Shown one piece after another: positions 1 to 64,000 of a DNA stretch of 64,000 bases. Source of the stretch: a virus. A program made the translations under genes and the position numbers. The stretch spans positions 1 to 64,000 of IMG/VR virus record IMGVR_UViG_3300032297_000372; one strand, written 5' to 3'. Each line of letters begins with the position of its first letter. Position 1 is the first letter of the stretch. The notes under the pieces are model-generated. The model made no database searches, was not told where the DNA came from, and was given only the letters and a program-made list of their open reading frames with translations.

Positions 1-1
1 A

Positions 2-235
2 CAACTTGCCGAACAGGCTGGACTATTGGGTCCCAGTAGCCGAATAGGAAATTCACATGAAGCCACTGAAAAGTTCGCTGAGTTGATTGTTCGGGAATGT
101 GCCAAGATTTGTGACGATATTGGTCGGCAAGCACGTAAAGACTGGAAGGCAAAATATGATCCTGCTGATGATGGAAGATGTAATGGCGCATGGGAGTGTG
201 AAGAGGCCATCAAAGAATATTTCGGAGTTGAATGA
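2..235 (+). CDS. Small acidic phage protein, paralogous family member 1 (5' partial)
   Basis: The reading frame is open to the left edge of the window, so the start lies upstream; a TTG at 26 is in frame but has no need to be the start. The visible part has the family signature seen three more times nearby: FAELIVRECAKIC in the middle and an IKEYFGVE end. The upstream residues (QLAEQAGLL) match the usual N-terminal half of this family in T4-like phages. Function unknown. It overlaps the next gene's start (ATGATG/TGA at 232-237). Confidence 0.75.
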   Translation, partial: QLAEQAGLLGPSSRIGNSHEATEKFAELIVRECAKICDDIGRQARKDWKAKYDPADDGRCNGAWECEEAIKEYFGVE

Positions 236-498
236 TGATAAACGCAAGGACGCATGAAACCTTGGTGATTACTCAAGAAGAGTGTGCCGAGGTTATACAG
301 GTAATTAGTAAGATATTTCGATTTGGATTAGATGAGAACGATCACCGTCTGGAAACAGAAATCGGTGATCTTTTGTGTATGGTTGACTTATTAATAGAAC
401 AGCGTATAATCGACCCATATAAGTTAGAAATTGCTAAACACGCCAAAAGAAATAAACTTAAAAAGTGGAGTAAAATCTTTGAACCCGATAATCAATAA
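235..498 (+). CDS. MazG-like nucleotide pyrophosphohydrolase
   Basis: A protein of 87 residues with the all-alpha NTP-pyrophosphatase (MazG-like) pattern: a first acidic motif EExxE (E15, E16, E19) and a second ExxD (E42, D45) about 25 residues later, the magnesium-binding arrangement of the family. Family members hydrolyse (d)NTPs to monophosphate and pyrophosphate; in phages they may adjust nucleotide pools or alarmone levels. An ATG at 232 overlaps the preceding stop and would add one residue. The substrate cannot be told from sequence. Confidence 0.75.
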   Translation: MINARTHETLVITQEECAEVIQVISKIFRFGLDENDHRLETEIGDLLCMVDLLIEQRIIDPYKLEIAKHAKRNKLKKWSKIFEPDNQ

Positions 499-658
499 AA
501 TCGCAGAAGATTGTCATTTTAACATCTATAACTCCCCTATCTGGAAAGGTACGGGAGAAAGATTCGTTGAGGCCATCATTCGTGAGTGTGCCAATATAGC
601 TCTACGTGAAGATCATGATCCGTATGAGTGTATTCTAAAACATTTTGGATTAGAATAA
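479..658 (+). CDS. Small acidic phage protein, paralogous family member 2 (TTG start)
   Basis: I place the start at TTG 479, preceded by GGAG at 467-470 with an 8-base spacer, inside the end of the MazG-like gene. An upstream in-frame TTG at 431 lacks such a site. The protein (59 residues) carries the family signature FVEAIIRECANIA and ends ILKHFGLE, matching the genes at 2, 2027 and 3742. Function unknown. Confidence 0.7.
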   Translation: MNPIINKIAEDCHFNIYNSPIWKGTGERFVEAIIRECANIALREDHDPYECILKHFGLE

Positions 659-861
659 TGACTTTTTCTAGACCTAGAAAAAACTATTGGGTTCGTACCA
701 AATGGATAGAAACAAGTGGTGGTGGTGGTAGAAACTTTGTTGCAACACCGTCATTGGCACGTGCAAAAAGATTAAACAAAAAACTTAAAGTAAAACACCG
801 TCAGATTGATGTGCGTGAACGTGGTAAAAGAGCCTACGTTTTAGATAGGAGTTGGATATAA
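658..861 (+). CDS. Small basic protein of unknown function
   Basis: Start ATG 658 overlaps the preceding TAA (TAATG), the junction type used throughout this region. The 67-residue product is rich in Lys and Arg, with a Gly run near residue 20 (SGGGGRN) and a KRLNKKLKVKH segment. No domain recognised; a nucleic-acid-binding role is possible from charge alone but not shown. Confidence 0.65.
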   Translation: MTFSRPRKNYWVRTKWIETSGGGGRNFVATPSLARAKRLNKKLKVKHRQIDVRERGKRAYVLDRSWI

Positions 862-862
862 T

Positions 863-1102
863 ATGACTAAAATGGCTGATCGTGAATTATTATTGCAAGC
901 TTTAGATGCGTTGGAAATATCTACAAATAATGAAGTGAGGAATCAAAATTCAGTATTTCATAGTCCACCAGAACCTAATGTCAAGATTACTTTTGGTGAT
1001 GTAAGTAATACGTACTTCCAATTCTATATCGAAAAACCACCGAATAAGTTTCAGATATGGATGTTGCGTAAGTTACTCGGTATTCGCATGGAGAAGATAT
1101 GA
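863..1102 (+). CDS. Conserved phage protein of unknown function
   Basis: 79 residues. The C-terminal segment PPNKFQIWMLRKLLGIRMEKI-like (Trp, then Leu-rich, ending basic) looks like a tail I have seen in other T4-like phage small proteins. No catalytic motif. It overlaps the next gene by four bases (ATGA), so the two are probably translationally coupled. Confidence 0.65.
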   Translation: MTKMADRELLLQALDALEISTNNEVRNQNSVFHSPPEPNVKITFGDVSNTYFQFYIEKPPNKFQIWMLRKLLGIRMEKI

Positions 1103-1422
1103 ACCTCGATGAATTAAATTTAAGATATAAGATAGAAAAAGAACAGAAATGGCTGGATGAAATCAAAGTAATTCCCTTTATCCAATTTCCTGCTGACTGG
1201 AAGATTCAAGTTATTCCTCCGTTCGGTGATGCGGTTGTTCGTTTTCGTGTCCAGTTACCATCTGGTAAAGAAAAGTCGGTTTACCTAGACCATCGTGAGT
1301 CATTAGGTATCTACGGTGATATTGAACCGTACTGGGAAGTTTATCCTTATGGCGATGATGTTGGAAGATGTGGTCGTGAAGAAATTGATAAACTGTTAGA
1401 GTATATCGGAGATGAAGAATGA
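1099..1422 (+). CDS. Conserved T4-like phage protein of unknown function
   Basis: 107 residues, with a strongly patterned centre (PADWKIQVIPPFGDAVVRF, then a YLDHRESLG and YWEVYPYGDDVGRC segment) that recurs in marine T4-like phages. It looks like a compact beta-rich fold. No enzymatic motif is evident. Four-base overlaps on both sides place it in the same transcription unit as its neighbours. Confidence 0.7.
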   Translation: MNLDELNLRYKIEKEQKWLDEIKVIPFIQFPADWKIQVIPPFGDAVVRFRVQLPSGKEKSVYLDHRESLGIYGDIEPYWEVYPYGDDVGRCGREEIDKLLEYIGDEE

Positions 1423-1610
1423 GAATATTTGTGGTTAGTTCCTGCCATTTAGATATTAGTACTGGACATGTGAGTGCTTTAGTGCTGCGTGGGTTTACTG
1501 AGTCGGAAGCGGCCGATGCATGGATAAAACAACAAGAGGAACGTGACCCTAGTTTTAATCCGGAAGAAGATTGGTACGAAGTAGATGATATAACACTTGA
1601 TGGTATTTAA
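1419..1610 (+). CDS. Small protein of unknown function
   Basis: 63 residues, acidic C-terminal half (QEERDPSFNPEEDWYEVDD). The start overlaps the preceding stop. No recognised domain. Confidence 0.6.
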   Translation: MRIFVVSSCHLDISTGHVSALVLRGFTESEAADAWIKQQEERDPSFNPEEDWYEVDDITLDGI

Positions 1611-1620
1611 GGAGTAATAT

Positions 1621-1845
1621 ATGAAATGGTTGAGTAATAATATTTTTGAAATAGTTTTTGGTATCTTTGTTGTATTGGCTATTTTTATTTTGGTCAATGT
1701 GTTAATTAGTGTTGCTGAAAGAGATTTGGCCGCCAATGATTTTGCCGATAAAAACGGTTGTTATATCATTGGAAAATTGACAAATGATAATCATAAGTAT
1801 ATAATGGCATGTAAAGAACAATTGATTGTCCGTAGATTTCTATGA
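1621..1845 (+). CDS. Small single-pass membrane protein
   Basis: 74 residues. One strong hydrophobic segment at about residues 8-31 (IFEIVFGIFVVLAIFILVNVLI) predicts an inner-membrane helix, followed by a short polar domain with two cysteines. A GGAG ribosome-binding site lies just before the ATG. Function unknown. Confidence 0.65.
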   Translation: MKWLSNNIFEIVFGIFVVLAIFILVNVLISVAERDLAANDFADKNGCYIIGKLTNDNHKYIMACKEQLIVRRFL

Positions 1846-2030
1846 TAAGTAAACCAATTCTTAGGCAAATGTGTGATGTGTTGGTCGTTGCACTAGTTGG
1901 TAAAAAATACTCTAAGGATTGGTGGAACAGTCCCAATAAAGCATTAGACAATAAAACACCCGAAGAACTGTGGACTGTGGAACCTTATCGAGTTTATGAA
2001 TACTTAATGCACTATGCAGATTACCCATGA
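1842..2030 (+). CDS. MbcA/ParS-Xre toxin-binding-like small protein
   Basis: 62 residues. The C-terminal half reads WWNSPNKALDNKTPEELW followed by a hydrophobic-aromatic helix (VYEYLMHY). That Trp, NxAL, TPEELW order resembles the C-terminal domain of MbcA/ParS/Xre antitoxins (DUF2384), where it contacts a RES-type toxin. No RES toxin gene is seen nearby, so a toxin-neutralising or host-interaction role is only inferred. Confidence 0.55.
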   Translation: MISKPILRQMCDVLVVALVGKKYSKDWWNSPNKALDNKTPEELWTVEPYRVYEYLMHYADYP

Positions 2031-2224
2031 CGAATAAACTTATCGAAGAACTTGCTATAGAATCTGGAATTGCTCTAGGTAATAACTTTGCCGAAGGCAG
2101 CAGACGAGACTTACTTACTAAATTTGCTGAACTGATAATTCAAGAATGCGCTGAGGTTGCCGGATGCAATGCACATGTATCCGGTTTTGCACTTGGTAAT
2201 TTAATTAAAGAACATTTTAAATGA
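2027..2224 (+). CDS. Small acidic phage protein, paralogous family member 3
   Basis: 65 residues with the complete family pattern: N-terminal LIEELAIESG, central FAELIIQECAEVAG, C-terminal LIKEHFK. It is the most compact full-length member of the family in the window. Function unknown; overlaps its neighbours on both sides by four bases. Confidence 0.75.
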   Translation: MTNKLIEELAIESGIALGNNFAEGSRRDLLTKFAELIIQECAEVAGCNAHVSGFALGNLIKEHFK

Positions 2225-2400
2225 GACCCCTATTCAAAGAAAAAGCACGTGAGTGTGGTATTGTCTTAGATGATGAATATAACGTGATGCATATTCGCAA
2301 AGAGAATTTTGAGAAATATACCGAGATGATATGGGAACTAGGCCGTTCGCAGGAAGCAGCAATGTGGAAATTACAACAATGGAATGAAGAGAACTTATAA
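2221..2400 (+). CDS. Small protein of unknown function
   Basis: A 59-residue frame (starts MRPLFKEKARECGIV, ends LQQWNEENL) fills the interval between two genes. It begins at an ATGA overlap with the preceding stop and ends where the next ATG begins at 2400, so it fits the packed gene order. Helical and acidic; no domain recognised. Confidence 0.65.
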   Translation: MRPLFKEKARECGIVLDDEYNVMHIRKENFEKYTEMIWELGRSQEAAMWKLQQWNEENL

Positions 2401-2630
2401 TGAAAAAATGGCAAGACTATGAAAGCACTAACAAATATTATTTCGATGATAAAGATGGAATGATTATAGGACAAGTACACAAATTCGGTACATCCGTTAG
2501 TGTCTATACTGCCACTGTGAAATTTGAAAATATTGATAGATTACTAGGACAATATATCAATTTAGATTATGCACAAAAAGCCGTAGAAAGATTTTGGGAA
2601 ATAGAAGATGGAACTTTGATAGGACAATAG
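2400..2630 (+). CDS. Small protein of unknown function
   Basis: 76 residues with alternating polar and beta-prone stretches (YYFDDKDGMIIGQVHKFG). Start overlaps the preceding TAA. No recognised motif. Confidence 0.6.
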   Translation: MKKWQDYESTNKYYFDDKDGMIIGQVHKFGTSVSVYTATVKFENIDRLLGQYINLDYAQKAVERFWEIEDGTLIGQ

Positions 2631-2638
2631 GAGAAAAA

Positions 2639-3202
2639 ATGAAATTACTAGCATCACTATTAACTGTCGGTGTAATTGGTATTGGTGGATATGCATTACT
2701 GTCAATCAATAGTCAAATTACAGATTCAGTAACACAACTACCGAATCCTAATATCGAACAGTCTGATAGAATTAATGGTAAACCTTTACCAAACAAAGCA
2801 TCTAAGACAATGTTTGAATCGAGATTGATTACAAAAGATATTACAGATGCTACCGGCAAACCTACAGGTTGGGTTATAGTAACATCACGTAGTGTTCGTG
2901 ACCAAGGTACTCGTAGTCCAATTCATGTACATCCACATGGCGGACAGACCTGTGTAGTATCAGGTGAAATGTCATTATACTTAGATGGTGAAAGTAAGAT
3001 ACAGACTGCCGGACCCGGTGATTGTTATTGGATGCCAGCAGGTCGTAGAATGAGTGGAGTTAATTCTGCCGATAGTCGTACTATTATGATTGATACATTT
3101 GTTGTACCTAAAGGTGAACAAGTGTGGATTGTGGTAGAACCTGGAATGACCGATGCACAAGATCAATTCGACAAATTATTCAATACGAAAGGACATCATT
3201 AA
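2639..3202 (+). CDS. Exported or membrane-anchored cupin-domain protein
   Basis: 187 residues from the ATG at 2639, preceded by AGGAG. Residues 1-24 are hydrophobic after MK, like a signal peptide or anchor. The rest is a single small cupin: motif 1 with H96, H98, H100 and E110 in SPIHVHPHGGQ...SGE, and motif 2 PGDCYWMPAGRRMSG at 126-140. Metal binding is likely from these residues. The substrate is unknown; the exported location suggests an envelope or periplasmic role. Confidence 0.75.
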   Translation: MKLLASLLTVGVIGIGGYALLSINSQITDSVTQLPNPNIEQSDRINGKPLPNKASKTMFESRLITKDITDATGKPTGWVIVTSRSVRDQGTRSPIHVHPHGGQTCVVSGEMSLYLDGESKIQTAGPGDCYWMPAGRRMSGVNSADSRTIMIDTFVVPKGEQVWIVVEPGMTDAQDQFDKLFNTKGHH

Positions 3203-3203
3203 A

Positions 3204-3731
3204 ATGCGTGAAATAAGAGCTCAATTTGAATTAACACAAAAAGGTATAGCTGTAGATCGCCGATACACTATTCGTGTTGGTGATGGAATTCATAGTCAAA
3301 ACTTTACACTAGCACCACCAAAAGATCCATTCTCAGATGCTCAATGGAACATGTTGTTGGGTGAATCGAGAACAAAATGGGATTGGTGCTCTAATAATGG
3401 TGAAGGCATGTATGTTACTATTATTAGACAATACGTTAATCCTGAATTTGATTTTAGTCCAGAAGCATACATGAGACATGACTGGTTAATAGATATACCT
3501 GACGTATCTAAATTTAGATTATACAATCCTTTATTTGCTCGTGCGTGTTTAGATTGGCCAACTTCTAAAGGTTGGGGTAATAGTGTACCATTTAGTGAGG
3601 GTGATACTAAGCATTACGCTTGGAGTTATTCTAATTGGGATTCTAAAATTGAAGAGAAAGATGTACAATATACGGTTCAGAGATTAGATGATTCTGATAA
3701 CTTTAAAGAGTTTATTATTAAATTAGATTAA
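3204..3731 (+). CDS. Phage protein of unknown function
   Basis: 175 residues from the ATG at 3204. Soluble, aromatic-rich (many Trp and Tyr), no transmembrane segment or known catalytic motif. It lies two bases after the cupin gene and may be co-translated with it. Confidence 0.65.
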   Translation: MREIRAQFELTQKGIAVDRRYTIRVGDGIHSQNFTLAPPKDPFSDAQWNMLLGESRTKWDWCSNNGEGMYVTIIRQYVNPEFDFSPEAYMRHDWLIDIPDVSKFRLYNPLFARACLDWPTSKGWGNSVPFSEGDTKHYAWSYSNWDSKIEEKDVQYTVQRLDDSDNFKEFIIKLD

Positions 3732-3741
3732 GGATAAAATC

Positions 3742-3996
3742 ATGAGTAGTGAGATTAATCGATTAGCAGTAGATTATGGAATATTTAATTATGCAGGTAA
3801 TGATCCAAATGATCGTGAACATTTTTTAAATCCTAATGTTACTGAGATAAGCATACTTGCATTTGCCGAAGAGTTAGTCCGTAAATGCGCTTTCGTTGCT
3901 AGAAAACAGGTATTAGAATCTAATAATATTTCTGTGGATTTTCCTGGTACCACTGATATTGAATATGAAATTCTGGATCATTTTGGAATAAAATAA
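3742..3996 (+). CDS. Small acidic phage protein, paralogous family member 4
   Basis: 84 residues, the longest member of the family. It keeps INRLAVDYGIF at the N-terminus, FAEELVRKCAFVA in the centre and ILDHFGIK at the end, but has extra loops of about ten residues on each side of the central motif. Function unknown. Confidence 0.72.
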   Translation: MSSEINRLAVDYGIFNYAGNDPNDREHFLNPNVTEISILAFAEELVRKCAFVARKQVLESNNISVDFPGTTDIEYEILDHFGIK

Positions 3997-3997
3997 A

Positions 3998-4240
3998 ATG
4001 CAAAATCGATTAAAAGAACTCTACAATGATTTAGCATGGGCAATTAAATTAACCATTGGTGATAAAATTTATATTGCTGTTGCTATTTTATTTTGGCTGT
4101 GGTGTTTAGGGTTTGTACTTTGGAGTTTATGGAATAAACCTTTGCCTACTATATTCTGTTTATTATTTGTTTGGTTCGTTGTAACTGTATATGAACGTTA
4201 TAATGAAATACAAGAATGGAAAAAAGATTTGCCAAAATGA
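3998..4240 (+). CDS. Small two-pass membrane protein
   Basis: 80 residues with two hydrophobic segments, about 24-44 and 49-65, separated by a short NKPLP loop, then a charged tail. This predicts two inner-membrane helices with both ends in the cytoplasm. Unknown role; its stop overlaps the next start (ATGA). Confidence 0.65.
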   Translation: MQNRLKELYNDLAWAIKLTIGDKIYIAVAILFWLWCLGFVLWSLWNKPLPTIFCLLFVWFVVTVYERYNEIQEWKKDLPK

Positions 4241-4815
4241 AAGTTTATGATGAACTAATATTTCCTGTAACTATTGCCTATAGTGACCATGAATTAAAAA
4301 ATTCTATAGAACTTGTTAAGTTATCTAAAAAGATTATTGACGGTAATGAGGAATTTCCTTTTATGTCTCCTTGCATTTCTACTGTACATAAAAAGAATGA
4401 CATACTTGAAATGGTAGAATTTGTAGATGTGAAAAAACAGGTACTAGAAACCATAAAACATTACACGGAAAAAAATCGTATTGATACCACCGATTTAATC
4501 ATATACAATTCTTGGTTAAATTATTATGATATCGGTGGTTATCAAGACTTACATCATCACCCAAAGAGTGTATTATCTGGAGTTTATTATATACAAAGTG
4601 GTGGTGAACGAGATTTTGCATTTCAGAATCCATCACATTTCTTTCAACCAGTACATCCAATTTTATATGAGTTGACTGGCCTGAATTCTGGTAATATGCT
4701 TTATCAATCTTTACCTGGAAGATGTATTGTTTTTCCATCTCATTTGATGCACAAAACTTTACCTGCCATAGCGCCAAGAATTAGTTTGAGTTTTAATGTT
4801 ACTTATAGGATATAA
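4237..4815 (+). CDS. Putative 2OG-Fe(II) oxygenase (TIGR02466-like)
   Basis: 192 residues from the ATG at 4237; an alternative ATG at 4216 would add seven. The C-terminal half has the family's pattern: HHHPKSVLSGVYYI at 106-119, and PGRCIVFPSHLMHKT (H169, H172) followed by RISLSFN (R181). These fit a double-stranded beta-helix with His iron ligands and a 2-oxoglutarate-binding Arg. The usual acidic ligand is not obvious after the first histidines, so activity is uncertain. Such enzymes are common in marine phages; the substrate is unknown. Confidence 0.7.
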   Translation: MKVYDELIFPVTIAYSDHELKNSIELVKLSKKIIDGNEEFPFMSPCISTVHKKNDILEMVEFVDVKKQVLETIKHYTEKNRIDTTDLIIYNSWLNYYDIGGYQDLHHHPKSVLSGVYYIQSGGERDFAFQNPSHFFQPVHPILYELTGLNSGNMLYQSLPGRCIVFPSHLMHKTLPAIAPRISLSFNVTYRI

Positions 4816-4816
4816 T

Positions 4817-4969
4817 ATGGGTTGGTTAATTTTAAATATAGTTATGATACCGTTAATGTTGTTTGCTGCTAAAATGAGTTTCGAAGATGGCAATAAGAAA
4901 ATGGGTTATTTCGATTTATTCGCTGCAGCTTTGAATTTTATAGCAGCAGCTTCTTATTTGGCATCGTGA
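4817..4969 (+). CDS. Small two-segment membrane protein (50 aa)
   Basis: A 50-residue frame (starts MGWLILNIVM, ends AAASYLAS) fills an otherwise empty interval one base after the oxygenase stop. Two hydrophobic segments flank a charged SFEDGNKK turn. No domain recognised. Confidence 0.6.
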   Translation: MGWLILNIVMIPLMLFAAKMSFEDGNKKMGYFDLFAAALNFIAAASYLAS

Positions 4970-4981
4970 AATAGATGAGGT

Positions 4982-4989
4982 AATAAATA
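4982..4989 (+). promoter_or_regulatory. T4-type late promoter (AATAAATA) inside a small hairpin
   Basis: AATAAATA, one base off the T4 late consensus TATAAATA, lies seven bases before the ATG at 4997. The flanks form an inverted repeat (GAGGTA at 4976-4981, TACCTC at 4987-4992), so the motif sits in the loop of a possible hairpin. Confidence 0.5.
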
Positions 4990-4996
4990 CCTCACT

Positions 4997-5185
4997 ATGT
5001 CAGATGAAAACGAAAATCTACAAAAGAAGTTAAATTCTTTTAAGCCTAAAAAGAAACTATCGGTACCTAAAGAGTTTCTAGAAAGTGCAAATAGTTATGA
5101 TGAGAAGTTATCGGTGATTAGAGTAGTTACAGAAAAAGAAATGAAGAAGGTTATTTTATTAGTTAAAGATATGTTGAAGAAATAA
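4997..5185 (+). CDS. Small conserved phage protein
   Basis: 62 residues: Lys-rich N-terminal half, then a helical C-terminal half (YDEKLSVIRVVTEKEMKKVI). No recognised domain. Overlaps the next gene by one base. Confidence 0.62.
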   Translation: MSDENENLQKKLNSFKPKKKLSVPKEFLESANSYDEKLSVIRVVTEKEMKKVILLVKDMLKK

Positions 5186-5394
5186 TGGATAAGTTAAAAG
5201 AAATTATTAATATCTTAAAATCTCTATCTGCACTGAATCTTGGTGGAGCTTTTTCTGGAATAAAAAGTCTTATCATGGCTATCGTGGGTGCAGTTATCAT
5301 TATGTTATGTGGCCTTGGTTCTTGGAAAGCATATGAACTTTACAATTTTGCAATGACCCACACCATCATTTTCCAAGAAGTTGCCGACCAATAA
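5185..5394 (+). CDS. Small single-pass membrane protein
   Basis: 69 residues with a hydrophobic helix at about 27-47 (SLIMAIVGAVIIMLCGLGS) between polar ends. Unknown function; last gene before a promoter-bearing gap. Confidence 0.62.
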   Translation: MDKLKEIINILKSLSALNLGGAFSGIKSLIMAIVGAVIIMLCGLGSWKAYELYNFAMTHTIIFQEVADQ

Positions 5395-5454
5395 GTTGTC
5401 AAAAAGATAACACTTCCACCAGTTGTTGCAAAAAAACAACATTCTACGAACCGC

Positions 5455-5482
5455 TTGACTTATACCACAATTACTGTACAAT
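5455..5482 (+). promoter_or_regulatory. Sigma-70-type promoter with extended -35
   Basis: TTGACT at 5455-5460, 16-base spacer, TACAAT at 5477-5482. The gene downstream (5511) has a strong AGGAGG site. The sequence GCTTGACTTATACCAC recurs almost exactly at the promoter at 14688. A weak GTTGTT/AACAAC inverted repeat lies about 20 bases upstream. Confidence 0.72.
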
Positions 5483-5510
5483 GGTCTCTGTTGATTGATT
5501 AGGAGGCGAT

Positions 5511-5771
5511 ATGGTTGATTTAGATGAAGTAGTGACTTTATGGCGTAATAACTGGAACTTCACTTCCACGGCTTTATCGGTTGTTATCAAAAAAGAAACT
5601 GCAAAAGCATTTCAATTTGCTGTAGCAGAAAATCCTAAGATGACATTCTGGCTTCCCAAAAAAGCACTAAAATTCGATAGAGATAATCTGGCTGTTATGG
5701 CTAAATGGTGTACGCCTGATGAATGGTACTGGCGTGCTGAAAATCGTTATGCTCACTTCTACAAGAGATAA
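5511..5771 (+). CDS. Small protein of unknown function
   Basis: 86 residues with six Trp, preceded by AGGAGG and the promoter above. It is the first gene of its unit. No domain recognised. Confidence 0.65.
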   Translation: MVDLDEVVTLWRNNWNFTSTALSVVIKKETAKAFQFAVAENPKMTFWLPKKALKFDRDNLAVMAKWCTPDEWYWRAENRYAHFYKR

Positions 5772-5775
5772 TATT

Positions 5776-5943
5776 ATGAAAAACTTTACTTATGTTTGTT
5801 TTTATAAAAATCTTCAAACGACTGTTCAGGCAATAACTTCTTATGAAGCTCAGTTGGCCGCAGCGAAAAAATTCAAAGCAAAAAAATCGTATGATGTTAC
5901 CGTTGTTCTTGCTGATAAACCGGTAGATACGGCTTCCTTATGA
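5776..5943 (+). CDS. Small conserved T4-like phage protein
   Basis: 55 residues from the ATG at 5776. The pattern YVCFYKNLQTTVQA, then AAKKFKAKKSYDVTVVLADKP, is shared with short proteins of cyanophages. Likely a single beta-alpha-beta unit. Function unknown; stop overlaps next start. Confidence 0.68.
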   Translation: MKNFTYVCFYKNLQTTVQAITSYEAQLAAAKKFKAKKSYDVTVVLADKPVDTASL

Positions 5944-6317
5944 CACAAGTAAAAGGTTATTTAAGTAATCAATTTCAAGGGGACTATAAAAAAGTCCTCT
6001 GTGTTTGCACTGCCGGCATGTTGAGGTCTCCTACGATAGCTCATACATTATCGGCAGAACCTTACAATTTCAATACTAGATGTGCGGGTACGAATGATCG
6101 GTTAGCTATCGTTGAACTAACAGATAGGCTTTTGGTTTGGGCTGATGAAGTTGTTTGTGCTGATACAGAACATGCACAAGTTGTTACGAAGCTATTAGGT
6201 AAGTTAGAACTGGATACACGTGTAGTCAATCTTGGACTTCCTGATATATATGATTATAGAGATCCAGAATTGGTTGAATTAATTAAAGTGGGGTATGATA
6301 ATGCCAACAATTATTAA
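5940..6317 (+). CDS. Low-molecular-weight phosphotyrosine phosphatase-like protein
   Basis: 125 residues. The phosphate-binding loop C-x5-R-S is present as CTAGMLRS (C23, R29, S30) directly after a hydrophobic beta strand, exactly where low-molecular-weight PTPases and arsenate reductases have it. A DPEL segment near residue 110 could supply the general-acid Asp. The protein is about 20-30 residues shorter than cellular enzymes. It could act on phosphotyrosine or another phosphorylated substrate; the target is not inferable. Confidence 0.72.
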   Translation: MTQVKGYLSNQFQGDYKKVLCVCTAGMLRSPTIAHTLSAEPYNFNTRCAGTNDRLAIVELTDRLLVWADEVVCADTEHAQVVTKLLGKLELDTRVVNLGLPDIYDYRDPELVELIKVGYDNANNY

Positions 6318-6513
6318 AGATGTTGAAGTTGAAGTTAATGTTTCACTGGAAGATTTTGAAGATGAAGAATTATTGGATGAACTTGCCAGCCGTAATTTAC
6401 AACAAGGTAATGTACAAGAACTTATCGAGAAGATTTATCACAAGCGTAGATTGTCGCAAAATTTTGATGACGAACTTGATAAATTAATTTACGCAGTTTT
6501 AGGTAGAGTATAA
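6301..6513 (+). CDS. Small acidic protein of unknown function
   Basis: 70 residues. The ATG at 6301 has GGGG at 6290-6293 at a proper distance; the ATG at 6295 is too close to it. Very acidic (VSLEDFEDEELLDELASR). No domain recognised. The start lies inside the end of the phosphatase-like gene. Confidence 0.62.
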   Translation: MPTIIKDVEVEVNVSLEDFEDEELLDELASRNLQQGNVQELIEKIYHKRRLSQNFDDELDKLIYAVLGRV

Positions 6514-6656
6514 TGAAAATAGCACCGAAAAAATTGAAAGAGAGAAATCAATTCGTTGTTGCGGCATTATTTCGCAAGGCCGGTGCTCATCGTAAAACTA
6601 ACAAGGCTATTCGTAAAAAGGAAAACCAAGATGTTAGAATGCTTAATCATTGGTGA
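6513..6656 (+). CDS. Very basic 47-residue protein
   Basis: Starts at the A of the preceding TAATG. The product (MKIAPKKLKERNQFVVAAL..., then FRKAGAHRKTNKAIRKKE) resembles short basic proteins common in T4-like phages that have a K-x-RNxFV..FRKAGAH pattern. Its last 26 bases overlap the next gene. Confidence 0.62.
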   Translation: MKIAPKKLKERNQFVVAALFRKAGAHRKTNKAIRKKENQDVRMLNHW

Positions 6657-7029
6657 TAGTATTGCGGTCGGAACTAAACATGTCCGACCAGAGTGTGTAT
6701 CATACGCCAAGAGTGGTTGGAATTCTTCACAATGGAATAATGAATATTCTAGTAAGCCTTTGGTTGCTAATACTGTTATCATTAGTTTAGGTTCGAACGA
6801 TCTTAAAAATATAGATACTAAAAAAGAACTCGAAATAATTCGAGATAGAGCAAAAGCACAAAGAGTGTTTTGGATTTTACCTGCAATTAAACCACGAGTG
6901 CAGGATATAGTTTATGAAATTGCAATTGAAAATGATGACGTTGTTATTCCAATAAGAAGCTTGCAAAAAGACAAGGTGCATCCGGATTTGAATGGGTATA
7001 AACAAATCGCAAAAAGGACGAGAGAATGA
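6631..7029 (+). CDS. SGNH/GDSL-family hydrolase-like protein
   Basis: 132 residues from the ATG at 6631. Block I GDSIAVG (S10), block III GSND (54-57) and block V VHPDLNGY (116-123, H117) are all present in order, so the Ser-His catalytic set and oxyanion Asn are intact. It is shorter than typical cellular SGNH esterases. Substrate unknown; acetyl-ester or lipid-ester hydrolysis at the cell envelope is possible. Confidence 0.75.
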   Translation: MLECLIIGDSIAVGTKHVRPECVSYAKSGWNSSQWNNEYSSKPLVANTVIISLGSNDLKNIDTKKELEIIRDRAKAQRVFWILPAIKPRVQDIVYEIAIENDDVVIPIRSLQKDKVHPDLNGYKQIAKRTRE

Positions 7030-7223
7030 ATAATAGTGAGAAGATAAGAGAACAATTCAAAGAGTGGTATTACGGAAAGTATGGGTATGGCAATGACGGC
7101 TATTATCCAGAAGAAGTACGTGAAATATGGATGGCTGGTTATAATGCTCGCAATACTTACATTCACTTTATTCGTGAACAAGTAAAAGAAATGCAAAAGA
7201 TAATTTCTACTCGATATGGATAA
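7026..7223 (+). CDS. Small protein of unknown function
   Basis: 65 residues; the EEVREIWMAGYNAR segment is a pattern often seen in short phage proteins. ATGA overlap with the preceding gene. Confidence 0.62.
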   Translation: MNNSEKIREQFKEWYYGKYGYGNDGYYPEEVREIWMAGYNARNTYIHFIREQVKEMQKIISTRYG

Positions 7224-7413
7224 TTACGAAGAAACTTTAGTGATGAACTTTATTTCTGGATTTATTTCAGGAATAATATTTTGCCTTATACTATATCTAG
7301 TGTTGACTAAAGATGTGGTTAAGATTTATTATTCATGTGATATATCAGAATTTTCACCTGATGTTCCTATTGAGGTTCGATCTGAATGCCGTAAACTCAG
7401 GAGTAAGATGTGA
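7216..7413 (+). CDS. Small single-pass membrane protein
   Basis: 65 residues with a hydrophobic helix at about 10-30 (MNFISGFISGIIFCLILYLV) and a C-terminal domain with two cysteines, perhaps periplasmic. Unknown function. Confidence 0.6.
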   Translation: MDNYEETLVMNFISGFISGIIFCLILYLVLTKDVVKIYYSCDISEFSPDVPIEVRSECRKLRSKM

Positions 7414-7535
7414 AACTTCCATGGCACGAACGCTGGACTAAGTATGAATTTTTTTATAAATTAAAGGTTAATTTCACCATGTTTGAACTTTTATTTTTAC
7501 TTGCAATTATTTTTTTAATATTCTCCTTTCTATGA
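7410..7535 (+). CDS. 41-residue membrane protein (GTG start)
   Basis: GTG at 7410 overlaps the preceding TGA and has CAGGAG at 7398-7403. The product starts MKLPWHERW and ends in a hydrophobic helix (FELLFLLAIIFLIFSFL). Its stop overlaps the next ATG at 7532. Position and ribosome-binding site support it. Confidence 0.55.
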   Translation: MKLPWHERWTKYEFFYKLKVNFTMFELLFLLAIIFLIFSFL

Positions 7536-7894
7536 CAAAAGAAAAAATCGATTTTGATGGATTTTATTTTACACCAGAAGTTAATGATGAGGGTGAATAT
7601 GGTATAATGTATTCCTATTTTTCACATGATAAAAAACACAAGAAACGAAAAGAACATTATGATAATTTGTATCATATTGTGATATTTAAAAATTTGGATG
7701 GTTTGCCAATTCTCGATGAAAACTTTGAGGCAGTATTGTTAGATCCACAATATTACACCAAAACTTTAGTTGAGAATGGATTTTTCGGTTGCATTGTTAA
7801 ATGTACCGCACAATCGAAAAAGTGGATTAAAGATTACTTGACAAATGTTGAAGAACGTGTTACAATTTTAAAACAAAATGAGATAGGAAATTAA
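7532..7894 (+). CDS. Phage protein of unknown function
   Basis: 120 residues, soluble, rich in Lys, Tyr and Phe. No recognised domain. Confidence 0.62.
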   Translation: MTKEKIDFDGFYFTPEVNDEGEYGIMYSYFSHDKKHKKRKEHYDNLYHIVIFKNLDGLPILDENFEAVLLDPQYYTKTLVENGFFGCIVKCTAQSKKWIKDYLTNVEERVTILKQNEIGN

Positions 7895-7896
7895 TT

Positions 7897-8199
7897 ATGA
7901 GTGATAGTTACAATGAAAGAATGGTAGAAGAAATAGATGCACTAGGTAAATGTGTATCTTTGTTGAAAGCGGTGAATCGTAGTTGTCAATGGCTTTCTTC
8001 TGGTGATGTGGCAAATTCTTTGGATGTATTGACTGATTCTATTGAAAATACATTTACTAATTTGCAAGAACTTTATATGGAAAATGAACGTAAGGAATTT
8101 TTCGAGGTTCTTAGGAAGAACGCAAAAGAAGATATCATTGAAGATGCTACAGTAGAACTAGATTCTGTAATTCAAGGATGGGTAAGAAATGCAAACTAA
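7897..8199 (+). CDS. Helical phage protein of unknown function
   Basis: 100 residues, mostly predicted helix with heptad-like spacing in the centre (SLDVLTDSIENTFTNLQELY). Unknown function; overlaps the next gene by 11 bases. Confidence 0.6.
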   Translation: MSDSYNERMVEEIDALGKCVSLLKAVNRSCQWLSSGDVANSLDVLTDSIENTFTNLQELYMENERKEFFEVLRKNAKEDIIEDATVELDSVIQGWVRNAN

Positions 8200-8461
8200 T
8201 TTTATATTAACTGAAGAAAACAAAGAACTTTTGACCGACTTAATCAAAGAAGGTTTAGTTAAAATTGTTTTTGAAAAGAAAGATGGTACTATTAGAGAGA
8301 TGTTATGTACCTTAAAACCTAGTATTATTTCAGAATACTGGATATCTGCTGAAAATAGAATGAAATTTAATGAAGCTGTTTTACCAGTATTCGATCTTGA
8401 TGTAAAAGGTTGGCGTTGTTTCAGATGGGATTCTTTAAAAACTTATGATACGGACTTTTAA
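8189..8461 (+). CDS. SH3-like beta-barrel phage protein
   Basis: 90 residues. The pattern LIKEGLVKIVFEKKDGTIREM then CTLKPSII, and VFDLDVKGWRCFRWDSL at the C-terminus, matches small phage proteins annotated as SH3 beta-barrel fold proteins. Such proteins are of unknown role. An AAGGATGG site precedes the ATG. Confidence 0.65.
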   Translation: MQTNFILTEENKELLTDLIKEGLVKIVFEKKDGTIREMLCTLKPSIISEYWISAENRMKFNEAVLPVFDLDVKGWRCFRWDSLKTYDTDF

Positions 8462-8752
8462 ATGAAAAAATTTATTATTGAGCAGCTTTCAATTCATCGT
8501 ACTATGCATGTTGTTGAAGCTGAAAACGAAACAGATGCATTAAAAATTGCTGAAGCTGCCGATGATAATTGGCAAGAATGGTTAGGCACTGTTAAGGTTG
8601 ATGTTAATGATTACACCGATGAACGTATTGCTTATTTCAAAAATAAAGATTATTATTGGGCTGGTGTATCATACAAAGATTCAGATGGTATGTTAGCGTA
8701 TATACATCCATCAGGTGAAAGAATAGAAAGAAAAGAAGTACGTGTAGGTTAA
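8462..8752 (+). CDS. Phage protein of unknown function
   Basis: 96 residues. The N-terminal part (KFIIEQLSIHRTMHVVEAENETDAL) suggests a beta-strand then a helix as in small phage DpnD/PcfM-like folds, but this is weak. It ends one base before the tRNA pair. Confidence 0.6.
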   Translation: MKKFIIEQLSIHRTMHVVEAENETDALKIAEAADDNWQEWLGTVKVDVNDYTDERIAYFKNKDYYWAGVSYKDSDGMLAYIHPSGERIERKEVRVG

Positions 8753-8753
8753 T

Positions 8754-8827
8754 GCGGGATTAGTTTAATGGTAAAACGAGAGATTTCCAATCTTTTGTTA
8801 TCAGTTCGATTCTGGTATCCCGCTCCA
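8754..8827 (+). tRNA. tRNA-Gly (anticodon UCC)
   Basis: A full cloverleaf with encoded CCA: acceptor GCGGGAT/ATCCCGC, D arm GTTT/AAAC with GG in the loop, anticodon stem AGAGA/TCTTT with loop TTTCCAA (anticodon TCC), T arm ATCAG-TTCGATT-CTGGT, discriminator T then CCA. Reads GGA codons, common in AT-rich phage genes. Confidence 0.93.
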
Positions 8828-8835
8828 AAATTAGT

Positions 8836-8909
8836 TGGGGATTGGTGAAGTGGTATCACAACGGGTTTTGATCCCGCTATTAGAAGTTCGATTCTTCTAT
8901 CCCCTGCCA
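8836..8909 (+). tRNA. tRNA-Gln (anticodon UUG)
   Basis: Cloverleaf with encoded CCA: acceptor TGGGGAT/ATCCCCT, anticodon loop TTTTGAT (anticodon TTG), T arm AGAAG-TTCGATT-CTTCT. The first acceptor pair is U-U, in keeping with the weak first pair of tRNA-Gln, and the 27-43 pair is A-C. Discriminator G. Reads CAA, the dominant Gln codon in this window. Confidence 0.9.
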
Positions 8910-8921
8910 AAACATTAACAT

Positions 8922-8947
8922 AAGAGGAGAATTCTCCTCTTTTTTTT
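8922..8947 (+). terminator. Rho-independent terminator after the tRNA pair
   Basis: A 20-base perfect inverted repeat (AAGAGGAGAATTCTCCTCTT) runs into a T tract at 8940-8947. It ends the early small-gene/tRNA unit. Confidence 0.9.
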
Positions 8948-8948
8948 G

Positions 8949-8956
8949 TATAAATA
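8949..8956 (+). promoter_or_regulatory. T4-type late promoter (TATAAATA)
   Basis: Exact T4 late consensus TATAAATA, right after the terminator and nine bases before the ATG at 8966. No ribosome-binding site lies in between, so the transcript would have almost no leader. Confidence 0.75.
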
Positions 8957-8965
8957 ACTTTCATC

Positions 8966-9256
8966 ATGAGTGGAATTTATATTCTAAAGACAAAAGATGG
9001 TTTTCGAGTTGCTTTTAACTCGGAATTATATAATTTTTTGTCTCACTATGATGATAAGAAGATGGACTGGACTTTAAATGGCTCGGAAATTGCAAAAATT
9101 TTTGATTCGGCGCCATTTTTTAATAATTTTTCAAGTGCAATGAACATGGCTATTCAAATTTCGAAGAAATATACAGAAACTACTGACGGTATTTTTGAAA
9201 TCCGACAAGGTGAGTCGCTAAATTATGAGGAAATCGTCAATGGTACGCATAACTGA
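8966..9256 (+). CDS. Conserved T4-like phage protein of unknown function
   Basis: 96 residues. The MSGIYILKTKDGFRVAF start and an ETTDGIFEIR segment near the end are shared with cyanophage proteins of similar size. Late promoter directly upstream suggests late expression. Function unknown. Confidence 0.68.
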   Translation: MSGIYILKTKDGFRVAFNSELYNFLSHYDDKKMDWTLNGSEIAKIFDSAPFFNNFSSAMNMAIQISKKYTETTDGIFEIRQGESLNYEEIVNGTHN

Positions 9257-9950
9257 CGTTAATCAGAAGTTTGCCGGCGCCGAACCGAAGTTTTCCACTA
9301 CATTAGAAGCGTCGGAATTCACTCAAACGCTGAATTGGTACGCTCAAAATAAAGTTAAGAAAGATTCCCAAAAATACGCTCAGACTTTTTTCAAGAAAAA
9401 ACACAAAGTTGACATTTCCGGCGCTTTAAAAATGGAACCTTCTACTTTTGGGTTTCTTTGCCGAATAATTTCTAACGGAGGAACGTTACCGGCAGAACAT
9501 AAAACTTGGTTTGAAGAAAAAGAGAAGGAACTTTTACAAAAAGCGAAAAATGTTGTCGTTATAGTTGACGATACACCTTCTAATGTTATCAATATTCAAG
9601 AAAGAATCAAACAAAAAGCTTCCGAATGTGTCGGTGAACTAGAAGGTCAAATTGATGAGATGATTTTGAGTGATTTTCAGGTAATTCCAGAACCCTACGG
9701 TATAATGCATACTATGGGTATTAAATCTCCTCATGCCTCTAAAATAAATGCCTATTTTGAAAAAGAAAAAAAACGGTATTCTGAAGTTTTGACTACTACC
9801 GATAAATTATTGAAAGAGGGGTATTCCAATTTCAATAAAACAGAAATTAAAAAAATAATAACTTACTGTGATCGTGTAATTGCCGCAGGAAAGAAGATTC
9901 AAGGTGATTCTAGGAAAACAAGAAAACCTAGACGTAAAAAGGTTGACTAA
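9240..9950 (+). CDS. Conserved phage protein of unknown function
   Basis: 236 residues. The ATG at 9240 has GAGG at 9227-9230; an ATG at 9225 has none. Helical C-terminal half with long charged runs and a very basic end (RKTRKPRRKKVD), which could contact DNA. A related protein lies in the same place in other T4-like marine phages. Function unknown. Confidence 0.65.
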   Translation: MVRITDVNQKFAGAEPKFSTTLEASEFTQTLNWYAQNKVKKDSQKYAQTFFKKKHKVDISGALKMEPSTFGFLCRIISNGGTLPAEHKTWFEEKEKELLQKAKNVVVIVDDTPSNVINIQERIKQKASECVGELEGQIDEMILSDFQVIPEPYGIMHTMGIKSPHASKINAYFEKEKKRYSEVLTTTDKLLKEGYSNFNKTEIKKIITYCDRVIAAGKKIQGDSRKTRKPRRKKVD

Positions 9951-9971
9951 TAACTTACATAATGTTATAAT
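9943..9971 (+). promoter_or_regulatory. Sigma-70-type promoter upstream of rnh
   Basis: TTGACT at 9943-9948, 17-base spacer, perfect TATAAT at 9966-9971. It overlaps the end of the preceding gene and precedes the RNase H gene at 10002. Confidence 0.72.
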
Positions 9972-10001
9972 TACTACAGGTAAATAAAATAGGTTTATAA
10001 A

Positions 10002-10850
10002 ATGATTATTTTTGACTATAATCAGGTGGCAATATCAAACTTGATGCAACAGATCGGTTCTTCTAAATCACAAGTAGAAGAGGAATTGGTTCGACACATG
10101 ATTTTAAACACAATTCGAACCTATGTTAAGAAATTCAAGCAAACTTACGGACCGGAAGTAATTCTAGCATGTGATAACCGTAATTACTGGCGCCGTGGCA
10201 TATTTCCACATTATAAAGCAGGCCGTAAGAAATCACGTGAATCATCAGGTCACGATTGGAACAATATATTCGAATGCCTCAATAAAATACGTGATGAATT
10301 GAAACAATATTCTCCTTACAAGGTTATTGATGTTGACGGTGCAGAAGCCGATGACGTAATTGGTGTATTAGTTCAACGATATGCACACGAACAGAAGATT
10401 ATGATTTTATCGAGTGATAAAGACTTTGCACAATTACAGAAATATCCAAATGTTGAGCAATTTTCTCCTATTCTGAAGAAATTCATCAAAGAACCTTTTC
10501 CACAAATTCAATTAAAGCAATTAATTATTTCTGGTGATAAAAGTGACGGTGTTCCTAATATCTTAACTAAAGATGATGTGTTTGTAACTGGTGGCCGTCA
10601 AAAACCAATTACAGAAGTAAAAATGCTTCAATGGCTTAATACGCCACCTGAAGAATTTTGTAATGATGAAATGTTACGTAATTATAAACGTAATGAAACT
10701 ATGATTGACTTGACTCAGATTCCATCCTCAGTGTTTGAAAGTGTTATTCAGACTTACGAAGATTCTAAAATCAAACCGAGACAAGTTTTTATGACTTACA
10801 TGATTAATAACCGACTTAAAAACTTAATAGAGGTATTCGATGAGTTCTAG
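10002..10850 (+). CDS. rnh: RNase H, T4 Rnh-type 5'-3' exonuclease
   Basis: 282 residues, close to T4 RNase H. It belongs to the FEN/5'-3' exonuclease family that removes RNA primers and adjacent DNA from lagging-strand fragments. Visible metal-binding acids: D5, D58, E115/D117/D118 in GAEADDVIGV, D139 and D141 in SSDKDF, D179 and D182 in GDKSDGVPN. The catalytic set therefore looks intact. In T4 it works with gp32, which is also in this window. Confidence 0.92.
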   Translation: MIIFDYNQVAISNLMQQIGSSKSQVEEELVRHMILNTIRTYVKKFKQTYGPEVILACDNRNYWRRGIFPHYKAGRKKSRESSGHDWNNIFECLNKIRDELKQYSPYKVIDVDGAEADDVIGVLVQRYAHEQKIMILSSDKDFAQLQKYPNVEQFSPILKKFIKEPFPQIQLKQLIISGDKSDGVPNILTKDDVFVTGGRQKPITEVKMLQWLNTPPEEFCNDEMLRNYKRNETMIDLTQIPSSVFESVIQTYEDSKIKPRQVFMTYMINNRLKNLIEVFDEF

Positions 10851-11265
10851 CATGGTAAATGAGATATTCGCAGAGTTTGAAGCTGCAAAATCTCGAGCCG
10901 ATAAAATAAAAGTATTACGCAAACATGAAAGTAAAGCTTTAAAAGATTTACTGTTTTATACTTTCAGTCCGTATATTAAATTTGATGTTGAAGTGCCTGC
11001 CTATAGACCTTCTAAGGATCCTATGGGTTTAAATTACACTTATTTGTTAACTGAAGCACATAAGTTGTATTTGTACATTTCAGGTCATCCTACTAGACCT
11101 GATGGATTGACTCCGGCAAAACAAAAGCATTTGCTTGCTGTTTTATTGGAAACATTATATCATGAAGAAGCTGAAATTTTAGTAAAGATTATTAAAAAGG
11201 ATTTGGGTATAAAGTATCTGACTGACAAAATAGTTAAAGAAGCTTTCCCCGATATTAATCTATGA
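10840..11265 (+). CDS. DUF6433-type T4-like phage protein
   Basis: 141 residues. Start EIFAEFEAAKSRADKIKVLR, a central LNYTYLLTEAHKLYLYISGH, and the end KIVKEAFPDI fit the family of conserved T4-like phage proteins known as DUF6433. Helical, no catalytic motif. Its place after rnh and overlap with it suggest a replication-linked role, but nothing in the sequence shows one. Confidence 0.7.
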   Translation: MSSSMVNEIFAEFEAAKSRADKIKVLRKHESKALKDLLFYTFSPYIKFDVEVPAYRPSKDPMGLNYTYLLTEAHKLYLYISGHPTRPDGLTPAKQKHLLAVLLETLYHEEAEILVKIIKKDLGIKYLTDKIVKEAFPDINL

Positions 11266-11435
11266 GTAAAGGATCAAAACCAAGACCAATTGAAATTCCG
11301 ATGAAAGAGTTTGATAATAATTGGGATAATATTTTTAGGAAGAATAAAGATGAAAGTAGCCGTAGTAACACCGACAATCGGATCAGAAACTCTGAGCCAG
11401 TGCGTAGAGAGCGTACAGAATCAAACGTACAGTGA
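11262..11435 (+). CDS. Small SKGSKPRP-type phage protein, extended and overlapping
   Basis: 57 residues. The first 26 (MSKGSKPRPIEIP..., FDNNWDNIF) match a very widespread small phage protein that normally ends after WDxIF. Here the frame continues 30 more residues through the start of the glycosyltransferase gene in another frame, giving 86 bases of shared coding. The tail is Arg/Ser-rich and may be only a read-on. Function unknown. Confidence 0.65.
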   Translation: MSKGSKPRPIEIPMKEFDNNWDNIFRKNKDESSRSNTDNRIRNSEPVRRERTESNVQ

Positions 11436-12099
11436 TTTAACGCATTACATTTTCATGGATGGTAAAGAACATGAAAATAAAATTTGGCACCAACTTGAAG
11501 ATGCTACTAAAGTAAAATATGTTCGTTTAGAAGAAAATGTAGGTAAAGGTTGGTATGGTCATAGAGTATATGCTGCTTGCTCTTTCCTAGTTAATGCTGA
11601 TATTATTTGTTATCTAGATGAAGATAACTGGTATGAACCAGATCATGTTGAATCATTAGTTGAAGAAATTAAACAAGGTCGTCAATGGGCATACAGTCTA
11701 AGGAACATTTACAGTAAAGATGGTAAATTACTAGGTCAAGATAATTGTGAATCATTAGGTAAATGGCCTGTTTATTTCAATGGTCAGGTATTTCATATCG
11801 ACACTTCAAGTTTCGCTATACGCCGTGAAGTTGCAGTTGGTATTGGACAAGCATGGTACGCTCAATGGGGTGCAGATAGACAATTCTTTGGTGCATTGAA
11901 ACAACACTTTCCGAATTATAGTTGTAGTGCTAATCATTCATTAAACTATCGATTAGATGGAAATCCAAATTCAGTTAATTGGGAGTTTTTTGAAAAAGGT
12001 AACGAAGTTAATAAAGAAAAATATCAAGGTAATTATCCATGGAAACAAAAAGAACGGCTCTTATCACAGGTGGGTCCGGGTATCTCGGTAGTCATTTAG
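11350..12099 (+). CDS. Family 2-like glycosyltransferase
   Basis: 249 residues from the ATG at 11350. GT-A fold pattern: VAVVTPTIG at the N-terminus, SVQNQTYSDL, and the nucleotide-sugar/metal motif YLDEDNWYEPDHV (D90, D92). The C-terminal end of the fold is short. It overlaps the epimerase gene by 61 bases, so they form one unit. Phage enzymes of this kind glycosylate DNA bases, virion proteins or host surface sugars; which applies here is open. Confidence 0.8.
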   Translation: MKVAVVTPTIGSETLSQCVESVQNQTYSDLTHYIFMDGKEHENKIWHQLEDATKVKYVRLEENVGKGWYGHRVYAACSFLVNADIICYLDEDNWYEPDHVESLVEEIKQGRQWAYSLRNIYSKDGKLLGQDNCESLGKWPVYFNGQVFHIDTSSFAIRREVAVGIGQAWYAQWGADRQFFGALKQHFPNYSCSANHSLNYRLDGNPNSVNWEFFEKGNEVNKEKYQGNYPWKQKERLLSQVGPGISVVI

Positions 12100-12998
12100 C
12101 AAAGTCTCTCAAGAAAGACGGATGGTACGTGATAGTGTTGGATTTAAAATCCACACTTAATAGATATGTCGATCTTTTTATAGCTGGAGATGTATGTGAC
12201 GGTGTGAAGTTAGATTCACTATTTTCACATGTGCCTATTGACGTTGTATTCCATTTAGCTGGAAGAATCGAAGTTGGTGAATCAGAAAAACATCCAACTA
12301 CCTTTTGGAAAAACAATGTCGCTGGAACTATCACATTATTAGATGAGATGAAGAAACATGGTATAGAGAATATCGTGTATTCTTCATCTGCCGCAGTTTA
12401 CTTTCCTGATAATGGTAAATTAAATGAAATGAGTATGATGACCATGAACAATTCAGTTTATGGTGCAACAAAACTGGTATCTGAACATGCCATAAAACAG
12501 TCTAGACTAAATCATATAATTTTTAGGTATTTCAATTTGGCTGGTGCTGATATGGAAGGTGAAATGGGTGAAGACCACGAACCAGAGACTCACCTGATTC
12601 CTCGGATATTACAAAACCTAAATAATTTCCAGATATACGGTGATAATTATAACACTGAGGATGGAACATGTATTCGGGATTATATTCATGTTGCTGATGT
12701 TGCCGATGCTCATGTCCTTGCTGGTAATCATTTACTAAAGACTAAATCATCCGATATCTTAAATTTAGGTACAGGTCAAGGTTATAGTGTCCTGCAAATT
12801 GTCAATCTTATAAAAGACTACCTAAAAAAAGATGTACATTTTTCAATTCAACCCCGAAGAACGGGCGATCCAGACCGCTTGGTAGCTGATGCTACTCTTG
12901 CCGGCAAAGTATTGACATTCACTCCAAAATACGATATAATAGATATTATTAAGAGCGCTAATATTTGGTATGAGAAAAAAGGAAAACAAAATGGCTGA
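12039..12998 (+). CDS. galE: UDP-glucose 4-epimerase-like (GalE, extended SDR)
   Basis: 319 residues, near the 338 of E. coli GalE. Features: NAD-binding GGSGYLGSH (11-19), YSSSAAVY (114-121), catalytic Y141xxxK145 in VYGATK, substrate-side RDYIHVADVADAH, and LGTGQGYSV. All hallmark residues of GalE are present. It would interconvert UDP-glucose and UDP-galactose (or the N-acetyl forms), feeding the glycosyltransferase just upstream. Confidence 0.85.
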   Translation: METKRTALITGGSGYLGSHLAKSLKKDGWYVIVLDLKSTLNRYVDLFIAGDVCDGVKLDSLFSHVPIDVVFHLAGRIEVGESEKHPTTFWKNNVAGTITLLDEMKKHGIENIVYSSSAAVYFPDNGKLNEMSMMTMNNSVYGATKLVSEHAIKQSRLNHIIFRYFNLAGADMEGEMGEDHEPETHLIPRILQNLNNFQIYGDNYNTEDGTCIRDYIHVADVADAHVLAGNHLLKTKSSDILNLGTGQGYSVLQIVNLIKDYLKKDVHFSIQPRRTGDPDRLVADATLAGKVLTFTPKYDIIDIIKSANIWYEKKGKQNG

Positions 12999-13536
12999 GT
13001 TTAAGGTAACTGAAGAAACGAAAGAAACGGTGATTGAGAAGAATCCGGTGCATTTCCTTACTGGTGAAATAACAGAAGAAAATATCTCTAAGGCTATAGA
13101 GTGGATTGTTAGTGAAAATATTTCCAAGAATGCTGAGTGGTTAACATTGTATGTTAATAGTAATGGTGGCGATTTATGTCATTCATTTGCCTTAATTGAC
13201 ATCATGTATAATTCTGCAATACCAATTAAGACGATTGGTATCGGTCAAATTATGAGTGCTGCATTTTTAATCTTTATTGCAGGTACAGAAAGATTAATAG
13301 GTCAACATACCAGTATCATGATACATCAACATTCTGATGTTTATGAAGGTAGATATCATGATCTTAAAAGTAGAATGATCGAATCGAAGAATAATAACGA
13401 TAGAATGATTAGTGTTATTGAAGATTTTAGTGAACTCAAACCAGCGGAAATTAAATCTAAATTTTTATCTAAATCTGACTATTGGTTAACTGCTTCAGAT
13501 ATGATAAACTATAAGTTGGCTGACGGCATTTTTTAA
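12991..13536 (+). CDS. clpP: ClpP-like serine protease
   Basis: 181 residues from the ATG at 12991. ClpP core: YVNSNGGD (54-61), nucleophile S89 in GQIMSAAF, His112 in IMIHQHS, and D163 in KSDYWLTASD, so the triad is complete. It lacks long N-terminal loops. Phage ClpP-like proteins occur in marine T4-like phages; it might form rings with host ClpX/ClpA, or act as prohead or accessory protease. No Clp ATPase gene is in the window. Confidence 0.85.
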   Translation: MAEFKVTEETKETVIEKNPVHFLTGEITEENISKAIEWIVSENISKNAEWLTLYVNSNGGDLCHSFALIDIMYNSAIPIKTIGIGQIMSAAFLIFIAGTERLIGQHTSIMIHQHSDVYEGRYHDLKSRMIESKNNNDRMISVIEDFSELKPAEIKSKFLSKSDYWLTASDMINYKLADGIF

Positions 13537-13554
13537 AGGAGGAAAAGGCAGGAA

Positions 13555-13707
13555 ATGATTACGGGTGGTAATAAATTTGAAAAAATACAGAAGTCTAAAT
13601 CCAGAAATGGTAGGGAAGAAGAACTACCCAAACAAAAGATTAAACAAAAGAAACATGATAAATCCATGTATCGATTAAGGAAACGTGAGGAAGAGAATGT
13701 CATATAA
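13555..13707 (+). CDS. Small highly basic protein (50 aa)
   Basis: 50 residues, 40% Lys/Arg/Gln (KQKIKQKKHDKSMYRLRKR). A GGAGGAAAAGG site precedes it and CAGGA lies just before the ATG. No domain recognised. Overlaps the next start. Confidence 0.6.
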   Translation: MITGGNKFEKIQKSKSRNGREEELPKQKIKQKKHDKSMYRLRKREEENVI

Positions 13708-13855
13708 ACAAGGCACTATTGATTTGTTACAAAAGCGTTTGGCTGAATTAAACAAAGAAGCTGCACTTATTCAACAAGAAATTCAAAGGTTACAATATTC
13801 AGAATTTGAGGAAGATATCCGAGAATCTGAAAACCAGAAGCTACTAAAAGGATAA
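13697..13855 (+). CDS. Small coiled-coil protein (52 aa)
   Basis: 52 residues, almost all predicted helix with heptads (IDLLQKRLAELNKEAALIQ). GAGGAAGAG precedes the ATG. Function unknown. Confidence 0.6.
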   Translation: MSYKQGTIDLLQKRLAELNKEAALIQQEIQRLQYSEFEEDIRESENQKLLKG

Positions 13856-13872
13856 TTGTCTTTTTGACAGGC

Positions 13873-13900
13873 TTGACATATTACATGGTTCTGATATCAT
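13873..13900 (+). promoter_or_regulatory. Sigma-70-type promoter for a nearly leaderless gene
   Basis: TTGACA at 13873-13878, 16-base spacer, TATCAT at 13895-13900. The ATG of the next gene is at 13907, which is where transcription would begin, and there is no ribosome-binding site. Confidence 0.68.
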
Positions 13901-13906
13901 GTGTAT

Positions 13907-14284
13907 ATGGTAAATATTCCGACAATTAATTCAGTAGTTGAACTTTCTTTCAAAGTTCGCAACTATTTCTATTTTGATAATTCAGATCATTCTGTTATCA
14001 AAGTGACAGGTGTTATCATCGCCAATGACAAGTGGAATGGTGCAGATAACGTTACTATTCAAACAACAGATAAAGAGTATCCGAAGAAGATTATTAATAT
14101 CAAAAATATAATTGACATTAATATAATATCTGGCGGTACAACCAATATAAGACGTTTCAAAATTGTTAACAATAACAAAGAATATATTGTTGTCAAAAAT
14201 GAATCGCATTTCTCCTGTAGTTGCATTGGTTTCAAGTACCATGCAAAATGTAAACATATTGAAGCTGTTAGGAAAAAGTTATGA
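13907..14284 (+). CDS. SWIM zinc-finger-like protein
   Basis: 125 residues from the ATG at 13907 (a GTG at 13901 overlaps the promoter's end). The C-terminus has C104-x-C106-x8-C115-x-H117 in FSCSCIGFKYHAKCKH, the SWIM pattern CxC...CxH, followed by a basic helix. SWIM domains bind DNA or proteins. The N-terminal 100 residues are beta-rich and match a conserved protein of T4-like cyanophages. A DNA-binding or regulatory role is inferred. Confidence 0.7.
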   Translation: MVNIPTINSVVELSFKVRNYFYFDNSDHSVIKVTGVIIANDKWNGADNVTIQTTDKEYPKKIINIKNIIDINIISGGTTNIRRFKIVNNNKEYIVVKNESHFSCSCIGFKYHAKCKHIEAVRKKL

Positions 14285-14673
14285 TAATTTACTCGAACAC
14301 TCGTTCTAAGAAGAAAAAGATTCCAAAAAAACAATTAGCAGATTATCAACAATTCTTGGACAATGTTAACAAAATGAAATTACCTAGTGGCAATAATGTT
14401 GTCAAAAAAACATTAGTGCGAAAAAGTAAACTTCCGGTGTTGTCAATACCAGAAGATCGTAATCCTAGGAAATACGCCTCAGTTGATTCCGGCGTAACTG
14501 GTGCGTGTGGTTACAAAGGTGTGATGAAAGATTATCAGACCATGTCGGAAAGCGACAGGAAGATCGTGGATCACGTTGCCTCCTGTGTTGCACCGTTGCA
14601 TAAAAGTAATCTTGTTTATGTGACATCAGGTATGAATCCTGCTGGCTTAGGTCGTAAAAATGAAGTGTTGTAA
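14281..14673 (+). CDS. Conserved phage protein of unknown function
   Basis: 130 residues, basic N-terminal half with KKKKIPKKQ, and a C-terminal half (SGVTGACGYKGVMKD, then VAPLHKSNLVYV) seen in several T4-like phages. Overlaps the SWIM gene by four bases. Function unknown. Confidence 0.65.
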   Translation: MIIYSNTRSKKKKIPKKQLADYQQFLDNVNKMKLPSGNNVVKKTLVRKSKLPVLSIPEDRNPRKYASVDSGVTGACGYKGVMKDYQTMSESDRKIVDHVASCVAPLHKSNLVYVTSGMNPAGLGRKNEVL

Positions 14674-14683
14674 AAATACAACA
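14666..14683. other. Hairpin TGTTGTA-AAAA-TACAACA
   Basis: A perfect 7-base stem with a four-base loop overlapping the preceding stop codon and lying just before the promoter at 14688. No T tract follows, so it is not a standard terminator. A similar GTTGT/ACAAC repeat lies before the promoter at 5455. Confidence 0.5.
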
Positions 14684-14687
14684 GTGC

Positions 14688-14715
14688 TTGACTTATGCCA
14701 CGGCAGTGATATAAT
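14688..14715 (+). promoter_or_regulatory. Strong sigma-70-type promoter
   Basis: TTGACT at 14688-14693, 16-base spacer, perfect TATAAT at 14710-14715. Shares GCTTGACTTAT-R-CCAC with the promoter at 5455. Drives the gene at 14772, which has a GAGGTGAT site. Confidence 0.8.
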
Positions 14716-14771
14716 TGTACCTGCAAATGAGTTGTTGTATGTTATTAATTTATTATGATGAGGTGATTGAT

Positions 14772-15209
14772 ATGGCAAAAAATGCTAAAGCTCCTGCTGT
14801 AAAAAAGTTGCAACCTTTTGAGAAGTTGTTGACTCTGTTAGAATCTGGCGAAGTTGTTACTAAGCAAGAAATCGACCAGAAGTTAGGTAGTGAAATTTAT
14901 TTGTATCGTATTTCGACTTATATCTGGCACGTTAAGAAGTTTGCTGGCGGTGTCGTTAAATCGATCAAAGATGGTCGTGTCGTTGTTGGTTATCAGATAA
15001 CCAATCCTGAAACTGTACGCAAGTACATGGCTGCAAACAATGTCACTGCTGCTGGTGTTGGCGTTAAAGTACGCAAACCATCAACGGCTAAAGCGGCAAA
15101 AGTTTCTGCTTTGCCACCCGTTAAGAAGTTGCAAGACCTACAACCTGTGCAGGCTGTAGTTGAAGAAGTTGTTGCTGATGAAATTGAAGTTACAGAACTT
15201 GTTGATTAA
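14772..15209 (+). CDS. Conserved T4-like phage protein, winged-helix-like N-terminus
   Basis: 145 residues from the ATG at 14772. The N-terminal 85 residues (LLTLLESGEVVTKQEIDQKL, YRISTYIWHVKKF, DGRVVVGYQITN) look like a winged helix and match a protein highly conserved in T4-like cyanophages. The rest is an Ala/Val/Pro/Lys linker with an acidic end. Its own strong promoter and its own terminator make it a single-gene unit, so it is probably made in large amounts. DNA binding is inferred. Confidence 0.7.
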   Translation: MAKNAKAPAVKKLQPFEKLLTLLESGEVVTKQEIDQKLGSEIYLYRISTYIWHVKKFAGGVVKSIKDGRVVVGYQITNPETVRKYMAANNVTAAGVGVKVRKPSTAKAAKVSALPPVKKLQDLQPVQAVVEEVVADEIEVTELVD

Positions 15210-15235
15210 TTTTCATTCGTTGTCTTTCCTCTTTT

Positions 15236-15262
15236 CCGGCGGCTAGTTCCGCCGGTTTTTTT
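15236..15262 (+). terminator. Rho-independent terminator
   Basis: CCGGCGG (15236-15242), loop CTAGTT, CCGCCGG (15249-15255), then seven T. Confidence 0.93.
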
Positions 15263-15266
15263 ATAT

Positions 15267-15815
15267 ATGAATATATTTTACCTAGATAATGATGTTAATA
15301 GATGTGCCGAGATGCACAATGATAAACATTGCGTTAAGATGATTCTCGAATATGCTCAATTACTTTCTACTGCTCACCGTGTTATTGATGGTATACCCAT
15401 TGTTGGTGTTAGTAAAACAGGCCGAAAAAACACTCGATATATTATTGGTGATGATCGTGACAATATTCTATACAGTGCTACTCATATCAATCATCCTTCA
15501 TGTGTTTGGGTTAGGCAATCTTCCGCAAACTATGTTTGGTTACAAAATTTACTAGAAGCTTTGTGCCTTGAATATACCTATCGTTATGGCAGAGTACATA
15601 AAGTGCAAGGTAGTGGTTTAACTGGTGCATTGCAAAACATACCAACAAATATAAACAAGGATAAACCTTTCACTGAACCAACACCTGCAATGCCTGACGA
15701 TTGTAAAATTTCTGGCGATTCTATTGCTTCCTACAAAAATTACTATATAATGAATAAGACGCACTTAGCGAACTGGAAAAAAAGACCTGTTCCTACGTGG
15801 TACATTACTAAATAA
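15267..15815 (+). CDS. Conserved T4-like phage protein of unknown function
   Basis: 182 residues. A hallmark N-terminal block (YLDNDVNRCAEMHNDKHC, KMILEYAQLLSTAHR) and the end HLANWKKRPVPTWY are strongly conserved in T4-like phages. Many His, Cys and Asp in the first block suggest metal binding or catalysis, but no assigned family comes to mind with confidence. It begins five bases after the terminator's T tract. Confidence 0.7.
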   Translation: MNIFYLDNDVNRCAEMHNDKHCVKMILEYAQLLSTAHRVIDGIPIVGVSKTGRKNTRYIIGDDRDNILYSATHINHPSCVWVRQSSANYVWLQNLLEALCLEYTYRYGRVHKVQGSGLTGALQNIPTNINKDKPFTEPTPAMPDDCKISGDSIASYKNYYIMNKTHLANWKKRPVPTWYITK

Positions 15816-15819
15816 TATT

Positions 15820-16134
15820 ATGCCAACATATTCATTAAGAAATAAAGAAACAGGTGAAGTATTTGAACATGTGATGAAAATTGCAGAATATGACACCTAC
15901 ATGACAGAACATCCAAACATTGAACGATATCATGACGGTATTAATATCGTATCAATGAATGGTAGTCTCGATTCGAAAACTGATAACACTTGGAAAGAAG
16001 TTTTATCTAAAGTTGCAGAAGCCCATCCAACTAGTACCGTAGGTGAACGATACGGTAAAAAATCAATTAAACAGGTTAAAACACAAGAGATTGTGAAAAA
16101 GCATGTTGACAAAATTACAAAGAGAGTATCTTGA
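15820..16134 (+). CDS. Conserved small phage protein (FmdB-like N-terminus)
   Basis: 104 residues. The start MPTYSLRNKETGEVFEHVM resembles the first strands of FmdB-type zinc ribbons, but no cysteines are present, so no zinc site. Basic C-terminus. Seen in other T4-like phages, function unknown. Confidence 0.62.
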   Translation: MPTYSLRNKETGEVFEHVMKIAEYDTYMTEHPNIERYHDGINIVSMNGSLDSKTDNTWKEVLSKVAEAHPTSTVGERYGKKSIKQVKTQEIVKKHVDKITKRVS

Positions 16135-16787
16135 CATTTGAATTTATAAAAATTCCTGAATTAGATTATGACCTTGAAGCAGTAACTACCGAAAGTGGTA
16201 GACTTTATACTACACCTAAAGGAAACAAATACAGGTCTATCACCACAGTTTTATCCGCATTTAGTAAGAAAGCTATACTAGAGTGGCGTAAACGAGTTGG
16301 TGATGAAGAAGCAAACAGAATATCATCTAAGGCCTCGACAAGAGGTACTAATCTCCATTTGGTTTGTGAGAAGTATTTACTTAATGAATACACACCATTA
16401 AAACTCAAATCATTAATGCCCAATATCAAGGCATTATTTCAACAATTAAAACCCGAATTAGATAAAAATATAGGTAAGATTTACGCATTAGAACAAGCAT
16501 TGTATTCAGATGAACTTGAAGTAGCAGGCCGTGTGGACTGTATCGCAGAATGGGATGGTGAATTATCCATTATTGACTTTAAAACTTCTAGTAAATTGAA
16601 AGAAGAAGGTCACATCCAAAATTACTTCATGCAATGCACTGCTTATGCCATTATGTTTGAAGAAAGAACAGGTAGGCCAATAGATAAAATTGTGGTTGCC
16701 ATTGCCGTAGAGAATGAACAGCCACAAATTTTCGTGAGAAGTAAACTTGATTATGTTACGGAGTTGATGAAATATGTAAAAACTTAG
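16131..16787 (+). CDS. PD-(D/E)XK nuclease, Cas4/RecB-like exonuclease
   Basis: 218 residues from a TTG at 16131 that overlaps the preceding TGA; the first ATG in frame would cut away the conserved core. Motifs: RGTNLH (71-76), E121, GRVD (133-136), DFKTS (149-153) and QxxxY (168-172), the RecB-family nuclease order. It lacks the four cysteines of iron-sulphur Cas4. Likely a DNA exonuclease for recombination or host DNA breakdown. Confidence 0.78.
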   Translation: MTFEFIKIPELDYDLEAVTTESGRLYTTPKGNKYRSITTVLSAFSKKAILEWRKRVGDEEANRISSKASTRGTNLHLVCEKYLLNEYTPLKLKSLMPNIKALFQQLKPELDKNIGKIYALEQALYSDELEVAGRVDCIAEWDGELSIIDFKTSSKLKEEGHIQNYFMQCTAYAIMFEERTGRPIDKIVVAIAVENEQPQIFVRSKLDYVTELMKYVKT

Positions 16788-16795
16788 GAGACCAC

Positions 16796-17542
16796 ATGTC
16801 AAGAAAAGCAGCATTAAAAACGGTTGATACGGAAGTTACAGAATTAAAAACAAGAAATAATACTCTGAGGGTGCGAATCGATGATTTAAGAACATTCCAA
16901 CCGTTAACGGAAAACCAAAAGAAGTTTTTTGATGCTTATAAGCAAGGTGATTATTTTGTTGCCTTACATGGAGTTGCAGGAACAGGTAAAACATTTTGTG
17001 CCTTATACAAAGCGTTAGAAGAAGTGCTTGACAAATCTAACACATTTGATAAAATAATAGTTGTTCGTTCAGCTGTACAATCTAGGGAGATAGGACATTT
17101 ACCTGGTGATGTCGGTGAAAAGATGGAAATCTATGAACAACCTTACAGACAAATTTGTGAAACCCTTTTTGGTCGTAAAGATGCTTGGAGTAGATTAGAG
17201 GAACAAGGTCATATTCAATTCATATCAACATCATTTATTCGTGGTATGAGTTTTGATGATGCTATCATTATTGTAGATGAAGTGCAGAATATGAATTTTG
17301 AAGAGATCGATACGGTAATGACTCGTGTTGGTTATCGTTCAAAGATTATTTGGTGTGGCGATTATCGTCAAACAGATTTACGCAAGAACAATGACAAATC
17401 AGGTCTATTAAAGTTTTTTGATATTGCACATCACATGGGTGCATTTACTCGTATAGAATTTACACCAGATGATATTGTTAGAAGTAGCTTAGTTAAAGAT
17501 TACATATTGGCAAAATTAAAATATGAGGACTTAAATGAGTGA
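16796..17542 (+). CDS. phoH: PhoH-like ATPase
   Basis: 248 residues. PhoH-family P-loop ATPase: Walker A GVAGTGKT (59-66), RSAVQSREIGHLPGD with the family's PGD, Walker B IIIVDEVQN (157-165), and sensor-like WCGDYRQTD. An N-terminal coiled segment of about 35 residues precedes the core. phoH is one of the commonest genes in marine phages; its role (RNA processing or phosphate stress) is unsettled. Confidence 0.9.
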   Translation: MSRKAALKTVDTEVTELKTRNNTLRVRIDDLRTFQPLTENQKKFFDAYKQGDYFVALHGVAGTGKTFCALYKALEEVLDKSNTFDKIIVVRSAVQSREIGHLPGDVGEKMEIYEQPYRQICETLFGRKDAWSRLEEQGHIQFISTSFIRGMSFDDAIIIVDEVQNMNFEEIDTVMTRVGYRSKIIWCGDYRQTDLRKNNDKSGLLKFFDIAHHMGAFTRIEFTPDDIVRSSLVKDYILAKLKYEDLNE

Positions 17543-17642
17543 TGTAATGGATTGGTTGATAGTAGGTTCTTTATTCGTTGTACTATTTGTCGGAATATAT
17601 TTGTATTGGTTATATGGTGAGAGTGGCGGTAGAGACGAATAA
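17535..17642 (+). CDS. 35-residue membrane protein
   Basis: Begins at an ATG overlapping the phoH stop. Product starts MSDVMDWLIVGSLFV, with one hydrophobic helix and a polar GESGGRDE end. Too short for family assignment. Confidence 0.5.
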   Translation: MSDVMDWLIVGSLFVVLFVGIYLYWLYGESGGRDE

Positions 17643-17645
17643 ATA
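17638..17645 (+). promoter_or_regulatory. Candidate late promoter (AATAAATA) for the tmRNA
   Basis: AATAAATA overlaps the stop of the small membrane gene. Transcription would begin near 17651, just before the tmRNA acceptor piece. Confidence 0.45.
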
Positions 17646-17650
17646 AAGGT

Positions 17651-17941
17651 ATTGTTGTATGAAGTTGAATGAAAAGTATTCTGGACGGCGGTTCGATTCC
17701 GCCCAGCTCCACCAGAAGCACATAGTTGTCCTAGATGAAAGAAACCTCTTAGGGCTCTAGTGGGGATTGTGTGCTTCTGATGGGGCTGATCTGGTCTCGA
17801 CAGGGTAAAGAGTAAGGATATGGACAACACGGTAGGCGATGACCGTAAATCAAGCAAAACTAGTAACTGCAAACGATGAAAGTTACGCTTTAGCCGCTTA
17901 AGGCTAAGCCGGGGGTGGTAACCTTGTAAACCAATAACCAA
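17651..17941 (+). ncRNA. ssrA: Circularly permuted (two-piece) tmRNA, tag ANDESYALAA
   Basis: The 3' acceptor piece comes first: T arm GGCGG-TTCGATT-CCGCC (17687-17703), acceptor strand CAGCTCC (17704-17710), discriminator A and CCA (17712-17714). The 5' coding piece follows: GGGGCTG (17782-17788) pairs with that strand over seven pairs. The third pair is G-U, the alanine identity element. The text after it (ATCTGGTCTCGAC) is the tmRNA D-like region. The tag frame 17869-17901 (resume codon GCA) encodes ANDESYALAA and a stop, with TTAGCC/GGCTAA (17890-17895, 17902-17907) as the closing hairpin. The intervening 17715-17781 is closed by a nine-pair helix (17714-17722 with 17770-17778). Pieces would be cut by host RNases. 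Both outer ends are approximate. Confidence 0.92.
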
Positions 17942-17969
17942 AATAGGACTTTCGGGTCCTATTTTTTTT
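17942..17969 (+). terminator. Rho-independent terminator after the tmRNA
   Basis: AATAGGAC (17942-17949), loop TTTCGG, GTCCTATT (17956-17963), followed by a T tract to 17969. Confidence 0.92.
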
Positions 17970-18018
17970 CTATTATCTCCATAAAAAAATACAATAGGAA
18001 AAATAGATCAAAAATGTA

Positions 18019-18047
18019 TTGACAATTGATACATATTATCGTAGTAT
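18019..18047 (+). promoter_or_regulatory. Sigma-70-type promoter for the rubrerythrin gene
   Basis: TTGACA at 18019-18024, 17-base spacer, TAGTAT at 18042-18047. An AGGAGA site precedes the ATG at 18079. The interval from the tmRNA terminator to here has no gene. Confidence 0.7.
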
Positions 18048-18078
18048 GTGTTATTCATAATTTTATAGGAGAGATGTA

Positions 18079-18516
18079 ATGCAAGTTAAAGGAACAAAAA
18101 CTGAAGAATGTTTGAAAGAAGCTTTTGCTGGTGAATCTAAAGCAAATCGCCGTTATCTATATTTCGCAAACATGGCAGATATTGCCGGTGCGACTGATGT
18201 AGCTAATATTTTCCGTCATACAGCTGAAGGCGAAACAGGCCACGCACATGGTCATATGGAATACTTAGTTAATGGTGGTTCTGGTGATCCAGAGACAGGT
18301 CTTCCTGCAACAAATATTATTGAAGCATTAGAGAGTGCTATCAGTGGTGAAACTCACGAATATACTGATATGTACCCCGGTATGGCTAAGACTGCACGTG
18401 ATGAAGGCTTCGATGAGATTGCTGATTGGTTTGAAACACTAGCTAAGGCTGAACGTAGTCATGCTGGTAAATTTAAGAAAACTCTTGATGCATACAAAGC
18501 CGAACAAAACACCTAA
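18079..18516 (+). CDS. Rubrerythrin-like diiron protein
   Basis: 145 residues. Four-helix diiron pattern: E19 in AGES, E52xxH55 in EGETGHAH, E91 in SGETHEY, and E125xxH128 in AKAERSH. The C-terminal rubredoxin domain of classic rubrerythrin is absent, so an external electron donor would be needed. The family reduces hydrogen peroxide. It has its own promoter. Its presence in a phage suggests protection from oxidative or low-oxygen stress during infection; that is inferred. Confidence 0.88.
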
Positions 18517-18757
18517 TCTACAATATGATACTATTGTAACTGACGGTGTTGTTACTCTCACAAATCCTAATACTACATTGGGGTTTGTGAGATTTAAAAA
18601 TAATGGAGCTATTGAGTATATTTTTGTACAACCAATGTATCGTAGAAATGGATTGGCAAAAAAACTGGTAGATAAGGTTAGAGAACTTACAGGTAAAGAA
18701 CCCGAACCAGAGCCACCTATTAGTCCTTTAGGTAGAAAACTTTTTAAGTTATTATAG
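18488..18757 (+). CDS. Short GNAT-family acetyltransferase-like protein
   Basis: 89 residues from the ATG at 18488 (ATG 18461 is an alternative); both lie inside the end of the rubrerythrin gene. The acetyl-CoA-binding motif A is visible: IEYIFVQPMYRRNGLAKKLV with the RRNGLA loop. The first beta strands of a full GNAT domain are reduced, so this is a minimal form. Acceptor unknown. Confidence 0.65.
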   Translation: MHTKPNKTPNLQYDTIVTDGVVTLTNPNTTLGFVRFKNNGAIEYIFVQPMYRRNGLAKKLVDKVRELTGKEPEPEPPISPLGRKLFKLL

Positions 18758-18765
18758 GAGATGTG

Positions 18766-19335
18766 ATGAAGGTTTATTATAGTAATTATCGTAATCATTG
18801 GATATCACCTTACACAATATTAGAAAAAGTTTTCTTTTGGCGTGAAATTGAATATGATGAACCACTCATTGATCGATTGAGTAAAATCATATTACCATTC
18901 TCTACCGGATTGCAGAATGTTCTGAACTTCATTCATCCTCAAATTCAATATGTTAAAATAGACCGTTGGGATACTTGGAATATGGATGGCACATTAGCTG
19001 TCATCATTCTTCCAATGTTAAAACAATTACGTGCTGAAAAACATGGTTCAGGTTTAGTTGATCTAGAAGATGTTCCAGAATCAATGAGATACACAACTAC
19101 CGAGGATTACGAATCACAATATACATTTGATTTTTATCGTGAACCAGATTTACAAAAGGTTCAATGTGATATACATGATCGTTGGGACTGGGTATTAGAT
19201 GAAATGATTTTTGCATTCGAATATAAAATCGATGAAGATAATGGTGGTATAGATAAAGATTGGAAAAACAATTATAAACGTGTACAAAATGGTTTCCGTT
19301 TATTTGGTAAGTATTATCAAAATTTATGGGATTAA
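18766..19335 (+). CDS. Conserved T4-like phage protein of unknown function
   Basis: 189 residues. The ATG at 18766 has AGGAG at a five-base distance; a GTG at 18763 is too close. The start YSNYRNHWISPYTILEKVFFW, the centre DRWDTWNMDGTLAVIILPML, and the end NGFRLFGKYYQNLWD are near-invariant in T4-like cyanophages. No catalytic motif. Downstream, ACTGGC/GCCAGT (19352-19377) forms a short hairpin without a T tract. Confidence 0.75.
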   Translation: MKVYYSNYRNHWISPYTILEKVFFWREIEYDEPLIDRLSKIILPFSTGLQNVLNFIHPQIQYVKIDRWDTWNMDGTLAVIILPMLKQLRAEKHGSGLVDLEDVPESMRYTTTEDYESQYTFDFYREPDLQKVQCDIHDRWDWVLDEMIFAFEYKIDEDNGGIDKDWKNNYKRVQNGFRLFGKYYQNLWD

Positions 19336-19402
19336 AATGACTAAATAAAAGACTGGCAACACACACAAACCGCCAGTATTCACACACAACACAGGAGATA
19401 GT

Positions 19403-19672
19403 ATGAGTAATTTAACACCGTTCGAGATTCGCCTCGAACTTCTAAGAATGGCAAAAGAACTTTTGATGGAGAATTATTTCTCCGAGAAAGAACGCCTATC
19501 AAATGACTGGAACGTGAAAGTAGATGTGGCCAAATTAAACGGTCAACCTGTTCCAGAACATCCAGTATTTCCAACTTATCCATCAGAAGCAGATATCATT
19601 GCTAAAGCTCAAACGCTTAATGGTTTTGTTTCTAATACAACTGTAGATAAACCAAACAAAAAATCTACTTGA
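19403..19672 (+). CDS. Conserved small T4-like phage protein
   Basis: 89 residues, preceded by AGGAGATAGT. Helical N-terminal half (FEIRLELLRMAKELLMENY) and a Pro-rich middle with HPVFPTYPSEADI. Common in T4-like phages; unknown function. Confidence 0.68.
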   Translation: MSNLTPFEIRLELLRMAKELLMENYFSEKERLSNDWNVKVDVAKLNGQPVPEHPVFPTYPSEADIIAKAQTLNGFVSNTTVDKPNKKST

Positions 19673-19677
19673 TGGAG

Positions 19678-19695
19678 GGGTGGCTTCGGCCATCC
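19678..19695 (+). other. C(UUCG)G tetraloop hairpin
   Basis: GGGTGGC-TTCG-GCCATCC: seven pairs (one G-U) closed by a UUCG tetraloop. No T tract follows, so it more likely stabilises or processes the mRNA than terminates it. It lies just before the AGGAG of the SleB-like gene. Confidence 0.7.
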
Positions 19696-19714
19696 TACAC
19701 AACAGGAGAATCAA

Positions 19715-20263
19715 ATGAATTTAAGATTTACTTTACTTGCTATATTGTCGGCTTCGCTTATATCGGTATATTCACTGAGTTTTGGTAACGATACACCATT
19801 ACCTTTAAAACTGACTTATGACGATTTGGGAAAAACTTCTCAAGCTGAAATTAATTGTTTAGCACAAAACATGTATTTTGAATCAGCATCAGAACCAAAA
19901 GAAGGTCAAATTGCTGTAGCATTAGTCACATTCAATCGTATGAATAATGACAATTATCCAAACACCGTATGTGGTGTTGTTAACCAAAAGATCAATGGTG
20001 TATGCCAATTCTCATGGCGTTGTGACCCTAAGGCAATTGAGAAACAAAAGCGCTTGACAAGAGAGTCGAATTCGTTATATAATGAAATTCATGAACTCGC
20101 AACAAGAGTTTATATTAACCAAGATAGTATTGAAGATGTAACCAGAGGTGCATTATTCTATCACGCTGATTACATTAAGCCAACATGGAACAATATGAAA
20201 ACCACTCGAAAAATTGGAAGGCACATTTTTTATGTCAAGATATCTAGGACTAAACATGGATAA
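19715..20263 (+). CDS. SleB-like cell wall hydrolase (putative endolysin)
   Basis: 182 residues. Hydrophobic N-terminal segment (residues 4-24) like a signal peptide or signal anchor. The hydrolase_2/SleB domain follows: INCLAQNMYFES with catalytic E56, then IAVALVTFNR, YPNTVCGVV, CQFSW, and near the end YHADYIKPTW. The family is lytic transglycosylase/amidase-like on peptidoglycan. A secreted form suggests a signal-arrest type endolysin, or release by the Sec route; no holin is identified nearby. Confidence 0.8.
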   Translation: MNLRFTLLAILSASLISVYSLSFGNDTPLPLKLTYDDLGKTSQAEINCLAQNMYFESASEPKEGQIAVALVTFNRMNNDNYPNTVCGVVNQKINGVCQFSWRCDPKAIEKQKRLTRESNSLYNEIHELATRVYINQDSIEDVTRGALFYHADYIKPTWNNMKTTRKIGRHIFYVKISRTKHG

Positions 20264-20489
20264 TAAACTTAAAGTAAATAACATTGTTTATATCTGTGTA
20301 ACAATCATTGTCTGTTTTGTTATTTTTTCTTTTACACATTACAAGATTAAAGACCGTGAATTGATGTCGCAGAATATTGAAAAGGCAATAACGAAAGACG
20401 TTGACCCTTTAGCTGTTCGTTGTTCTTATGCACCTAATGATGACATTATTTGTATAACACATTCATTTGCACCAACAGGTAAGAAATAA
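20256..20489 (+). CDS. Conserved small membrane protein
   Basis: 77 residues from the ATG at 20256 overlapping the hydrolase stop. One membrane helix (about 11-30), then a periplasmic-type domain with DPLAVRCSYAPNDDIICITH, a pattern conserved in T4-like cyanophages. Its place after the hydrolase suggests a lysis role, unproven. Confidence 0.65.
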   Translation: MDNKLKVNNIVYICVTIIVCFVIFSFTHYKIKDRELMSQNIEKAITKDVDPLAVRCSYAPNDDIICITHSFAPTGKK

Positions 20490-20502
20490 TTAAGGAGATA
20501 TT

Positions 20503-20775
20503 ATGGCAGTACAACAGTTTAGTATTAATCAAATTTCAAATCCAGCAGACCGTGATAAACTGTTAGGAGTTTTAAAAGAGTGTTCTAATTCATTGGTACG
20601 TATGGAAGCGGAACGTGATCTAATTAAAGAAGCAGTAAAAGATATTTGTGATAAACTACAATTACCAAAACGTGTCGTGAACAAGATGGTAAAAGTATAT
20701 CATAAACAAAATTTCGATGAAGAGGTTGCAGTACAGGATCAATTCATGGAATTATACAATGCGGTGGTCAAGTAA
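20503..20775 (+). CDS. dsbA: dsDNA-binding protein DsbA
   Basis: 90 residues (T4 DsbA is 89). Conserved helical pattern, with LPKRVVNKMVKVYHKQNFDEEV near residues 55-75 and an end FMELYNAVVK. T4 DsbA binds double-stranded DNA and affects late transcription. The neighbours 33 and 59 in the same order as in T4 strongly support the call. Confidence 0.85.
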   Translation: MAVQQFSINQISNPADRDKLLGVLKECSNSLVRMEAERDLIKEAVKDICDKLQLPKRVVNKMVKVYHKQNFDEEVAVQDQFMELYNAVVK

Positions 20776-20999
20776 TGGCAACTAAAGAAGAGTCTAATAA
20801 GTTTTCTAAAGAGATAGAGATACTGGTGGCTGAAACAGATTACACGTATCTGGAAGCTATCGTAGAACATTGCAAGAAAACTGGACTTGAAATTGAAGTT
20901 GCTGCTAACTTGATTAATTCATCATTAAAAAGTAAAATAGAGTTTCAAGCACAAAACTTAAACTTACTGAAAGAGAAATCTGCAAGACTACCTATATGA
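20775..20999 (+). CDS. 33: Late promoter transcription co-activator gp33
   Basis: 74 residues. FSKEIEILVAETDYTYLEAIVEHC and EVAANLINSSLKSKIE fit gp33 of T4-like phages, which tethers the sliding clamp to RNA polymerase bearing the late sigma factor gp55. Gene order dsbA-33-59 as in T4. The NATAAATA promoters in this window are its expected targets. Confidence 0.85.
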   Translation: MATKEESNKFSKEIEILVAETDYTYLEAIVEHCKKTGLEIEVAANLINSSLKSKIEFQAQNLNLLKEKSARLPI

Positions 21000-21586
21000 C
21001 TGGTTATGAAGCCTATTGTTTATACACTAGTTTAAAATTACATTTCACTCAAGAATCATACAACTATTTTAAGTACGGCGGGAAAACAAACGTATCGATT
21101 GAGTCTTTTGAAAATAGAAAAGACAAATATCATTACTATAAAATTTCCCGCCGGTATGAGAAGGATGAATATGTTAATTTTCTAGTTGCCAATTTTCTCA
21201 TTGATTCTAATGTTTGGATCGGCAAACTATTAGAAGATGAGGCACACCAAAACTATCTAAGTCGGCAAAAGATTCAACAGAGTTTGATGTATTCTTTTGA
21301 GAACGATTGCCGTAATCTATTTGAAGAGGTAAAGAACCCTAACGACCTATTGACAAATACTGATAACTATCCTATACTGTTAAGTAAGGTCTTTCGTAAA
21401 GAGACTAATATTGAGACTTTGATTATTCTATCAGATATATTAGGTTTCTTACCGATGTGGTGTAAGAAGATAAATGACACTATACAATGGCCAAACTTTT
21501 ACCATAAATTAACAAAATATAAACTATTTCTTAATTATGATAAGCCAAAATATCAACAGAAGTTGAAGTCTATTCTGGTAATATAA
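20996..21586 (+). CDS. 59: Helicase-loading protein gp59
   Basis: 196 residues (T4 gp59 is 217). Matches include YEAYCLYTSLKLHF at the start, RKDKYHYYKISRRYEKDE, the VANFLIDSNVWIG segment and a C-terminal basic helix region. gp59 loads the gp41 helicase on gp32-coated forks. ATGA overlap with gene 33. Confidence 0.88.
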   Translation: MTGYEAYCLYTSLKLHFTQESYNYFKYGGKTNVSIESFENRKDKYHYYKISRRYEKDEYVNFLVANFLIDSNVWIGKLLEDEAHQNYLSRQKIQQSLMYSFENDCRNLFEEVKNPNDLLTNTDNYPILLSKVFRKETNIETLIILSDILGFLPMWCKKINDTIQWPNFYHKLTKYKLFLNYDKPKYQQKLKSILVI

Positions 21587-21589
21587 ATA
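21582..21589 (+). promoter_or_regulatory. T4-type late promoter (TATAAATA)
   Basis: Exact consensus, overlapping the stop of gene 59. The ATG at 21608 follows an AGGAGG site, so this unit has a normal leader. Confidence 0.75.
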
Positions 21590-21607
21590 GACTTAGGAGG
21601 AAGTAAT

Positions 21608-22156
21608 ATGAAATCTTTTAAAACTTTATTCAACGAGTCTAGTCTCGCACGTGTACATCAACACACTCAAGGTAGAAATATTGGTATGATTACTGCTCAT
21701 CGTGGTGAGAATACTGCTGAAGAGAACAAATCACGTAATAAGGAATTAGAAGGTCATATTCGCAAGGCCGGTTATGGTTTTGTTAAAGTAAAAGGTCGTT
21801 ACGTTGAGAATCATGGAACTGAACATGCTAGACCAGTCGATGAACATTCTTATTTGGTAGTTGGTAAGAAAGGTGATGATAAAGGTCATTTGAAAAACTT
21901 TCTGAAAAAGCATGGCGAGAAATATGGACAAGATTCTATATTACATAAGCCTCACGATTCAGAACATGCAACATTACATGGAACTAAAGAAGGTGGATTT
22001 CCAGGTAAAGACAAAGAACATTCTGTTGGTAAGTTTCATCCGAATAAAACACCAGAGTTTCATACTGCAATGAAAGGTAAGAGAACATTTGCATTTGAAT
22101 CTGTGGAATTTTTAACTCCTGTTTCATTCTTTTCGAGGCAGGAATCTGAATTCTAG
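21608..22156 (+). CDS. DUF3293-like phage protein
   Basis: 182 residues. GMITAHRGENTAEENKSRN, then YVENHGTEHARPVDEHSYLVVG, and KNFLKKHGEKYGQDSILH resemble DUF3293 (ITAxNP..., short-patch SFLV.G..., FGQD.hL). It is common in T4-like phages. Late promoter upstream. The biochemical role is unknown. Confidence 0.68.
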   Translation: MKSFKTLFNESSLARVHQHTQGRNIGMITAHRGENTAEENKSRNKELEGHIRKAGYGFVKVKGRYVENHGTEHARPVDEHSYLVVGKKGDDKGHLKNFLKKHGEKYGQDSILHKPHDSEHATLHGTKEGGFPGKDKEHSVGKFHPNKTPEFHTAMKGKRTFAFESVEFLTPVSFFSRQESEF

Positions 22157-22185
22157 TTGACAACTAGAGTAAATTATATTATGAT
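22157..22185 (+). promoter_or_regulatory. Sigma-70-type promoter for gene 32
   Basis: TTGACA at 22157-22162 directly after the preceding stop, 17-base spacer, TATGAT at 22180-22185. Confidence 0.72.
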
Positions 22186-22228
22186 ATTGTGGACAATCCG
22201 TTTATACATTTAATATAGGAAAATACGT

Positions 22229-23119
22229 ATGACATCATTTGCAAATCTAAAACGCAATCGTGACAACATGGAAAAACTCACGAAAGCGCTCGAAACAACC
22301 ACACAAAACTCCGAAGGCGGTAAAGACGATGATCGCTTTTGGCAGCCATCAGTAGATAAAGTAGGTAACGGTATGGCCGTTATCCGTTTTCTTCCAGAAT
22401 CTCAAGTTGATGGTGATGATGCATTGCCATGGGTTCGTGTGTTCTCACATGGTTTCCAGGGACCTGGTGGTTGGTTCATCGATAATTGTTTAACTACAAT
22501 CAATCAAAAATGTCCTGTTTGTGACCATAATTCTGGTTTGTGGAATTCAGGCATCGAAGCGAACAAAGAAATCGTTCGTAAACAAAAACGTAAATTAAAT
22601 TATATTGCTAACGTTTATATTGTTTCTGATCCTTCAAATCCCGAAAATGAAGGCAAGGTTAAACTGTTTAAATTTGGTAAGAAGATTTTTGATAAACTTG
22701 ATGAGGCGATGAATCCAGAATTCGCTGATGAATCTCCAATCAACCCATTCGATATGTGGGAAGGTGCAAACTTTAAATTGAAGATTCGTAAAGTTGAAGG
22801 TTATCGTAACTATGACAAATCTGAGTTTGATAAATCAGGTGCTTTATTTGATGATGATGCTAAGTTAGAAGCAATCTGGAAATCTGAACATTCATTGAAA
22901 GAGTTCATTGATCCTAAGTTATTCAAATCTGCTGATAAACTAAAAGAACGTCTTGATAAAGTTTTGGGTGGAGTAACACAAGAATCTGTACCTACATCTG
23001 TTGAACGTAAGTTTGCAGCTGCTGAGGTAGAGGCTACAATACCAAAAGCTAAATCAACTCCTAGTTTAGATGAAGATGATGAATTAGATTACTTCAAATC
23101 TTTAGCTGATAGTGAGTAA
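22229..23119 (+). CDS. 32: Single-stranded DNA-binding protein gp32
   Basis: 296 residues (T4 gp32 is 301). N-terminal basic LKRNRDNMEKL (cooperativity region), zinc site H74, C87, C95, C98 in the same spacing type as T4 (H-x12-C-x7-C-x2-C), an OB-fold core, and an acidic C-terminal tail (DEDDELDYFKSLADSE). Covers single-stranded DNA in replication and repair and contacts gp59 and polymerase. Own promoter and terminator. Confidence 0.95.
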   Translation: MTSFANLKRNRDNMEKLTKALETTTQNSEGGKDDDRFWQPSVDKVGNGMAVIRFLPESQVDGDDALPWVRVFSHGFQGPGGWFIDNCLTTINQKCPVCDHNSGLWNSGIEANKEIVRKQKRKLNYIANVYIVSDPSNPENEGKVKLFKFGKKIFDKLDEAMNPEFADESPINPFDMWEGANFKLKIRKVEGYRNYDKSEFDKSGALFDDDAKLEAIWKSEHSLKEFIDPKLFKSADKLKERLDKVLGGVTQESVPTSVERKFAAAEVEATIPKAKSTPSLDEDDELDYFKSLADSE

Positions 23120-23123
23120 GATT

Positions 23124-23150
23124 AAAAGGAACCGAAAGGTTCCTTTTTTT
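23124..23150. terminator. Bidirectional terminator between convergent units
   Basis: AAAAGGAACC-GAAA-GGTTCCTTTT with a T tract on the plus strand and TTTT on the minus strand. It separates gene 32 (plus) from the tape measure gene (minus). Confidence 0.9.
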
Positions 23151-25291
23151 TAGAAGTTGATACCTGAGAGTTTATAATTTGCTAGTTGTTCTTCACTGTA
23201 TGGTTCAGCAGGTACAGAATCAGAAGAAGTATTGACAACAACATTGGTATCTTTCGCCATGAATGCTGCAATCATTTCATCAAACTTCTTAACCAACGGA
23301 TCGATAAAATTCTTCTCAGCACTTTGAGTAACATCTGAAATTAAACTGTTTTTATTTCCCGCAGAACTTTCCATTGTAGGTCTTGCTGGAAGGCCTTTGA
23401 GGAATTCAGTTGGATCTAATCTAGTGCTCGTGAAAGCGTCACCACTGTATGCTTCGAAATGTAATTGAGGTTTTCCGCTAGCATTTCCAGTATCACCCAT
23501 TTTAGCAATTTGTTGGCCATATGTAACAGATTCTCCATTTTTAACTTGGAATTCACTTATATGACCATATACGGTTGATCCATTTGCACCTTTAATAACG
23601 ATGTATTTACCCATACCATTTTTTTGTTCTTTAAGTTGCACTATGCCATCTTGCATTGCAAAAATTGGATCGCCAATGCTTCCTAGATAATCTACTCCAC
23701 CGTGTTTATATGTTCCTGTTCCTTTAGCATTAGGTCTTTCAGCTCCGAATACATGTGTACCTGTTGGCATTACAGGATTATTTACAGGATGAACTCTTGT
23801 AGGATACTTTTCTTGCGGATACATCTGTTCAGCAGCTTTAAGATTTTCAGATTGTCTTTTAACAACATCAAACTTTTCTAATTCGTGAGTTCCGGATTTA
23901 GCTAAAGCTGCAATTGATAATAACCGGTTGGTATCACTATAAGCTTCATATTCTTTTCTGAAAAAACCAAGATTAAGTTGTCCACCATTTTCTAAAAGTT
24001 GAAAATATCTCAATTCCCTACCAGTCATCTTCGCATAATCAGCAAGCCAATTTCTATTTTCTTCAAAACTAACTGGCGCTGAATCTTTTAAATCTTTATT
24101 ATTTTTAGCATTCAATAATCCAGGTAAATGCGCTAAAGCTAATCCGGTTCTAGCCATTCCTGCCTCGGCACTTCCATATTCTTTAATGAGTCTATCTCGT
24201 TCATGATTATCCCATTCACCTTTAGTTTTTCCAAACAATGCTCCTGTGGTTCCACCTATTAACGTACCTACACCAGGTATTAATGTTCCCAAAACAGCAC
24301 CAATAACACCACCCATAACACTGTATAGTTCTACTCGATTAGAATCTAACCAAATGAGTAGGTAGTTTCTAACATCTTTACTCAAAGCATTCATAATATC
24401 ACCTGTAGTCATCATCGTTGCGGAGACATATTTCATTATAGAAGAATAAGCATTTTTTAAAAATATTACTGTATCTTCTGCAGCATTACGTATTAAATTT
24501 CCAGCTCTATTCAAATTATTACTAAAAAAAGTTGTTTTAAAAGTTTCGTCTAGTTTTCTTGCTATAGCATCTAAAAATCCCTCATCTTCTTTCATACCAA
24601 AAAATTTTCTTATTTTTTCTATAGTATCACCCAGAAAACCATCTAACCCAAAAAATTGTGCCATTCCAGTTAGAGCATCGTTAAATATTTTAGTAAAGTC
24701 TGAAGCTATTTTTCGAAAAGGTAATGCTCTATATAACACTGATGTTAGATAACCTGCACTAAGTAAACCAATAAGTGCTGGTAATAAAAGACGACCTTTA
24801 CTTAATAATCGAAGCACACCCATACCAGCGAACATAGAAGAATTGTTTTCTGAATTATCTTCTGAATCGGATGAACCTCCAAAAATGCTTCCTTTTTTAC
24901 CGGTTCTAGATGCTGAAGGTACAGTCGATGTTTGTCCTGTTGATGACAATGAAGAATCTGATTTATTCTTTGGTGTCAAACCTTGTTTCTTTACCAACAT
25001 CTGAATATTCTGACGCATTATATTCATTTCTTTAGCAATAACAGGCAAGAACATTGAATTTTTTGCAAATACCCGCACACTAGAAGATCCTATAGATTCA
25101 ACAGCGCTAGATTTTTTATCAGACTTTGAACCTATAACTTTATCAAAAAAACTGCCCTTAGAAATACCTAATGATTGTTTAACCGACTTAGCATAAGCCG
25201 AACTAAATCCTGAACGTACATCGTCCAGTGATTTTGCAGTATTAAATGTTTTTGATATATCTTTATAAAATGAATCGGGCAGTTTTGCCAT
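23150..25291 (-). CDS. Tape measure protein with C-terminal M23 peptidase domain
   Basis: 713 residues. Ser-rich N-terminal third with helical LVKKQG segment; hydrophobic segments at 157-190 and 323-354 (Gly-rich zipper) typical of tape measures that enter the membrane. A lysostaphin-type M23 domain at about 505-625 has HGGVD (H530, D534), YGH (H577) and QLHF (Q609, H611). The zinc ligands are kept, but the first His of the usual HxH is Gln. It directly follows gp26/gp51, as tape measures follow their chaperones. T4 gp29 has no such domain; here the peptidase may open the wall during injection. It could alternatively be named a hub lysozyme. Confidence 0.72.
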   Translation of the reverse strand: MAKLPDSFYKDISKTFNTAKSLDDVRSGFSSAYAKSVKQSLGISKGSFFDKVIGSKSDKKSSAVESIGSSSVRVFAKNSMFLPVIAKEMNIMRQNIQMLVKKQGLTPKNKSDSSLSSTGQTSTVPSASRTGKKGSIFGGSSDSEDNSENNSSMFAGMGVLRLLSKGRLLLPALIGLLSAGYLTSVLYRALPFRKIASDFTKIFNDALTGMAQFFGLDGFLGDTIEKIRKFFGMKEDEGFLDAIARKLDETFKTTFFSNNLNRAGNLIRNAAEDTVIFLKNAYSSIMKYVSATMMTTGDIMNALSKDVRNYLLIWLDSNRVELYSVMGGVIGAVLGTLIPGVGTLIGGTTGALFGKTKGEWDNHERDRLIKEYGSAEAGMARTGLALAHLPGLLNAKNNKDLKDSAPVSFEENRNWLADYAKMTGRELRYFQLLENGGQLNLGFFRKEYEAYSDTNRLLSIAALAKSGTHELEKFDVVKRQSENLKAAEQMYPQEKYPTRVHPVNNPVMPTGTHVFGAERPNAKGTGTYKHGGVDYLGSIGDPIFAMQDGIVQLKEQKNGMGKYIVIKGANGSTVYGHISEFQVKNGESVTYGQQIAKMGDTGNASGKPQLHFEAYSGDAFTSTRLDPTEFLKGLPARPTMESSAGNKNSLISDVTQSAEKNFIDPLVKKFDEMIAAFMAKDTNVVVNTSSDSVPAEPYSEEQLANYKLSGINF

Positions 25292-25293
25292 GA

Positions 25294-25491
25294 TTATCTC
25301 TTTCTGTTATTTTTTTCTGCTTCTCGTTGTTGTTTTTCTTTTTCTAAGAAGTTTACCAGTAGCGCCATATATGTTTCTCTTTCCCAAGGTATCATATTCT
25401 CCAATTCAGTCAAACTATATTTGTGATGCTGCATTAATGCAAAGTTTGTCTGAAAGTAGTTTGATAAATTTTCATGGGAAAGAGCTATACG
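25294..25491 (-). CDS. 51: gp51-like baseplate hub assembly/tape measure chaperone frame, probably reached by -1 frameshift
   Basis: A 65-codon frame (RIALSHENLS..., MQHHKYSLTELENMIPWERE...) with the pattern of gp51-like proteins of T4-like phages. Its frame runs upstream into gp26 (ending ...STEFF before R) for several codons to a TAA without any ATG, GTG or TTG. It is in the -1 frame relative to gp26 and continuous through a TTTTTTC site. An internal ATG (25431-25433) would give only 46 residues, losing the conserved first part. I infer a gp26-gp51 fusion made by frameshifting. Confidence 0.72.
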   Translation of the reverse strand, partial: RIALSHENLSNYFQTNFALMQHHKYSLTELENMIPWERETYMALLVNFLEKEKQQREAEKNNRKR

Positions 25492-26216
25492 AAAAAACTC
25501 TGTACTCCTTCGATAGTGATTTTATCTTCATGTCCGCATTTTGAACATTTAAAATCTAAATCTTTTTTTACTTTAGGCATTGAATCAAAAAATTCTTTAA
25601 TTAACTCTAAATGCTTTTGTTGTAGGTTATCGATGAACTCCACCAACTCTTCTTTAGGTACATCTTTACTATGATAAATCTGATCTTTATCAAAAATAAA
25701 ATCTACACAATTTAATAATAGTTCAAAAACCATTTCATTCTCATCCGTAGATTCGAGTTTTCTCATTATCTCAAATGTTGGATATTTTAATACCATACCC
25801 ATATTTTCAGAAATCATTATTTTGTTGGTATGATTCGGACCAAATTCAGGTTTAATATCTAAAACATTCAATTCATAATCTACATGACCTGAACATGTTT
25901 TAATTTCACCCTCACTATCCGTAATCTGATTATTACATTTGTACCGAATACTAACCATTTCGTTTACCGACCTAGCCCGTAGATTCAAGAAAAGAAATTC
26001 TAAATCAAATACAGGTAACGTATCGATATCAACTTCACTCAAAACGCAATTTCTTAAAATCTGTTTAATAGCATCAATCGTTTCTTTGACTTCAGTTCCT
26101 TGTGAAGCCATCAACAATAACTTTTGCTCTTTGACTAAGAACGGTCTAAACTTTACAGTCTTTTTATTAGAAGGTAATATTGCTTCATATACAGGCACAT
26201 CAATTTTTGGTAACAT
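25485..26216 (-). CDS. 26: Baseplate hub protein gp26 (T4 baseplate family)
   Basis: 243 residues (T4 gp26 is 208). N-terminal IDVPVYEAILPSNKKTVKFRPFLVKEQKLLL is the hallmark of the T4 baseplate (gp26) family. Four cysteines in two pairs (YKCNN...KTCSG and KCSKCGHE near the C-terminus) may bind zinc. It may act with gp51 as tape measure chaperone. AGATACT leader with GGAG before the ATG. Confidence 0.85.
   Translation of the reverse strand: MLPKIDVPVYEAILPSNKKTVKFRPFLVKEQKLLLMASQGTEVKETIDAIKQILRNCVLSEVDIDTLPVFDLEFLFLNLRARSVNEMVSIRYKCNNQITDSEGEIKTCSGHVDYELNVLDIKPEFGPNHTNKIMISENMGMVLKYPTFEIMRKLESTDENEMVFELLLNCVDFIFDKDQIYHSKDVPKEELVEFIDNLQQKHLELIKEFFDSMPKVKKDLDFKCSKCGHEDKITIEGVQSFFV
25491..25497 (-). 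other. Putative -1 ribosomal frameshift site TTTTTTC
   Basis: Read on the minus strand in the gp26 frame as T TTT TTC, followed by GTA TAG (the gp26 stop). A slip back of one base puts ribosomes in the gp51-like frame. GGAG lies seven bases upstream, the distance at which an internal ribosome-binding site stimulates -1 slipping in dnaX. Confidence 0.7.
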
Positions 26217-26228
26217 AGTATCTCCAGT

Positions 26229-26963
26229 TTAAAAAATATTTGCTATTGCGCTCTCCAATTGGCCACCTGCAAAAACACGGAATACTGTACCAATGTCATA
26301 CTCACCTGCATATATTGGTCTATATCTTTGATATGAGAATGTTACAGATAAACGATGAAAACCGTCATCAGCCCAACTCAGTGATTGTGCAGCAATAGCT
26401 GTAGGAAATGCGTCAATTAATTCTACGGCATAAACTTGTTTAATATAATCATCATATTGAATAACTTTTATATTTGTTGTGTATCTAGTATCCTCATCAC
26501 GAGGGAAACGTAAGTTGTTTGTATCTGGTGGCATGATTGCTTCCATCCAACGATCAAACAGTTTACGTTCATAGAAATCGTTAGTACATAAAAAACCTAA
26601 GGTTGATTCTGTGTAGTTTGTTTGATATGGAACTTTATATGTGGGACCATATATCTTAACATCACTTGTAGCTAATGACTTAGATGGCAATTCAGCTGTA
26701 TCACATTGTAAACCAAGATAACGTGATATTGAAGGATCACTATAATTTTTAGCATCTGAATTTCCATTAAATGTATTCGTCAAAGTCTCAGCAACAGAAG
26801 TTACAACAGCTCCTGGAATATTTAAGATTGAATCGAATACACTGGCTTCGACAAAGTTACCAATGTATTTTGGAATTGGCAATATCACCATGAAACGGTT
26901 AGGTCTGGCTAAACCACCTTTTCCTTTTACATGTGACAAGAATAAACCTGGTGCGAATGACAT
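26229..26963 (-). CDS. 54: Baseplate tail-tube initiator gp54
   Basis: 244 residues. Tube-like fold pattern shared with gp19: QCDTAELPSKSLATSDVKIYGPTYKVPYQTNY and FYERKLFDRWMEAIMPP, then a beta-rich end. Its size is below T4 gp54 (320). It starts polymerisation of the tail tube on the baseplate. One-base overlap with the preceding gene. Confidence 0.8.
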   Translation of the reverse strand: MSFAPGLFLSHVKGKGGLARPNRFMVILPIPKYIGNFVEASVFDSILNIPGAVVTSVAETLTNTFNGNSDAKNYSDPSISRYLGLQCDTAELPSKSLATSDVKIYGPTYKVPYQTNYTESTLGFLCTNDFYERKLFDRWMEAIMPPDTNNLRFPRDEDTRYTTNIKVIQYDDYIKQVYAVELIDAFPTAIAAQSLSWADDGFHRLSVTFSYQRYRPIYAGEYDIGTVFRVFAGGQLESAIANIF

Positions 26964-27541
26964 TAGAATTTTTTCCTTGATTCGTTGAATACGTGTTCTT
27001 TTGATTTTTTCTCAAAACTCTCTACAGGCAATATAGCAGCTATATCCCATTCATTCGCATTAATCTCTAAGAATCTAGATTTTACATGACTATACAAATA
27101 TCTTTTTATACATGGTGTTGCTTCAAATATACTTGATGCTGATTTAAGAGTTTGATAACTCAAACGCAATCTAGTAGTTTCATCGTACATTTTGTTATTG
27201 GTATATGTACTTAACTTATCCAATAAAATAAATCTTACCTTAGGTTCAACGTAATGTAAATTTAACCCCAGAAAACCATCACCGTATCTTTCGATGGGTA
27301 TAACTAATGGGAATTTATCGTAATACTTTAATTGATCTTTGGTCTTCGGGTCATAATAGTAAAAATACATTCTACCTATTATACTCTGGCTTCTAAGTCT
27401 CTCACGATCACTCATCAACGCACTAGGAGTCGCCTTGAGACTGTTTACCTTTGTTCTTAGCCATGTACGTGCATCTCTCGAACCGTTGATGTATCCAAGT
27501 CTGGAGAGTCTTTGATTTACGTTGTCTATTATAGTTGCCAT
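26963..27541 (-). CDS. 2: DNA end protector-like protein (gp2-like)
   Basis: 192 residues. The segment YYDKFPLVIPIERYGDGFLGLNLHY and the end ANEWDIAAILPVESFEKKSKEHV are conserved in T4-like cyanophages, where the gene is called gp2, the protein that protects genome ends after packaging. Assignment rests on that memory and on the neighbour gp4. No catalytic motif visible. Confidence 0.6.
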   Translation of the reverse strand: MATIIDNVNQRLSRLGYINGSRDARTWLRTKVNSLKATPSALMSDRERLRSQSIIGRMYFYYYDPKTKDQLKYYDKFPLVIPIERYGDGFLGLNLHYVEPKVRFILLDKLSTYTNNKMYDETTRLRLSYQTLKSASSIFEATPCIKRYLYSHVKSRFLEINANEWDIAAILPVESFEKKSKEHVFNESRKKF

Positions 27542-27545
27542 GATC

Positions 27546-27553
27546 TATTTATC
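27546..27553 (-). promoter_or_regulatory. Late promoter variant (GATAAATA), minus strand
   Basis: GATAAATA on the minus strand ends four bases before the ATG of the gp2-like gene (27541). It differs from the consensus only at the first base. The interval 27554-27618 has no other recognisable feature. Confidence 0.5.
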
Positions 27554-27618
27554 TCAACCTCATTATTTACCTGCTTTTTTCGTACTTCGGAGCATAGATA
27601 TTGGTGTCCGGTTTGAAA

Positions 27619-28056
27619 TTAAATACCTAAATCCTTTTCCGTTATTACTTTAAACTTCCAACCTTTATCTATACAGTATTCATTAGCGTATTTCCACTTA
27701 GCCTGATTTACCGCATACGTCATGGCTTCTTTAATAAACTTCTGAGTTTTCTTTCTTTGGGTGGGCATTCTGGTCTGAACTTCTGGTTTTACCTCAAGTA
27801 CATATGTGGTAATCTTGTTATTTTTATCTCTTACCTTAATAATAAAGTCTGGAAAGTACCGATGAACTCTACCGTCAACGGGATTTAGATAAGGAATGAC
27901 CAACTCTTCAGAAGCAAAGTAAACGATGTCTGGATGGTCGTCCAACCACTTTAGGACTAGTAGCTCCCATGAGCTTCTGTAGATCACATTGTCAGGATCA
28001 CCAGCATACTTTTGCCTATTTTTTACTTTATATCTTCCTTGTTTATAATGTGCCAT
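27619..28056 (-). CDS. 4: Head completion protein gp4 (nuclease-like fold)
   Basis: 145 residues (T4 gp4 is 150). Typical pattern: PDNVIYRSSWELLVLKWLD, SEELVIPYLNPVDGRVHRYFPDFI and YVLEVKPEVQT. The E, D, ExK arrangement (SSWE, PDF, EVK) is that of TnsA-like PD-(D/E)XK folds. gp4 finishes heads before tail attachment. Confidence 0.88.
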   Translation of the reverse strand: MAHYKQGRYKVKNRQKYAGDPDNVIYRSSWELLVLKWLDDHPDIVYFASEELVIPYLNPVDGRVHRYFPDFIIKVRDKNNKITTYVLEVKPEVQTRMPTQRKKTQKFIKEAMTYAVNQAKWKYANEYCIDKGWKFKVITEKDLGI

Positions 28057-28080
28057 TTGCGGTAATTTAGAAATTTGTAG

Positions 28081-28088
28081 TATAAATA
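28081..28088 (+). promoter_or_regulatory. T4-type late promoter (TATAAATA)
   Basis: Exact consensus in the divergent gap 28057-28112, 24 bases before the ATG of gp48. It would start the long plus-strand structural unit. Confidence 0.8.
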
Positions 28089-28112
28089 TAGGTATTCAAC
28101 CTAGGATTATGT

Positions 28113-29372
28113 ATGCCAATTTTCAATCTTTTAGATGTTTCCGTTCAGGACAGTAAACGAAACCTGGAGGTAGCATCATCTTCAAATTTCGTTGGTGATT
28201 ATAGTACATCATCTAGAAGATATCCTATCGATGTTGGTACAAGTTCTGACAAAGGACATTATATGGTATTTCATATTAATGTTCAGAAAAAAACTAAGTA
28301 CAATCAAGATTATGAATATTCTTCTGACGAGCCAACTATATTTGCTTCAAGAGCGAGAACAGCAGCAGAAGCTGGAACCTCTACAAGCGTGGCGGATGCT
28401 GGTGGACAAGCATTAGAGACTGGTATTAAACTTGCTGAAGGTACCGGTAAAGCAATACAAAACTATACTTCCGGTTTAGTTAATAACGCAGAGTCATTAT
28501 CAGCTAAACAAAAAGCAATGGCTGGCGGAGCAATCGACACAGCTTCTTCATTTTCTTCAGGCGCTTCTAGTTTTCTAAAAGAATCACGTTCGAATTTAAA
28601 TCAAGCTGGTTTTATGAGAACGATTAGAAGAACTAAAGATACTATTGCATTGTACATGCCAGATACATTGGCATTTACACAAAATCAAAATTATGGTCAA
28701 GTTGGATTTGGTGGAGGACTTCTTGCTGCAGCTGCGGCAGGTGCATCAGCATTAAATAGATTTAAAGGAATGCCTGCTGATAAAATTGCCAATGAACTTG
28801 GACAAAACTTAACTCCATTTTTGGCAGCAGCATTACAAGACCCTCAATTAAAAGCATTAGCTACTGGAGCGTTTGGTACAGTTGTTAATCCTCAATTAGA
28901 AGCAGTTTATACTACACCCGATTTTAGAAGTTTTAGTTTTGAATTTATGTTTTACCCAAGATCGCAAAGAGAAGCTCTAGAAGTGCATGAAATTATTCGA
29001 TTGTTTAAATTTCACCAAGCACCAGAAGTTCTCTCATCTAAATTTGCAGGTGGTGTTGGTGGTTTCTTTTTAGTACCACCTTCTGAATTTGATATTCAAT
29101 TCTATTACAACGGTAGAGAAAATCCAAACATACCTAGAATATCTACATGTGCATTAACTAGCATGTCTGTAGATTATTCACCGAATGGTTTTGCTACATA
29201 TGAAACATTGTCATCGAAACCTACCGTAGGCGGTACAGGTACGCCAGTTGCTATGAGAATGAATTTGCAGTTTAAAGAACTCGAAATACTCACTAAGTCT
29301 AATTTTAGAAAATCTGAAAACCAACAGAATCAAGATGCTGGAATAACTCCTATTCCGAATAACTTTGCGTAG
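28113..29372 (+). CDS. 48: Baseplate tail-tube cap gp48
   Basis: 419 residues (T4 gp48 is 364). C-terminal half has the tube-like, hub-type pattern: FSFEFMFYPRSQREALEVHEII, FFLVPPSEFDIQFYYNG, ISTCALTSMSVDYSPNG and MRMNLQFKELEILTK. A helical Ala/Gly-rich insert sits at about 75-160. gp48 sits on the hub, with gp54 above it. Confidence 0.82.
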   Translation: MPIFNLLDVSVQDSKRNLEVASSSNFVGDYSTSSRRYPIDVGTSSDKGHYMVFHINVQKKTKYNQDYEYSSDEPTIFASRARTAAEAGTSTSVADAGGQALETGIKLAEGTGKAIQNYTSGLVNNAESLSAKQKAMAGGAIDTASSFSSGASSFLKESRSNLNQAGFMRTIRRTKDTIALYMPDTLAFTQNQNYGQVGFGGGLLAAAAAGASALNRFKGMPADKIANELGQNLTPFLAAALQDPQLKALATGAFGTVVNPQLEAVYTTPDFRSFSFEFMFYPRSQREALEVHEIIRLFKFHQAPEVLSSKFAGGVGGFFLVPPSEFDIQFYYNGRENPNIPRISTCALTSMSVDYSPNGFATYETLSSKPTVGGTGTPVAMRMNLQFKELEILTKSNFRKSENQQNQDAGITPIPNNFA

Positions 29373-29377
29373 AAAAA

Positions 29378-30025
29378 ATGGCAAAATTTTACAAATACTA
29401 TCCTAAAACACAATATTATATTGATGAAGAATCCACTTCGGTTGATACTTTAACCAATCTAACAACGTTTTTTAGTTTCGAACAGGATTTTAAAAATAAT
29501 TCAGTGGTGTTTGATACGTATTCAGTACAAGAGAATGAAACACCTGAAATATTAGCACATAAGTTTTATGGCTCATCCGAAAAACATTGGATTATTTTAT
29601 TGATGAACGATATAGTTAATCCATTATCAGATTGGCCTTTACCTTCTACTAGTTTAGAAAAGTATATTGATGTTAAGTATCGTGCAGCTTCTTATGCCAA
29701 TAATTCAAATGTTGGTACAGGCACAACTTGGGCAAGAACTAACACTTACGGTTATTTTGTAACCGAGTCAAAGAAAAACTCTAATAATCAAGTTGTCGAT
29801 TCAGTCACATATCAAGTGAATGCTGCAACTTATGCTAATACATCAACAAACACATCAACATATACATTACAGAGTGGTGATGTATATACATTCTTAGTAA
29901 GTAAAGAAACTAAAACTTATTATCAATATGAAGATGAATTGAACGAATCAAAACGAGAGATTAAAATATTGAAACCTGATTTTGTCGGTACTGTAGATCA
30001 AGAATTTCGTAATATAATGACATGA
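29378..30025 (+). CDS. 53: Baseplate wedge gp53 (LysM-like)
   Basis: 215 residues (T4 gp53 is 196). The LysM-like segment YSVQENETPEILAHKFYGSSEKHWIILLMNDIVNP is the clear signature. A beta-rich, Asn/Thr-rich insert follows at about 105-170. gp53 closes the six wedges around the hub. Confidence 0.85.
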   Translation: MAKFYKYYPKTQYYIDEESTSVDTLTNLTTFFSFEQDFKNNSVVFDTYSVQENETPEILAHKFYGSSEKHWIILLMNDIVNPLSDWPLPSTSLEKYIDVKYRAASYANNSNVGTGTTWARTNTYGYFVTESKKNSNNQVVDSVTYQVNAATYANTSTNTSTYTLQSGDVYTFLVSKETKTYYQYEDELNESKREIKILKPDFVGTVDQEFRNIMT

Positions 30026-31365
30026 GTGAAACTACAATAACACAACCTTCGCAGTTTGTTATAGAAGAACTTTCTATAATAACCAAACGAGAGCAAATAC
30101 TTGATATTACAGCAATGTATGTTGAGATAGATATTTTTGACAGCATCTATTCACCATGTATTACGGGTAGCATTCTTATACAAGATTCGGTTAACTTGTC
30201 TGAGAAATTGTTATTCGATGGTTCTGAAGTATTACGAATGAAGATTAGTAAATCTGAGAACTTTGTGTCGATAGAAAAATCATTTAGAATCTACAAACAA
30301 AGTGAGAGGAAAAACGTATCACAAACAAGTGAAAGTTATATTCTGTATTTCTGTTCAGAAGAGTTGGTCTTGTCTGAACAAATGAAACTATCAAAATCAT
30401 TCACTACAACATACTCTGAGGCTGCACTTAGAATAATGTCTCAGTATTTGGGAATAACGGCAAAGAATTTAGGTGCTTTTAAAGATTCACAAGGTATTAG
30501 AAAAATATCTATACCGACTTTGACCCCATTAGAATCGATACGTTGGTGTGCATCTAAAGCCTTAGATGAAAATCTTTCTCCGTGTTTTTTGTTTTTTGAA
30601 AATCGAGATGGGTATAATTTTACCTCATTGAATCAAATTTACAGCAGACCTAATATTGTCAATGTCAATCTTACAGTAAAAAATTTAAGTGATTCAACTC
30701 AATTTGAACATTTGCGTGGTGTTAAACATTTTGAAGTGAAAAAACAAAATAACTTTTTAGACAATGTTAGAAAAGGTGTATATGCTGGTACATTTATTGG
30801 GTTTGATCCATTAACAAAAACCATAACTGTGGAGAATTTAGATTATGCTGACCATTACAATACTATTCCTAATCATCTTAATAAGAGTCCTTTATTAACA
30901 GAAATAGAGAATCGTGTAGGTTTAAAAAATACAGAAATGTTTAATTCCAAAATTGTAATTCATCCTTTTCAAACATCGAGACGAGATAGTTCTTTTATTA
31001 AAACCGGTGATAGTGAGTCTATTACATTTTTAGAAATGACCGAAAAGATTAAGTTTCAAAGATCCGCAATATTCGACTCTTTGAATACAAGACAAATAAA
31101 AATGGTATTAAATGGTGATTTTGATATAACATGTGGTAGAAGTATTGGTGTATTTGTTCCCACTAGAGGTTATAAATCAGAAGATGAAGATTCTTATGAT
31201 AAATCTTTAACTGGAAACTATTTAATAACTGCAACTAGGCATATACTTAAAGCAAAAAATAACATGCATGAAGTGGTCGTTGAAGCTGTAACAGATTCGA
31301 CTAATTCTACTGAAAATAAAAATGCATATTATTCTAGCTCACGTATGCAAACTATATCAGGTTAA
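30022..31365 (+). CDS. 27: Baseplate hub subunit gp27-like
   Basis: 447 residues (T4 gp27 is 391). Shared features with hub proteins of T4-like marine phages: IVEIDIFDSIYSPCITGSILIQD-type N-terminal barrel, TPLESIRWCASKAL in the centre, and SLTGNYLITATRHILK at the C-terminus. Its trimer would carry the spike. ATGA overlap with gp53. Confidence 0.75.
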   Translation: MSETTITQPSQFVIEELSIITKREQILDITAMYVEIDIFDSIYSPCITGSILIQDSVNLSEKLLFDGSEVLRMKISKSENFVSIEKSFRIYKQSERKNVSQTSESYILYFCSEELVLSEQMKLSKSFTTTYSEAALRIMSQYLGITAKNLGAFKDSQGIRKISIPTLTPLESIRWCASKALDENLSPCFLFFENRDGYNFTSLNQIYSRPNIVNVNLTVKNLSDSTQFEHLRGVKHFEVKKQNNFLDNVRKGVYAGTFIGFDPLTKTITVENLDYADHYNTIPNHLNKSPLLTEIENRVGLKNTEMFNSKIVIHPFQTSRRDSSFIKTGDSESITFLEMTEKIKFQRSAIFDSLNTRQIKMVLNGDFDITCGRSIGVFVPTRGYKSEDEDSYDKSLTGNYLITATRHILKAKNNMHEVVVEAVTDSTNSTENKNAYYSSSRMQTISG

Positions 31366-31367
31366 AA

Positions 31368-32732
31368 ATGGCTCACGATTATAGACTTAATAATTTTTGG
31401 TACGGTGTTGTTGAAGATAATAAAGATCCTTCAGCTTTAGGAAGAGTTAGAGTTCGTAGATTAGATCAAACACCTGATCGACAACAACTTCCTACAGGTT
31501 CTTTGCCATGGTCTGTTGCTTTTGAAAATTGTTCATTACAATTAAATGATTTTGTTTATGGTAATTATCTTGATGACACAGGCACTTTAAACGTACAAGG
31601 TAAATATACCGGTGAATTGTCTTTGCCGGCTAATGACACATCAATTAATATTGTTAATAATTACTACAAAAAAGTTTGGCAACACTATCCAATCGCAATG
31701 CAAGAGTTGTATAAAGCTGGTGTTCCTAGAGATTTAAATTGGCTGAAACTTAGGGAAGATTTGCATAGAGATCCTGTTGGATTAGTTATCTTCGAAAAAA
31801 CGCTTAGAAAAGTTTATGAAGAAATTGATACAACTGAAGATAAGAAAAAGTCGAGATATGATTACATCAAAAATGTTTTAAATAATTATTCCACTTACAA
31901 ATTTAATGACATTCAAATAAAAATATTATTATCGAGAAATGAAAATCCTGGTTGGGGTGTAACTCCTTCTATTGCTGAAGCACTCATAGATCCAACATCA
32001 CCTTACGGAACAATTACAAGTGCATCTCAATTTCATGGTTGTGGTGCTATTGCTCCATTAGCTTCAGCTGCCAAAAGTATGTCTAGTACATCTGACCTAG
32101 ATAGAGGTAATGGAAATCCAAATAACAATCCTGCATATAAAGGTTCAACAGTTGAATTAGCAGATAAAAATAGAGTGCATGTTTGTAGTATATCACAATC
32201 AACAAAACAAGCAATCTATGAATTTGTTTTATTAGTTCGACAAGCTGTTGCAGCAATACGTGATAAATTAGAAGCTGCTTTTGCTAGTGAGTCTGCATCT
32301 CCATTATTGCAAACTATACGAAATAAAATACGAAAGTTTGCTAGAGAATTAAAACGAATTCTAAAACTTGTAAAGATAATTAAGAAGTTAGTTACGGCAA
32401 TACAAGAATTGATTAAACTTGCCGCAGAAATTTTAAAATGGATATTATCTTTACCTGCGATTCTTGCATCTATTGTGGCTCAGTGTGCATCTGAATTGAT
32501 TTCAGAACTCAAGTCGGCAATTGCTGGTGGTATTGTAAGTGGTATTGTGAGTGATACACAACCTCCAACAATTATAGATAGATTCTCCGATTCATTTCAA
32601 AACGTGCAAGATCAATTTGATGCTACAGCAAATGCAACACAAGATTTTTTCAATGGAATATCTTCACCAGATGTAGAATCGGATATATTATCTCAAAACA
32701 TGACTACTGATTTAACAACCTTTCAAGCTTAA
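31368..32732 (+). CDS. 5: Baseplate hub gp5-like OB-fold protein without lysozyme domain
   Basis: 454 residues. Residues 9-31 (FWYGVVEDNKDPSALGRVRV) form the OB strand typical of gp5/VgrG N-terminal domains. There is no T4-lysozyme domain; instead a helical, partly hydrophobic stretch at about 275-395 with Lys/Leu repeats. The wall-opening function seems to have moved to the M23 domain of the tape measure. Confidence 0.72.
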   Translation: MAHDYRLNNFWYGVVEDNKDPSALGRVRVRRLDQTPDRQQLPTGSLPWSVAFENCSLQLNDFVYGNYLDDTGTLNVQGKYTGELSLPANDTSINIVNNYYKKVWQHYPIAMQELYKAGVPRDLNWLKLREDLHRDPVGLVIFEKTLRKVYEEIDTTEDKKKSRYDYIKNVLNNYSTYKFNDIQIKILLSRNENPGWGVTPSIAEALIDPTSPYGTITSASQFHGCGAIAPLASAAKSMSSTSDLDRGNGNPNNNPAYKGSTVELADKNRVHVCSISQSTKQAIYEFVLLVRQAVAAIRDKLEAAFASESASPLLQTIRNKIRKFARELKRILKLVKIIKKLVTAIQELIKLAAEILKWILSLPAILASIVAQCASELISELKSAIAGGIVSGIVSDTQPPTIIDRFSDSFQNVQDQFDATANATQDFFNGISSPDVESDILSQNMTTDLTTFQA

Positions 32733-32741
32733 TATAAAATT

Positions 32742-33671
32742 ATGACAATTAATACCAATACATATCTTGACAATAGACCTGAAGGTATTGAAACGTGGAT
32801 TGAACCCGAATCTCAATTAAAATATTCTAAACATCCTCACAATAAAGTTATAGCACAAACACCATCAGGCAGTTCATTTCATATGGACTCAACACCTGAA
32901 TATGAACATCACCGAATACAACATCGATCAGGTTCTTATACAGAAGTGCAGAATGACGGTACTGAAGTACATAAAATTGTAGGTGATGGATATGAAATTA
33001 TATCTAAAAATAAAAATGTATTAATTAAAGGTTATTGTAACATTACCATTGAGGGTAATTGTACAATGCATGTTAAAGGTGATTATGTCCAACGTATTGA
33101 TGGAGATTTTTTCCAAGAAATTCGAGGAGATTCCACAACATATGTTGCTGGAGATTGTTCAGTAAGTTCTTCCGGTGATATGGATTTATCTGTAGGTGGT
33201 TTGTTAAGTGATATAACACTTTCATCATCTGAGGGAGTTCAAGTGCATGGTGACTTAGATGTAACAGGTAAAATTGCTACTAAAAGTGACATACACGCTG
33301 AAAAAAATATTACATCATCACAAAAAGTAACTTCGATTATGGGTCTTGCTACTATGGGAGGTTTAAGTATAGGAGGAATTCCGGCAGACTTAAATACTCC
33401 AGCCCCTGGTTTTATTGTTGGAGCAATTCAATTGGATGTTCCTACGATTAATGCAATTAACATTAAAACTGAGGCTTTAGAAACTAATTTTATGACATGC
33501 ACATCATCAATCGCAACTGGTTCTTTATTTTCTCCAGGAATTGTTGATGCTGCTATCATAGCTGATTTGGGCGGTACATTGGGTACTCTAAGAAGTAGAT
33601 ACAATTCTCACTTACATGGCGGTGTAGAACCAGGTGCTGGGTTTACAAGTGCCACCACAGCAGCGGCTTAA
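32742..33671 (+). CDS. Baseplate spike protein with beta-helix and HxH tip
   Basis: 309 residues. Residues about 75-160 have short Val/Ile/Gly-Asp repeats (VLIKGYCNITIEGN, GDYVQRIDGDFFQEIRGD) as in the gp5 C-terminal triple beta-helix. Near the C-terminus NSHLHGGV supplies an HxH pair like that which binds iron at the tip of P2 gpV spikes. With the OB-protein upstream it probably replaces the two halves of gp5. Confidence 0.75.
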   Translation: MTINTNTYLDNRPEGIETWIEPESQLKYSKHPHNKVIAQTPSGSSFHMDSTPEYEHHRIQHRSGSYTEVQNDGTEVHKIVGDGYEIISKNKNVLIKGYCNITIEGNCTMHVKGDYVQRIDGDFFQEIRGDSTTYVAGDCSVSSSGDMDLSVGGLLSDITLSSSEGVQVHGDLDVTGKIATKSDIHAEKNITSSQKVTSIMGLATMGGLSIGGIPADLNTPAPGFIVGAIQLDVPTINAINIKTEALETNFMTCTSSIATGSLFSPGIVDAAIIADLGGTLGTLRSRYNSHLHGGVEPGAGFTSATTAAA

Positions 33672-33680
33672 GGAAAATAA

Positions 33681-34496
33681 ATGAGTGTATCTAGTAGAGT
33701 ACCTGTTAATTTTGATACTGATAAATTTGGTGATATTATTACCATCAGTGAAGCAAATCGCAAGTATTTAAATCTAAACATAACTAGCGTTGCAACTTGG
33801 CAAAAAGATGATTTGGCCAATAATTCTGTTAGTAGAGATGATTATTTCTTTAATCCTGTAAGTGCAAACGTAGGATCCATGAGCGCAAATGTAATTTCTA
33901 TTATTGCAATTGTTAATAATGATCCTAGTAATGTTTTTCCCACAATACCTACAGAGATTGCAGGATTGTCTGCTGCTGCAAATGGATTGTTTAATGAGAT
34001 AACTTGTTTCACAGAACATACAAATAGAATGTCAGGTTTAACCGCAGCCAACTCTATATCAAATGTATTTTATCCAGATCAATCGATGGTAATATCGACA
34101 ACTACATCAGCATTCAATATTGTTGCTGGTTCTGATGGTGTTACTGATAAATCTATAGTTATGGGTGCTTTTACTAGTTTGTTTATAAATGATGAGATAT
34201 CATCAAATGCCAGAATCTTAGGTTCTGATTATGCAAATATAGTTTCTTCAATTGTAGGTATTGTGAGTACTATGAACGCAGGAGATATTACTGCAATTAA
34301 TGTACATATTAATACAGCAAATACTTTGTTAAATCAAAGAAGAACTGCCGATTACAATCATTATTTGGCTTGCAAGAGTTTACAATCTGATTATTCTTTC
34401 TTAAATAGCATAAAAAATACCGTTTCGGCAGGTCAAAGTTTAATGGTTAATTTGACAGGAACTCAAAAATTAAAGGATATTCTGGCAAATACCTGA
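33681..34496 (+). CDS. Virion-associated protein of unknown function
   Basis: 271 residues, rich in Asn, Ser, Thr and Ile, helical in the C-terminal part. Lies between spike and gp25, so it is probably a baseplate component. No family recognised. Confidence 0.65.
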   Translation: MSVSSRVPVNFDTDKFGDIITISEANRKYLNLNITSVATWQKDDLANNSVSRDDYFFNPVSANVGSMSANVISIIAIVNNDPSNVFPTIPTEIAGLSAAANGLFNEITCFTEHTNRMSGLTAANSISNVFYPDQSMVISTTTSAFNIVAGSDGVTDKSIVMGAFTSLFINDEISSNARILGSDYANIVSSIVGIVSTMNAGDITAINVHINTANTLLNQRRTADYNHYLACKSLQSDYSFLNSIKNTVSAGQSLMVNLTGTQKLKDILANT

Positions 34497-34503
34497 ATAA
34501 ATA
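34496..34503 (+). promoter_or_regulatory. Late promoter variant (AATAAATA) before gene 25
   Basis: AATAAATA ends four bases before the ATG at 34508 and overlaps the preceding stop by one base. A transcript from it would start at or just inside the coding region. Confidence 0.45.
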
Positions 34504-34507
34504 AGAC

Positions 34508-34912
34508 ATGGCACTCGTAACTACCCAAATACCGCAGAGATATAAAGACTTGGATTTGAGCTTTACTGCTCATCCAATCAAAAAGGACGTCAATACGTTT
34601 GTCGATGATACTGCTATTATCAATTCGATTAAGAACTTAATATTGACAAACCACTACGAAAGACCTTTCAATCCAGACCTAGGTTCAAATGTTCGTAAGT
34701 TGTTATTTGAAAATATAGATGCCGTGACTGCAATTATGATAGAACGTGAGATAACTCAGACTATCGCAAACTTTGAACCTAGAGTAAATGTAATTGGAAC
34801 GACTGTAATACCAGACTATACAAATAATGGTTTTACCGTACAATTATATTTCAGTATAATCAACCGAACAGAGCCAATAACAATTAATTTCTTCCTAGAA
34901 CGAGCACGATAA
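34508..34912 (+). CDS. 25: Baseplate wedge gp25
   Basis: 134 residues (T4 gp25 is 132). IINSIKNLILTNHYERPFNPDLGSNV and the EPR motif in NFEPRVNV are diagnostic. gp25 initiates sheath assembly on the baseplate and has a handshake beta strand that fits gp18. Overlaps gp6 by one base. Confidence 0.93.
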   Translation: MALVTTQIPQRYKDLDLSFTAHPIKKDVNTFVDDTAIINSIKNLILTNHYERPFNPDLGSNVRKLLFENIDAVTAIMIEREITQTIANFEPRVNVIGTTVIPDYTNNGFTVQLYFSIINRTEPITINFFLERAR

Positions 34913-36987
34913 TGGCAAATAGATTAAAAGTAACGGAACTTGATTTTGACCAGATTAAGACCAACTTAAAAAACTTTTTAAAACAACAAAGTGAATTTAC
35001 AGATTACGATTTCGAAGGTGCTGGTCTAAATGTTCTTTTAGATATCTTAGCATATAATACTCACTACAATGCGTATTATTTAAACATGATTGCTAACGAA
35101 TCTTTCATGCACACCGCATTATTGAGAAATTCAGTTGTTGCTCATGCTAAAAAATTAGGTTATACTCCAAGATCAGTTGCAGCCGCAAAAGCAAATATCG
35201 ACTTCACCGTTGTTACTGCCTCATCTACTCCAGAATCTTTGACTTTACCTAGAGGTTATAAGTTTATTTCGAATGCCATCGATGGTGTTCCCTATACGTT
35301 TGTCACATTAGAAGATGTAGTTGTGCAAAAAACAGCAAACAATTTTGTGTTTGGTGATTTAGATATTTACGAAGGGCAATTAGTAACTTATGGGTTTACT
35401 CACAGCGAATCAAGTAATCCTAAACAATCATTCAATCTACCCGATGCAAACATTGATACCTCTACATTAACTGTAGTTGTACGTCAGTCTGTTTCAAATA
35501 CACAATCGTCAATCTATAGTTTAGCTACGGATATTTTATCAGTAACATCCACATCTGAAGTTTATTACTTACAAGAAAGTCAAAACCAAACTTATGACAT
35601 TTATTTTGGTGACGATATCTTAGGTAAAAAATTACCTGACGGTGCAGTTGTAACTGTAAACTATCTAAAAACAAGCGGCCAAAATGCAAACAAATCCTCA
35701 GACTTTGTTGCAACTCAAGCGTTAAATTCATATTCAAACTTTAATATCGTTGTCAATTCTGCCGCATCTGGTGGTAAAGAACGTGAGACTGTTGACGAGA
35801 TTAAATTTGCCGCACCATTACAGTTTACTTCACAGAATCGTGCAGTAACAAAGAACGATTATATTAAATTAATACAACAAAAATACCCTTACTTTGATGC
35901 CGTAAATATTTGGGGTGGTGAAGAGAACGAACCACCAGTTTATGGTAAAGTATTCATATCAGCAAAACCTGCAAATGGGTTTGAACTAACAACAACCGAA
36001 AAAGAACATGTTGTTGAGAATGTACTTAAACCAATCAGTATTTTAACTGTTCGTCCTGAAATTATCGATGTAGATTATAATTTTATTAAAGTATATTCTA
36101 CTATTTACTATGATCCAACAAAAACTCTATTGAATTTGAACATTTTAGAGAACACGGTAAGAACAAAGATACAAAACTTCTGTACATCGAACCTAAATAA
36201 ATTTAATTCATTGTTTAAATCTTCTGGATTAAGAACATCAATTGATTCTTCGGATAATTCTATTCTTTCTAACGAATTAGAGATATTCTTATCGAAAAGA
36301 TTTAATCCAACATTAAATGCTAGTAACGATTACATATTAGATTTTGGTGTAGAATTATCAAGAGGTACAACACTAGATAACTTCTACTCATCACCTAACT
36401 TCACAATGATGGATGAAAATGGTGTTCAGAGATCGTGTTTCTTTGAAGAAGTTCCATCATCATTTACTGGTGTTGAATCGATTACTATATTGAATCCAGG
36501 TATTAATTATACCTCAACACCTACAGTTGAAATTGTTGGTGATGGTACAGGTGCTACTGCTACAGCAGTGATTGTAAATTCAAAATTGCAATCGATTAAA
36601 GTTAATACTCCTGGTATTGGTTATACCACAGCTATTGTTAGAATTACTGGTGGCGGTGGTATTTTAGGAGAAGCTAAGGCTGTATTGGAGAATAGATATG
36701 GCCAAATTAGAATTTCTTATTTTAAACCAGATGAAGTTACTAATCAAAGTACAAAAAATGTTTTATTACCTTTAGCAAATGGTGGCGTTGTCGGTTCTAT
36801 AGATTATCTATTAGGTAAAATAACCATAAATGACTTTGCTCCTTTAGGCATAGATAATGCATTAGGTATAATGACTATTAACGTTAGACCTAAGTCGTCA
36901 GTATTTTATTCACAGAAAAATAAAATGTTGGCTTTTGACATAGAAGACCCGACAAGTGCAGTTGTTACATTAAAAGCTATAAAGTAA
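34912..36987 (+). CDS. 6: Baseplate wedge gp6
   Basis: 691 residues (T4 gp6 is 660). The start LKVTELDFDQIKTNLKNFLKQQ and DYDFEGAGLNVLLDILAYNTHYNAYYLNMIANE are characteristic. Also has GGKERETVDEIKFAAP (baseplate J-like). It forms the iris ring of the wedges. Confidence 0.92.
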   Translation: MANRLKVTELDFDQIKTNLKNFLKQQSEFTDYDFEGAGLNVLLDILAYNTHYNAYYLNMIANESFMHTALLRNSVVAHAKKLGYTPRSVAAAKANIDFTVVTASSTPESLTLPRGYKFISNAIDGVPYTFVTLEDVVVQKTANNFVFGDLDIYEGQLVTYGFTHSESSNPKQSFNLPDANIDTSTLTVVVRQSVSNTQSSIYSLATDILSVTSTSEVYYLQESQNQTYDIYFGDDILGKKLPDGAVVTVNYLKTSGQNANKSSDFVATQALNSYSNFNIVVNSAASGGKERETVDEIKFAAPLQFTSQNRAVTKNDYIKLIQQKYPYFDAVNIWGGEENEPPVYGKVFISAKPANGFELTTTEKEHVVENVLKPISILTVRPEIIDVDYNFIKVYSTIYYDPTKTLLNLNILENTVRTKIQNFCTSNLNKFNSLFKSSGLRTSIDSSDNSILSNELEIFLSKRFNPTLNASNDYILDFGVELSRGTTLDNFYSSPNFTMMDENGVQRSCFFEEVPSSFTGVESITILNPGINYTSTPTVEIVGDGTGATATAVIVNSKLQSIKVNTPGIGYTTAIVRITGGGGILGEAKAVLENRYGQIRISYFKPDEVTNQSTKNVLLPLANGGVVGSIDYLLGKITINDFAPLGIDNALGIMTINVRPKSSVFYSQKNKMLAFDIEDPTSAVVTLKAIK

Positions 36988-39900
36988 ATGTCTATCAATT
37001 ATCTATCACCTCTAGTAGAAAAACAATTACCTGGATTTGTCCGTGAGGAGAATCCAAACTTCGTCACATTTTTGGAGAAATATTATGAGTGGATGGAGAC
37101 TAGTGGTAAACCAATATACGAAAACTATAATTTATTAAACGCTAAAGATATTGATTTAGCTAATGATTATTTTATAAAACAAATTAAAGAAGAATTATTG
37201 CCTTCTTTTCCGGAAGAGATTCTATTAGACGATGTTAAGTTTCTAAAGACAATTAATCAATTCTACAGGTCAAAAGGTACACCAGATTCTATTAAATTTT
37301 TGTTTAAAGTTCTTTATAATGAAAACATAGACATTTATTTCCCTTCTAATGACATTCTAAAATTATCTGATGGTAAATGGGTATTGCCATTAGCATTACG
37401 AGTTGAAACTGCCGATCCTAATATATTCAACTTAGTAAAAACTCAAATACGTGGTACAACTTCAGATGCTACGGCTATAGTTGAGAAAGTAGTAAGCTCT
37501 GTAGATAGAGCATTGGGTATTCAATACATCGAATTATTTGTTTCCAATATTAATCGTTTATTCGCAACTGGTGAAACATTAACTGCATCTTATTTTGACG
37601 GTGAAGATACTATCACCGTTAATTCAAAACTCATCGGTTCTTTATCCGAAATCAAAATTGATCCTAAGAATCGTGGATTGTTTTACAAAGATAATGATCC
37701 ACGTGGACTGTTTTATTATCCAGAAGATATTGAAATACAATACGGCGGTGATCCGGTAACTTTTGTTGGTGGTTTAAATGAAGAAGAAGGATCGAAAGCT
37801 CAACCTGCTGAGGCGGTTGTTGGTGAAGTTCTAAAAGGACAAATTAACGAGATCATCACCGTAGATGGTGGTTTTGGTTTCCGTAGATCGATATACCCCA
37901 ATACATCTATCATTGATTTTAAAGGTGGATTTGCTTCTGGTAGATTGGGTCAAGAATCTAAAGCAGAAATTATTTTGGTTGATGAGAAGAATTATCGTAC
38001 ACTCAATGTTAGTAATATTGAGATACAATCATTTTTTTCCAATACAATCAACTCGATTGATAATGTTGCTAATAACAAAACTATCAATGAGATCACTACA
38101 AAACAATCTTTAAACTTATATTCAATCGCATTCTTATCTGCGGTTTCTTCTGGTGGTGGATATAGCTCTAGACCAGATATTGAAACATATAGTTTATATA
38201 ATGAATCCATAGATGATGAATTAGTTATATCTTCTGCATTTGTTACTCGCAAAACTAACATCATACGTGACAGCACACAAGATTTAACTCAATCGTTAGA
38301 AAAAGGCGATTTAATTCGTTTGTTTGTTAAGAATAGATTTGAACAAGTAGAGACTGTACAAGAAGTAACATCGAATACCTTGACGATTGGTAGTTCATTT
38401 GAAACCAACATCAACAATCTTCAAGTTTATAAAGTACATAGAAGAAACTTAACTCAATTAGGTTCTTTAGGTAGAATTCGAGTTGTCAATGGTGGTAGTA
38501 ACTATAACGTTGGTGACTATTTAATATTCACTTCAAATGGCCGAGGTTATGGCGCAAATGCACAAGTAACTCAAGTCTTTGCTGGTAATAACGGTATTAA
38601 AGCTGCCGAATTCAATGAATCTTCTGCCTATGTTAGAGGTGGTGAAGGTTATACACTTGCAGATTTACCAACAATAACTATCAATAGTGTAACAGGATCA
38701 AATGCTCAGTTGGTTATTCCTGAGATATTAGGTGATGGTGAGAAAGTAGAATTATCTACAAGTAGAATTGGTGCAGTCTCGAAGATCAAGGTTATTAGTT
38801 ATGGTTACGATTACACTTCAGCACCTATAGTATCTTTAAGAAATGCAGATTTATATCTCAGTAATGTAACTGAAGGACTTTTATTTACATCTAATTCAAG
38901 AGTATATCAAGGTACATCAAATACGAATACAACATTCGAAGCTTATTTTGATAAGTATGTTACAGGTAATTCACATGTACGTATTTTCAATTACATTGGT
39001 ACTTTTGATGATACAAAACAATTAAAGTCATTTGATAATACGATTAGTGCAGACATTTATGATTATGTTTTCTTCGGAAACGGTAAAGCGAAGGCCACTG
39101 CTAAATTTGAAAACGGTTTGATTCGTTATCCAGGTATTTACTTGAATGAAGACGGTCAACCAAGTTCAGAGAAAAGATTCCAAGATGCCAATAAGTATCA
39201 TAATTTTTCATATGTTATTAACACTGAAAACGACTATAAGAAATTCTCAAAAACATTATCGGATGTTTTACATCCAGCAGGAACAAAATCTTTTGTAACT
39301 CGTATAAAGAAATTCGATAATGATGTTGCTAGCTTAATAATCACAAGTAATAATTATATAACTACTCCCTTGTCTAATACATTTAACGTTTTTGTCGGAA
39401 CAGGCATTGCTGTGGTCACAGGCAGTTCAGCCAATGTCAACTTAGCATCTTCAATTTCTGTTGGCGACACTATTGTTTTCCGTAATCTTTTAAAGACTTT
39501 AAACGGTACAGTATCATATGTTTCTGGTTCAAATACCATAACAGGTAATGGTACAAACTTTATCAATGACATTTATGATGGTCAAGTAATTAGATTAGTT
39601 TCTGGAAATAGTGAAGTTGTGGCTTATGTCACCAATGCTAATTCAATAATAACACAGAATACTTTAACGTCAACTGTATCAAACGGAACTATTTCTCTAT
39701 ACTATGATGAAGTTGATACTGTAACTTTTGTAAACTCGAATACTATTTTCGTATCTACAATATTCCCATCTAGTGGTTCTTTTGTTTCTGCTAATCTGAA
39801 GATAGACCTTGGTGCAGCATCATCGTTACGTGATATAAGAATTAGTACTGATATTCCTTCTATAAATCTTTATGCTGGTGAAGCAAATAACTTCACACCT

Positions 39901-42900
39901 GTTACTGCATCTGGTGGTATTGGTGGTATTGCCGGATATTTAATAAGTCCTATATTGCCTGATGGATTAGTATTGATTTCTTCTAATGGTAATATTCGTG
40001 GAACACCTACAGTAATCAGAACTCCAACAACATATACTATTACTGCTTATGATAGAAGAAGTCGTGGCGCAAATGCAACATTTACTTTAGGGGTTACACC
40101 ACAACCATTAGTAGCTTTACGGTCAATTGCATCTCGAACAATAAGTGCTAATACATTAGCCACAACATTTAGACCAGTAATACCATCTGGCGGTTATGGT
40201 AGTGTCAGATATACCGTTACTCCATCATTACCATCTGGAGTAACTTTTGATACGTTTACAGGTAATCTTGGCGGTATACCTTCAGTATTAAGAGCTGCTA
40301 ATACATACACTATAAGTTTAGTTGATGATGTAGGTCAAACTTCAAGTAATACATTCTCACTAACTGTAAACGCATTACCAGTAATAACATCAACAATAAT
40401 ATCATCTAGAACATTAACTGCAAATATTAGCAACGCATTTACACCTATAACTGCCACCGGTGGTTATGGTGGATTAACTTATAACATTGCGCCAAGTTTA
40501 CCAACAGGATTGACATTTGATACTGCTAATGGATACATCTTTGGAAATACTGAGACAACTCTAATTGCCAATACATTTACTATAACTGCAAATGACGGAA
40601 CTGGTCAATCAACAAGTAATACATTTAATTTAACTGTAAGTTTACCAACACCAATAACAGCAAGTCTGATTATTGATACTAGAACATTAACAGCTAACAT
40701 TGCTAATTCGTTCACACCTGTAACTGCAACTGGTGGATATGGAAACTTGACCTATAGTATTTCGCCAAGTTTACCAACAGGATTAACATTTAATACCTCG
40801 AACGGTTATATTACTGGTGTTACTTCAGTATTGTCATCTAACACATCATACACTATAAGTTTGGTTGATGAATACATACCAGTTCAAACAGCTTCTAACA
40901 CATTCTTCATGAATGTAGCTCCACCTGCGTTAACAAGTACTATGGCATTAGTAACTCGAAACTTGATAACAAATAGTGCGAACAGTTTTGAAACATTAAC
41001 AGCTTCTGGTGGTTATGGTCAAATAACTTATAGTATTAATCCTGCTCTGCCGTCAGGACTTTCACTGAATACATCTAACGGTTTCATATCAGGAACTCCA
41101 TCGGCGAATACAAATTTAACAACTTACACCGTAACTGCTAATGATGGAGTTGGTCAAACAACAAGTAATACATTCACAATGAAAGTATATACTCAGTTAT
41201 TGACTAGATCATTGATCGCATCTAGAATTTTAAATACTAATGTTGCTAATAGTTTCTTACCAGTTATTGCCGTAGGTCCATCTACATCAGGCGGTAGCGC
41301 AAATGCCTATTATTTTGATGGTGCCAATAGTGGTTTTGTAATAAGAGACTGGTATAATGCTTATCAAATATTTGAAACTGATAACAGTCGTGTTGATGAT
41401 TTTACAGTTGAATTCTGGATTAAAGCAAATGCTGCAAGTCAAACCGCCAACGCTACTATAATACAAACTGATTTTAATTATAAAACTCAACTAGAAATTG
41501 CAGTTGGTTCTGATATTACTGGTGGTGCAGGTAGAATATCATTCTCACCTCTAGCCATAGTAGAAACTGCTAATAGTGGTTACTATGGTGAACCTACTGG
41601 TTTGAAGATAAGTACACCTGGTAATTACTTAGATGATATATGGCATCATGTTGCTTGTGTGAGATATAACGATACAGGTTACATATATGTTGACGGTGTG
41701 TTAGTTGCTAATAGTGCTGCTGGTGCTTGGGATGCGGCCGCACTATATCCTGACGATTATTATTTTGTAGGTTCTGATTTTTATATTGGCCGAGCAGGTC
41801 GTTCTGGAGTCTATCCAGAATTTGAATTACAGGCCGATAATACTTTTGCTGGTTATTTAAGTAATTTTAGAATTTCAAATACAGCAGTATATACAACTAC
41901 ATTTACTCCTTCAACAACTCAATTAACCAGAACAGTAAATACTGCAATATTATTGAATCAAACAACAATTGTCAATAACGGCAGCGCCAGCTTTGGTAGC
42001 ATTGCTGCTAAAACCGTATTACCAACAGTTACTACAGATACGACTGTATTCAGCGCACCTAGCGTTAATTTAACTACAGGTGTAACTTATAGCATTGCAC
42101 CAAGTTTACCAACAGGTTTGACATTTGATACTGCTAATGGATTCATTACGGGTAATTCAGCTCAAACTGTAATTGCTAATACTTACACAGTTTCAGTTAG
42201 TGATGAAAGCGGACAGGTAAATAGCAATACATTTATAATGAGTGTTGTACCTACTTTAGTTCTGAATACAGGTATACCATTTAAGTCATTGGCAGCAAAT
42301 AGTGCAGATGCATTTACACCAGCAAATGTTTCTGGTGGTGCAACACCATACACATATAGCATTACACCAAGTGTACCTACAGGTTTATCGTTCAACACAT
42401 CTAATGGTTATATTAATGGAGCTGCTTCGGTATTATCAGTTAATACCAGTTACACAATAAATGTAACAGATTATCTCTCACAGACAGTTTCAAATACATT
42501 CACCATGAATGTTGCAGCTTCAGCCTTAACAAGTACTATGGCATTATCGTCTAAGAACTTAACAATAGGCATTGCTAATAGTTTCAACACATTAACAGCT
42601 TCTGGTGGTTACGGAACAATAACTTATAACATTGCACCTTCATTACCAGCAGGTTTAACATTCAATATTTCAACTGGTCTAATATCTGGAACAGCATCAG
42701 CTAATACAAACTTAACAACATACACCGTAACTGCTAATGATGGAGTTGGTCAAACAACAAGTAATACCTTCACAATGCAAGTGTATTATCCTTTAGCGAC
42801 TAGAACATTGGTTGCAACTAAAACTTTAAATACTAATGTTGCTAATAGTTTCTTGCCGATCATTGCAGTGTCGGGTTCAACATCCGAAACTTCAAACGTA

Positions 42901-45900
42901 TATTATTTCAACGGCACATCACAAGGTCTCAGATTACCAACTACAAGTAATTTAGATTTTGGTTCTGGTGATTTTACAGTTGAATTCTGGATGAAGGCTG
43001 GAAGCAGTCAAAAAACTTATGCAATGATTACTGATGCACTTGGTAGTAACGATAAAGTTGGTATTGGTGTTGGTATAAACGATGGTAATACAGCAGGTTA
43101 CTTACGATTTAGAGCACAATCTTCGGCCGTTAAGATTTCAAGTACAACATACGTTTTAGATAACCAATGGCATCACATTGCTTGCGTTAAGTCTGGTAAC
43201 AATGGTTATGTATTTGTTGATGGTGTATTAGAGACAAGTACTTCTTCATGGTCTGGTGTAACTAACGCATCATTAAGTGATGGCCAGATTGGTCGTTCAC
43301 GTTTTAGTTCTGGTACCTCTAATGATAACCAATATACTGGTTATATTTCTAACTTTAGAATTATTAAAGGAACTGCTTTATATACCAGTTCATTCTCGGT
43401 ACCGACAACCGTACCAAGTGCAATTGCTAATACCCAATTATTACTCACCAGTGCCAATGGAGCAATCGATAGTAGTAATAACGGATTTACATTAACGGCA
43501 AAAACAGTATTACCAACAGTTTCTACAGACTCAGAAGTATTATCTGGAGCGAGTTTAAATTTAACTACAGGTGTAACTTATAGCATTTCTCCAAGTTTAC
43601 CAACAGGATTAACATTCGATACTGCTAATGGATTTATCACTGGTAATACGGCACAAACAATAATTGCCAATACTTACACAGTTTCAGTTAGTGATACTTC
43701 CGGCCAAACGGCAAGTAATACATTTATAATGAATGTTGTTCCAACACTAACTGTGACTACAGGTATTTTATTCAATTCACTAATAGCAAATTCTGAATAT
43801 GCGTTTACACCTGCAAATGGAGTTTCTGGTATAACTCCATACACTTATAGCATTTCTCCAAGTTTACCAACAGCATTAACATTTGATACGGCTAATGGTT
43901 ATATTAGTGGAACTGCTACCGTATTGTCATCTAATACCAATTACACAATAACAGTAATTGATGATGTTTCACAGATAGCTTCAAATACATTTACTATGAA
44001 TGTTGTTAGTCCGGCATTAACAAGTACTATGGCATTATCTTCTAGGAATTTAAGAACAGGTGTTGCTAATAGTTTCGAAACATTAACAGCTTCTGGTGGT
44101 TACGGAACAATAACATACAGTATCAGTCCAAGTTTACCATCAGGACTTTCACTGAATACATCTAATGGTTTCATATCAGGAACAGCTACATCGAATACAA
44201 GTTTAACAACATACACCGTAACTGCAACTGACGAAGGAAGTCGAACGACAAGCAATACATTTACAATGCAAGTGTTTGCAGAGTTATCCACTGTAACATT
44301 AGTTTCTTCTAAACTGTTTACAAATGTTTCTAATAGTTTCGTACCAGTTATTGCAGTATCTAACTATACGATATCAAATACAACAAATTCAACTGCAAAT
44401 GTTTATAGCTTTGATGGCACATCACAAGGTCTCAGGTTACCAACCACAAGTAATTTACAATTTGGTTCTGACGACTTTACTATTGAATTCTGGATGAAGG
44501 CTGATAGTATTCAGGAACCATATGCTACCATTATGGATGCTACCAACGATAACACAGGAACTGGTATTGGTGTTGGTTATAATGGTACTGGTACTCCTAG
44601 TAAGTTAAATTTCTTTGGTCAAGGTTATGTTGCACCCACATTATCTAGTACAACTACTGTTACAAATAACGTATGGTACCATATTGCCTGCGTCAAATCT
44701 GGTAGCAATGCATATTTGTTTGTTAACGGTGTACTCGAAGCAAACTCAATCGGTGGATGGTCTGGCGTAAATGCTGCAACAATGAGTGATGGCCAGATTG
44801 GTCGTTCACGTTACGGTTCTGGTGATTCGAATGATAACACATACACTGGTTTACTATCCAATATTAGAATTATTAAAGGAACTGCTTTATATACCAGTTC
44901 ATTCTCGGTACCGACAACCGTACCAACTACAATTGCTAATACTCAATTACTATTAACTGGCGCTAACGCAGCAATCGATAGTAGTAATAACGGATTTACA
45001 TTAACGGCAAAATATATATTACCTACAGGCATCACAGATTCATCATTCTTAGTTGTTGCTGGTGAATCACAAAATGCAACCGTGAATTTAACTACAGGTG
45101 TAACTTACAGTATCAGTCCAAGTTTACCTGAAGGAATAATATTGAATACATCCAATGGTTATATTAGTGGATACGCATCAACAGAAATAATTGCTAATAC
45201 TTACACCATAACTGTTAATGACGTTACTGGACAAACAGCAAGTAATACATTTGTGATGAGTGTTATTTTACCAATAAGTACCACGACCATAGTCTCTAAA
45301 ACATTAACAACTAATATCGCTAACTCATTTACACCTGTAACAGCTGAAGGTTATGGCAATGTAACATATAGTATTTCACCAACTTTACCAACAGGATTAA
45401 CATTTGATACTGCTAACGGTTTTGTAACAGGATCAACAGAATTTAATACGAACTTAACAACATACACTGTAACTGCAAGTGATGAATTAAGTCAAACCGC
45501 AAGTAATACATTTATTATGAAAGTTTATCAAACTTTGACAGCTTACACATTGATACCTTTTAGAAGTTTTGCTCCAAATACAGCTAATAGCTTCTTACCG
45601 GTTAGTGTATTGTCGGGAACATCAGAAGGTTCTGCATCAGTAAATGTGTATTACTTTGACGGTGTAAACAAAGCCTTTAAATTACCAGCCACAAGTGATT
45701 TAGCATTTGGTTCTAGTGATTTTACCATTGAATTCTGGATGAAGGGTTCACCTATTCAAGACTACTATGCTATTATTATGGATGCAGGTTATTGGGGTAG
45801 TGTACTCAAAATACAATTTAATGAATCCACTCAAGACGGTTCTATAATATTTAATCCAGATCAAAACTCAGTAGGTCCTTTAGCATCAACAACACTATTA

Positions 45901-48900
45901 AACGATGAAACTTGGCACCATATTGCTTGTGTTAAATCTGGAAATAATGGTTATTTGTTTGTTGATGGTGTACTAGAAGATAGTGCAACTGGTTGGAGTA
46001 GTATAAATTCCACAATGAGTGAAGGTATAATTGGTAGATCAAATTATGCAAATGCTACTCTTAGTGATAATGCATATACAGGTTATCTCAAAAATATTAG
46101 AATATTAAAAGGTACAGCATTATACACAAGTACATTTACACCTCCATCAACAGTAAGCGCAATCGCAAATACAGTTTTATTAGTAAACGGATCAACAATT
46201 ACTGATAGTAGTAATCTAGCTTTATCATTCACTGCAATTACTGTACTGCCTAGTATATCTACAGAAACAATAGGAGCAACATATGAAACGGGCAATTTAA
46301 CTTACAGTATCGCACCAAGTTTACCAACAGGATTAACACTCAATACTGCTAATGGATTTATCACCGGTAATACAGCACAAACAATAATTGCCAATACTTA
46401 CACAGTTTCAATTGGTGATGAAATTGGACAATCATCAAGCAACACTTTCGTAATGAGTATTGTAACTCCATTAAGCATGAGTACAAGTGATACTGAATTA
46501 TCTGTTGGTATTGGATCTAGTTTTAGTTCTACACCTGCAACAGCAACAGGTGGTGTTGGAACAATAACTTATAGTATAGACGGATTAGGTGGCAATACTT
46601 TACCTTACGGATCTACGATAAATTCATCTAATGGTAGAATTTCGGGATTAGTCGCTGTCGAACCTGGAAGAGCAGCTAATGCATATCCATTATTAAGTAC
46701 GATTAAAGTAGTTGCTAATGATAGTTCTAGCCAGCAAGCTTCAAGTGCTAATATACAATTTACTGTTCGTGGTCCATCAGTACCAACATCAATTACAAGT
46801 AGAGCTGTTCGAAGTGTTATAGCAAATACAACATATGCATCAATCAATATTGGTGTAGTGACTGGTGGTTTAGGAGACCTGAAGGGATACATTGTACCTG
46901 TATCTCTTGGAGAATCAAATGCTGCTCTGCATCCATTAGCGTTCTCAAATGCTGTTCCGGGTATGACATGGACATTTGATCCTGCATCTAACACAGTATT
47001 CGTTTCAGGCACACCAACAAAAGCAATTGGTTTCCAATATGGTGTAACAAATAATTTCTTAGGTATACTCATCGAGCCATCAACAACTAGAAGTTTTTAT
47101 ATTCAAGGATTCGATGGAACTAGAAATAGTGGTAAAGGATTTAATAGTAGTTTCGAGTTCAACGTTCAAGCATCACAATTCTATGCTAATACAACAACAT
47201 CAGTTGTAGTGTTTAATACGAAAACCTCGAATACATTTACACCTATAACCGTATCTGGTGGTTATGGAGTAAATGGAAAAATAACATTCGCATTATCTGG
47301 AAATACATTGCCTGCTGGATTATCATTCAGTAATTCTAATGGTGCAATTACAGGTACAGTTTCAAATGTTTATGTTTCGAATACATTTACAATAACTGCT
47401 AATGACGATTCCTTCCAATCAGCATCGAATACATTTACATTACGAGTTGATGCTAGCCCATTAGGAACCATATTATCCGAATCAACAAAAACTCTTGCGT
47501 TAAATACTGCAACGAATTTCACAGTGGTAACAGCAACAGGTGGTGCTGGAATAATAAGCTTTGCTTTAAGTGGTAATACTTTACCTAGCGGTTTAACATT
47601 TGAAACTTCTAACGGTGCAATTATAGGTACACCAACAGTTCTATTAACTGGAAATACCTATACAATTACAGCGAGTGATTCTGTAAGTAATACATCTGCA
47701 CAAACTTTTGTGTTGATTGTTGAAGAGCCAGTATTTAAATATCAGTTAGCTGATGGTGGTTGGATTGCTGATGCTTCTCCTTTAGCTTCTCCAATTTCTT
47801 TAGCTACAGTAAGTCAAACTGGATCACCAACTACAACCAATTCTCCGACAATCAGTACAGATACACCAGCGACTGCGAATGCTTATAGTTTAAATACAGT
47901 GTTTACTAAGTTATTCTACTCAGGAACTAATACTGGATACTTCTTAAATACCGCACCAAATCCAGCATACACATTAGGAAATAGTGATTTTACTGTTGAA
48001 GCTTGGGTTAAATTAACAAACTCCACTTTTGGTCGAGAACAGTTATTGGTAAGAAAAGGTACATTATGGGATTATAGTATGGAAGGTGGTGATCCTGCTA
48101 CCGCTACCGAATTTACAACATCAAATTCAACAGCAATAGTGAGACTGTCTGAGTATGGTTCTAGGAACGCACAATTCGATCCGTTCTTTAATGTAGATGC
48201 ATATGATAATTATGATATAGCAACTTATAGTGGAAAATGGACGCATTTTGCTTTAGTATTTAAGGCTAACACATCAGGCACTACTATTTCAGGAACTAAT
48301 GATGTGGATGCGGGTACAGTAACAATCTTCCTCAATGGTCGACCATATTATACTGAACTTGTACCTTACGCATATGGTGACAATACCATACAAGTTACGG
48401 ATCCTAGTTTATATAATATTGATTTTGGTGGAAATACAGGATTTAATTTTGCACAAACATTAGGTAAAATTTATAAACTGAAAATAAGTGATAAAGTTGT
48501 TTATCCTGTTAATGAATATTTCACACCTACGCCTGATTATGGTGTAGATTCTAATACATTATTCTTCCTAGATGTTGCAGATTCAAGTAATAATTACTAC
48601 ACAAATGCTAATAATTATACTTCGCAGATTAAACTTGTTGATTTTGTGGCTAATACTATGGTAAATCTCGAAAATAATAATGAAGATTCTTTAGCTAATA
48701 CTATTACTTTAAGTGCAGATATACCTTCTGGAGGAAATATCAGTAGTAATAGTTCTCAGACTACAGCTAATGGAAGTGGGTTTGGTTGGTTTATCCAAAA
48801 CTATTATTATAGTTATCTTAATAAAGCTGTTTATAATGTGTATAGTCAGAATTGGACAGTAGAATCATGGTTTAAGTGGTCAACATCAAATTTTGCCAAT

Positions 48901-49428
48901 ACACAACAACAGGGAACTTTATCTCAAAGTTTTAGTCAATTCGACTTAGCAACATCCTCCGCCACAGGAGCAAATGCTAACGGTGTAATGTCTTTATCAA
49001 TATATGATGTGACAACTGAAGCAGGTTCAAATAAAGGTAAAACTTACACGATGGAAGGTATATCATATAACTACGAAACCGCTGATAATACTTGGCATCA
49101 TTTGGCTTTTGTTTATGAATATCCTAATCTTTGGGTTTATATTGACGGTCAACCTAGATCAAATGTTATAACAAACAAACAAGATATTAATCTAAGTACT
49201 GGAGTAAGAACAACAAACAACAGTATCAATCAAGAAAATACGAGAATGAATACGGATGGCTCCGCACTCAACATTGGTATGTTCCCAGGCAAAATCTATA
49301 AGTATCGATTCAGTAATACTGCGGTATATACTGGAAATACATCATTTACACCTTCAGCATCATATGGTGTAACTCCAAATACAGTATTCATGTTAGGAAC
49401 TAGAGAATATCGTGATTACAATGTATAA
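36988..49428 (+). CDS. 7: Giant gp7-type baseplate wedge protein fused to Ig-like and LamG-like repeats
   Basis: 4,146 residues; T4 gp7 has 1,032. Residues 1-776 carry the gp7 core of marine T4-like phages (PGFVREENPNFVTFLEKYYEW, FYRSKGTPDSIKFLFKVLY, FSKTLSDVLHPAG). After a beta-rich stretch, about 955-3578 hold tandem putative Ig (He_PIG-like) repeats of 80-90 residues with GGYG, SPSLPTGL, NGxIxGT and ASNTF. Six LamG-like (concanavalin-type) domains with FTVEFWMK and WHHIACVK lie at about 1434-1668, 1970-2175, 2470-2676, 2885-3086, 3630-3860 and 3932-4146. The extension is probably a receptor- or glycan-binding fibre. The frame is unbroken. Confidence 0.85.
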   Translation: MSINYLSPLVEKQLPGFVREENPNFVTFLEKYYEWMETSGKPIYENYNLLNAKDIDLANDYFIKQIKEELLPSFPEEILLDDVKFLKTINQFYRSKGTPDSIKFLFKVLYNENIDIYFPSNDILKLSDGKWVLPLALRVETADPNIFNLVKTQIRGTTSDATAIVEKVVSSVDRALGIQYIELFVSNINRLFATGETLTASYFDGEDTITVNSKLIGSLSEIKIDPKNRGLFYKDNDPRGLFYYPEDIEIQYGGDPVTFVGGLNEEEGSKAQPAEAVVGEVLKGQINEIITVDGGFGFRRSIYPNTSIIDFKGGFASGRLGQESKAEIILVDEKNYRTLNVSNIEIQSFFSNTINSIDNVANNKTINEITTKQSLNLYSIAFLSAVSSGGGYSSRPDIETYSLYNESIDDELVISSAFVTRKTNIIRDSTQDLTQSLEKGDLIRLFVKNRFEQVETVQEVTSNTLTIGSSFETNINNLQVYKVHRRNLTQLGSLGRIRVVNGGSNYNVGDYLIFTSNGRGYGANAQVTQVFAGNNGIKAAEFNESSAYVRGGEGYTLADLPTITINSVTGSNAQLVIPEILGDGEKVELSTSRIGAVSKIKVISYGYDYTSAPIVSLRNADLYLSNVTEGLLFTSNSRVYQGTSNTNTTFEAYFDKYVTGNSHVRIFNYIGTFDDTKQLKSFDNTISADIYDYVFFGNGKAKATAKFENGLIRYPGIYLNEDGQPSSEKRFQDANKYHNFSYVINTENDYKKFSKTLSDVLHPAGTKSFVTRIKKFDNDVASLIITSNNYITTPLSNTFNVFVGTGIAVVTGSSANVNLASSISVGDTIVFRNLLKTLNGTVSYVSGSNTITGNGTNFINDIYDGQVIRLVSGNSEVVAYVTNANSIITQNTLTSTVSNGTISLYYDEVDTVTFVNSNTIFVSTIFPSSGSFVSANLKIDLGAASSLRDIRISTDIPSINLYAGEANNFTPVTASGGIGGIAGYLISPILPDGLVLISSNGNIRGTPTVIRTPTTYTITAYDRRSRGANATFTLGVTPQPLVALRSIASRTISANTLATTFRPVIPSGGYGSVRYTVTPSLPSGVTFDTFTGNLGGIPSVLRAANTYTISLVDDVGQTSSNTFSLTVNALPVITSTIISSRTLTANISNAFTPITATGGYGGLTYNIAPSLPTGLTFDTANGYIFGNTETTLIANTFTITANDGTGQSTSNTFNLTVSLPTPITASLIIDTRTLTANIANSFTPVTATGGYGNLTYSISPSLPTGLTFNTSNGYITGVTSVLSSNTSYTISLVDEYIPVQTASNTFFMNVAPPALTSTMALVTRNLITNSANSFETLTASGGYGQITYSINPALPSGLSLNTSNGFISGTPSANTNLTTYTVTANDGVGQTTSNTFTMKVYTQLLTRSLIASRILNTNVANSFLPVIAVGPSTSGGSANAYYFDGANSGFVIRDWYNAYQIFETDNSRVDDFTVEFWIKANAASQTANATIIQTDFNYKTQLEIAVGSDITGGAGRISFSPLAIVETANSGYYGEPTGLKISTPGNYLDDIWHHVACVRYNDTGYIYVDGVLVANSAAGAWDAAALYPDDYYFVGSDFYIGRAGRSGVYPEFELQADNTFAGYLSNFRISNTAVYTTTFTPSTTQLTRTVNTAILLNQTTIVNNGSASFGSIAAKTVLPTVTTDTTVFSAPSVNLTTGVTYSIAPSLPTGLTFDTANGFITGNSAQTVIANTYTVSVSDESGQVNSNTFIMSVVPTLVLNTGIPFKSLAANSADAFTPANVSGGATPYTYSITPSVPTGLSFNTSNGYINGAASVLSVNTSYTINVTDYLSQTVSNTFTMNVAASALTSTMALSSKNLTIGIANSFNTLTASGGYGTITYNIAPSLPAGLTFNISTGLISGTASANTNLTTYTVTANDGVGQTTSNTFTMQVYYPLATRTLVATKTLNTNVANSFLPIIAVSGSTSETSNVYYFNGTSQGLRLPTTSNLDFGSGDFTVEFWMKAGSSQKTYAMITDALGSNDKVGIGVGINDGNTAGYLRFRAQSSAVKISSTTYVLDNQWHHIACVKSGNNGYVFVDGVLETSTSSWSGVTNASLSDGQIGRSRFSSGTSNDNQYTGYISNFRIIKGTALYTSSFSVPTTVPSAIANTQLLLTSANGAIDSSNNGFTLTAKTVLPTVSTDSEVLSGASLNLTTGVTYSISPSLPTGLTFDTANGFITGNTAQTIIANTYTVSVSDTSGQTASNTFIMNVVPTLTVTTGILFNSLIANSEYAFTPANGVSGITPYTYSISPSLPTALTFDTANGYISGTATVLSSNTNYTITVIDDVSQIASNTFTMNVVSPALTSTMALSSRNLRTGVANSFETLTASGGYGTITYSISPSLPSGLSLNTSNGFISGTATSNTSLTTYTVTATDEGSRTTSNTFTMQVFAELSTVTLVSSKLFTNVSNSFVPVIAVSNYTISNTTNSTANVYSFDGTSQGLRLPTTSNLQFGSDDFTIEFWMKADSIQEPYATIMDATNDNTGTGIGVGYNGTGTPSKLNFFGQGYVAPTLSSTTTVTNNVWYHIACVKSGSNAYLFVNGVLEANSIGGWSGVNAATMSDGQIGRSRYGSGDSNDNTYTGLLSNIRIIKGTALYTSSFSVPTTVPTTIANTQLLLTGANAAIDSSNNGFTLTAKYILPTGITDSSFLVVAGESQNATVNLTTGVTYSISPSLPEGIILNTSNGYISGYASTEIIANTYTITVNDVTGQTASNTFVMSVILPISTTTIVSKTLTTNIANSFTPVTAEGYGNVTYSISPTLPTGLTFDTANGFVTGSTEFNTNLTTYTVTASDELSQTASNTFIMKVYQTLTAYTLIPFRSFAPNTANSFLPVSVLSGTSEGSASVNVYYFDGVNKAFKLPATSDLAFGSSDFTIEFWMKGSPIQDYYAIIMDAGYWGSVLKIQFNESTQDGSIIFNPDQNSVGPLASTTLLNDETWHHIACVKSGNNGYLFVDGVLEDSATGWSSINSTMSEGIIGRSNYANATLSDNAYTGYLKNIRILKGTALYTSTFTPPSTVSAIANTVLLVNGSTITDSSNLALSFTAITVLPSISTETIGATYETGNLTYSIAPSLPTGLTLNTANGFITGNTAQTIIANTYTVSIGDEIGQSSSNTFVMSIVTPLSMSTSDTELSVGIGSSFSSTPATATGGVGTITYSIDGLGGNTLPYGSTINSSNGRISGLVAVEPGRAANAYPLLSTIKVVANDSSSQQASSANIQFTVRGPSVPTSITSRAVRSVIANTTYASINIGVVTGGLGDLKGYIVPVSLGESNAALHPLAFSNAVPGMTWTFDPASNTVFVSGTPTKAIGFQYGVTNNFLGILIEPSTTRSFYIQGFDGTRNSGKGFNSSFEFNVQASQFYANTTTSVVVFNTKTSNTFTPITVSGGYGVNGKITFALSGNTLPAGLSFSNSNGAITGTVSNVYVSNTFTITANDDSFQSASNTFTLRVDASPLGTILSESTKTLALNTATNFTVVTATGGAGIISFALSGNTLPSGLTFETSNGAIIGTPTVLLTGNTYTITASDSVSNTSAQTFVLIVEEPVFKYQLADGGWIADASPLASPISLATVSQTGSPTTTNSPTISTDTPATANAYSLNTVFTKLFYSGTNTGYFLNTAPNPAYTLGNSDFTVEAWVKLTNSTFGREQLLVRKGTLWDYSMEGGDPATATEFTTSNSTAIVRLSEYGSRNAQFDPFFNVDAYDNYDIATYSGKWTHFALVFKANTSGTTISGTNDVDAGTVTIFLNGRPYYTELVPYAYGDNTIQVTDPSLYNIDFGGNTGFNFAQTLGKIYKLKISDKVVYPVNEYFTPTPDYGVDSNTLFFLDVADSSNNYYTNANNYTSQIKLVDFVANTMVNLENNNEDSLANTITLSADIPSGGNISSNSSQTTANGSGFGWFIQNYYYSYLNKAVYNVYSQNWTVESWFKWSTSNFANTQQQGTLSQSFSQFDLATSSATGANANGVMSLSIYDVTTEAGSNKGKTYTMEGISYNYETADNTWHHLAFVYEYPNLWVYIDGQPRSNVITNKQDINLSTGVRTTNNSINQENTRMNTDGSALNIGMFPGKIYKYRFSNTAVYTGNTSFTPSASYGVTPNTVFMLGTREYRDYNV
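43355..43417 (+). repeat. 63-base perfect direct repeat, copy 1
   Basis: Identical to 44864-44926. Both are at the end of adjacent LamG domains; other long near-identical stretches surround them. Signs of recent duplication or gene conversion. Confidence 0.9.
44864..44926 (+). repeat. 63-base perfect direct repeat, copy 2
   Basis: Copy of 43355-43417, 1,509 bases later, which equals one super-repeat. Confidence 0.9.
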
Positions 49429-49453
49429 TATTAAAATACCTTTGAAAAAATTA

Positions 49454-49461
49454 AATAAATA
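49454..49461 (+). promoter_or_regulatory. Late promoter variant (AATAAATA) before gene 8
   Basis: AATAAATA ends five bases before the ATG at 49467, with no ribosome-binding site between. Confidence 0.5.
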
Positions 49462-49466
49462 GAACT

Positions 49467-50807
49467 ATGTCAACTATAATAACCACAAATTTTTCAACTG
49501 AAATCGCACAACAATTCTATAATCTTATGGATGTTAGTGCTAACGATTATCTTCCTGATGATAGAAAATCATACCTCTATTGTGCTGTGGGTAGAGAATT
49601 GCCATGGAATGAAGGACAAGAAATTGAGCCAACACCAGGTCAATCGACAAGAGATTTAATTGAATACTATGATGAAGGTATTGTCGCTAAGCGAATGACA
49701 TTAAACGATGTAAGTTTTGTTATTCCTAGAATTGACTGGACTTCCAATACAGCATATGCACAATATGGATGTACTGTATGTCCTATTAACACCAATTTTT
49801 ATGTATTGAATTCTAAACGACAAGTTTTTAAATGTTTAGACAACAATGGTGGTATAAATTCTACGTATGAACCTGAGATTACTTTATCAACCACTTCATT
49901 AGAAGAACCTTATTTTGTTACAGGTGATGGTTATAAATGGAAATACCTATACACATTAACCACATCACAACAAGAAAAATACTTAACCGAACGTTGGATG
50001 CCGGTTACATACAATAGATTCGTCAGAAATGCTGCTATTAATAGGAGCATAGATATTGTAAGAATTACAAATGCTGGTAATAACTATGTCGATGGTTCTT
50101 TACAATCAATTATAAGTATCGATGGTGATGGTGGCGGCGCTGTTCTAAGAGCAAATGTAATCAACGGACATGTCTCAGAAATAATTATACAAGACAGAGG
50201 TTTAGGTTATACTAAGGCAAATTTAATATTTACTGATGTTGCCGGCGGTATAGGTTCAAATGCTGCAGCTAGCGTAGTGTTATCACCACAAAACGGTCAT
50301 GGATATAATCCAGCACAAGAATTATATGCAAACACCATCATGTTTAATGTTGATTTTGATGGATCGGAGTCTGGAGTTTATCCAGTAGAAAATGATTTTC
50401 GTTTAGTTTATATAATTAAAAATCCTTATAAAGCCGGAACATTAGAACTTGCAGATTCAAACATATACACTTTGTACACAAAAGTAGATGTTTCACCAGG
50501 TATTGGTGATTACAATGATGACGAATATGTTTTCCAAGGTGATTCTTTTGATGAAGCAACTTTTAGAGGAACTGTAATTTCATTTGATGAAGCTGCAAAT
50601 CAATTATATCTAAATGATATAAGAGGCACATACAATAACAACATACCACTTAAAGGCAATCTAAGTGGTGCGATTAGAATTGCTTTAGCAAAAACAGATC
50701 CGACATTAGCATTATATACTGGTGATATACTGCATGTTTCAGAGATAATACCGATTTCTAGAAGTGAAAACCAAAAAGACAGAATAAAATTCATACTAAG
50801 TTTTTAG
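49467..50807 (+). CDS. 8: Baseplate wedge gp8
   Basis: 446 residues (T4 gp8 is 334). Features of the marine T4-like form: N-terminal YLYCAVGRELPWNEG, DVSFVIPRIDWTSNTAYAQY, then FYVLNSKRQVFKCLDNNGG and YKWKYLYTL. gp8 is a wedge dimer that joins gp7 and gp10. Confidence 0.82.
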   Translation: MSTIITTNFSTEIAQQFYNLMDVSANDYLPDDRKSYLYCAVGRELPWNEGQEIEPTPGQSTRDLIEYYDEGIVAKRMTLNDVSFVIPRIDWTSNTAYAQYGCTVCPINTNFYVLNSKRQVFKCLDNNGGINSTYEPEITLSTTSLEEPYFVTGDGYKWKYLYTLTTSQQEKYLTERWMPVTYNRFVRNAAINRSIDIVRITNAGNNYVDGSLQSIISIDGDGGGAVLRANVINGHVSEIIIQDRGLGYTKANLIFTDVAGGIGSNAAASVVLSPQNGHGYNPAQELYANTIMFNVDFDGSESGVYPVENDFRLVYIIKNPYKAGTLELADSNIYTLYTKVDVSPGIGDYNDDEYVFQGDSFDEATFRGTVISFDEAANQLYLNDIRGTYNNNIPLKGNLSGAIRIALAKTDPTLALYTGDILHVSEIIPISRSENQKDRIKFILSF

Positions 50808-50820
50808 TAACGAGGAATAA

Positions 50821-53800
50821 ATGACAAAACTTTTCAATTTTGACCCATATAACGATGATTTTGATGAAGATAAAAACTTCATGCGTCTATTGTTTAGACC
50901 GGGTTATGCATTACAAGCAAGAGAACTAACACAATTACAAACCATTTTATCGAGTCAGATTGAAAAGTTTGGTAACCATATCTTTCAGAACGGTAGTCCA
51001 ATTACTGGCGGTAAAATCTCTCTTGATGATAGAGCTAACTATGTTATTTTAGAAACTCAATATTCAGGTGCAGATATTTCTTTAGATTTGTTCCTGAACA
51101 CAACTGTTGTCAGTTATAACTCAACTAAAAATGTTCGTGCTAAAGTTATTGCTATTGATAATAATACCAATACAACACCTGTGATGATTGTTAAGTATTT
51201 GAGTGGTGATAGATTTGCTGAGACTGATGAGATAAAAGTTGTAGGTCAAAATTTATTTGCTCAAGTTAGAGCCAATGATGCTGTTGGTCGTTCTTACGTT
51301 GCCAGCATTCAAGAAGGTGTTTATTTCTTCAAAGGACAATTTGTCAAAGTTGTTCCAGAATTTCTAGTATTAGAACCATTCTATCGTGTAGGTAATAACT
51401 CTACTGTTATCAACAAACAACCATCATACAAAATTGGTATTGAATTCGATGAATTGGTTATCGATGAAGTTGATGATGCTTCTTTATTGGATCCTGCACA
51501 AGGATCATTTAACTATCAAGCACCAGGTGCTACTAGATTTAAAGTCGATACTCGTTTGTCTAAGAGAACATTAGATTCTGCTGACGAATCTTCATTCTTT
51601 GAAGTTATTCGTTTAGTTAACGGTGTAAAAACTAAAGAGATTGATTATCCAATTTACAGTGAATTGGAAAAGACATTGGCTCGCAGAACATTTGAAGAAT
51701 CTGGTAACTATACTGTTGATCCTTTTGTTCTTTCAATGCAAGAAGATTGGCAAGATCCAGCAAATAACAATGTTGTTAATGCTGATTATTTTTCTGCTAT
51801 TCTCGATCCAGGTAAAGCATATGTTGGTGGTTATGAATTTCAAACAATTGCACCAACAGTATTAGGTATTCCAAGAGCAAGAGCTACATCTAACGTTTCT
51901 GATTACGATGTGCCTACTTCATATGGTAGTTATGTTTTTGTTAAGAACGTTTCTAAAACATTAGATGTTACTTCTTTCCCACAATTAGATATACATTGCG
52001 TTTCAGCTGAAAAAATCGATACATCATCTACAGCAAAATATGATTCTACTAAAATAGGAACATTACGTGCTAACATGTTGAAATATGATGATGCAACATC
52101 TAGAGCTGATGGGCTAACTCATATTCACAGAATGCATGTGTTTCAAGTTAACACATCTTCAATCATAGGTACTACTGCGGCATCAGCATCTACAAATACT
52201 GTAGTTAAGTTGCCAACTTCATTTACTGCTAATGGTGGTATTAACGCATATGCAAATATGTACTTTAGAATCACTGATGGTGCTGGTCTTGCAGTTGCAC
52301 CTATTCTGATTGAATCTTCTAACAATGCTAATTTGACAATTACATTGCAATCTGCATTACCTTTTATTCCTGCATCAAATGCTTTCTCTATTGATGCTGA
52401 CTTTTATAGAGCAGAAGGTTTTTCGGTTAAGAGTGGTACATCATTAACATTCTCAGCAAACGTTGATAGTTCATCAAAAGATACAGATGGTTTCTCTTTA
52501 ATTACTGAAAAGAGTAGAGAGAATGCTGTATTTGATTTGCCATTTGAAGCTATCAAACAAGGCACTATTGATAATTTCGATTTCTATGCCACAAAATTAT
52601 ATTCAAATAAAGTTTCTAATTTAGGCGGAACAATTTCTTTCGCACCTAACGGTACAGATACTTTTGCTTTTGCTGGTTCAGCTGGTGTTTTAGGTCAAAC
52701 AACAATTTTGAATAACATTATTTGTTTTGTTCGACCAGAAACAAATGCGAACGTTCAATTTGGTATCTACCCAAATACAATTTTAAGTTTAGCAAATTCA
52801 AACTTCACCGTTACTGCTGTTGGTGATGGTTCGTTGACATTTGACATTAGAGTTCCTGCAACTTATGTTGATTTCTTAATTAAGACTAAAGTTAATAATG
52901 CAGAAGCTGGTGCAACTGGTGCTATTCGTTCTAAGACACTGCGACCATCATTAAGTGCTGCTGAAGATTTGCATGTTAAAGTTCCTTACAATTTAAAACC
53001 TGCTGGTACAGATTTAGAAAGATTAACATCATCAAATACAGGAACAGTAACAACATTTACTGGTGGTTATGTTTTTGAAACTGTTGGTGCTACATTCTTT
53101 GACACAACTAGTGCGATGGCAGATTTGAAAACACCAGGTAAAGCAGTAAGTTTACAAGTACCTGATATTTTCGAAATCGTTAGAATTACCGACTCACGTA
53201 CCAACACCACAAATGTTACAACTGCAATGTTGACGAGTGACGACCATGATGTCACATCACACTATGAATTTGATAATGGCCAAAGAAGAACACATTACGA
53301 TCACGCTACTATACGTCTAAAACGTGGTTATAGTTCGCCTATCGGATCAACTTTATTGGTGCAATACAAATACTACGCACATGGGTTATCACCACAAAAT
53401 AGTGGATTGTTTACTGTAGATTCTTATCCAGGTGATTATGCTGATATTCCATTATTTAATGACAAAGAGGGTAATCGATTAATTTCAGCACGAGGATTTT
53501 TAGACTTTAGACCTACGAGAGCTATTGCAGGAACAACAATTGCAAACGGTGTTAATGCTGATCCGGATGAAGTTGCGGAATTATCTTTTGAACATTATCT
53601 ATCACGTATCGATCAAATCGTTGTTAAACCTTCAAAAGAAATTGGTGTAATACAGGGGCAACCAGGTGTTAAGCCTGTACAACCTACCGTATCTGGTGAT
53701 GATATGTTGATATACACACTGTATATCCCACCATATACTGATGATGTAAAAGTAATTCGTGCAGATTTCAAAAATAACCGTAGATTCACCATGAGTGATA

Positions 53801-56800
53801 TCGGTGCGTTTGAAAATCGTATTAAAGGTTTAGAATATTATGTTGCTCTGAACGCACTTGAGAAAAATGCAAATGATTCAAAAGTTCTAGATGCCAATGG
53901 TTTAGAAAGATCGAAATATGGTATTCTAGTAGATAACTTTACTTCAACAGATGTACAAGCATCTTACAGTGATGTTAGTTTTGACAATCGTTGCTTAGTA
54001 GAAAACGGTGAGTTGAAACCAGCCTCATTAATGCGTACATTTAAATTAGATTTTGATGAAGATGCTTCTTCTGGTAATTATGCTGCTGTTGGTGTAGCCG
54101 ATAAGAAAACATTAATGTTGGCATATTCAACAACAGAAATGGTTAAACAACCTTACGCTACTAAAACTGTTCCTGTTGCTGGTGCCATTTATGGTAACTT
54201 TAACGGAAAGATGAAACTTTTCCCAGAATTTACCATGGAAAGTGACATCGATAAAACAGCAAGAGTTACATTGAATTCTGTTCAAGGATTAGAAAATGCA
54301 TTTAATTTCGTTAATGAGGCATTTCAATTTATAAGTGATGCAAATCCTACATGGGTAAATGATGCTAACAATCCTTTCGCAAAAGTTGTAGATTCTAAAT
54401 GGTTCGAAACAGTATCAACTGTTACTAATCAAACCGTAGGCCTTGGTGGTAATGTTTTTGGTAATCAACAAATTACTACAGACCGTGTTTACATTTCAAA
54501 AGGCGCCACACTAAGTCAAGAACAATTTGGTGTTTCAACCAGCGAAACTAAAATTGGCGATTTCGTTACTGATGTTTCTATCAACCCATATTTGAAGCCT
54601 AGAGCTATTACATTTATCTCTAATGCTCTTCGCCCATTCACAAGATTCTATTCATTCTTTGATGGTACAGCTGTAGATAACTTTATCGTTATTCCTAATA
54701 AAGTATATTTGGGTGCGAACACAGAATTCTCTGATGGTGAGGTAGCACTTTTAGCAAATAATACTGGTGAATTAGCTACTCAATTGAATAGTTGGTTGGC
54801 TGGTGGAACAGCTTTCAATTTAGTTCGTGTAGTTAATTCAATACCGGGAACAAATACAGTTTCAATTGTTAATGAAACTGGTTTAGCATTAACTGGTAAA
54901 TATCTAAAAGGATTGACATCACTAAAAGAAGGTTACATATCTACTTTAGTTGAACATAAGTCTGGTATAACACGAACCTTAACATCAAATACTATTACAT
55001 TAGCTTCAGATGCTCCTTCTGTTAATATTGCTGGTAACACAATATACTTCATACACGAAGCCTCAACTGAAGAGGGTAGAGGTTCTTCTTATACAATTAC
55101 AAACTATAATACAACAACTAAAGTTGCTAATATTTCAGGTACACTCAGTACCACAGATGCAGCTTCAAATAGTTGGATATATTCTATAGGTACAAACATA
55201 ACAAATAAACATGGAGATATTGCTGGTGTATTCTACCCACCAGCAGCAACATTCCGTACAGGCGAAAGAAAACTACGATTAACAGAATCATTCAACAACA
55301 CTTATGATTTAGATTCTATTTCATTTACTGAAAAGACTTTTGTATCTTCAGGTGTAACTGTTAACAAAACAACTTTAGTTGATACAGTTTACAATGTGGA
55401 TGTTGGTGTTAAAGTTGTAGGTACAGCTACTTCAGCAATCTTACAATCTACCGCTTCTGAAAGTAGAATTACAAGTACATGGCGAGTTGACCCATTAGCA
55501 CAAACTTTCTTTGTTGATCCTTCAGTATATCCAAATGGATTAACAATGTCTAGTGTTAATGTATTCTTTAGTTCTAAAGATGATGATTTGCCCGTATCAG
55601 TACAAATCCGACCTACAATTAATGGATTACCTTCTTCCGATTTCTGGTATCCTGAATCTGTTGTTGTTAAAAATCCTAATGATGTTACTATTACTTCAGC
55701 TCCTGATGCGGATGATTTAACAACATCAACTGAGTTTACTTTCCCTTCTCCTGTTTTCTTAAAACCAGGTCTGTACGCACTAGTTGTATTGTGTGATAGT
55801 CCTGATTACATAGTATGGACAGCAGAAAAAGGACAAACAACCACAGGCGGTCAGTACGTTTCAATTAATCCTTATGTTGGTACATTGTACAAATCTCAAA
55901 ACTCTATGGAATATGTTCCATATATTAATGAAGATTTGATGTTTGTTTTGAATAGATGTGTGTTTACAACAGATCCAGCAAACTTCGTATTAAGAACTCC
56001 AAACTTTGATAGAAAGTATAACATCGATAAGTTTAGATTGCTTGATCGAGGAATATCATTACTTTCAAATGAAGCTTTCTCTGCAAGTTATTCTTTCATT
56101 TCTAAACCTGTAGATGGTGTTAAAGAAACGGTATATAGAACTATTGAGCCAAGAGTAACTTACTATATGGGTGACGATACAAAATATGCTATTGGGTATA
56201 GAAGAAAAGAAGTTCAGAATTCTGGCGATTTCATGATTAAATATCAAATTTCTACCAATGATCCTGCCGTTTCACCGATGGTATCTTTAGAAGCTATGCA
56301 CTTAAATGCATGGGAAAACTTCATCGACAATGCTGAAATTAATGAAGAAGATTTTAATATCATATCACCAGGTTCTGGTTATGCAAATTCGAATACAGTT
56401 ACAATCTCATCAACTACAGGTTCGGGTGCTTTAGTTTATCTGAATGTTGATCCTAGTGGTAACGTTTTAAGTTTGAATGTTGCTGCAAGCGGTACAGGTT
56501 ATTTGGATGACTTTAGTATTTCAGTTCCAGTAACTGCTTCAAATGCTTCTATTGTATTGAATAGTGAATATGATAGTTCTGGCGGTCCATGTTTAGCAAG
56601 ATACATTACAAAACCAATTACTCTTGCTGATGGTTTTGATGCTGGCGATATAAGAATATTCTTATCAGCAAATAAACCGACTGGTACAGAAGTTACTGTT
56701 TTTGCTAAAATTCTATCTTCATCTGATAGCACTCCATTTAAAGATAGAGGTTATCAGAAATTAGAATGCTTCAATCCAACAAACTTTGCTACAACTAAAG

Positions 56801-56988
56801 AAAATGAATTTATAGAATATGAATTCAGACCTTCTTTGACAGAAGATAATATAACTTACACAGCCGATAACGGAATTATTTACGATAATTTTAAAACATT
56901 CTCAATTAAAATTGTCATGACTTCCCTCGATCCTTCAGTTATTCCGAGAGTCAAAGATTTAAGGATAATTGCTTTACCGGCAGGTTAA
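50821..56988 (+). CDS. Large baseplate/tail protein with DUF4815-like N-terminus (gp10-like)
   Basis: 2,055 residues. N-terminus FNFDPYNDDFDEDKNFMRLLF, then RPGYALQARELTQLQTILSSQI, fits DUF4815. The next 1,500 residues are beta-rich with Asn/Thr-rich runs; later stretches (WRVDPLAQTFFVDPSVYPNG, FRPSLTEDNITYTAD) resemble tail proteins of T4-like cyanophages. Its place after gp8 suggests gp10 or short-fibre-attachment function; precise name unsure. Confidence 0.7.
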   Translation: MTKLFNFDPYNDDFDEDKNFMRLLFRPGYALQARELTQLQTILSSQIEKFGNHIFQNGSPITGGKISLDDRANYVILETQYSGADISLDLFLNTTVVSYNSTKNVRAKVIAIDNNTNTTPVMIVKYLSGDRFAETDEIKVVGQNLFAQVRANDAVGRSYVASIQEGVYFFKGQFVKVVPEFLVLEPFYRVGNNSTVINKQPSYKIGIEFDELVIDEVDDASLLDPAQGSFNYQAPGATRFKVDTRLSKRTLDSADESSFFEVIRLVNGVKTKEIDYPIYSELEKTLARRTFEESGNYTVDPFVLSMQEDWQDPANNNVVNADYFSAILDPGKAYVGGYEFQTIAPTVLGIPRARATSNVSDYDVPTSYGSYVFVKNVSKTLDVTSFPQLDIHCVSAEKIDTSSTAKYDSTKIGTLRANMLKYDDATSRADGLTHIHRMHVFQVNTSSIIGTTAASASTNTVVKLPTSFTANGGINAYANMYFRITDGAGLAVAPILIESSNNANLTITLQSALPFIPASNAFSIDADFYRAEGFSVKSGTSLTFSANVDSSSKDTDGFSLITEKSRENAVFDLPFEAIKQGTIDNFDFYATKLYSNKVSNLGGTISFAPNGTDTFAFAGSAGVLGQTTILNNIICFVRPETNANVQFGIYPNTILSLANSNFTVTAVGDGSLTFDIRVPATYVDFLIKTKVNNAEAGATGAIRSKTLRPSLSAAEDLHVKVPYNLKPAGTDLERLTSSNTGTVTTFTGGYVFETVGATFFDTTSAMADLKTPGKAVSLQVPDIFEIVRITDSRTNTTNVTTAMLTSDDHDVTSHYEFDNGQRRTHYDHATIRLKRGYSSPIGSTLLVQYKYYAHGLSPQNSGLFTVDSYPGDYADIPLFNDKEGNRLISARGFLDFRPTRAIAGTTIANGVNADPDEVAELSFEHYLSRIDQIVVKPSKEIGVIQGQPGVKPVQPTVSGDDMLIYTLYIPPYTDDVKVIRADFKNNRRFTMSDIGAFENRIKGLEYYVALNALEKNANDSKVLDANGLERSKYGILVDNFTSTDVQASYSDVSFDNRCLVENGELKPASLMRTFKLDFDEDASSGNYAAVGVADKKTLMLAYSTTEMVKQPYATKTVPVAGAIYGNFNGKMKLFPEFTMESDIDKTARVTLNSVQGLENAFNFVNEAFQFISDANPTWVNDANNPFAKVVDSKWFETVSTVTNQTVGLGGNVFGNQQITTDRVYISKGATLSQEQFGVSTSETKIGDFVTDVSINPYLKPRAITFISNALRPFTRFYSFFDGTAVDNFIVIPNKVYLGANTEFSDGEVALLANNTGELATQLNSWLAGGTAFNLVRVVNSIPGTNTVSIVNETGLALTGKYLKGLTSLKEGYISTLVEHKSGITRTLTSNTITLASDAPSVNIAGNTIYFIHEASTEEGRGSSYTITNYNTTTKVANISGTLSTTDAASNSWIYSIGTNITNKHGDIAGVFYPPAATFRTGERKLRLTESFNNTYDLDSISFTEKTFVSSGVTVNKTTLVDTVYNVDVGVKVVGTATSAILQSTASESRITSTWRVDPLAQTFFVDPSVYPNGLTMSSVNVFFSSKDDDLPVSVQIRPTINGLPSSDFWYPESVVVKNPNDVTITSAPDADDLTTSTEFTFPSPVFLKPGLYALVVLCDSPDYIVWTAEKGQTTTGGQYVSINPYVGTLYKSQNSMEYVPYINEDLMFVLNRCVFTTDPANFVLRTPNFDRKYNIDKFRLLDRGISLLSNEAFSASYSFISKPVDGVKETVYRTIEPRVTYYMGDDTKYAIGYRRKEVQNSGDFMIKYQISTNDPAVSPMVSLEAMHLNAWENFIDNAEINEEDFNIISPGSGYANSNTVTISSTTGSGALVYLNVDPSGNVLSLNVAASGTGYLDDFSISVPVTASNASIVLNSEYDSSGGPCLARYITKPITLADGFDAGDIRIFLSANKPTGTEVTVFAKILSSSDSTPFKDRGYQKLECFNPTNFATTKENEFIEYEFRPSLTEDNITYTADNGIIYDNFKTFSIKIVMTSLDPSVIPRVKDLRIIALPAG

Positions 56989-56989
56989 T

Positions 56990-57220
56990 ATGAGAGTTAG
57001 AGTAGAAGGTACACACTTCGTTAAAGACACCAAGACAACCGCACTGTTAGCTACTAACCGTGCGGTTTTGGCCGAGAATGAAGCTAGAAAAAAATTAGGT
57101 GAGAGAATAACTGGTAAAAATGAAGAGATAAATAGTTTAAAATCTCAAGTTAATACCTTAACTGAAGATATGTCCGAAATAAAAAAGATGTTACAGATTC
57201 TCTTAGAAAAGAACAATTAA
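56990..57220 (+). CDS. Small coiled-coil structural-region protein
   Basis: 76 residues from the ATG at 56990 (start MRVRVEGTHFVKDTKTTAL). The second half is a coiled coil (NEEINSLKSQVNTLTEDMSEIKKM). Small MxVRVEG proteins like this lie beside tail genes in T4-like cyanophages. Function unknown. Confidence 0.7.
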   Translation: MRVRVEGTHFVKDTKTTALLATNRAVLAENEARKKLGERITGKNEEINSLKSQVNTLTEDMSEIKKMLQILLEKNN

Positions 57221-57229
57221 AGGTTTAAG

Positions 57230-60200
57230 ATGCCAATTTCACAAATCGAAAATATAACAAGAACTAATACCATTGATGAATGGAGAATACAGACTAATAA
57301 ATCTGCCTCTGATTTAAATGATCTTGGTTTTTCATCATATGATAAAACGCAAGGTACTTTGATTATATCAAATACTGCGTCATTACGAATTACTGCATCA
57401 GGAACTCCTTTTGAGGTTGTTAATAGTGTTCTCTTTCAGAATAATCTATCGTTAGCAAATAACTTTTATCTAGGTACTGTAGGCACTCCAACAGGTAATG
57501 CTATTATTGGTGGTACAGTAAGTATTGGTGGTTCAGGTGCAACTTCATTAAATGTCGCTAATGGTGTAACTGTTGGTACAGATTTAGCGGTAACTAGAAA
57601 TATTTCTGCATCAAACGCTGCTTTTAGTAATCACATAACAGTAGCAAACAACATAACAGCCTCAGGCATTCTTCGTTTACCTGGAACGGTTGCAGAAAAA
57701 GGAAATGTAATATATGCAAATTCTGGTTCAGCTTATATTAATACAGTTTTTGCATCAACAATTAATTCAGCAAACGTAGCTTCAGATAACGTAAGAGCAT
57801 TGCAAGCAACCTTTGACGTTCTGAACCTTATTGGTTTAGGCACAATGTTAAATTTGCAGGTTTTCAATGATGCGTTCTTAGTTGATATTATTGCTACAGG
57901 TAACAGTTATTTTGATGTTGCTAATGTTCGTTCATTAACAGTTAACTCTTCAGCAAACATAGTAACATTATCTTCGAATACTTCTACGATTAATAACGCA
58001 ATCTTAGGAAATGCCACTGTAACACGAGCTAACGTCACAAACATGACGGTAGACCAAACAGGTAATGTTGTAACTTTAATTTCGAATCTATCATTAATCA
58101 ATACTGCAAATATTTTAATAACAAATGCAAACGTTGGTAATATTCGTAACTTTAGTTTAGGTACTGGTAGTATTACAACAGCTGCAATAGAAAATCAAAC
58201 TTTCAATGTTGCCGTTGGTAACACAAGCACAATACAATCAGCAAACATTGTTACATTACAATCTAATCAAGCGACAATCAATACTGGTAATGTAACAAGA
58301 ATCTTTGCTTCTAATGCAAATGTAAGTACAGTAAACGTTTCCTCATTAGTAGATGTTACTACTGGTGGTTTAGTTAGAGTTGCTGCTGGTGCTTCTCCAG
58401 AAACAACTGTATTGCAAGTTGCAGGTAAAACTAACTTAGCTAACGTAGTTATTGACGGCAATTTAACTGTATCGGGTGCGTTCACACAAACCGGAACTGT
58501 AAACTTCCAGATTCAGTCTTTCTTATTGAATGCAAATACGGCTACAAATCTTGATGCTTCGATTATTAATAAGAGAGCTCTAGGTGATAATGCTATTATT
58601 AATTGGGACGAATCTGTAGATCAGTGGAAGATTTCTACAGGTAATACATACTCACAATTAAACAGAATACTCGATGCTGGTCAATTATCATCACAAGTAA
58701 CTAATACAAGTATTACTGATGTCGCAACTCCTGCTGCGGTTAACACAGTACATACGATTTCTATTACTGCAAGTCATTATGCCAATGCAGCATTCTTACA
58801 AGCAAATACTCCTAGTCACGTATCGAATAGTGCGTCTAGTTATGCTAACTCTGCATTCTTGCAAGCGAATACTCCGAGTCATGTATCTAACTCTGCGGCA
58901 CTCTATGCTAACGCAGCCTTTATAGTTGCAAACACACCAACTCATGTGGCAAATTCTGCTGCTTTATATGCTAATGCGGCATTTATCGTTGCGAATACAC
59001 CAAGTCATGTTGCCAATAGTGCAGGTTTCTATGCTAACGGTGCATTTGTAAAGGCTAATACCGCAGATATCAATGCTAATGCAGCTTCATCATACGCTAA
59101 TGCGGCATTCACTCAAGCTAACTCTGCATTCGTATCAGCAACTAACGCTCAACTTGCCGCAGATGCCGCACAAGGAACAGGTTCAGCATCTTACGTTTTA
59201 GCAAATACAACTACCAATACCGCTTTAGCAGGATTTGCAGTTGCCAACTCCGCAGCACTTTATGCTAATTCAGCTTTCTTGAGAGCTAATAATTCATTGT
59301 TAAGTTCTGGCGGAACAATGACTGGTGATTTAACCATGTCAGGTAGTAACTCGATCAATGCATCAAGAGCTAACATTGCTTTTGATTTATTAGGTGTTAG
59401 AACAGGTGCATCTGGTGCTAGAATTGTGATGAACTATGACATCATTCAATCTGCTGATCCATTGTTCAGAGCATCACTTGTTGTGGATAGAGGTGTAAGT
59501 CCTAACGTTGAGATTCGTTGGAATGAACCTACAGCAAAATGGCAGTTCACGAATGATGGTTCTACTTACACCGACTTTGGTGGTAGTACCGCACCTGCCG
59601 TTGCCGGAGGTACAAATAGACAGATTCTAGTACAGACTGGTGTAGGTGCAACAGGTTTCATTGATGCTCCTTCAACTGCTAATAGATACTTACAATGGAC
59701 AGGATCAGCATTTACTTGGGCTGAGGTACCTAGTGCAGACTTAACTGAACTGAGTGCAAGTAATCTAACATCTGGTACTATACCTGCGGCTAGAATGCCG
59801 GCAACTGGTTCTTTTGGATTTAATATTACAGGTAGCGCAGGTTCAGCATTGACTGCTGCAACAGCAACAACTGCTACAACAGCAGTCAATGCCACAAATG
59901 CAGTAAACATTTCTGGTGGTAATGTACAAAATGCTTTAGCCTTTACAGTGTTAGGTACTCCAAGTATCGGTGACGGAACATCAACATTCTATAATAGACT
60001 TTATATTAGAGATGGCGGCACAACAACAAGTAAAACTGATCCTTCAGATACAGCAGCATTAAAAGTTTTAGGTGATATAGCTGTCTCTACTGATGTTTGG
60101 GCAACTTTGTTTAATGGTACCGCAACATCAGCTCGATATGCTGACTTAGCAGAAAAATATTTACCTGATGCGGATTATCCTGAAGGTACTGTAATGGCCA

Positions 60201-60490
60201 TAGGTGGTGAAAAAGAAGTTACTGCCGCTTCTGATGTTGACTTCAGAGCTATAGGTGTGATATCATTGAAACCTGCATTTAGAATGAATGAAAATCTAGA
60301 GAACGGTGTTTATGTTGCACTGAAAGGTCGAGTGCCTGTACGAGTAAAAGGTGAAATCAAAAAAGGTCAACCTATTGGCACAAGTGATACTTTAGGTGTA
60401 GGTAAACTTAATGCACGTAATCATTTTGCTATTGCATTAGAAACAAAAACAACTGAAGAAGAAGGTGTAATAGAAGCATTAATTCTTTAA
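57230..60490 (+). CDS. Tail fibre protein with 21-residue repeats
   Basis: 1,086 residues. N-terminal ENITRTNTIDEWRIQTNKSASDLN recurs in fibre proteins of T4-like marine phages; the middle is Asn/Ala/Thr-rich. Six 21-residue repeats (YANAAFxxANTPSHVxNSAxx) span residues 517-642. Then come GGTMTGDLTMSG and a C-terminal domain YADLAEKYLPDADYPEGTVMAIGG, the YADLAE-type end typical of such fibres. Probably contacts the host. Confidence 0.8.
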   Translation: MPISQIENITRTNTIDEWRIQTNKSASDLNDLGFSSYDKTQGTLIISNTASLRITASGTPFEVVNSVLFQNNLSLANNFYLGTVGTPTGNAIIGGTVSIGGSGATSLNVANGVTVGTDLAVTRNISASNAAFSNHITVANNITASGILRLPGTVAEKGNVIYANSGSAYINTVFASTINSANVASDNVRALQATFDVLNLIGLGTMLNLQVFNDAFLVDIIATGNSYFDVANVRSLTVNSSANIVTLSSNTSTINNAILGNATVTRANVTNMTVDQTGNVVTLISNLSLINTANILITNANVGNIRNFSLGTGSITTAAIENQTFNVAVGNTSTIQSANIVTLQSNQATINTGNVTRIFASNANVSTVNVSSLVDVTTGGLVRVAAGASPETTVLQVAGKTNLANVVIDGNLTVSGAFTQTGTVNFQIQSFLLNANTATNLDASIINKRALGDNAIINWDESVDQWKISTGNTYSQLNRILDAGQLSSQVTNTSITDVATPAAVNTVHTISITASHYANAAFLQANTPSHVSNSASSYANSAFLQANTPSHVSNSAALYANAAFIVANTPTHVANSAALYANAAFIVANTPSHVANSAGFYANGAFVKANTADINANAASSYANAAFTQANSAFVSATNAQLAADAAQGTGSASYVLANTTTNTALAGFAVANSAALYANSAFLRANNSLLSSGGTMTGDLTMSGSNSINASRANIAFDLLGVRTGASGARIVMNYDIIQSADPLFRASLVVDRGVSPNVEIRWNEPTAKWQFTNDGSTYTDFGGSTAPAVAGGTNRQILVQTGVGATGFIDAPSTANRYLQWTGSAFTWAEVPSADLTELSASNLTSGTIPAARMPATGSFGFNITGSAGSALTAATATTATTAVNATNAVNISGGNVQNALAFTVLGTPSIGDGTSTFYNRLYIRDGGTTTSKTDPSDTAALKVLGDIAVSTDVWATLFNGTATSARYADLAEKYLPDADYPEGTVMAIGGEKEVTAASDVDFRAIGVISLKPAFRMNENLENGVYVALKGRVPVRVKGEIKKGQPIGTSDTLGVGKLNARNHFAIALETKTTEEEGVIEALIL
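58778..59155 (+). repeat. Six 63-bp tandem repeats in the tail fibre gene
   Basis: Copies begin at 58778, 58841, 58904, 58967, 59030 and 59093. The DNA copies differ mainly at third codon bases, so the protein repeat is kept by selection. Confidence 0.88.
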
Positions 60491-60491
60491 T

Positions 60492-60965
60492 ATGATAACT
60501 ATTGATGAGTTTGAGAATTTTATACAACATGATTTGGTATATGAACAAAAGTTAATTTCTATACTGGATGACCTAGGTCGACAAATTTATATTGATGATC
60601 TAGGTCAACTTCATTCCAACTACGGTAAAACCGTAAAAGTTGAGGGTATGGAAAAATATAATGCACAAATATATGACACATGTTGTGAATTGCAATACGT
60701 ATATAATCATAATGGTGTCGTGACTTGTCATGCTTTCAGAGCTTATGAAAATTCTGCAAGTTTTGGAACTCATACTGATCCTGATGATGTTTATATACAC
60801 GTTATTTGGGGAGAAAAAACTCTTCAAATAAAAGATGAAATTCACATATATCGTTCTGGTGAAAGTGTATTCATACCTTCTAATACCCCACACAAAGCTA
60901 TAAACGAAAAAGAATCTTTAATATTAAGCTTTGGTCTTGAAAAATTTCTAGTAGATAAATTATGA
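60492..60965 (+). CDS. JmjC/cupin-like Fe(II) oxygenase, cassette gene
   Basis: 157 residues. A single small cupin: FGTHTDPDDVYIHVIWG with H94-x-D96, and SGESVFIPSNTPHKAI with H134, giving the HxD...H triad of JmjC/cupin_4 hydroxylases. The GEK (107-109) and LQI that follow match the family's GxKxW place. It overlaps the radical SAM gene by four bases, so the two are linked in translation; it may hydroxylate a virion protein. No 2-oxoglutarate residue assigned. Confidence 0.72.
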   Translation: MITIDEFENFIQHDLVYEQKLISILDDLGRQIYIDDLGQLHSNYGKTVKVEGMEKYNAQIYDTCCELQYVYNHNGVVTCHAFRAYENSASFGTHTDPDDVYIHVIWGEKTLQIKDEIHIYRSGESVFIPSNTPHKAINEKESLILSFGLEKFLVDKL

Positions 60966-62020
60966 ATTGGATGTTTTATTTAAAGACCACTGAAACATGT
61001 AATTTAAATTGTAAACATTGTTTCACTAATGGCATTAATGGTCCTAAAATTTTCTGGAATGCCATAAAGATTACTGATTGGATTAAACGTTTCAGAGCAT
61101 ATTACCCATCTAATTCTGATTCTATACATTGTGAATTTCACGGTGGTGAGCCGTTTTTAGTTCCTGTTCATGAAATGCGTCATGTGTGGGAAAATTGTAA
61201 AGACTTGTGGCCTGCCATGACTTGGGGAGCAACAACGAATTTAGTATTTAAGATGGATCAAGAACATTATGATTTTATAGAAGAAGCTTTCGATAATAGA
61301 ATAGGAACTTCTTGGGATCCTAAAATTAGATTTGCCAATAATAAACAATATAAACTTTGGCATAGTAATGTTAAAAGCCTATTGAATCGTGGCGTAACTG
61401 TAAAACTTTTTATAAGTGTAACACAAGATACATTAAATATAGAACCCATAGTATTGTTACGTTGGATTCGTAGGTTAGGTGTACAAGAAGTTTCGTTTGA
61501 GAGATTAACTCAGAATGGTAACGCTAAAAAATATCCTGAAATATTTCCTAACAATATTGAACAAGATAACTGGTTTCTAAAATTATACGAACAATCTGAG
61601 AAATATGGTGCCAGAGAATGGTTCGATAATGAATTTTTAGAAGTAATTTATTCAAAATTTGATACCGGATTCTTGAAAGGTGGAACTTTCTGTAGAGATT
61701 GTGAAGAAAAGATATTCACTGTAAATGCTGACGGTACATTATCAGGATGCCCAAATTCTGCTCCAGAATTTCAATTTGGACATATAAATGATAATCTGGA
61801 AGATGTTATAAATAGTGAAAGAAGAATAGAAAATATATCATGTGAACGTAGTAGAGATCCTAGATGTTTTTCATGTGATGTGTTTGAATATTGTGGTGGA
61901 GACTGTCATCAATTAGAATGGCAAAATGATGTTTGTGGAGCTCCAAAAAGTTTAATGAGATATTTAAAAAATAAACAAAAAAATAAAGTTTGGATATTAA
62001 AAAATGGCAACCTTAACTAA
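60962..62020 (+). CDS. Radical SAM/SPASM peptide-modifying enzyme
   Basis: 352 residues. Radical SAM C-x3-C-x2-C at C13, C17, C20 (ETCNLNCKHCF), HGGEP at 60-64 for SAM binding, and a C-terminal SPASM region with nine cysteines (C244, C247, C263, C294, C302, C305, C311, C315, C325). Such enzymes form thioether, carbon-carbon or other links on peptides. The gene runs 17 bases into the CHxS gene, so that protein is its likely substrate. Confidence 0.88.
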   Translation: MNWMFYLKTTETCNLNCKHCFTNGINGPKIFWNAIKITDWIKRFRAYYPSNSDSIHCEFHGGEPFLVPVHEMRHVWENCKDLWPAMTWGATTNLVFKMDQEHYDFIEEAFDNRIGTSWDPKIRFANNKQYKLWHSNVKSLLNRGVTVKLFISVTQDTLNIEPIVLLRWIRRLGVQEVSFERLTQNGNAKKYPEIFPNNIEQDNWFLKLYEQSEKYGAREWFDNEFLEVIYSKFDTGFLKGGTFCRDCEEKIFTVNADGTLSGCPNSAPEFQFGHINDNLEDVINSERRIENISCERSRDPRCFSCDVFEYCGGDCHQLEWQNDVCGAPKSLMRYLKNKQKNKVWILKNGNLN

Positions 62021-62549
62021 TAATATTAACCCTCAAAATATCGTTGATAGATTTGCTGATTATGTGACAGCCACAGCTAGTGCAGGAATTACATGGGGAA
62101 CTAATGCTAAACCCTTTAGTCAATTTGATGCGGGTTATCTTGGAGGAACAACCGCAGGTAGACCTATTGGTATATCAGGTGGAAATATTTCTGCTGTTGG
62201 TGGAACAATCACAGCTTCAGCAATTTACAACACTCTAGTTAATGAAACCGCACAATATACTTCTATTAGAAGTTTAAGAGCTATTCTACATTTAACCGGA
62301 TCAGGCAACCAGTTCGATCAAACAGCTATTGCTTATATGAGTTATGGATCGTATGGGCAGAGTATTGGTTCACCAGCAAATGCTGGCGTCTCAGCAGGAT
62401 CGACAATAACTAGTAGTGGTTTAGAATCGCTTTTTAATAATTTAAGATCATCGTATAATACTGCAAGAGCAGCCACAACTACGATAACTGTTACTGTTTG
62501 TCACACATCGTGTCATTCATCCTGCCACGGTTCTAGAGGAAGAAGATAA
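62004..62549 (+). CDS. CHxS-repeat protein, likely modified by the radical SAM enzyme
   Basis: 181 residues. The C-terminus is VCHTSCHSSCHGSRGRR: three CHxS units (C166, C170, C174) followed by a basic end. These are the only cysteines in the protein. The N-terminal 160 residues are Ser/Thr/Gly/Ala/Asn-rich and soluble, like a phage tail protein rather than a short leader. A modified C-terminus on a virion protein, or a RiPP-like product after cleavage, are the options. Confidence 0.78.
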   Translation: MATLTNNINPQNIVDRFADYVTATASAGITWGTNAKPFSQFDAGYLGGTTAGRPIGISGGNISAVGGTITASAIYNTLVNETAQYTSIRSLRAILHLTGSGNQFDQTAIAYMSYGSYGQSIGSPANAGVSAGSTITSSGLESLFNNLRSSYNTARAATTTITVTVCHTSCHSSCHGSRGRR

Positions 62550-63265
62550 TGAATATTGTTGAAACTACTGCACCCATCTCGATTGAAAATTTAAAAAAAT
62601 ATTTTAATGACCAGACTACTTTTTTTGTTATTGATTATAAAGACAGTAGTTTAAAAGGAACAAAACTATTAACATATCTTTCGAATTTAGATATACCTTC
62701 TGACATAAACTTTACAGGTTGTTCTAGTGATGAATGTTTTGATATGATTAAAGAATACCTACATTCTACAATGATTGTTAATATTCCTGCACTTGAGTCG
62801 GCAGTTATCAATATATTACATCAAACTAAAAATTTAGTTCCAGTAACAGATAAAAAATTTATTGACGATAATAAAGAAATTTTAGATAAGTGGATTTCAA
62901 AACTAGAAAGTTTATCCCTATTCAATATGCATATTATTGGAAACGGAATGTTCAAAGAATTTGTTTCTGAGTTTGAAGTCGATGCATCAACTGAATTGAT
63001 CGGTGTTAATTTTATTAGTTTATTAAAGAATGAACATTTTTATTCTTTCTATAATAATACCGATAAAAAATCATTAAAGTTTTATACACATTATTTTAAT
63101 GATTACATGTTCAAAGGTAAAAATATGTATTCATATTGGGCTAATGAGAATAATCCTTTATTTTTATTGACATACGGTATTTCAGAAGGCCTTGTAGAAG
63201 GAAATTCTTATAACTCATACAAACAAAAAACAATCGAGGAATTAGAAAATGTTACACCTGTTTAA
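62549..63265 (+). CDS. Cassette protein of unknown function
   Basis: 238 residues, mostly helical, no signal peptide, two cysteines close together (GCSSDECFDM). It begins at the last base of the CHxS gene stop. Position suggests a role in handling or using the modified protein. No family recognised. Confidence 0.65.
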   Translation: MNIVETTAPISIENLKKYFNDQTTFFVIDYKDSSLKGTKLLTYLSNLDIPSDINFTGCSSDECFDMIKEYLHSTMIVNIPALESAVINILHQTKNLVPVTDKKFIDDNKEILDKWISKLESLSLFNMHIIGNGMFKEFVSEFEVDASTELIGVNFISLLKNEHFYSFYNNTDKKSLKFYTHYFNDYMFKGKNMYSYWANENNPLFLLTYGISEGLVEGNSYNSYKQKTIEELENVTPV

Positions 63266-64000
63266 TAAAGTTTACTTAGAGTTCGATGATAGAATAGAAA
63301 ATCATCTAGATCGAGTTGTTATTTCAGAACAATACGGAGATCAAATGTATGATCTTTTGGAAAAAGCTGTTCTTGGAAAATTAATACTATATGGTAAAAG
63401 TTTCGAAGAAGTTGTTGGTGACGACTTTTTAGGATTCATAAAATCAATAAAAGAATATGGTGATAACTCTGGTAAAAAAATCATTATTTTCTGTGATAGA
63501 ACTTCATACAAAAAATTTATGGCTCATTGGTTTAGATCAACATTACCTAATTTAGATTATGACGGATTTAAAACTATTGTAGATCATACGATTTATAATC
63601 AACGAATAATTTCGAATACCCAACTATCTTCAATGTTCAGTGTTAATCTAAATTCACTATGGGAAGATTTGGATGATATCGAATCTGCGTGGGCAAACGC
63701 ACAATCTGTAAATAGAACCTCGTTGAAATCTTTGAATTTAAATCATACATATGAATTTTTATTATCAACTTATTTGTCTGGTGATAATTCACATAAAGAA
63801 GCCTTGAAAAAAACATTGCACATGTTTTTACGCCGTTGGTTTATAGAAATGTTTGTTGACAATCGACAAATGGTTTTATTGAATCTTAATAACCATAAAT
63901 TCTTAAGCACATTTAATATTGATCCTAAATTGATAGATTTAACTCGTTTAGATCCTTTAGATGTAATAGAACAATTTGAATCTTACTCCGATGATGAAAT
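63249..64000 (+). CDS. Cassette protein of unknown function (3' partial)
   Basis: Starts ATG 63249 inside the preceding gene (17-base overlap) and stays open to the window end (250 codons). Product begins MLHLFNKVYLEFDDRIEN; helical, basic in the centre (FLRRWFIEMF). No recognised domain. Confidence 0.68.
   Translation, partial: MLHLFNKVYLEFDDRIENHLDRVVISEQYGDQMYDLLEKAVLGKLILYGKSFEEVVGDDFLGFIKSIKEYGDNSGKKIIIFCDRTSYKKFMAHWFRSTLPNLDYDGFKTIVDHTIYNQRIISNTQLSSMFSVNLNSLWEDLDDIESAWANAQSVNRTSLKSLNLNHTYEFLLSTYLSGDNSHKEALKKTLHMFLRRWFIEMFVDNRQMVLLNLNNHKFLSTFNIDPKLIDLTRLDPLDVIEQFESYSDDE

Follow-up and report, generated by a model that had tools for sequence, protein, structure and literature searches.

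In phage T4, gp7 is a wedge monomer present in six copies per tail and acts as the organiser of the baseplate wedge (PMC3004832), and two gp6 chains associate with one gp7 in the (gp6)2-gp7 heterotrimer (PMC6300606). Far larger gp7 proteins, up to 7,312 aa and in some cases with LamG domains, are already annotated in cyanophages of the Kyanoviridae ('baseplate wedge initiator', T4-GC 397 of P-SSM4; phrog_701). Those checked here measured 7,312 aa in P-SSM4, about 7,124 aa in P-SSM7, 6,817 aa in ACG-2014d and about 3,048 aa in S-PM2. Sullivan et al. (2010) noted gp7, gp10 and gp12 simply as highly divergent (PMC3037559), and a literature search with subscription journals mostly outside its reach found no paper describing gp7 as an adhesin platform. 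At the locus analysed here, a sequence-only reading had proposed a gp7 core fused to Ig-like and LamG-like domains and had suggested a search for gp7 fusions in other phages. Such fusions are found in the cyanophage proteins, which occupy the same gp6-gp7 slot (with gp25 upstream where seen) and join a core to thousands of extra residues in one gene, several of them with LamG. Extension of gp7 is therefore not unprecedented, and the novelty implied by the earlier reading is reduced since the cyanophage proteins are mostly longer than the one described below and some carry LamG in the same position.

The window, the whole stretch of DNA that was analysed, comprises bases 1–64000 of a 91,613-base record from a virus taken to infect aquatic bacteria. 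It contains a T4-like contractile-tail module consisting of tube cap, wedge subunit, hub, gp25, gp6, a giant gene and a gp8-like gene, with terminase, sheath and tube genes further along the same record. The giant gene, assigned to the gp7-type baseplate wedge proteins from its Pfam and PHROG matches, is a single intact ATG-to-stop reading frame at 36988–49428 on the plus strand and encodes 4,146 aa, which bears out the unbroken 12.4-kb gene of the earlier reading. The probability of such a stop-free frame arising by chance is about 10^-135 at this base composition. At 4.0 times the length of T4 gp7 (1,032 aa) and roughly 4.5 times that of its short cousins, the protein is fairly described as expanded fourfold. 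It is preceded on the same strand by genes for gp25 (34508–34912) and gp6 (34912–36987), both identified by profile matches, and followed by a gp8-like wedge gene (49467–50807, +; phrog_438, E 5e-88). The giant gene starts at the base right after the gp6 stop, and its slot between gp6 and gp8 is the one expected of a gp7-type wedge gene when compared with the T4 order.

Several other features of the record were observed. The gp6 protein, the gp8-like protein and a 2,055-aa DUF4815 protein (50821–56988) all matched phrog_460 (head closure Hc2) in one and the same region, and gp6 and gp8 matched phrog_701 as well; these matches suggest a small domain common to several virion proteins. Tandem repeats, mostly of 63 bases, lie at 58346–59121 within a gene for a probable tail fibre of 1,086 aa. 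On the 3' side of the tail genes a cupin protein adjoins a radical SAM protein (60492–62020), of which a second copy is found some 5 kb on, at 66331–67356 of the record. A permuted two-piece tmRNA at 17600–17992 (+), with the tag ANDESYALAA and a score of 163 bits against Rfam beta_tmRNA, hints at a host of betaproteobacterial type; two-piece tmRNA is already known in phage, for example in Melnitz (PMC9004378).

The gp7-type core spans aa 1–945 of the giant protein (36988–39822, +), as delimited by whole-length homology to stand-alone proteins of 920–937 aa. Its N-terminal part matched the Pfam family Baseplate_wedge (PF23786) at 41.5 bits, with a cut-off of 27, and the core matched the PHROG 'baseplate wedge subunit' phrog_17744 at E 7e-51. 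Alignment with T4 gp7 itself, whose known counterparts include TssG and P2 gpI, was confined to aa 6–120 (37003–37347, +), a helical stretch that aligns with T4 residues 645–762 (phmmer E 7e-4 and 3e-3; hhalign probability 92.5). The N-terminal 640 or so residues of T4 gp7 have no counterpart in the giant protein, and T4 gp7 in turn carries no Ig/LamG array. The proposed gp7 core thus holds as to type, from family matches and gene slot, while a full T4-type gp7 is ruled out; by homology the core is a minimal gp7-type wedge protein, not one of T4 length. A second gp7-like frame was not found in the 91.6-kb record. The core is in one piece, whereas that of the cyanophage proteins is in two, with an insertion of several hundred residues between them. 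An AlphaFold model of the core, built from 17 sequences, reached a pLDDT of 55 and gave no T4 gp7 match in Foldseek; it was dropped as evidence of fold. The six copies put forward by the earlier reading are supported by homology to T4 gp7 with its six per tail (PMC3004832). Carried over from T4, one gp7-type copy would be present in each wedge, in contact with a gp6 dimer and gp8.

Relatives in IMG/VR show where the core ends. Full-length homologues with 44–54% identity were found in uncultured phages (L004–L009, L011–L015, L037 and others), and most of them are complete proteins of 920–937 aa that end where the array of the giant protein begins and have no array themselves. In the cultured Caulobacter phage Cr30 the gp7-like protein is a 777-aa frame with the core near its start, and it resembles the core of the giant protein in being of the short kind, with the core at the N-terminus and without the T4-length part. 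From these comparisons the array is a C-terminal addition to a gp7-type protein. Among 81 gp7 reading frames with an intact C-terminal end, taken from the fetched loci (best 80 per search), Ig repeats occurred only in one contig, L002, which was listed twice since L097 is the same contig. Nearly all the other intact frames measured 485–1,877 aa, in a count that is biased against giants as contigs break at repeats.

The array C-terminal to the core consists of approximately 17 Ig-like domains and of six LamG-like ones, of which four are clear and two weak. The Pfam family He_PIG matched 17 stretches with 390.5 bits, above the gathering score, in agreement with the more than a dozen Ig repeats claimed earlier. 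With an Ig HMM built from contiguous repeats only, and hence free of LamG sequence, these resolve into 12 contiguous repeats, four that are split by LamG and one that is divergent. The first five contiguous repeats occupy aa 953–1406 (39844–41205, +; Pfam and Ig HMM) and the last two aa 3401–3584 (47188–47739, +; Ig HMM). LamG 1 (aa 1439–1687; 41302–42048), LamG 2 (aa 1970–2184; 42895–43539), LamG 3 (aa 2471–2687; 44398–45048) and LamG 4 (aa 2886–3096; 45643–46275), all on the plus strand and identified by HMM, lie nested in Ig repeats. They are followed by the weak domains 5 (aa 3640–3892; 47905–48663, +) and 6 (aa 3925–4146; 48760–49425, +), obtained by iterative HMM. Regarding the six LamG-like domains of the earlier reading, the iterative HMM did recover six; Pfam Laminin_G_3 on the whole protein passed five stretches (227.9 bits, above the gathering score), and as fragments the last two scored 22.1 and 23.4 bits, below the cut-off of 27.6. 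The putative carbohydrate binding of the LamG-like domains, as also claimed, does not follow from their fold, since LamG/ConA-like folds bind proteins as well.

The nesting was evident from how the Ig repeats are divided. The pieces in front of LamG 1–4 matched the Ig HMM from position 2 or 3 to position 24–28, and the pieces behind them from position 26 or 27 to position 88, so that the split halves meet at the same place around all four central LamG domains. The simplest reading is that each of these LamG domains would be carried within a loop of an Ig domain. In L002, matches in front of its LamG 1 and 2 were weak (E 0.07 and 0.015) while the halves behind them fit, and LamG 4 is not nested there. 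Structure prediction, named earlier as a check, succeeded in part. In an AlphaFold model of an Ig-LamG-Ig cassette the Ig domains were predicted well (pLDDT about 75–90), but the LamG part was poor, and the folds of core and LamG were not confirmed. As the model does not resolve the nesting, the latter rests on the HMM halves. The best Foldseek match of this low-confidence model was to SraP and other bacterial adhesins that combine lectin and cadherin-like domains (fragment of 4m03, 30% identity over 152 columns); these are found on the bacterial surface, not on virions, and the likeness is in fold only. A tblastn search of the Ig array against phages gave no match, with a low-complexity filter that may mask such repeats. 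LamG 2 as a query matched cyanophage proteins named 'baseplate wedge initiator', and ACG-2014d, the only cyanophage gp7 scanned with Pfam, carries YHYH and two LamG domains and no He_PIG Ig array.

A close relative with a different array was found in L002, a separate record. Its protein of 3,543 aa is 603 aa shorter, with a core 95% identical, and gp6, core and gp8 are all about 95% identical at the protein level. At the DNA level, identity is 91% over window positions 34901–40858 (gp6, core and first Ig repeats) and 94% over gp8, and on the 3' side homology resumes at the stop codon of the giant gene. Between these borders the arrays differ in length, order and content. This pair also bears on the question of whether the giant frame is an assembly chimaera or an artefact of collapsed or expanded repeats, as might come about from short reads in a metagenome-derived record with repeats. 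L002 has the same 5' and 3' junctions, with gp6 and core before and gp8 after an open array of its own, and a chimaera is unlikely because a second independent contig shares them. The frame is moreover open for 12.4 kb, the LamG-containing cassettes differ from each other (about 45–64% identity) and are not easily collapsed, and GC by codon position is coding-like along the whole gene. We regard an artefact as very improbable.

The same comparison revealed exchange of modules. A cassette with LamG 4 at 45635–46267 (+) is 94.8% identical in DNA to L002:12312–12944, in a different setting within the L002 array, and identity in the flanks drops to chance within about 30 bases on both sides. In this one pair of contigs, on which all rate comparisons rest, dS was 0.16 for LamG1 and 0.09 for LamG4, as opposed to about 0.29 in both core and gp6 and to 0.26 in gp8. 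LamG dS below that of the backbone suggests that these modules were exchanged after the two backbones had diverged. Protein change in the array was faster than in the backbone for this pair, with dN/dS of 0.27 (Ig1-3), 0.38 (LamG1) and 0.49 (LamG4) compared to 0.07 (gp6), 0.09 (core) and 0.09 (gp8). Positive selection is not claimed for the array as dN/dS stays below 1.

Taken as a whole, we consider the giant protein to be a six-copy gp7 wedge component with a flexible C-terminal adhesin arm under rapid modular turnover, to which we assign a probability of roughly 0.68. The gp7 identity put forward earlier is supported, the fusion is real and well supported, and the array is best read as an adhesive arm; its position in the virion, its adhesion and its ligand are inferred, host binding from architecture and turnover. 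By homology and gene order the core would lock together with gp6 and gp8 in the wedge, and the arm would extend from the gp7 C-terminus, one per wedge and, by homology, six per virion. A stalk formed by some 17 Ig-like domains, an estimated 70 nm or so when fully extended, would leave the baseplate, and the LamG-like domains may form side lobes on it, given that four interrupt an Ig repeat at the same loop. A build of this kind, in which lectin-like lobes sit on an Ig stalk, is typical of adhesins. The most likely targets of the arms are glycans or proteins at the surface of the host, or of its surroundings, which would be bound prior to irreversible attachment or in the course of it. The arms would be reshaped rapidly as similar repeats recombine and whole LamG domains are traded with related phages. 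They would supplement the tail fibres for which the genome has distinct genes further on; other fibre genes encode proteins of 2,121 and 858 aa, and a 304-aa LamG protein stands apart between two tail-fibre genes (76657–77571 of the record). Given these genes, it does not follow that the arm is the receptor-binding protein.

The presence of other tail-fibre candidates for host recognition also fits an adhesin for the environment that, like T4 Hoc, would hold the phage near its hosts by attaching to particles, biofilm matrix or eukaryotic mucus instead of to a host receptor, and adherence to mucus or epithelium has been demonstrated for Ig-like domains of phages (PMC13370021). The array is however on the baseplate wedge while Hoc is on the capsid, and exchange of modules is seen more typically in host-binding proteins, even if compatible with an environmental adhesin; we hold this to be unlikely. 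Ig-like domains are also common structural add-ons of virion proteins. The array could be mainly structural, either a scaffold or a spacer, and serve to hold fibres or to widen the baseplate while its domains bind other virion proteins, in keeping with gp7 as organiser of the wedge (PMC3004832) and partner in the (gp6)2-gp7 trimer (PMC6300606). Conservation comparable to that of gp6 and gp8 would be expected of a scaffold; the array differs between phages that are about 95% identical in these proteins, and the short cousins manage without it, which renders a chiefly structural role improbable.

Extensions other than Ig/LamG arrays were observed on gp7-type proteins of further contigs. The protein of L140:9959–13420, about 1,150 aa long, has just one LamG domain near the C-terminus, possibly a simple form of the arrangement in the window. 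The proteins of L023, L024, L029 and L030 measure 1,766–1,877 aa, and that of L023, the only one of these scanned, ends in an RCC1-like propeller; L010 gp7 has a propeller-like insert. L145 and L143 encode 1,772 aa with a C-terminal extension of about 800 aa, which in L145 matched no Pfam family. In another viral contig, the open frame L062:3857–20587 runs to 5,577 aa or more; LamG was hit 22 times in it, and a gp7 core was not detected.

Compared to the cyanophage proteins, what is new here is that Ig and LamG domains are nested, that this architecture was gained in a lineage other than the cyanophages, and that the swapping of modules is visible. The strongest of the new elements are the nesting, the clean before-and-after comparison and the exchange of modules between near-identical phages. 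Tentatively, and with more doubt than confidence, the gp7 C-terminus may be a general docking point at which contractile phages of water bacteria acquire interchangeable arms for adhesion (Ig/LamG arrays, LamG, propellers), providing a second, wedge-borne receptor recognition that evolves by transfer of whole modules, with LamG nested in Ig loops allowing swaps without breaking the stalk. Two phages this close whose arrays nevertheless differ constitute a direct natural test of the role of the arm, and the thinly described giant gp7 proteins of cultured cyanophages would allow that role to be studied in the laboratory. Should the arms bind hosts, part of host recognition sits in the wedge itself and not in separate fibres, and host-range predictors restricted to tail fibres would miss the wedge-borne part.

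Follow-up and report, generated by a model that had tools for sequence, protein, structure and literature searches.

Radical SAM enzymes that act beside a repeat-bearing or folded partner are known from several systems. Hxs systems combine a His-x-Ser repeat partner with two or more radical SAM enzymes, and the PapB ranthipeptide and DynA/YhhB cyclophane maturases are SPASM enzymes that belong with a short precursor, leader, protease or exporter. The anaerobic sulfatase maturase, also a SPASM enzyme, modifies one residue of a folded protein, and the modification is kept. Among phages, clusters of radical SAM genes have been called highly unusual (PMC2853527, PMC12390700) and their genes have been described as metabolic or unexplained (PMC2853527, PMC5332604, PMC12390700); phages are also reported to carry Fe-S assembly genes (PMC5332604). 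Many radical SAM genes occur in 332-Vera, CP220/CPt10 and marine T4-like phages, in 332-Vera within the structural gene cluster, and the available parts of these reports propose neither a partner nor a virion function for them. On the side of the predatory bacteria, the MAT fibres of Bdellovibrio are described as having a signal peptide, a ~130-aa beta domain, a trimeric fibre and often Peptidase_S74 (S74), a chaperone domain of phage fibres (PMC10769870); the available text of that paper does not describe a radical SAM cassette of the kind reported here.

The cassette and its relation to known maturation systems

The window analysed here is a stretch of viral DNA of 64,000 nucleotides. It contains the first third of a 9.2 kb cassette (60492 to 69709), which continues past the window end in the parent record, a 91.6 kb IMG/VR contig of a T4-like myovirus in which homologues of terminase, sheath, tube and portal lie downstream (by sequence inspection). 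The enzymes of the full cassette are one JmjC/cupin oxygenase, four of the radical SAM type and three 2OG-Fe(II) oxygenases, and they accompany a 181-aa protein with a Cys-His-x-Ser (CHxS) tail. The features are as follows.

57230..60490, plus strand: fibre gene (1086 aa), directly upstream of the cassette, with a match to the tail fiber family phrog_19602
60050-60487, plus strand: YADLAE C-terminal domain of the fibre (its last 146 aa)
60492..60965, plus strand: cupin/JmjC-type putative Fe(II) oxygenase (157 aa) with an HxD...H triad (HTD...H)
60962..62020, plus strand: rSAM1, radical SAM/SPASM enzyme (352 aa), phrog_1802
62004..62549, plus strand: CHxS-tail protein (181 aa), putative substrate and probable virion protein, phrog_35144
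62499..62546, plus strand: C-terminal tail CHTSCHSSCHGSRGRR, aa 166-181 of the 181-aa protein
62549..63265, plus strand: conserved 238-aa cassette protein, function unassigned, phrog_20767
63249..64343, plus strand: conserved 364-aa cassette protein; the window stops at 64000 and the remainder lies in the parent record
64345-65397: rSAM2
between rSAM2 and the first 2OG oxygenase: 206-aa ORF
65872-66330: first 2OG oxygenase
66331-67356: rSAM3
67331-67849: second 2OG oxygenase
67830-68759: rSAM4
between rSAM4 and the third 2OG oxygenase: conserved 138-aa gene
69134-69709: third 2OG oxygenase

The open reading frames and overlaps given in a first-pass annotation of the window were all reproduced, with the cupin/JmjC, rSAM1 and substrate genes overlapping successively by 4 and 17 bases. 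That annotation had described a unit of five genes, and the two further conserved genes that it included do belong, but the cassette actually extends to 69709. The cupin gene matched Pfam Cupin_2 (E=6e-10) and JmjC_2 (E=1.8e-6, above the cut-off), whereas rSAM1 fell below the cut-off of Pfam Radical_SAM (E=3e-4) and exceeded that of SPASM TIGR04085 (36 bits), in agreement with the SPASM identity first assigned to it. PHROGs families were matched by the cupin, rSAM1, substrate and 238-aa genes. The substrate contains three cysteines in total, every one within the tail, just as had been stated, and the tail pattern occurs once in the window compared with 0 occurrences in 100 dinucleotide shuffles. 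Past the cassette lies a gene of 110 aa with relatives among the families for assembly of L-shaped tail fibres, and more fibre genes follow it. Giant fibre genes with ANAAFxxANT-like repeats are found downstream of the cassette at L006:14292-20000 and in L007, and a 144-aa Dps-type ferritin-like protein (L007:12238-12672; G000 about 86238-86672) is encoded just ahead of the terminase; its counterpart in a relative discussed below, G370, is 69% identical.

The motifs of the enzymes are well kept among relatives: CxxxCxxC is present in 101/104 distinct rSAM1 sequences, a GGEP-type SAM motif in 102/104 and the SPASM auxiliary-cluster cysteines in 104/104, and the HxD/E...H facial triad is present in 94 of the 96 cupin relatives. 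By these motifs, rSAM1 fits the radical SAM/SPASM enzymes and the cupin protein fits the JmjC/cupin Fe(II)-2OG oxygenases as putative members. None of the cassette enzymes scored reached a curated NCBIfam maturase cut-off. Filing under Hxs, as the first-pass annotation had proposed, was rejected, as rSAM1 scored 27.6 bits against HxsB (cut-off 370), rSAM3 scored 31 bits against HxsC (cut-off 268), and the substrate matched none of the NCBIfam precursor families, including HxsA. The cassette does share with Hxs a repeat partner and multiple radical SAM enzymes, but its tail has a Cys before each His, an RxRR end and a fibre context. The nearest full-length SPASM families to rSAM1 are the PapB ranthipeptide and DynA/YhhB cyclophane maturases, with 51, 44 and 36 bits, far below the curated cut-offs of 340, 450 and 445 (51.4 bits for the PapB-type family NF047865); unlike these systems, the cassette genes scanned show no short precursor, leader, protease or exporter. 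The anaerobic sulfatase maturase 4k37 is a sequence relative in the PDB (E=8e-9), and the cassette would resemble it in directing a SPASM enzyme to a folded protein; the maturase, however, is one enzyme for one residue, whereas the cassette pairs several enzymes with a repeat tail. For the 238-aa protein, a PDB fold search gave no significant match (best E-value 0.5).

The tail protein and its linkage to rSAM1

Both rSAM1 and rSAM3 match the same 7 of 50,697 phage records, namely Phosso, Atu_ph07 (two records), SURPRISE13, FLC6, FLC8 and DT01; the gene order cupin, rSAM1, tail gene is present in all four reference-phage loci read, and in FLC6 and FLC8 the match extends over the tail too. A tblastn search of phages with the window substrate gave no match, because just the 16-residue tail is widely shared, and relatives were instead found by the tail DNA pattern, which is present in at least 120 stretches in IMG/VR, and by rSAM1 alignment. 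A scan of IMG/VR with rSAM1 only, and thus blind to the tail, yielded 379 relatives, of which 80 were kept for analysis. Wherever these loci had sufficient downstream DNA (76/76), the next cassette gene was the tail gene, usually with an overlap of 7-17 bases to rSAM1 and, in five cases, about 1 kb further on; the 238-aa gene came next after it in 73/75 loci, and the cupin gene was upstream of rSAM1 in 78/80. We also searched for the substrate without the radical SAM gene, an occurrence that the first-pass annotation had named as counting against its proposal. Among the tail records, 40 showed no rSAM1 within the stored stretch; when these were searched whole, rSAM1 was located elsewhere in 30, and the remaining ten are fragments of 5.6-38.7 kb. 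This search therefore left the proposal unrefuted, and linkage in both directions supports a dedicated modification cassette with the CHxS protein as its partner. The carriers are many and unrelated, with jumbo phages, T4-like phages and one podovirus-like contig among them, a wide spread which the earlier description, supported in part, had missed together with the chromosomal version described below. In the searchable literature, we found no published description of this cassette. A second architecture (L054, L019, L116 and others) has two tandem short tail genes (126-140 aa) next to a different radical SAM family with a CFVDK motif and several paralogues, with rSAM1-4 sometimes on the opposite strand; some tail loci in the reverse search, such as L019, have the CFVDK-type gene directly after the tandem tail genes.

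In 66 distinct homologues from the rSAM1-seeded scan, the three Cys, the three His and the R-x-R-R of the tail are invariant, and the fourth position of each CHxS unit is S, N or A; the whole proteins of a diverse set are 22-56% identical to the window protein. The Cys, His and Arg codons of the tail differ synonymously among homologues, indicating that selection acts at the protein level. The tail forms the very C-terminus in about 150 ORFs (IMG/VR tail-pattern loci and reference phages), and most of the bodies are without cysteine. At L123:7832-8515, the repeat is expanded, with 14 cysteines, and the RGRR end is retained, and in the proteins of Bdellovibrionota, which end in YCHTNVPTPPPCHASRGRR, FQYCHGNFPPPCHGSRGRR, VNYCHSNHCSHSNHGSRGRR and FVCNSNFICHSNCYTPPPKSRSRR, the repeat is shortened or altered and RxRR is retained. 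A constant end with a variable Cys/His core may point to a recognition end plus a modified core.

Fibre, virion and the chromosomal version in Bdellovibrionota

A fibre with the YADLAE domain lies immediately upstream of the cassette in 73/78 loci, which, together with a relative that is naturally devoid of the cassette, substantiates the association with the fibre gene drawn in the first-pass annotation. In this relative, G370 (locus L352), the upstream structural proteins are 52-61% identical to those of the window phage, and rSAM1 and the whole 9.2 kb cassette are absent. Residues 1-919 of the G370 fibre align to residues 1-922 of the window fibre (41.5% identity), after which the G370 fibre ends in Peptidase_S74 (E=3.6e-16) in place of the YADLAE domain, and about 50 bases past it lies an 81% identical homologue of the 110-aa post-cassette gene. 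Thus, in this one pair, the fibre end and the cassette were gained or lost together. The YADLAE domain itself is more widespread than the cassette, being present in Campylobacter phages and in PA5oct, where no cassette was seen; the PA5oct protein with this domain has been confirmed in the virion by MS. In the Campylobacter phage CPt10 (L357), the stretch examined has its radical SAM genes close to a sugar-nucleotide gene, outside any such cassette; the CP220/CPt10 paper, in its available part, reports 11-12 radical SAM genes.

In Atu_ph07, the MS-detected virion proteins fall in clusters that include CDS 170-215 (PMC6102473), and the gp numbers of the paper match the RefSeq tags (gp215 major capsid, gp198 portal, gp181 baseplate wedge). 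The CHxS-tail protein is gp170, the first CDS of this cluster. The cluster range given in the available text implies that gp170 is present in the virion, and the tail protein is therefore probably a virion protein, as had been supposed.

When 84,980 species genomes were scanned for the tail, 24 stretches matched. With chance matches and phage-like contigs in metagenome-assembled genomes set aside, the chromosomal cases examined are Bdellovibrionota; matches without a true tail (e.g. in Streptomyces and Pseudoclavibacter) were taken as chance. Carriers of rSAM1 make up 16 of the 291 Bdellovibrionota species sampled, and in one of them the gene lies on a contig of 4.15 Mb, next to genes that resemble those for ribosomal protein S2, EF-Ts and UMP kinase. 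Several predator cassettes adjoin proteins in which a pilin motif at the N-terminus is combined with Peptidase_S74 (S74 in 8/8 cassette-linked proteins, N_methyl above the cut-off in 5/8). Like the MAT fibres (PMC10769870, available part), these proteins would place a phage-type fibre-end domain on the predator surface, but most of the eight start with the pilin motif, and they stand next to a radical SAM cassette. The predator tail proteins have no obvious signal peptide, a difficulty for their export and a point against the reading proposed below. A ~200-aa partner in the predators was considered as a homologue of the phage fibre end, a reading not adopted here (hhalign probability 32%, wrong register). 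In the rSAM3 tree, phages and predators separate with weak support.

A candidate maturation module for the fibre tip

We consider it likely that the cassette matures a protein destined for the distal tip of a fibre used in cell contact, and that it acts on the Cys/His tail. The CHxS-tail protein would be a small, folded, fibre-associated virion protein, whose C-terminus, with the RxRR end as its most constant part, may be recognised by rSAM1 in the cytoplasm. Assisted by the other radical SAM enzymes and the 2OG-Fe(II) and JmjC oxygenases, rSAM1 would then modify the Cys-His-x-Ser repeats, plausibly by C-H activation at Cys and His, giving thioether or carbon cross-links, and by hydroxylation. 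Once modified, the protein would stay attached to the particle at the end of the fibre and would there meet the surface of the target cell; some Bdellovibrionota probably mount the same module, encoded on their chromosomes, on a pilin-type fibre. The description that fits the locus best is that of a previously unrecorded maturation module for the fibre tip, common to phages and certain predatory bacteria.

A different reading takes the GxHxH iron sites at the tip of T4 gp37 as its comparison: layers of Cys and His would form a metal-binding chain at a multimeric fibre tip and the enzymes would adjust or load the ligands. The strict conservation of Cys and His around a variable x and the expanded repeat of L123 would suit such a chain, as would the A-type Fe-S carrier (PF01521) encoded above the cut-off in 12/50 cassette records, a count made without a matched control, as terminase relatives were mostly short contigs; the carrier may support the radical SAM enzymes. 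Metal binding itself, however, does not need four radical SAM enzymes, and the substrate is predicted to be well folded (pLDDT 90), with an alpha/beta body rather than a fibrous trimer and a low-confidence tail. In the PDB, the substrate had no significant match by fold search (best E-value 0.39), and by sequence it matches phage proteins only. We regard the metal chain as improbable. Marginally less probable still is that the tail serves as a docking tag only, with the enzymes modifying the body, the fibre or another protein. An invariant tail on variable bodies would also be expected of a recognition tag, but repeat number and spacing vary while the last RxRR is constant, as for a target plus a tag, and cysteine is missing from most bodies.

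The first-pass annotation had also allowed for a released peptide, and a RiPP-like cassette producing a modified bacteriocin, signal or toxin would account for a SPASM enzyme adjoining a precursor with Cys/His repeats, an arrangement known from ranthipeptides and cyclophane RiPPs; a precursor-like gene beside dedicated modification enzymes is a RiPP feature present at all 76 loci. Yet the precursor is a predicted folded domain of about 180 aa without a short core, no N-terminal column other than Met1 is invariant in the diverse alignment, as a conserved leader would require, and a scan of cassette genes in the window turned up no family of leader peptidases or exporters. On these leader, protease and exporter results, the cassette is not filed as a RiPP, even if the system would work like RiPP maturation. 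Fibre synteny and the Atu_ph07 virion cluster further argue against release, which we judge very unlikely. Earlier papers, in their available parts, label phage radical SAM genes metabolic or unexplained (PMC2853527, PMC5332604, PMC12390700), but it is hardly credible that those of the cassette, with the 2OG genes, serve as auxiliary metabolic genes with no relation to the tail protein: the linkage holds at 76/76 loci and recurs on the chromosomes of bacteria, and the genes overlap.

Extending the maturation reading, we tentatively propose that phages and predatory bacteria share a Cys/His fibre tip built by a multi-radical-SAM pathway, which would engage or breach the target envelope and whose iron demand would help to explain phage Fe-S genes. 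If the maturation reading is true, it would be a first case in which phages use radical SAM enzymes to rebuild one of their virion proteins chemically; phage radical SAM clusters would gain a function and phage Fe-S assembly genes (PMC5332604) a testable explanation, and phage fibres would be linked to the predatory life of bacteria. With several types of enzyme around a target of 16 nearly constant residues, the chemistry may be new. Two predator cassettes also encode a long radical SAM protein (L238:7571-9310 and L241:13568-15280); that of L238 is of the B12-binding type, near KedN5-type C-methyltransferases (84.5 bits), a similarity which suggests C-methylation there.
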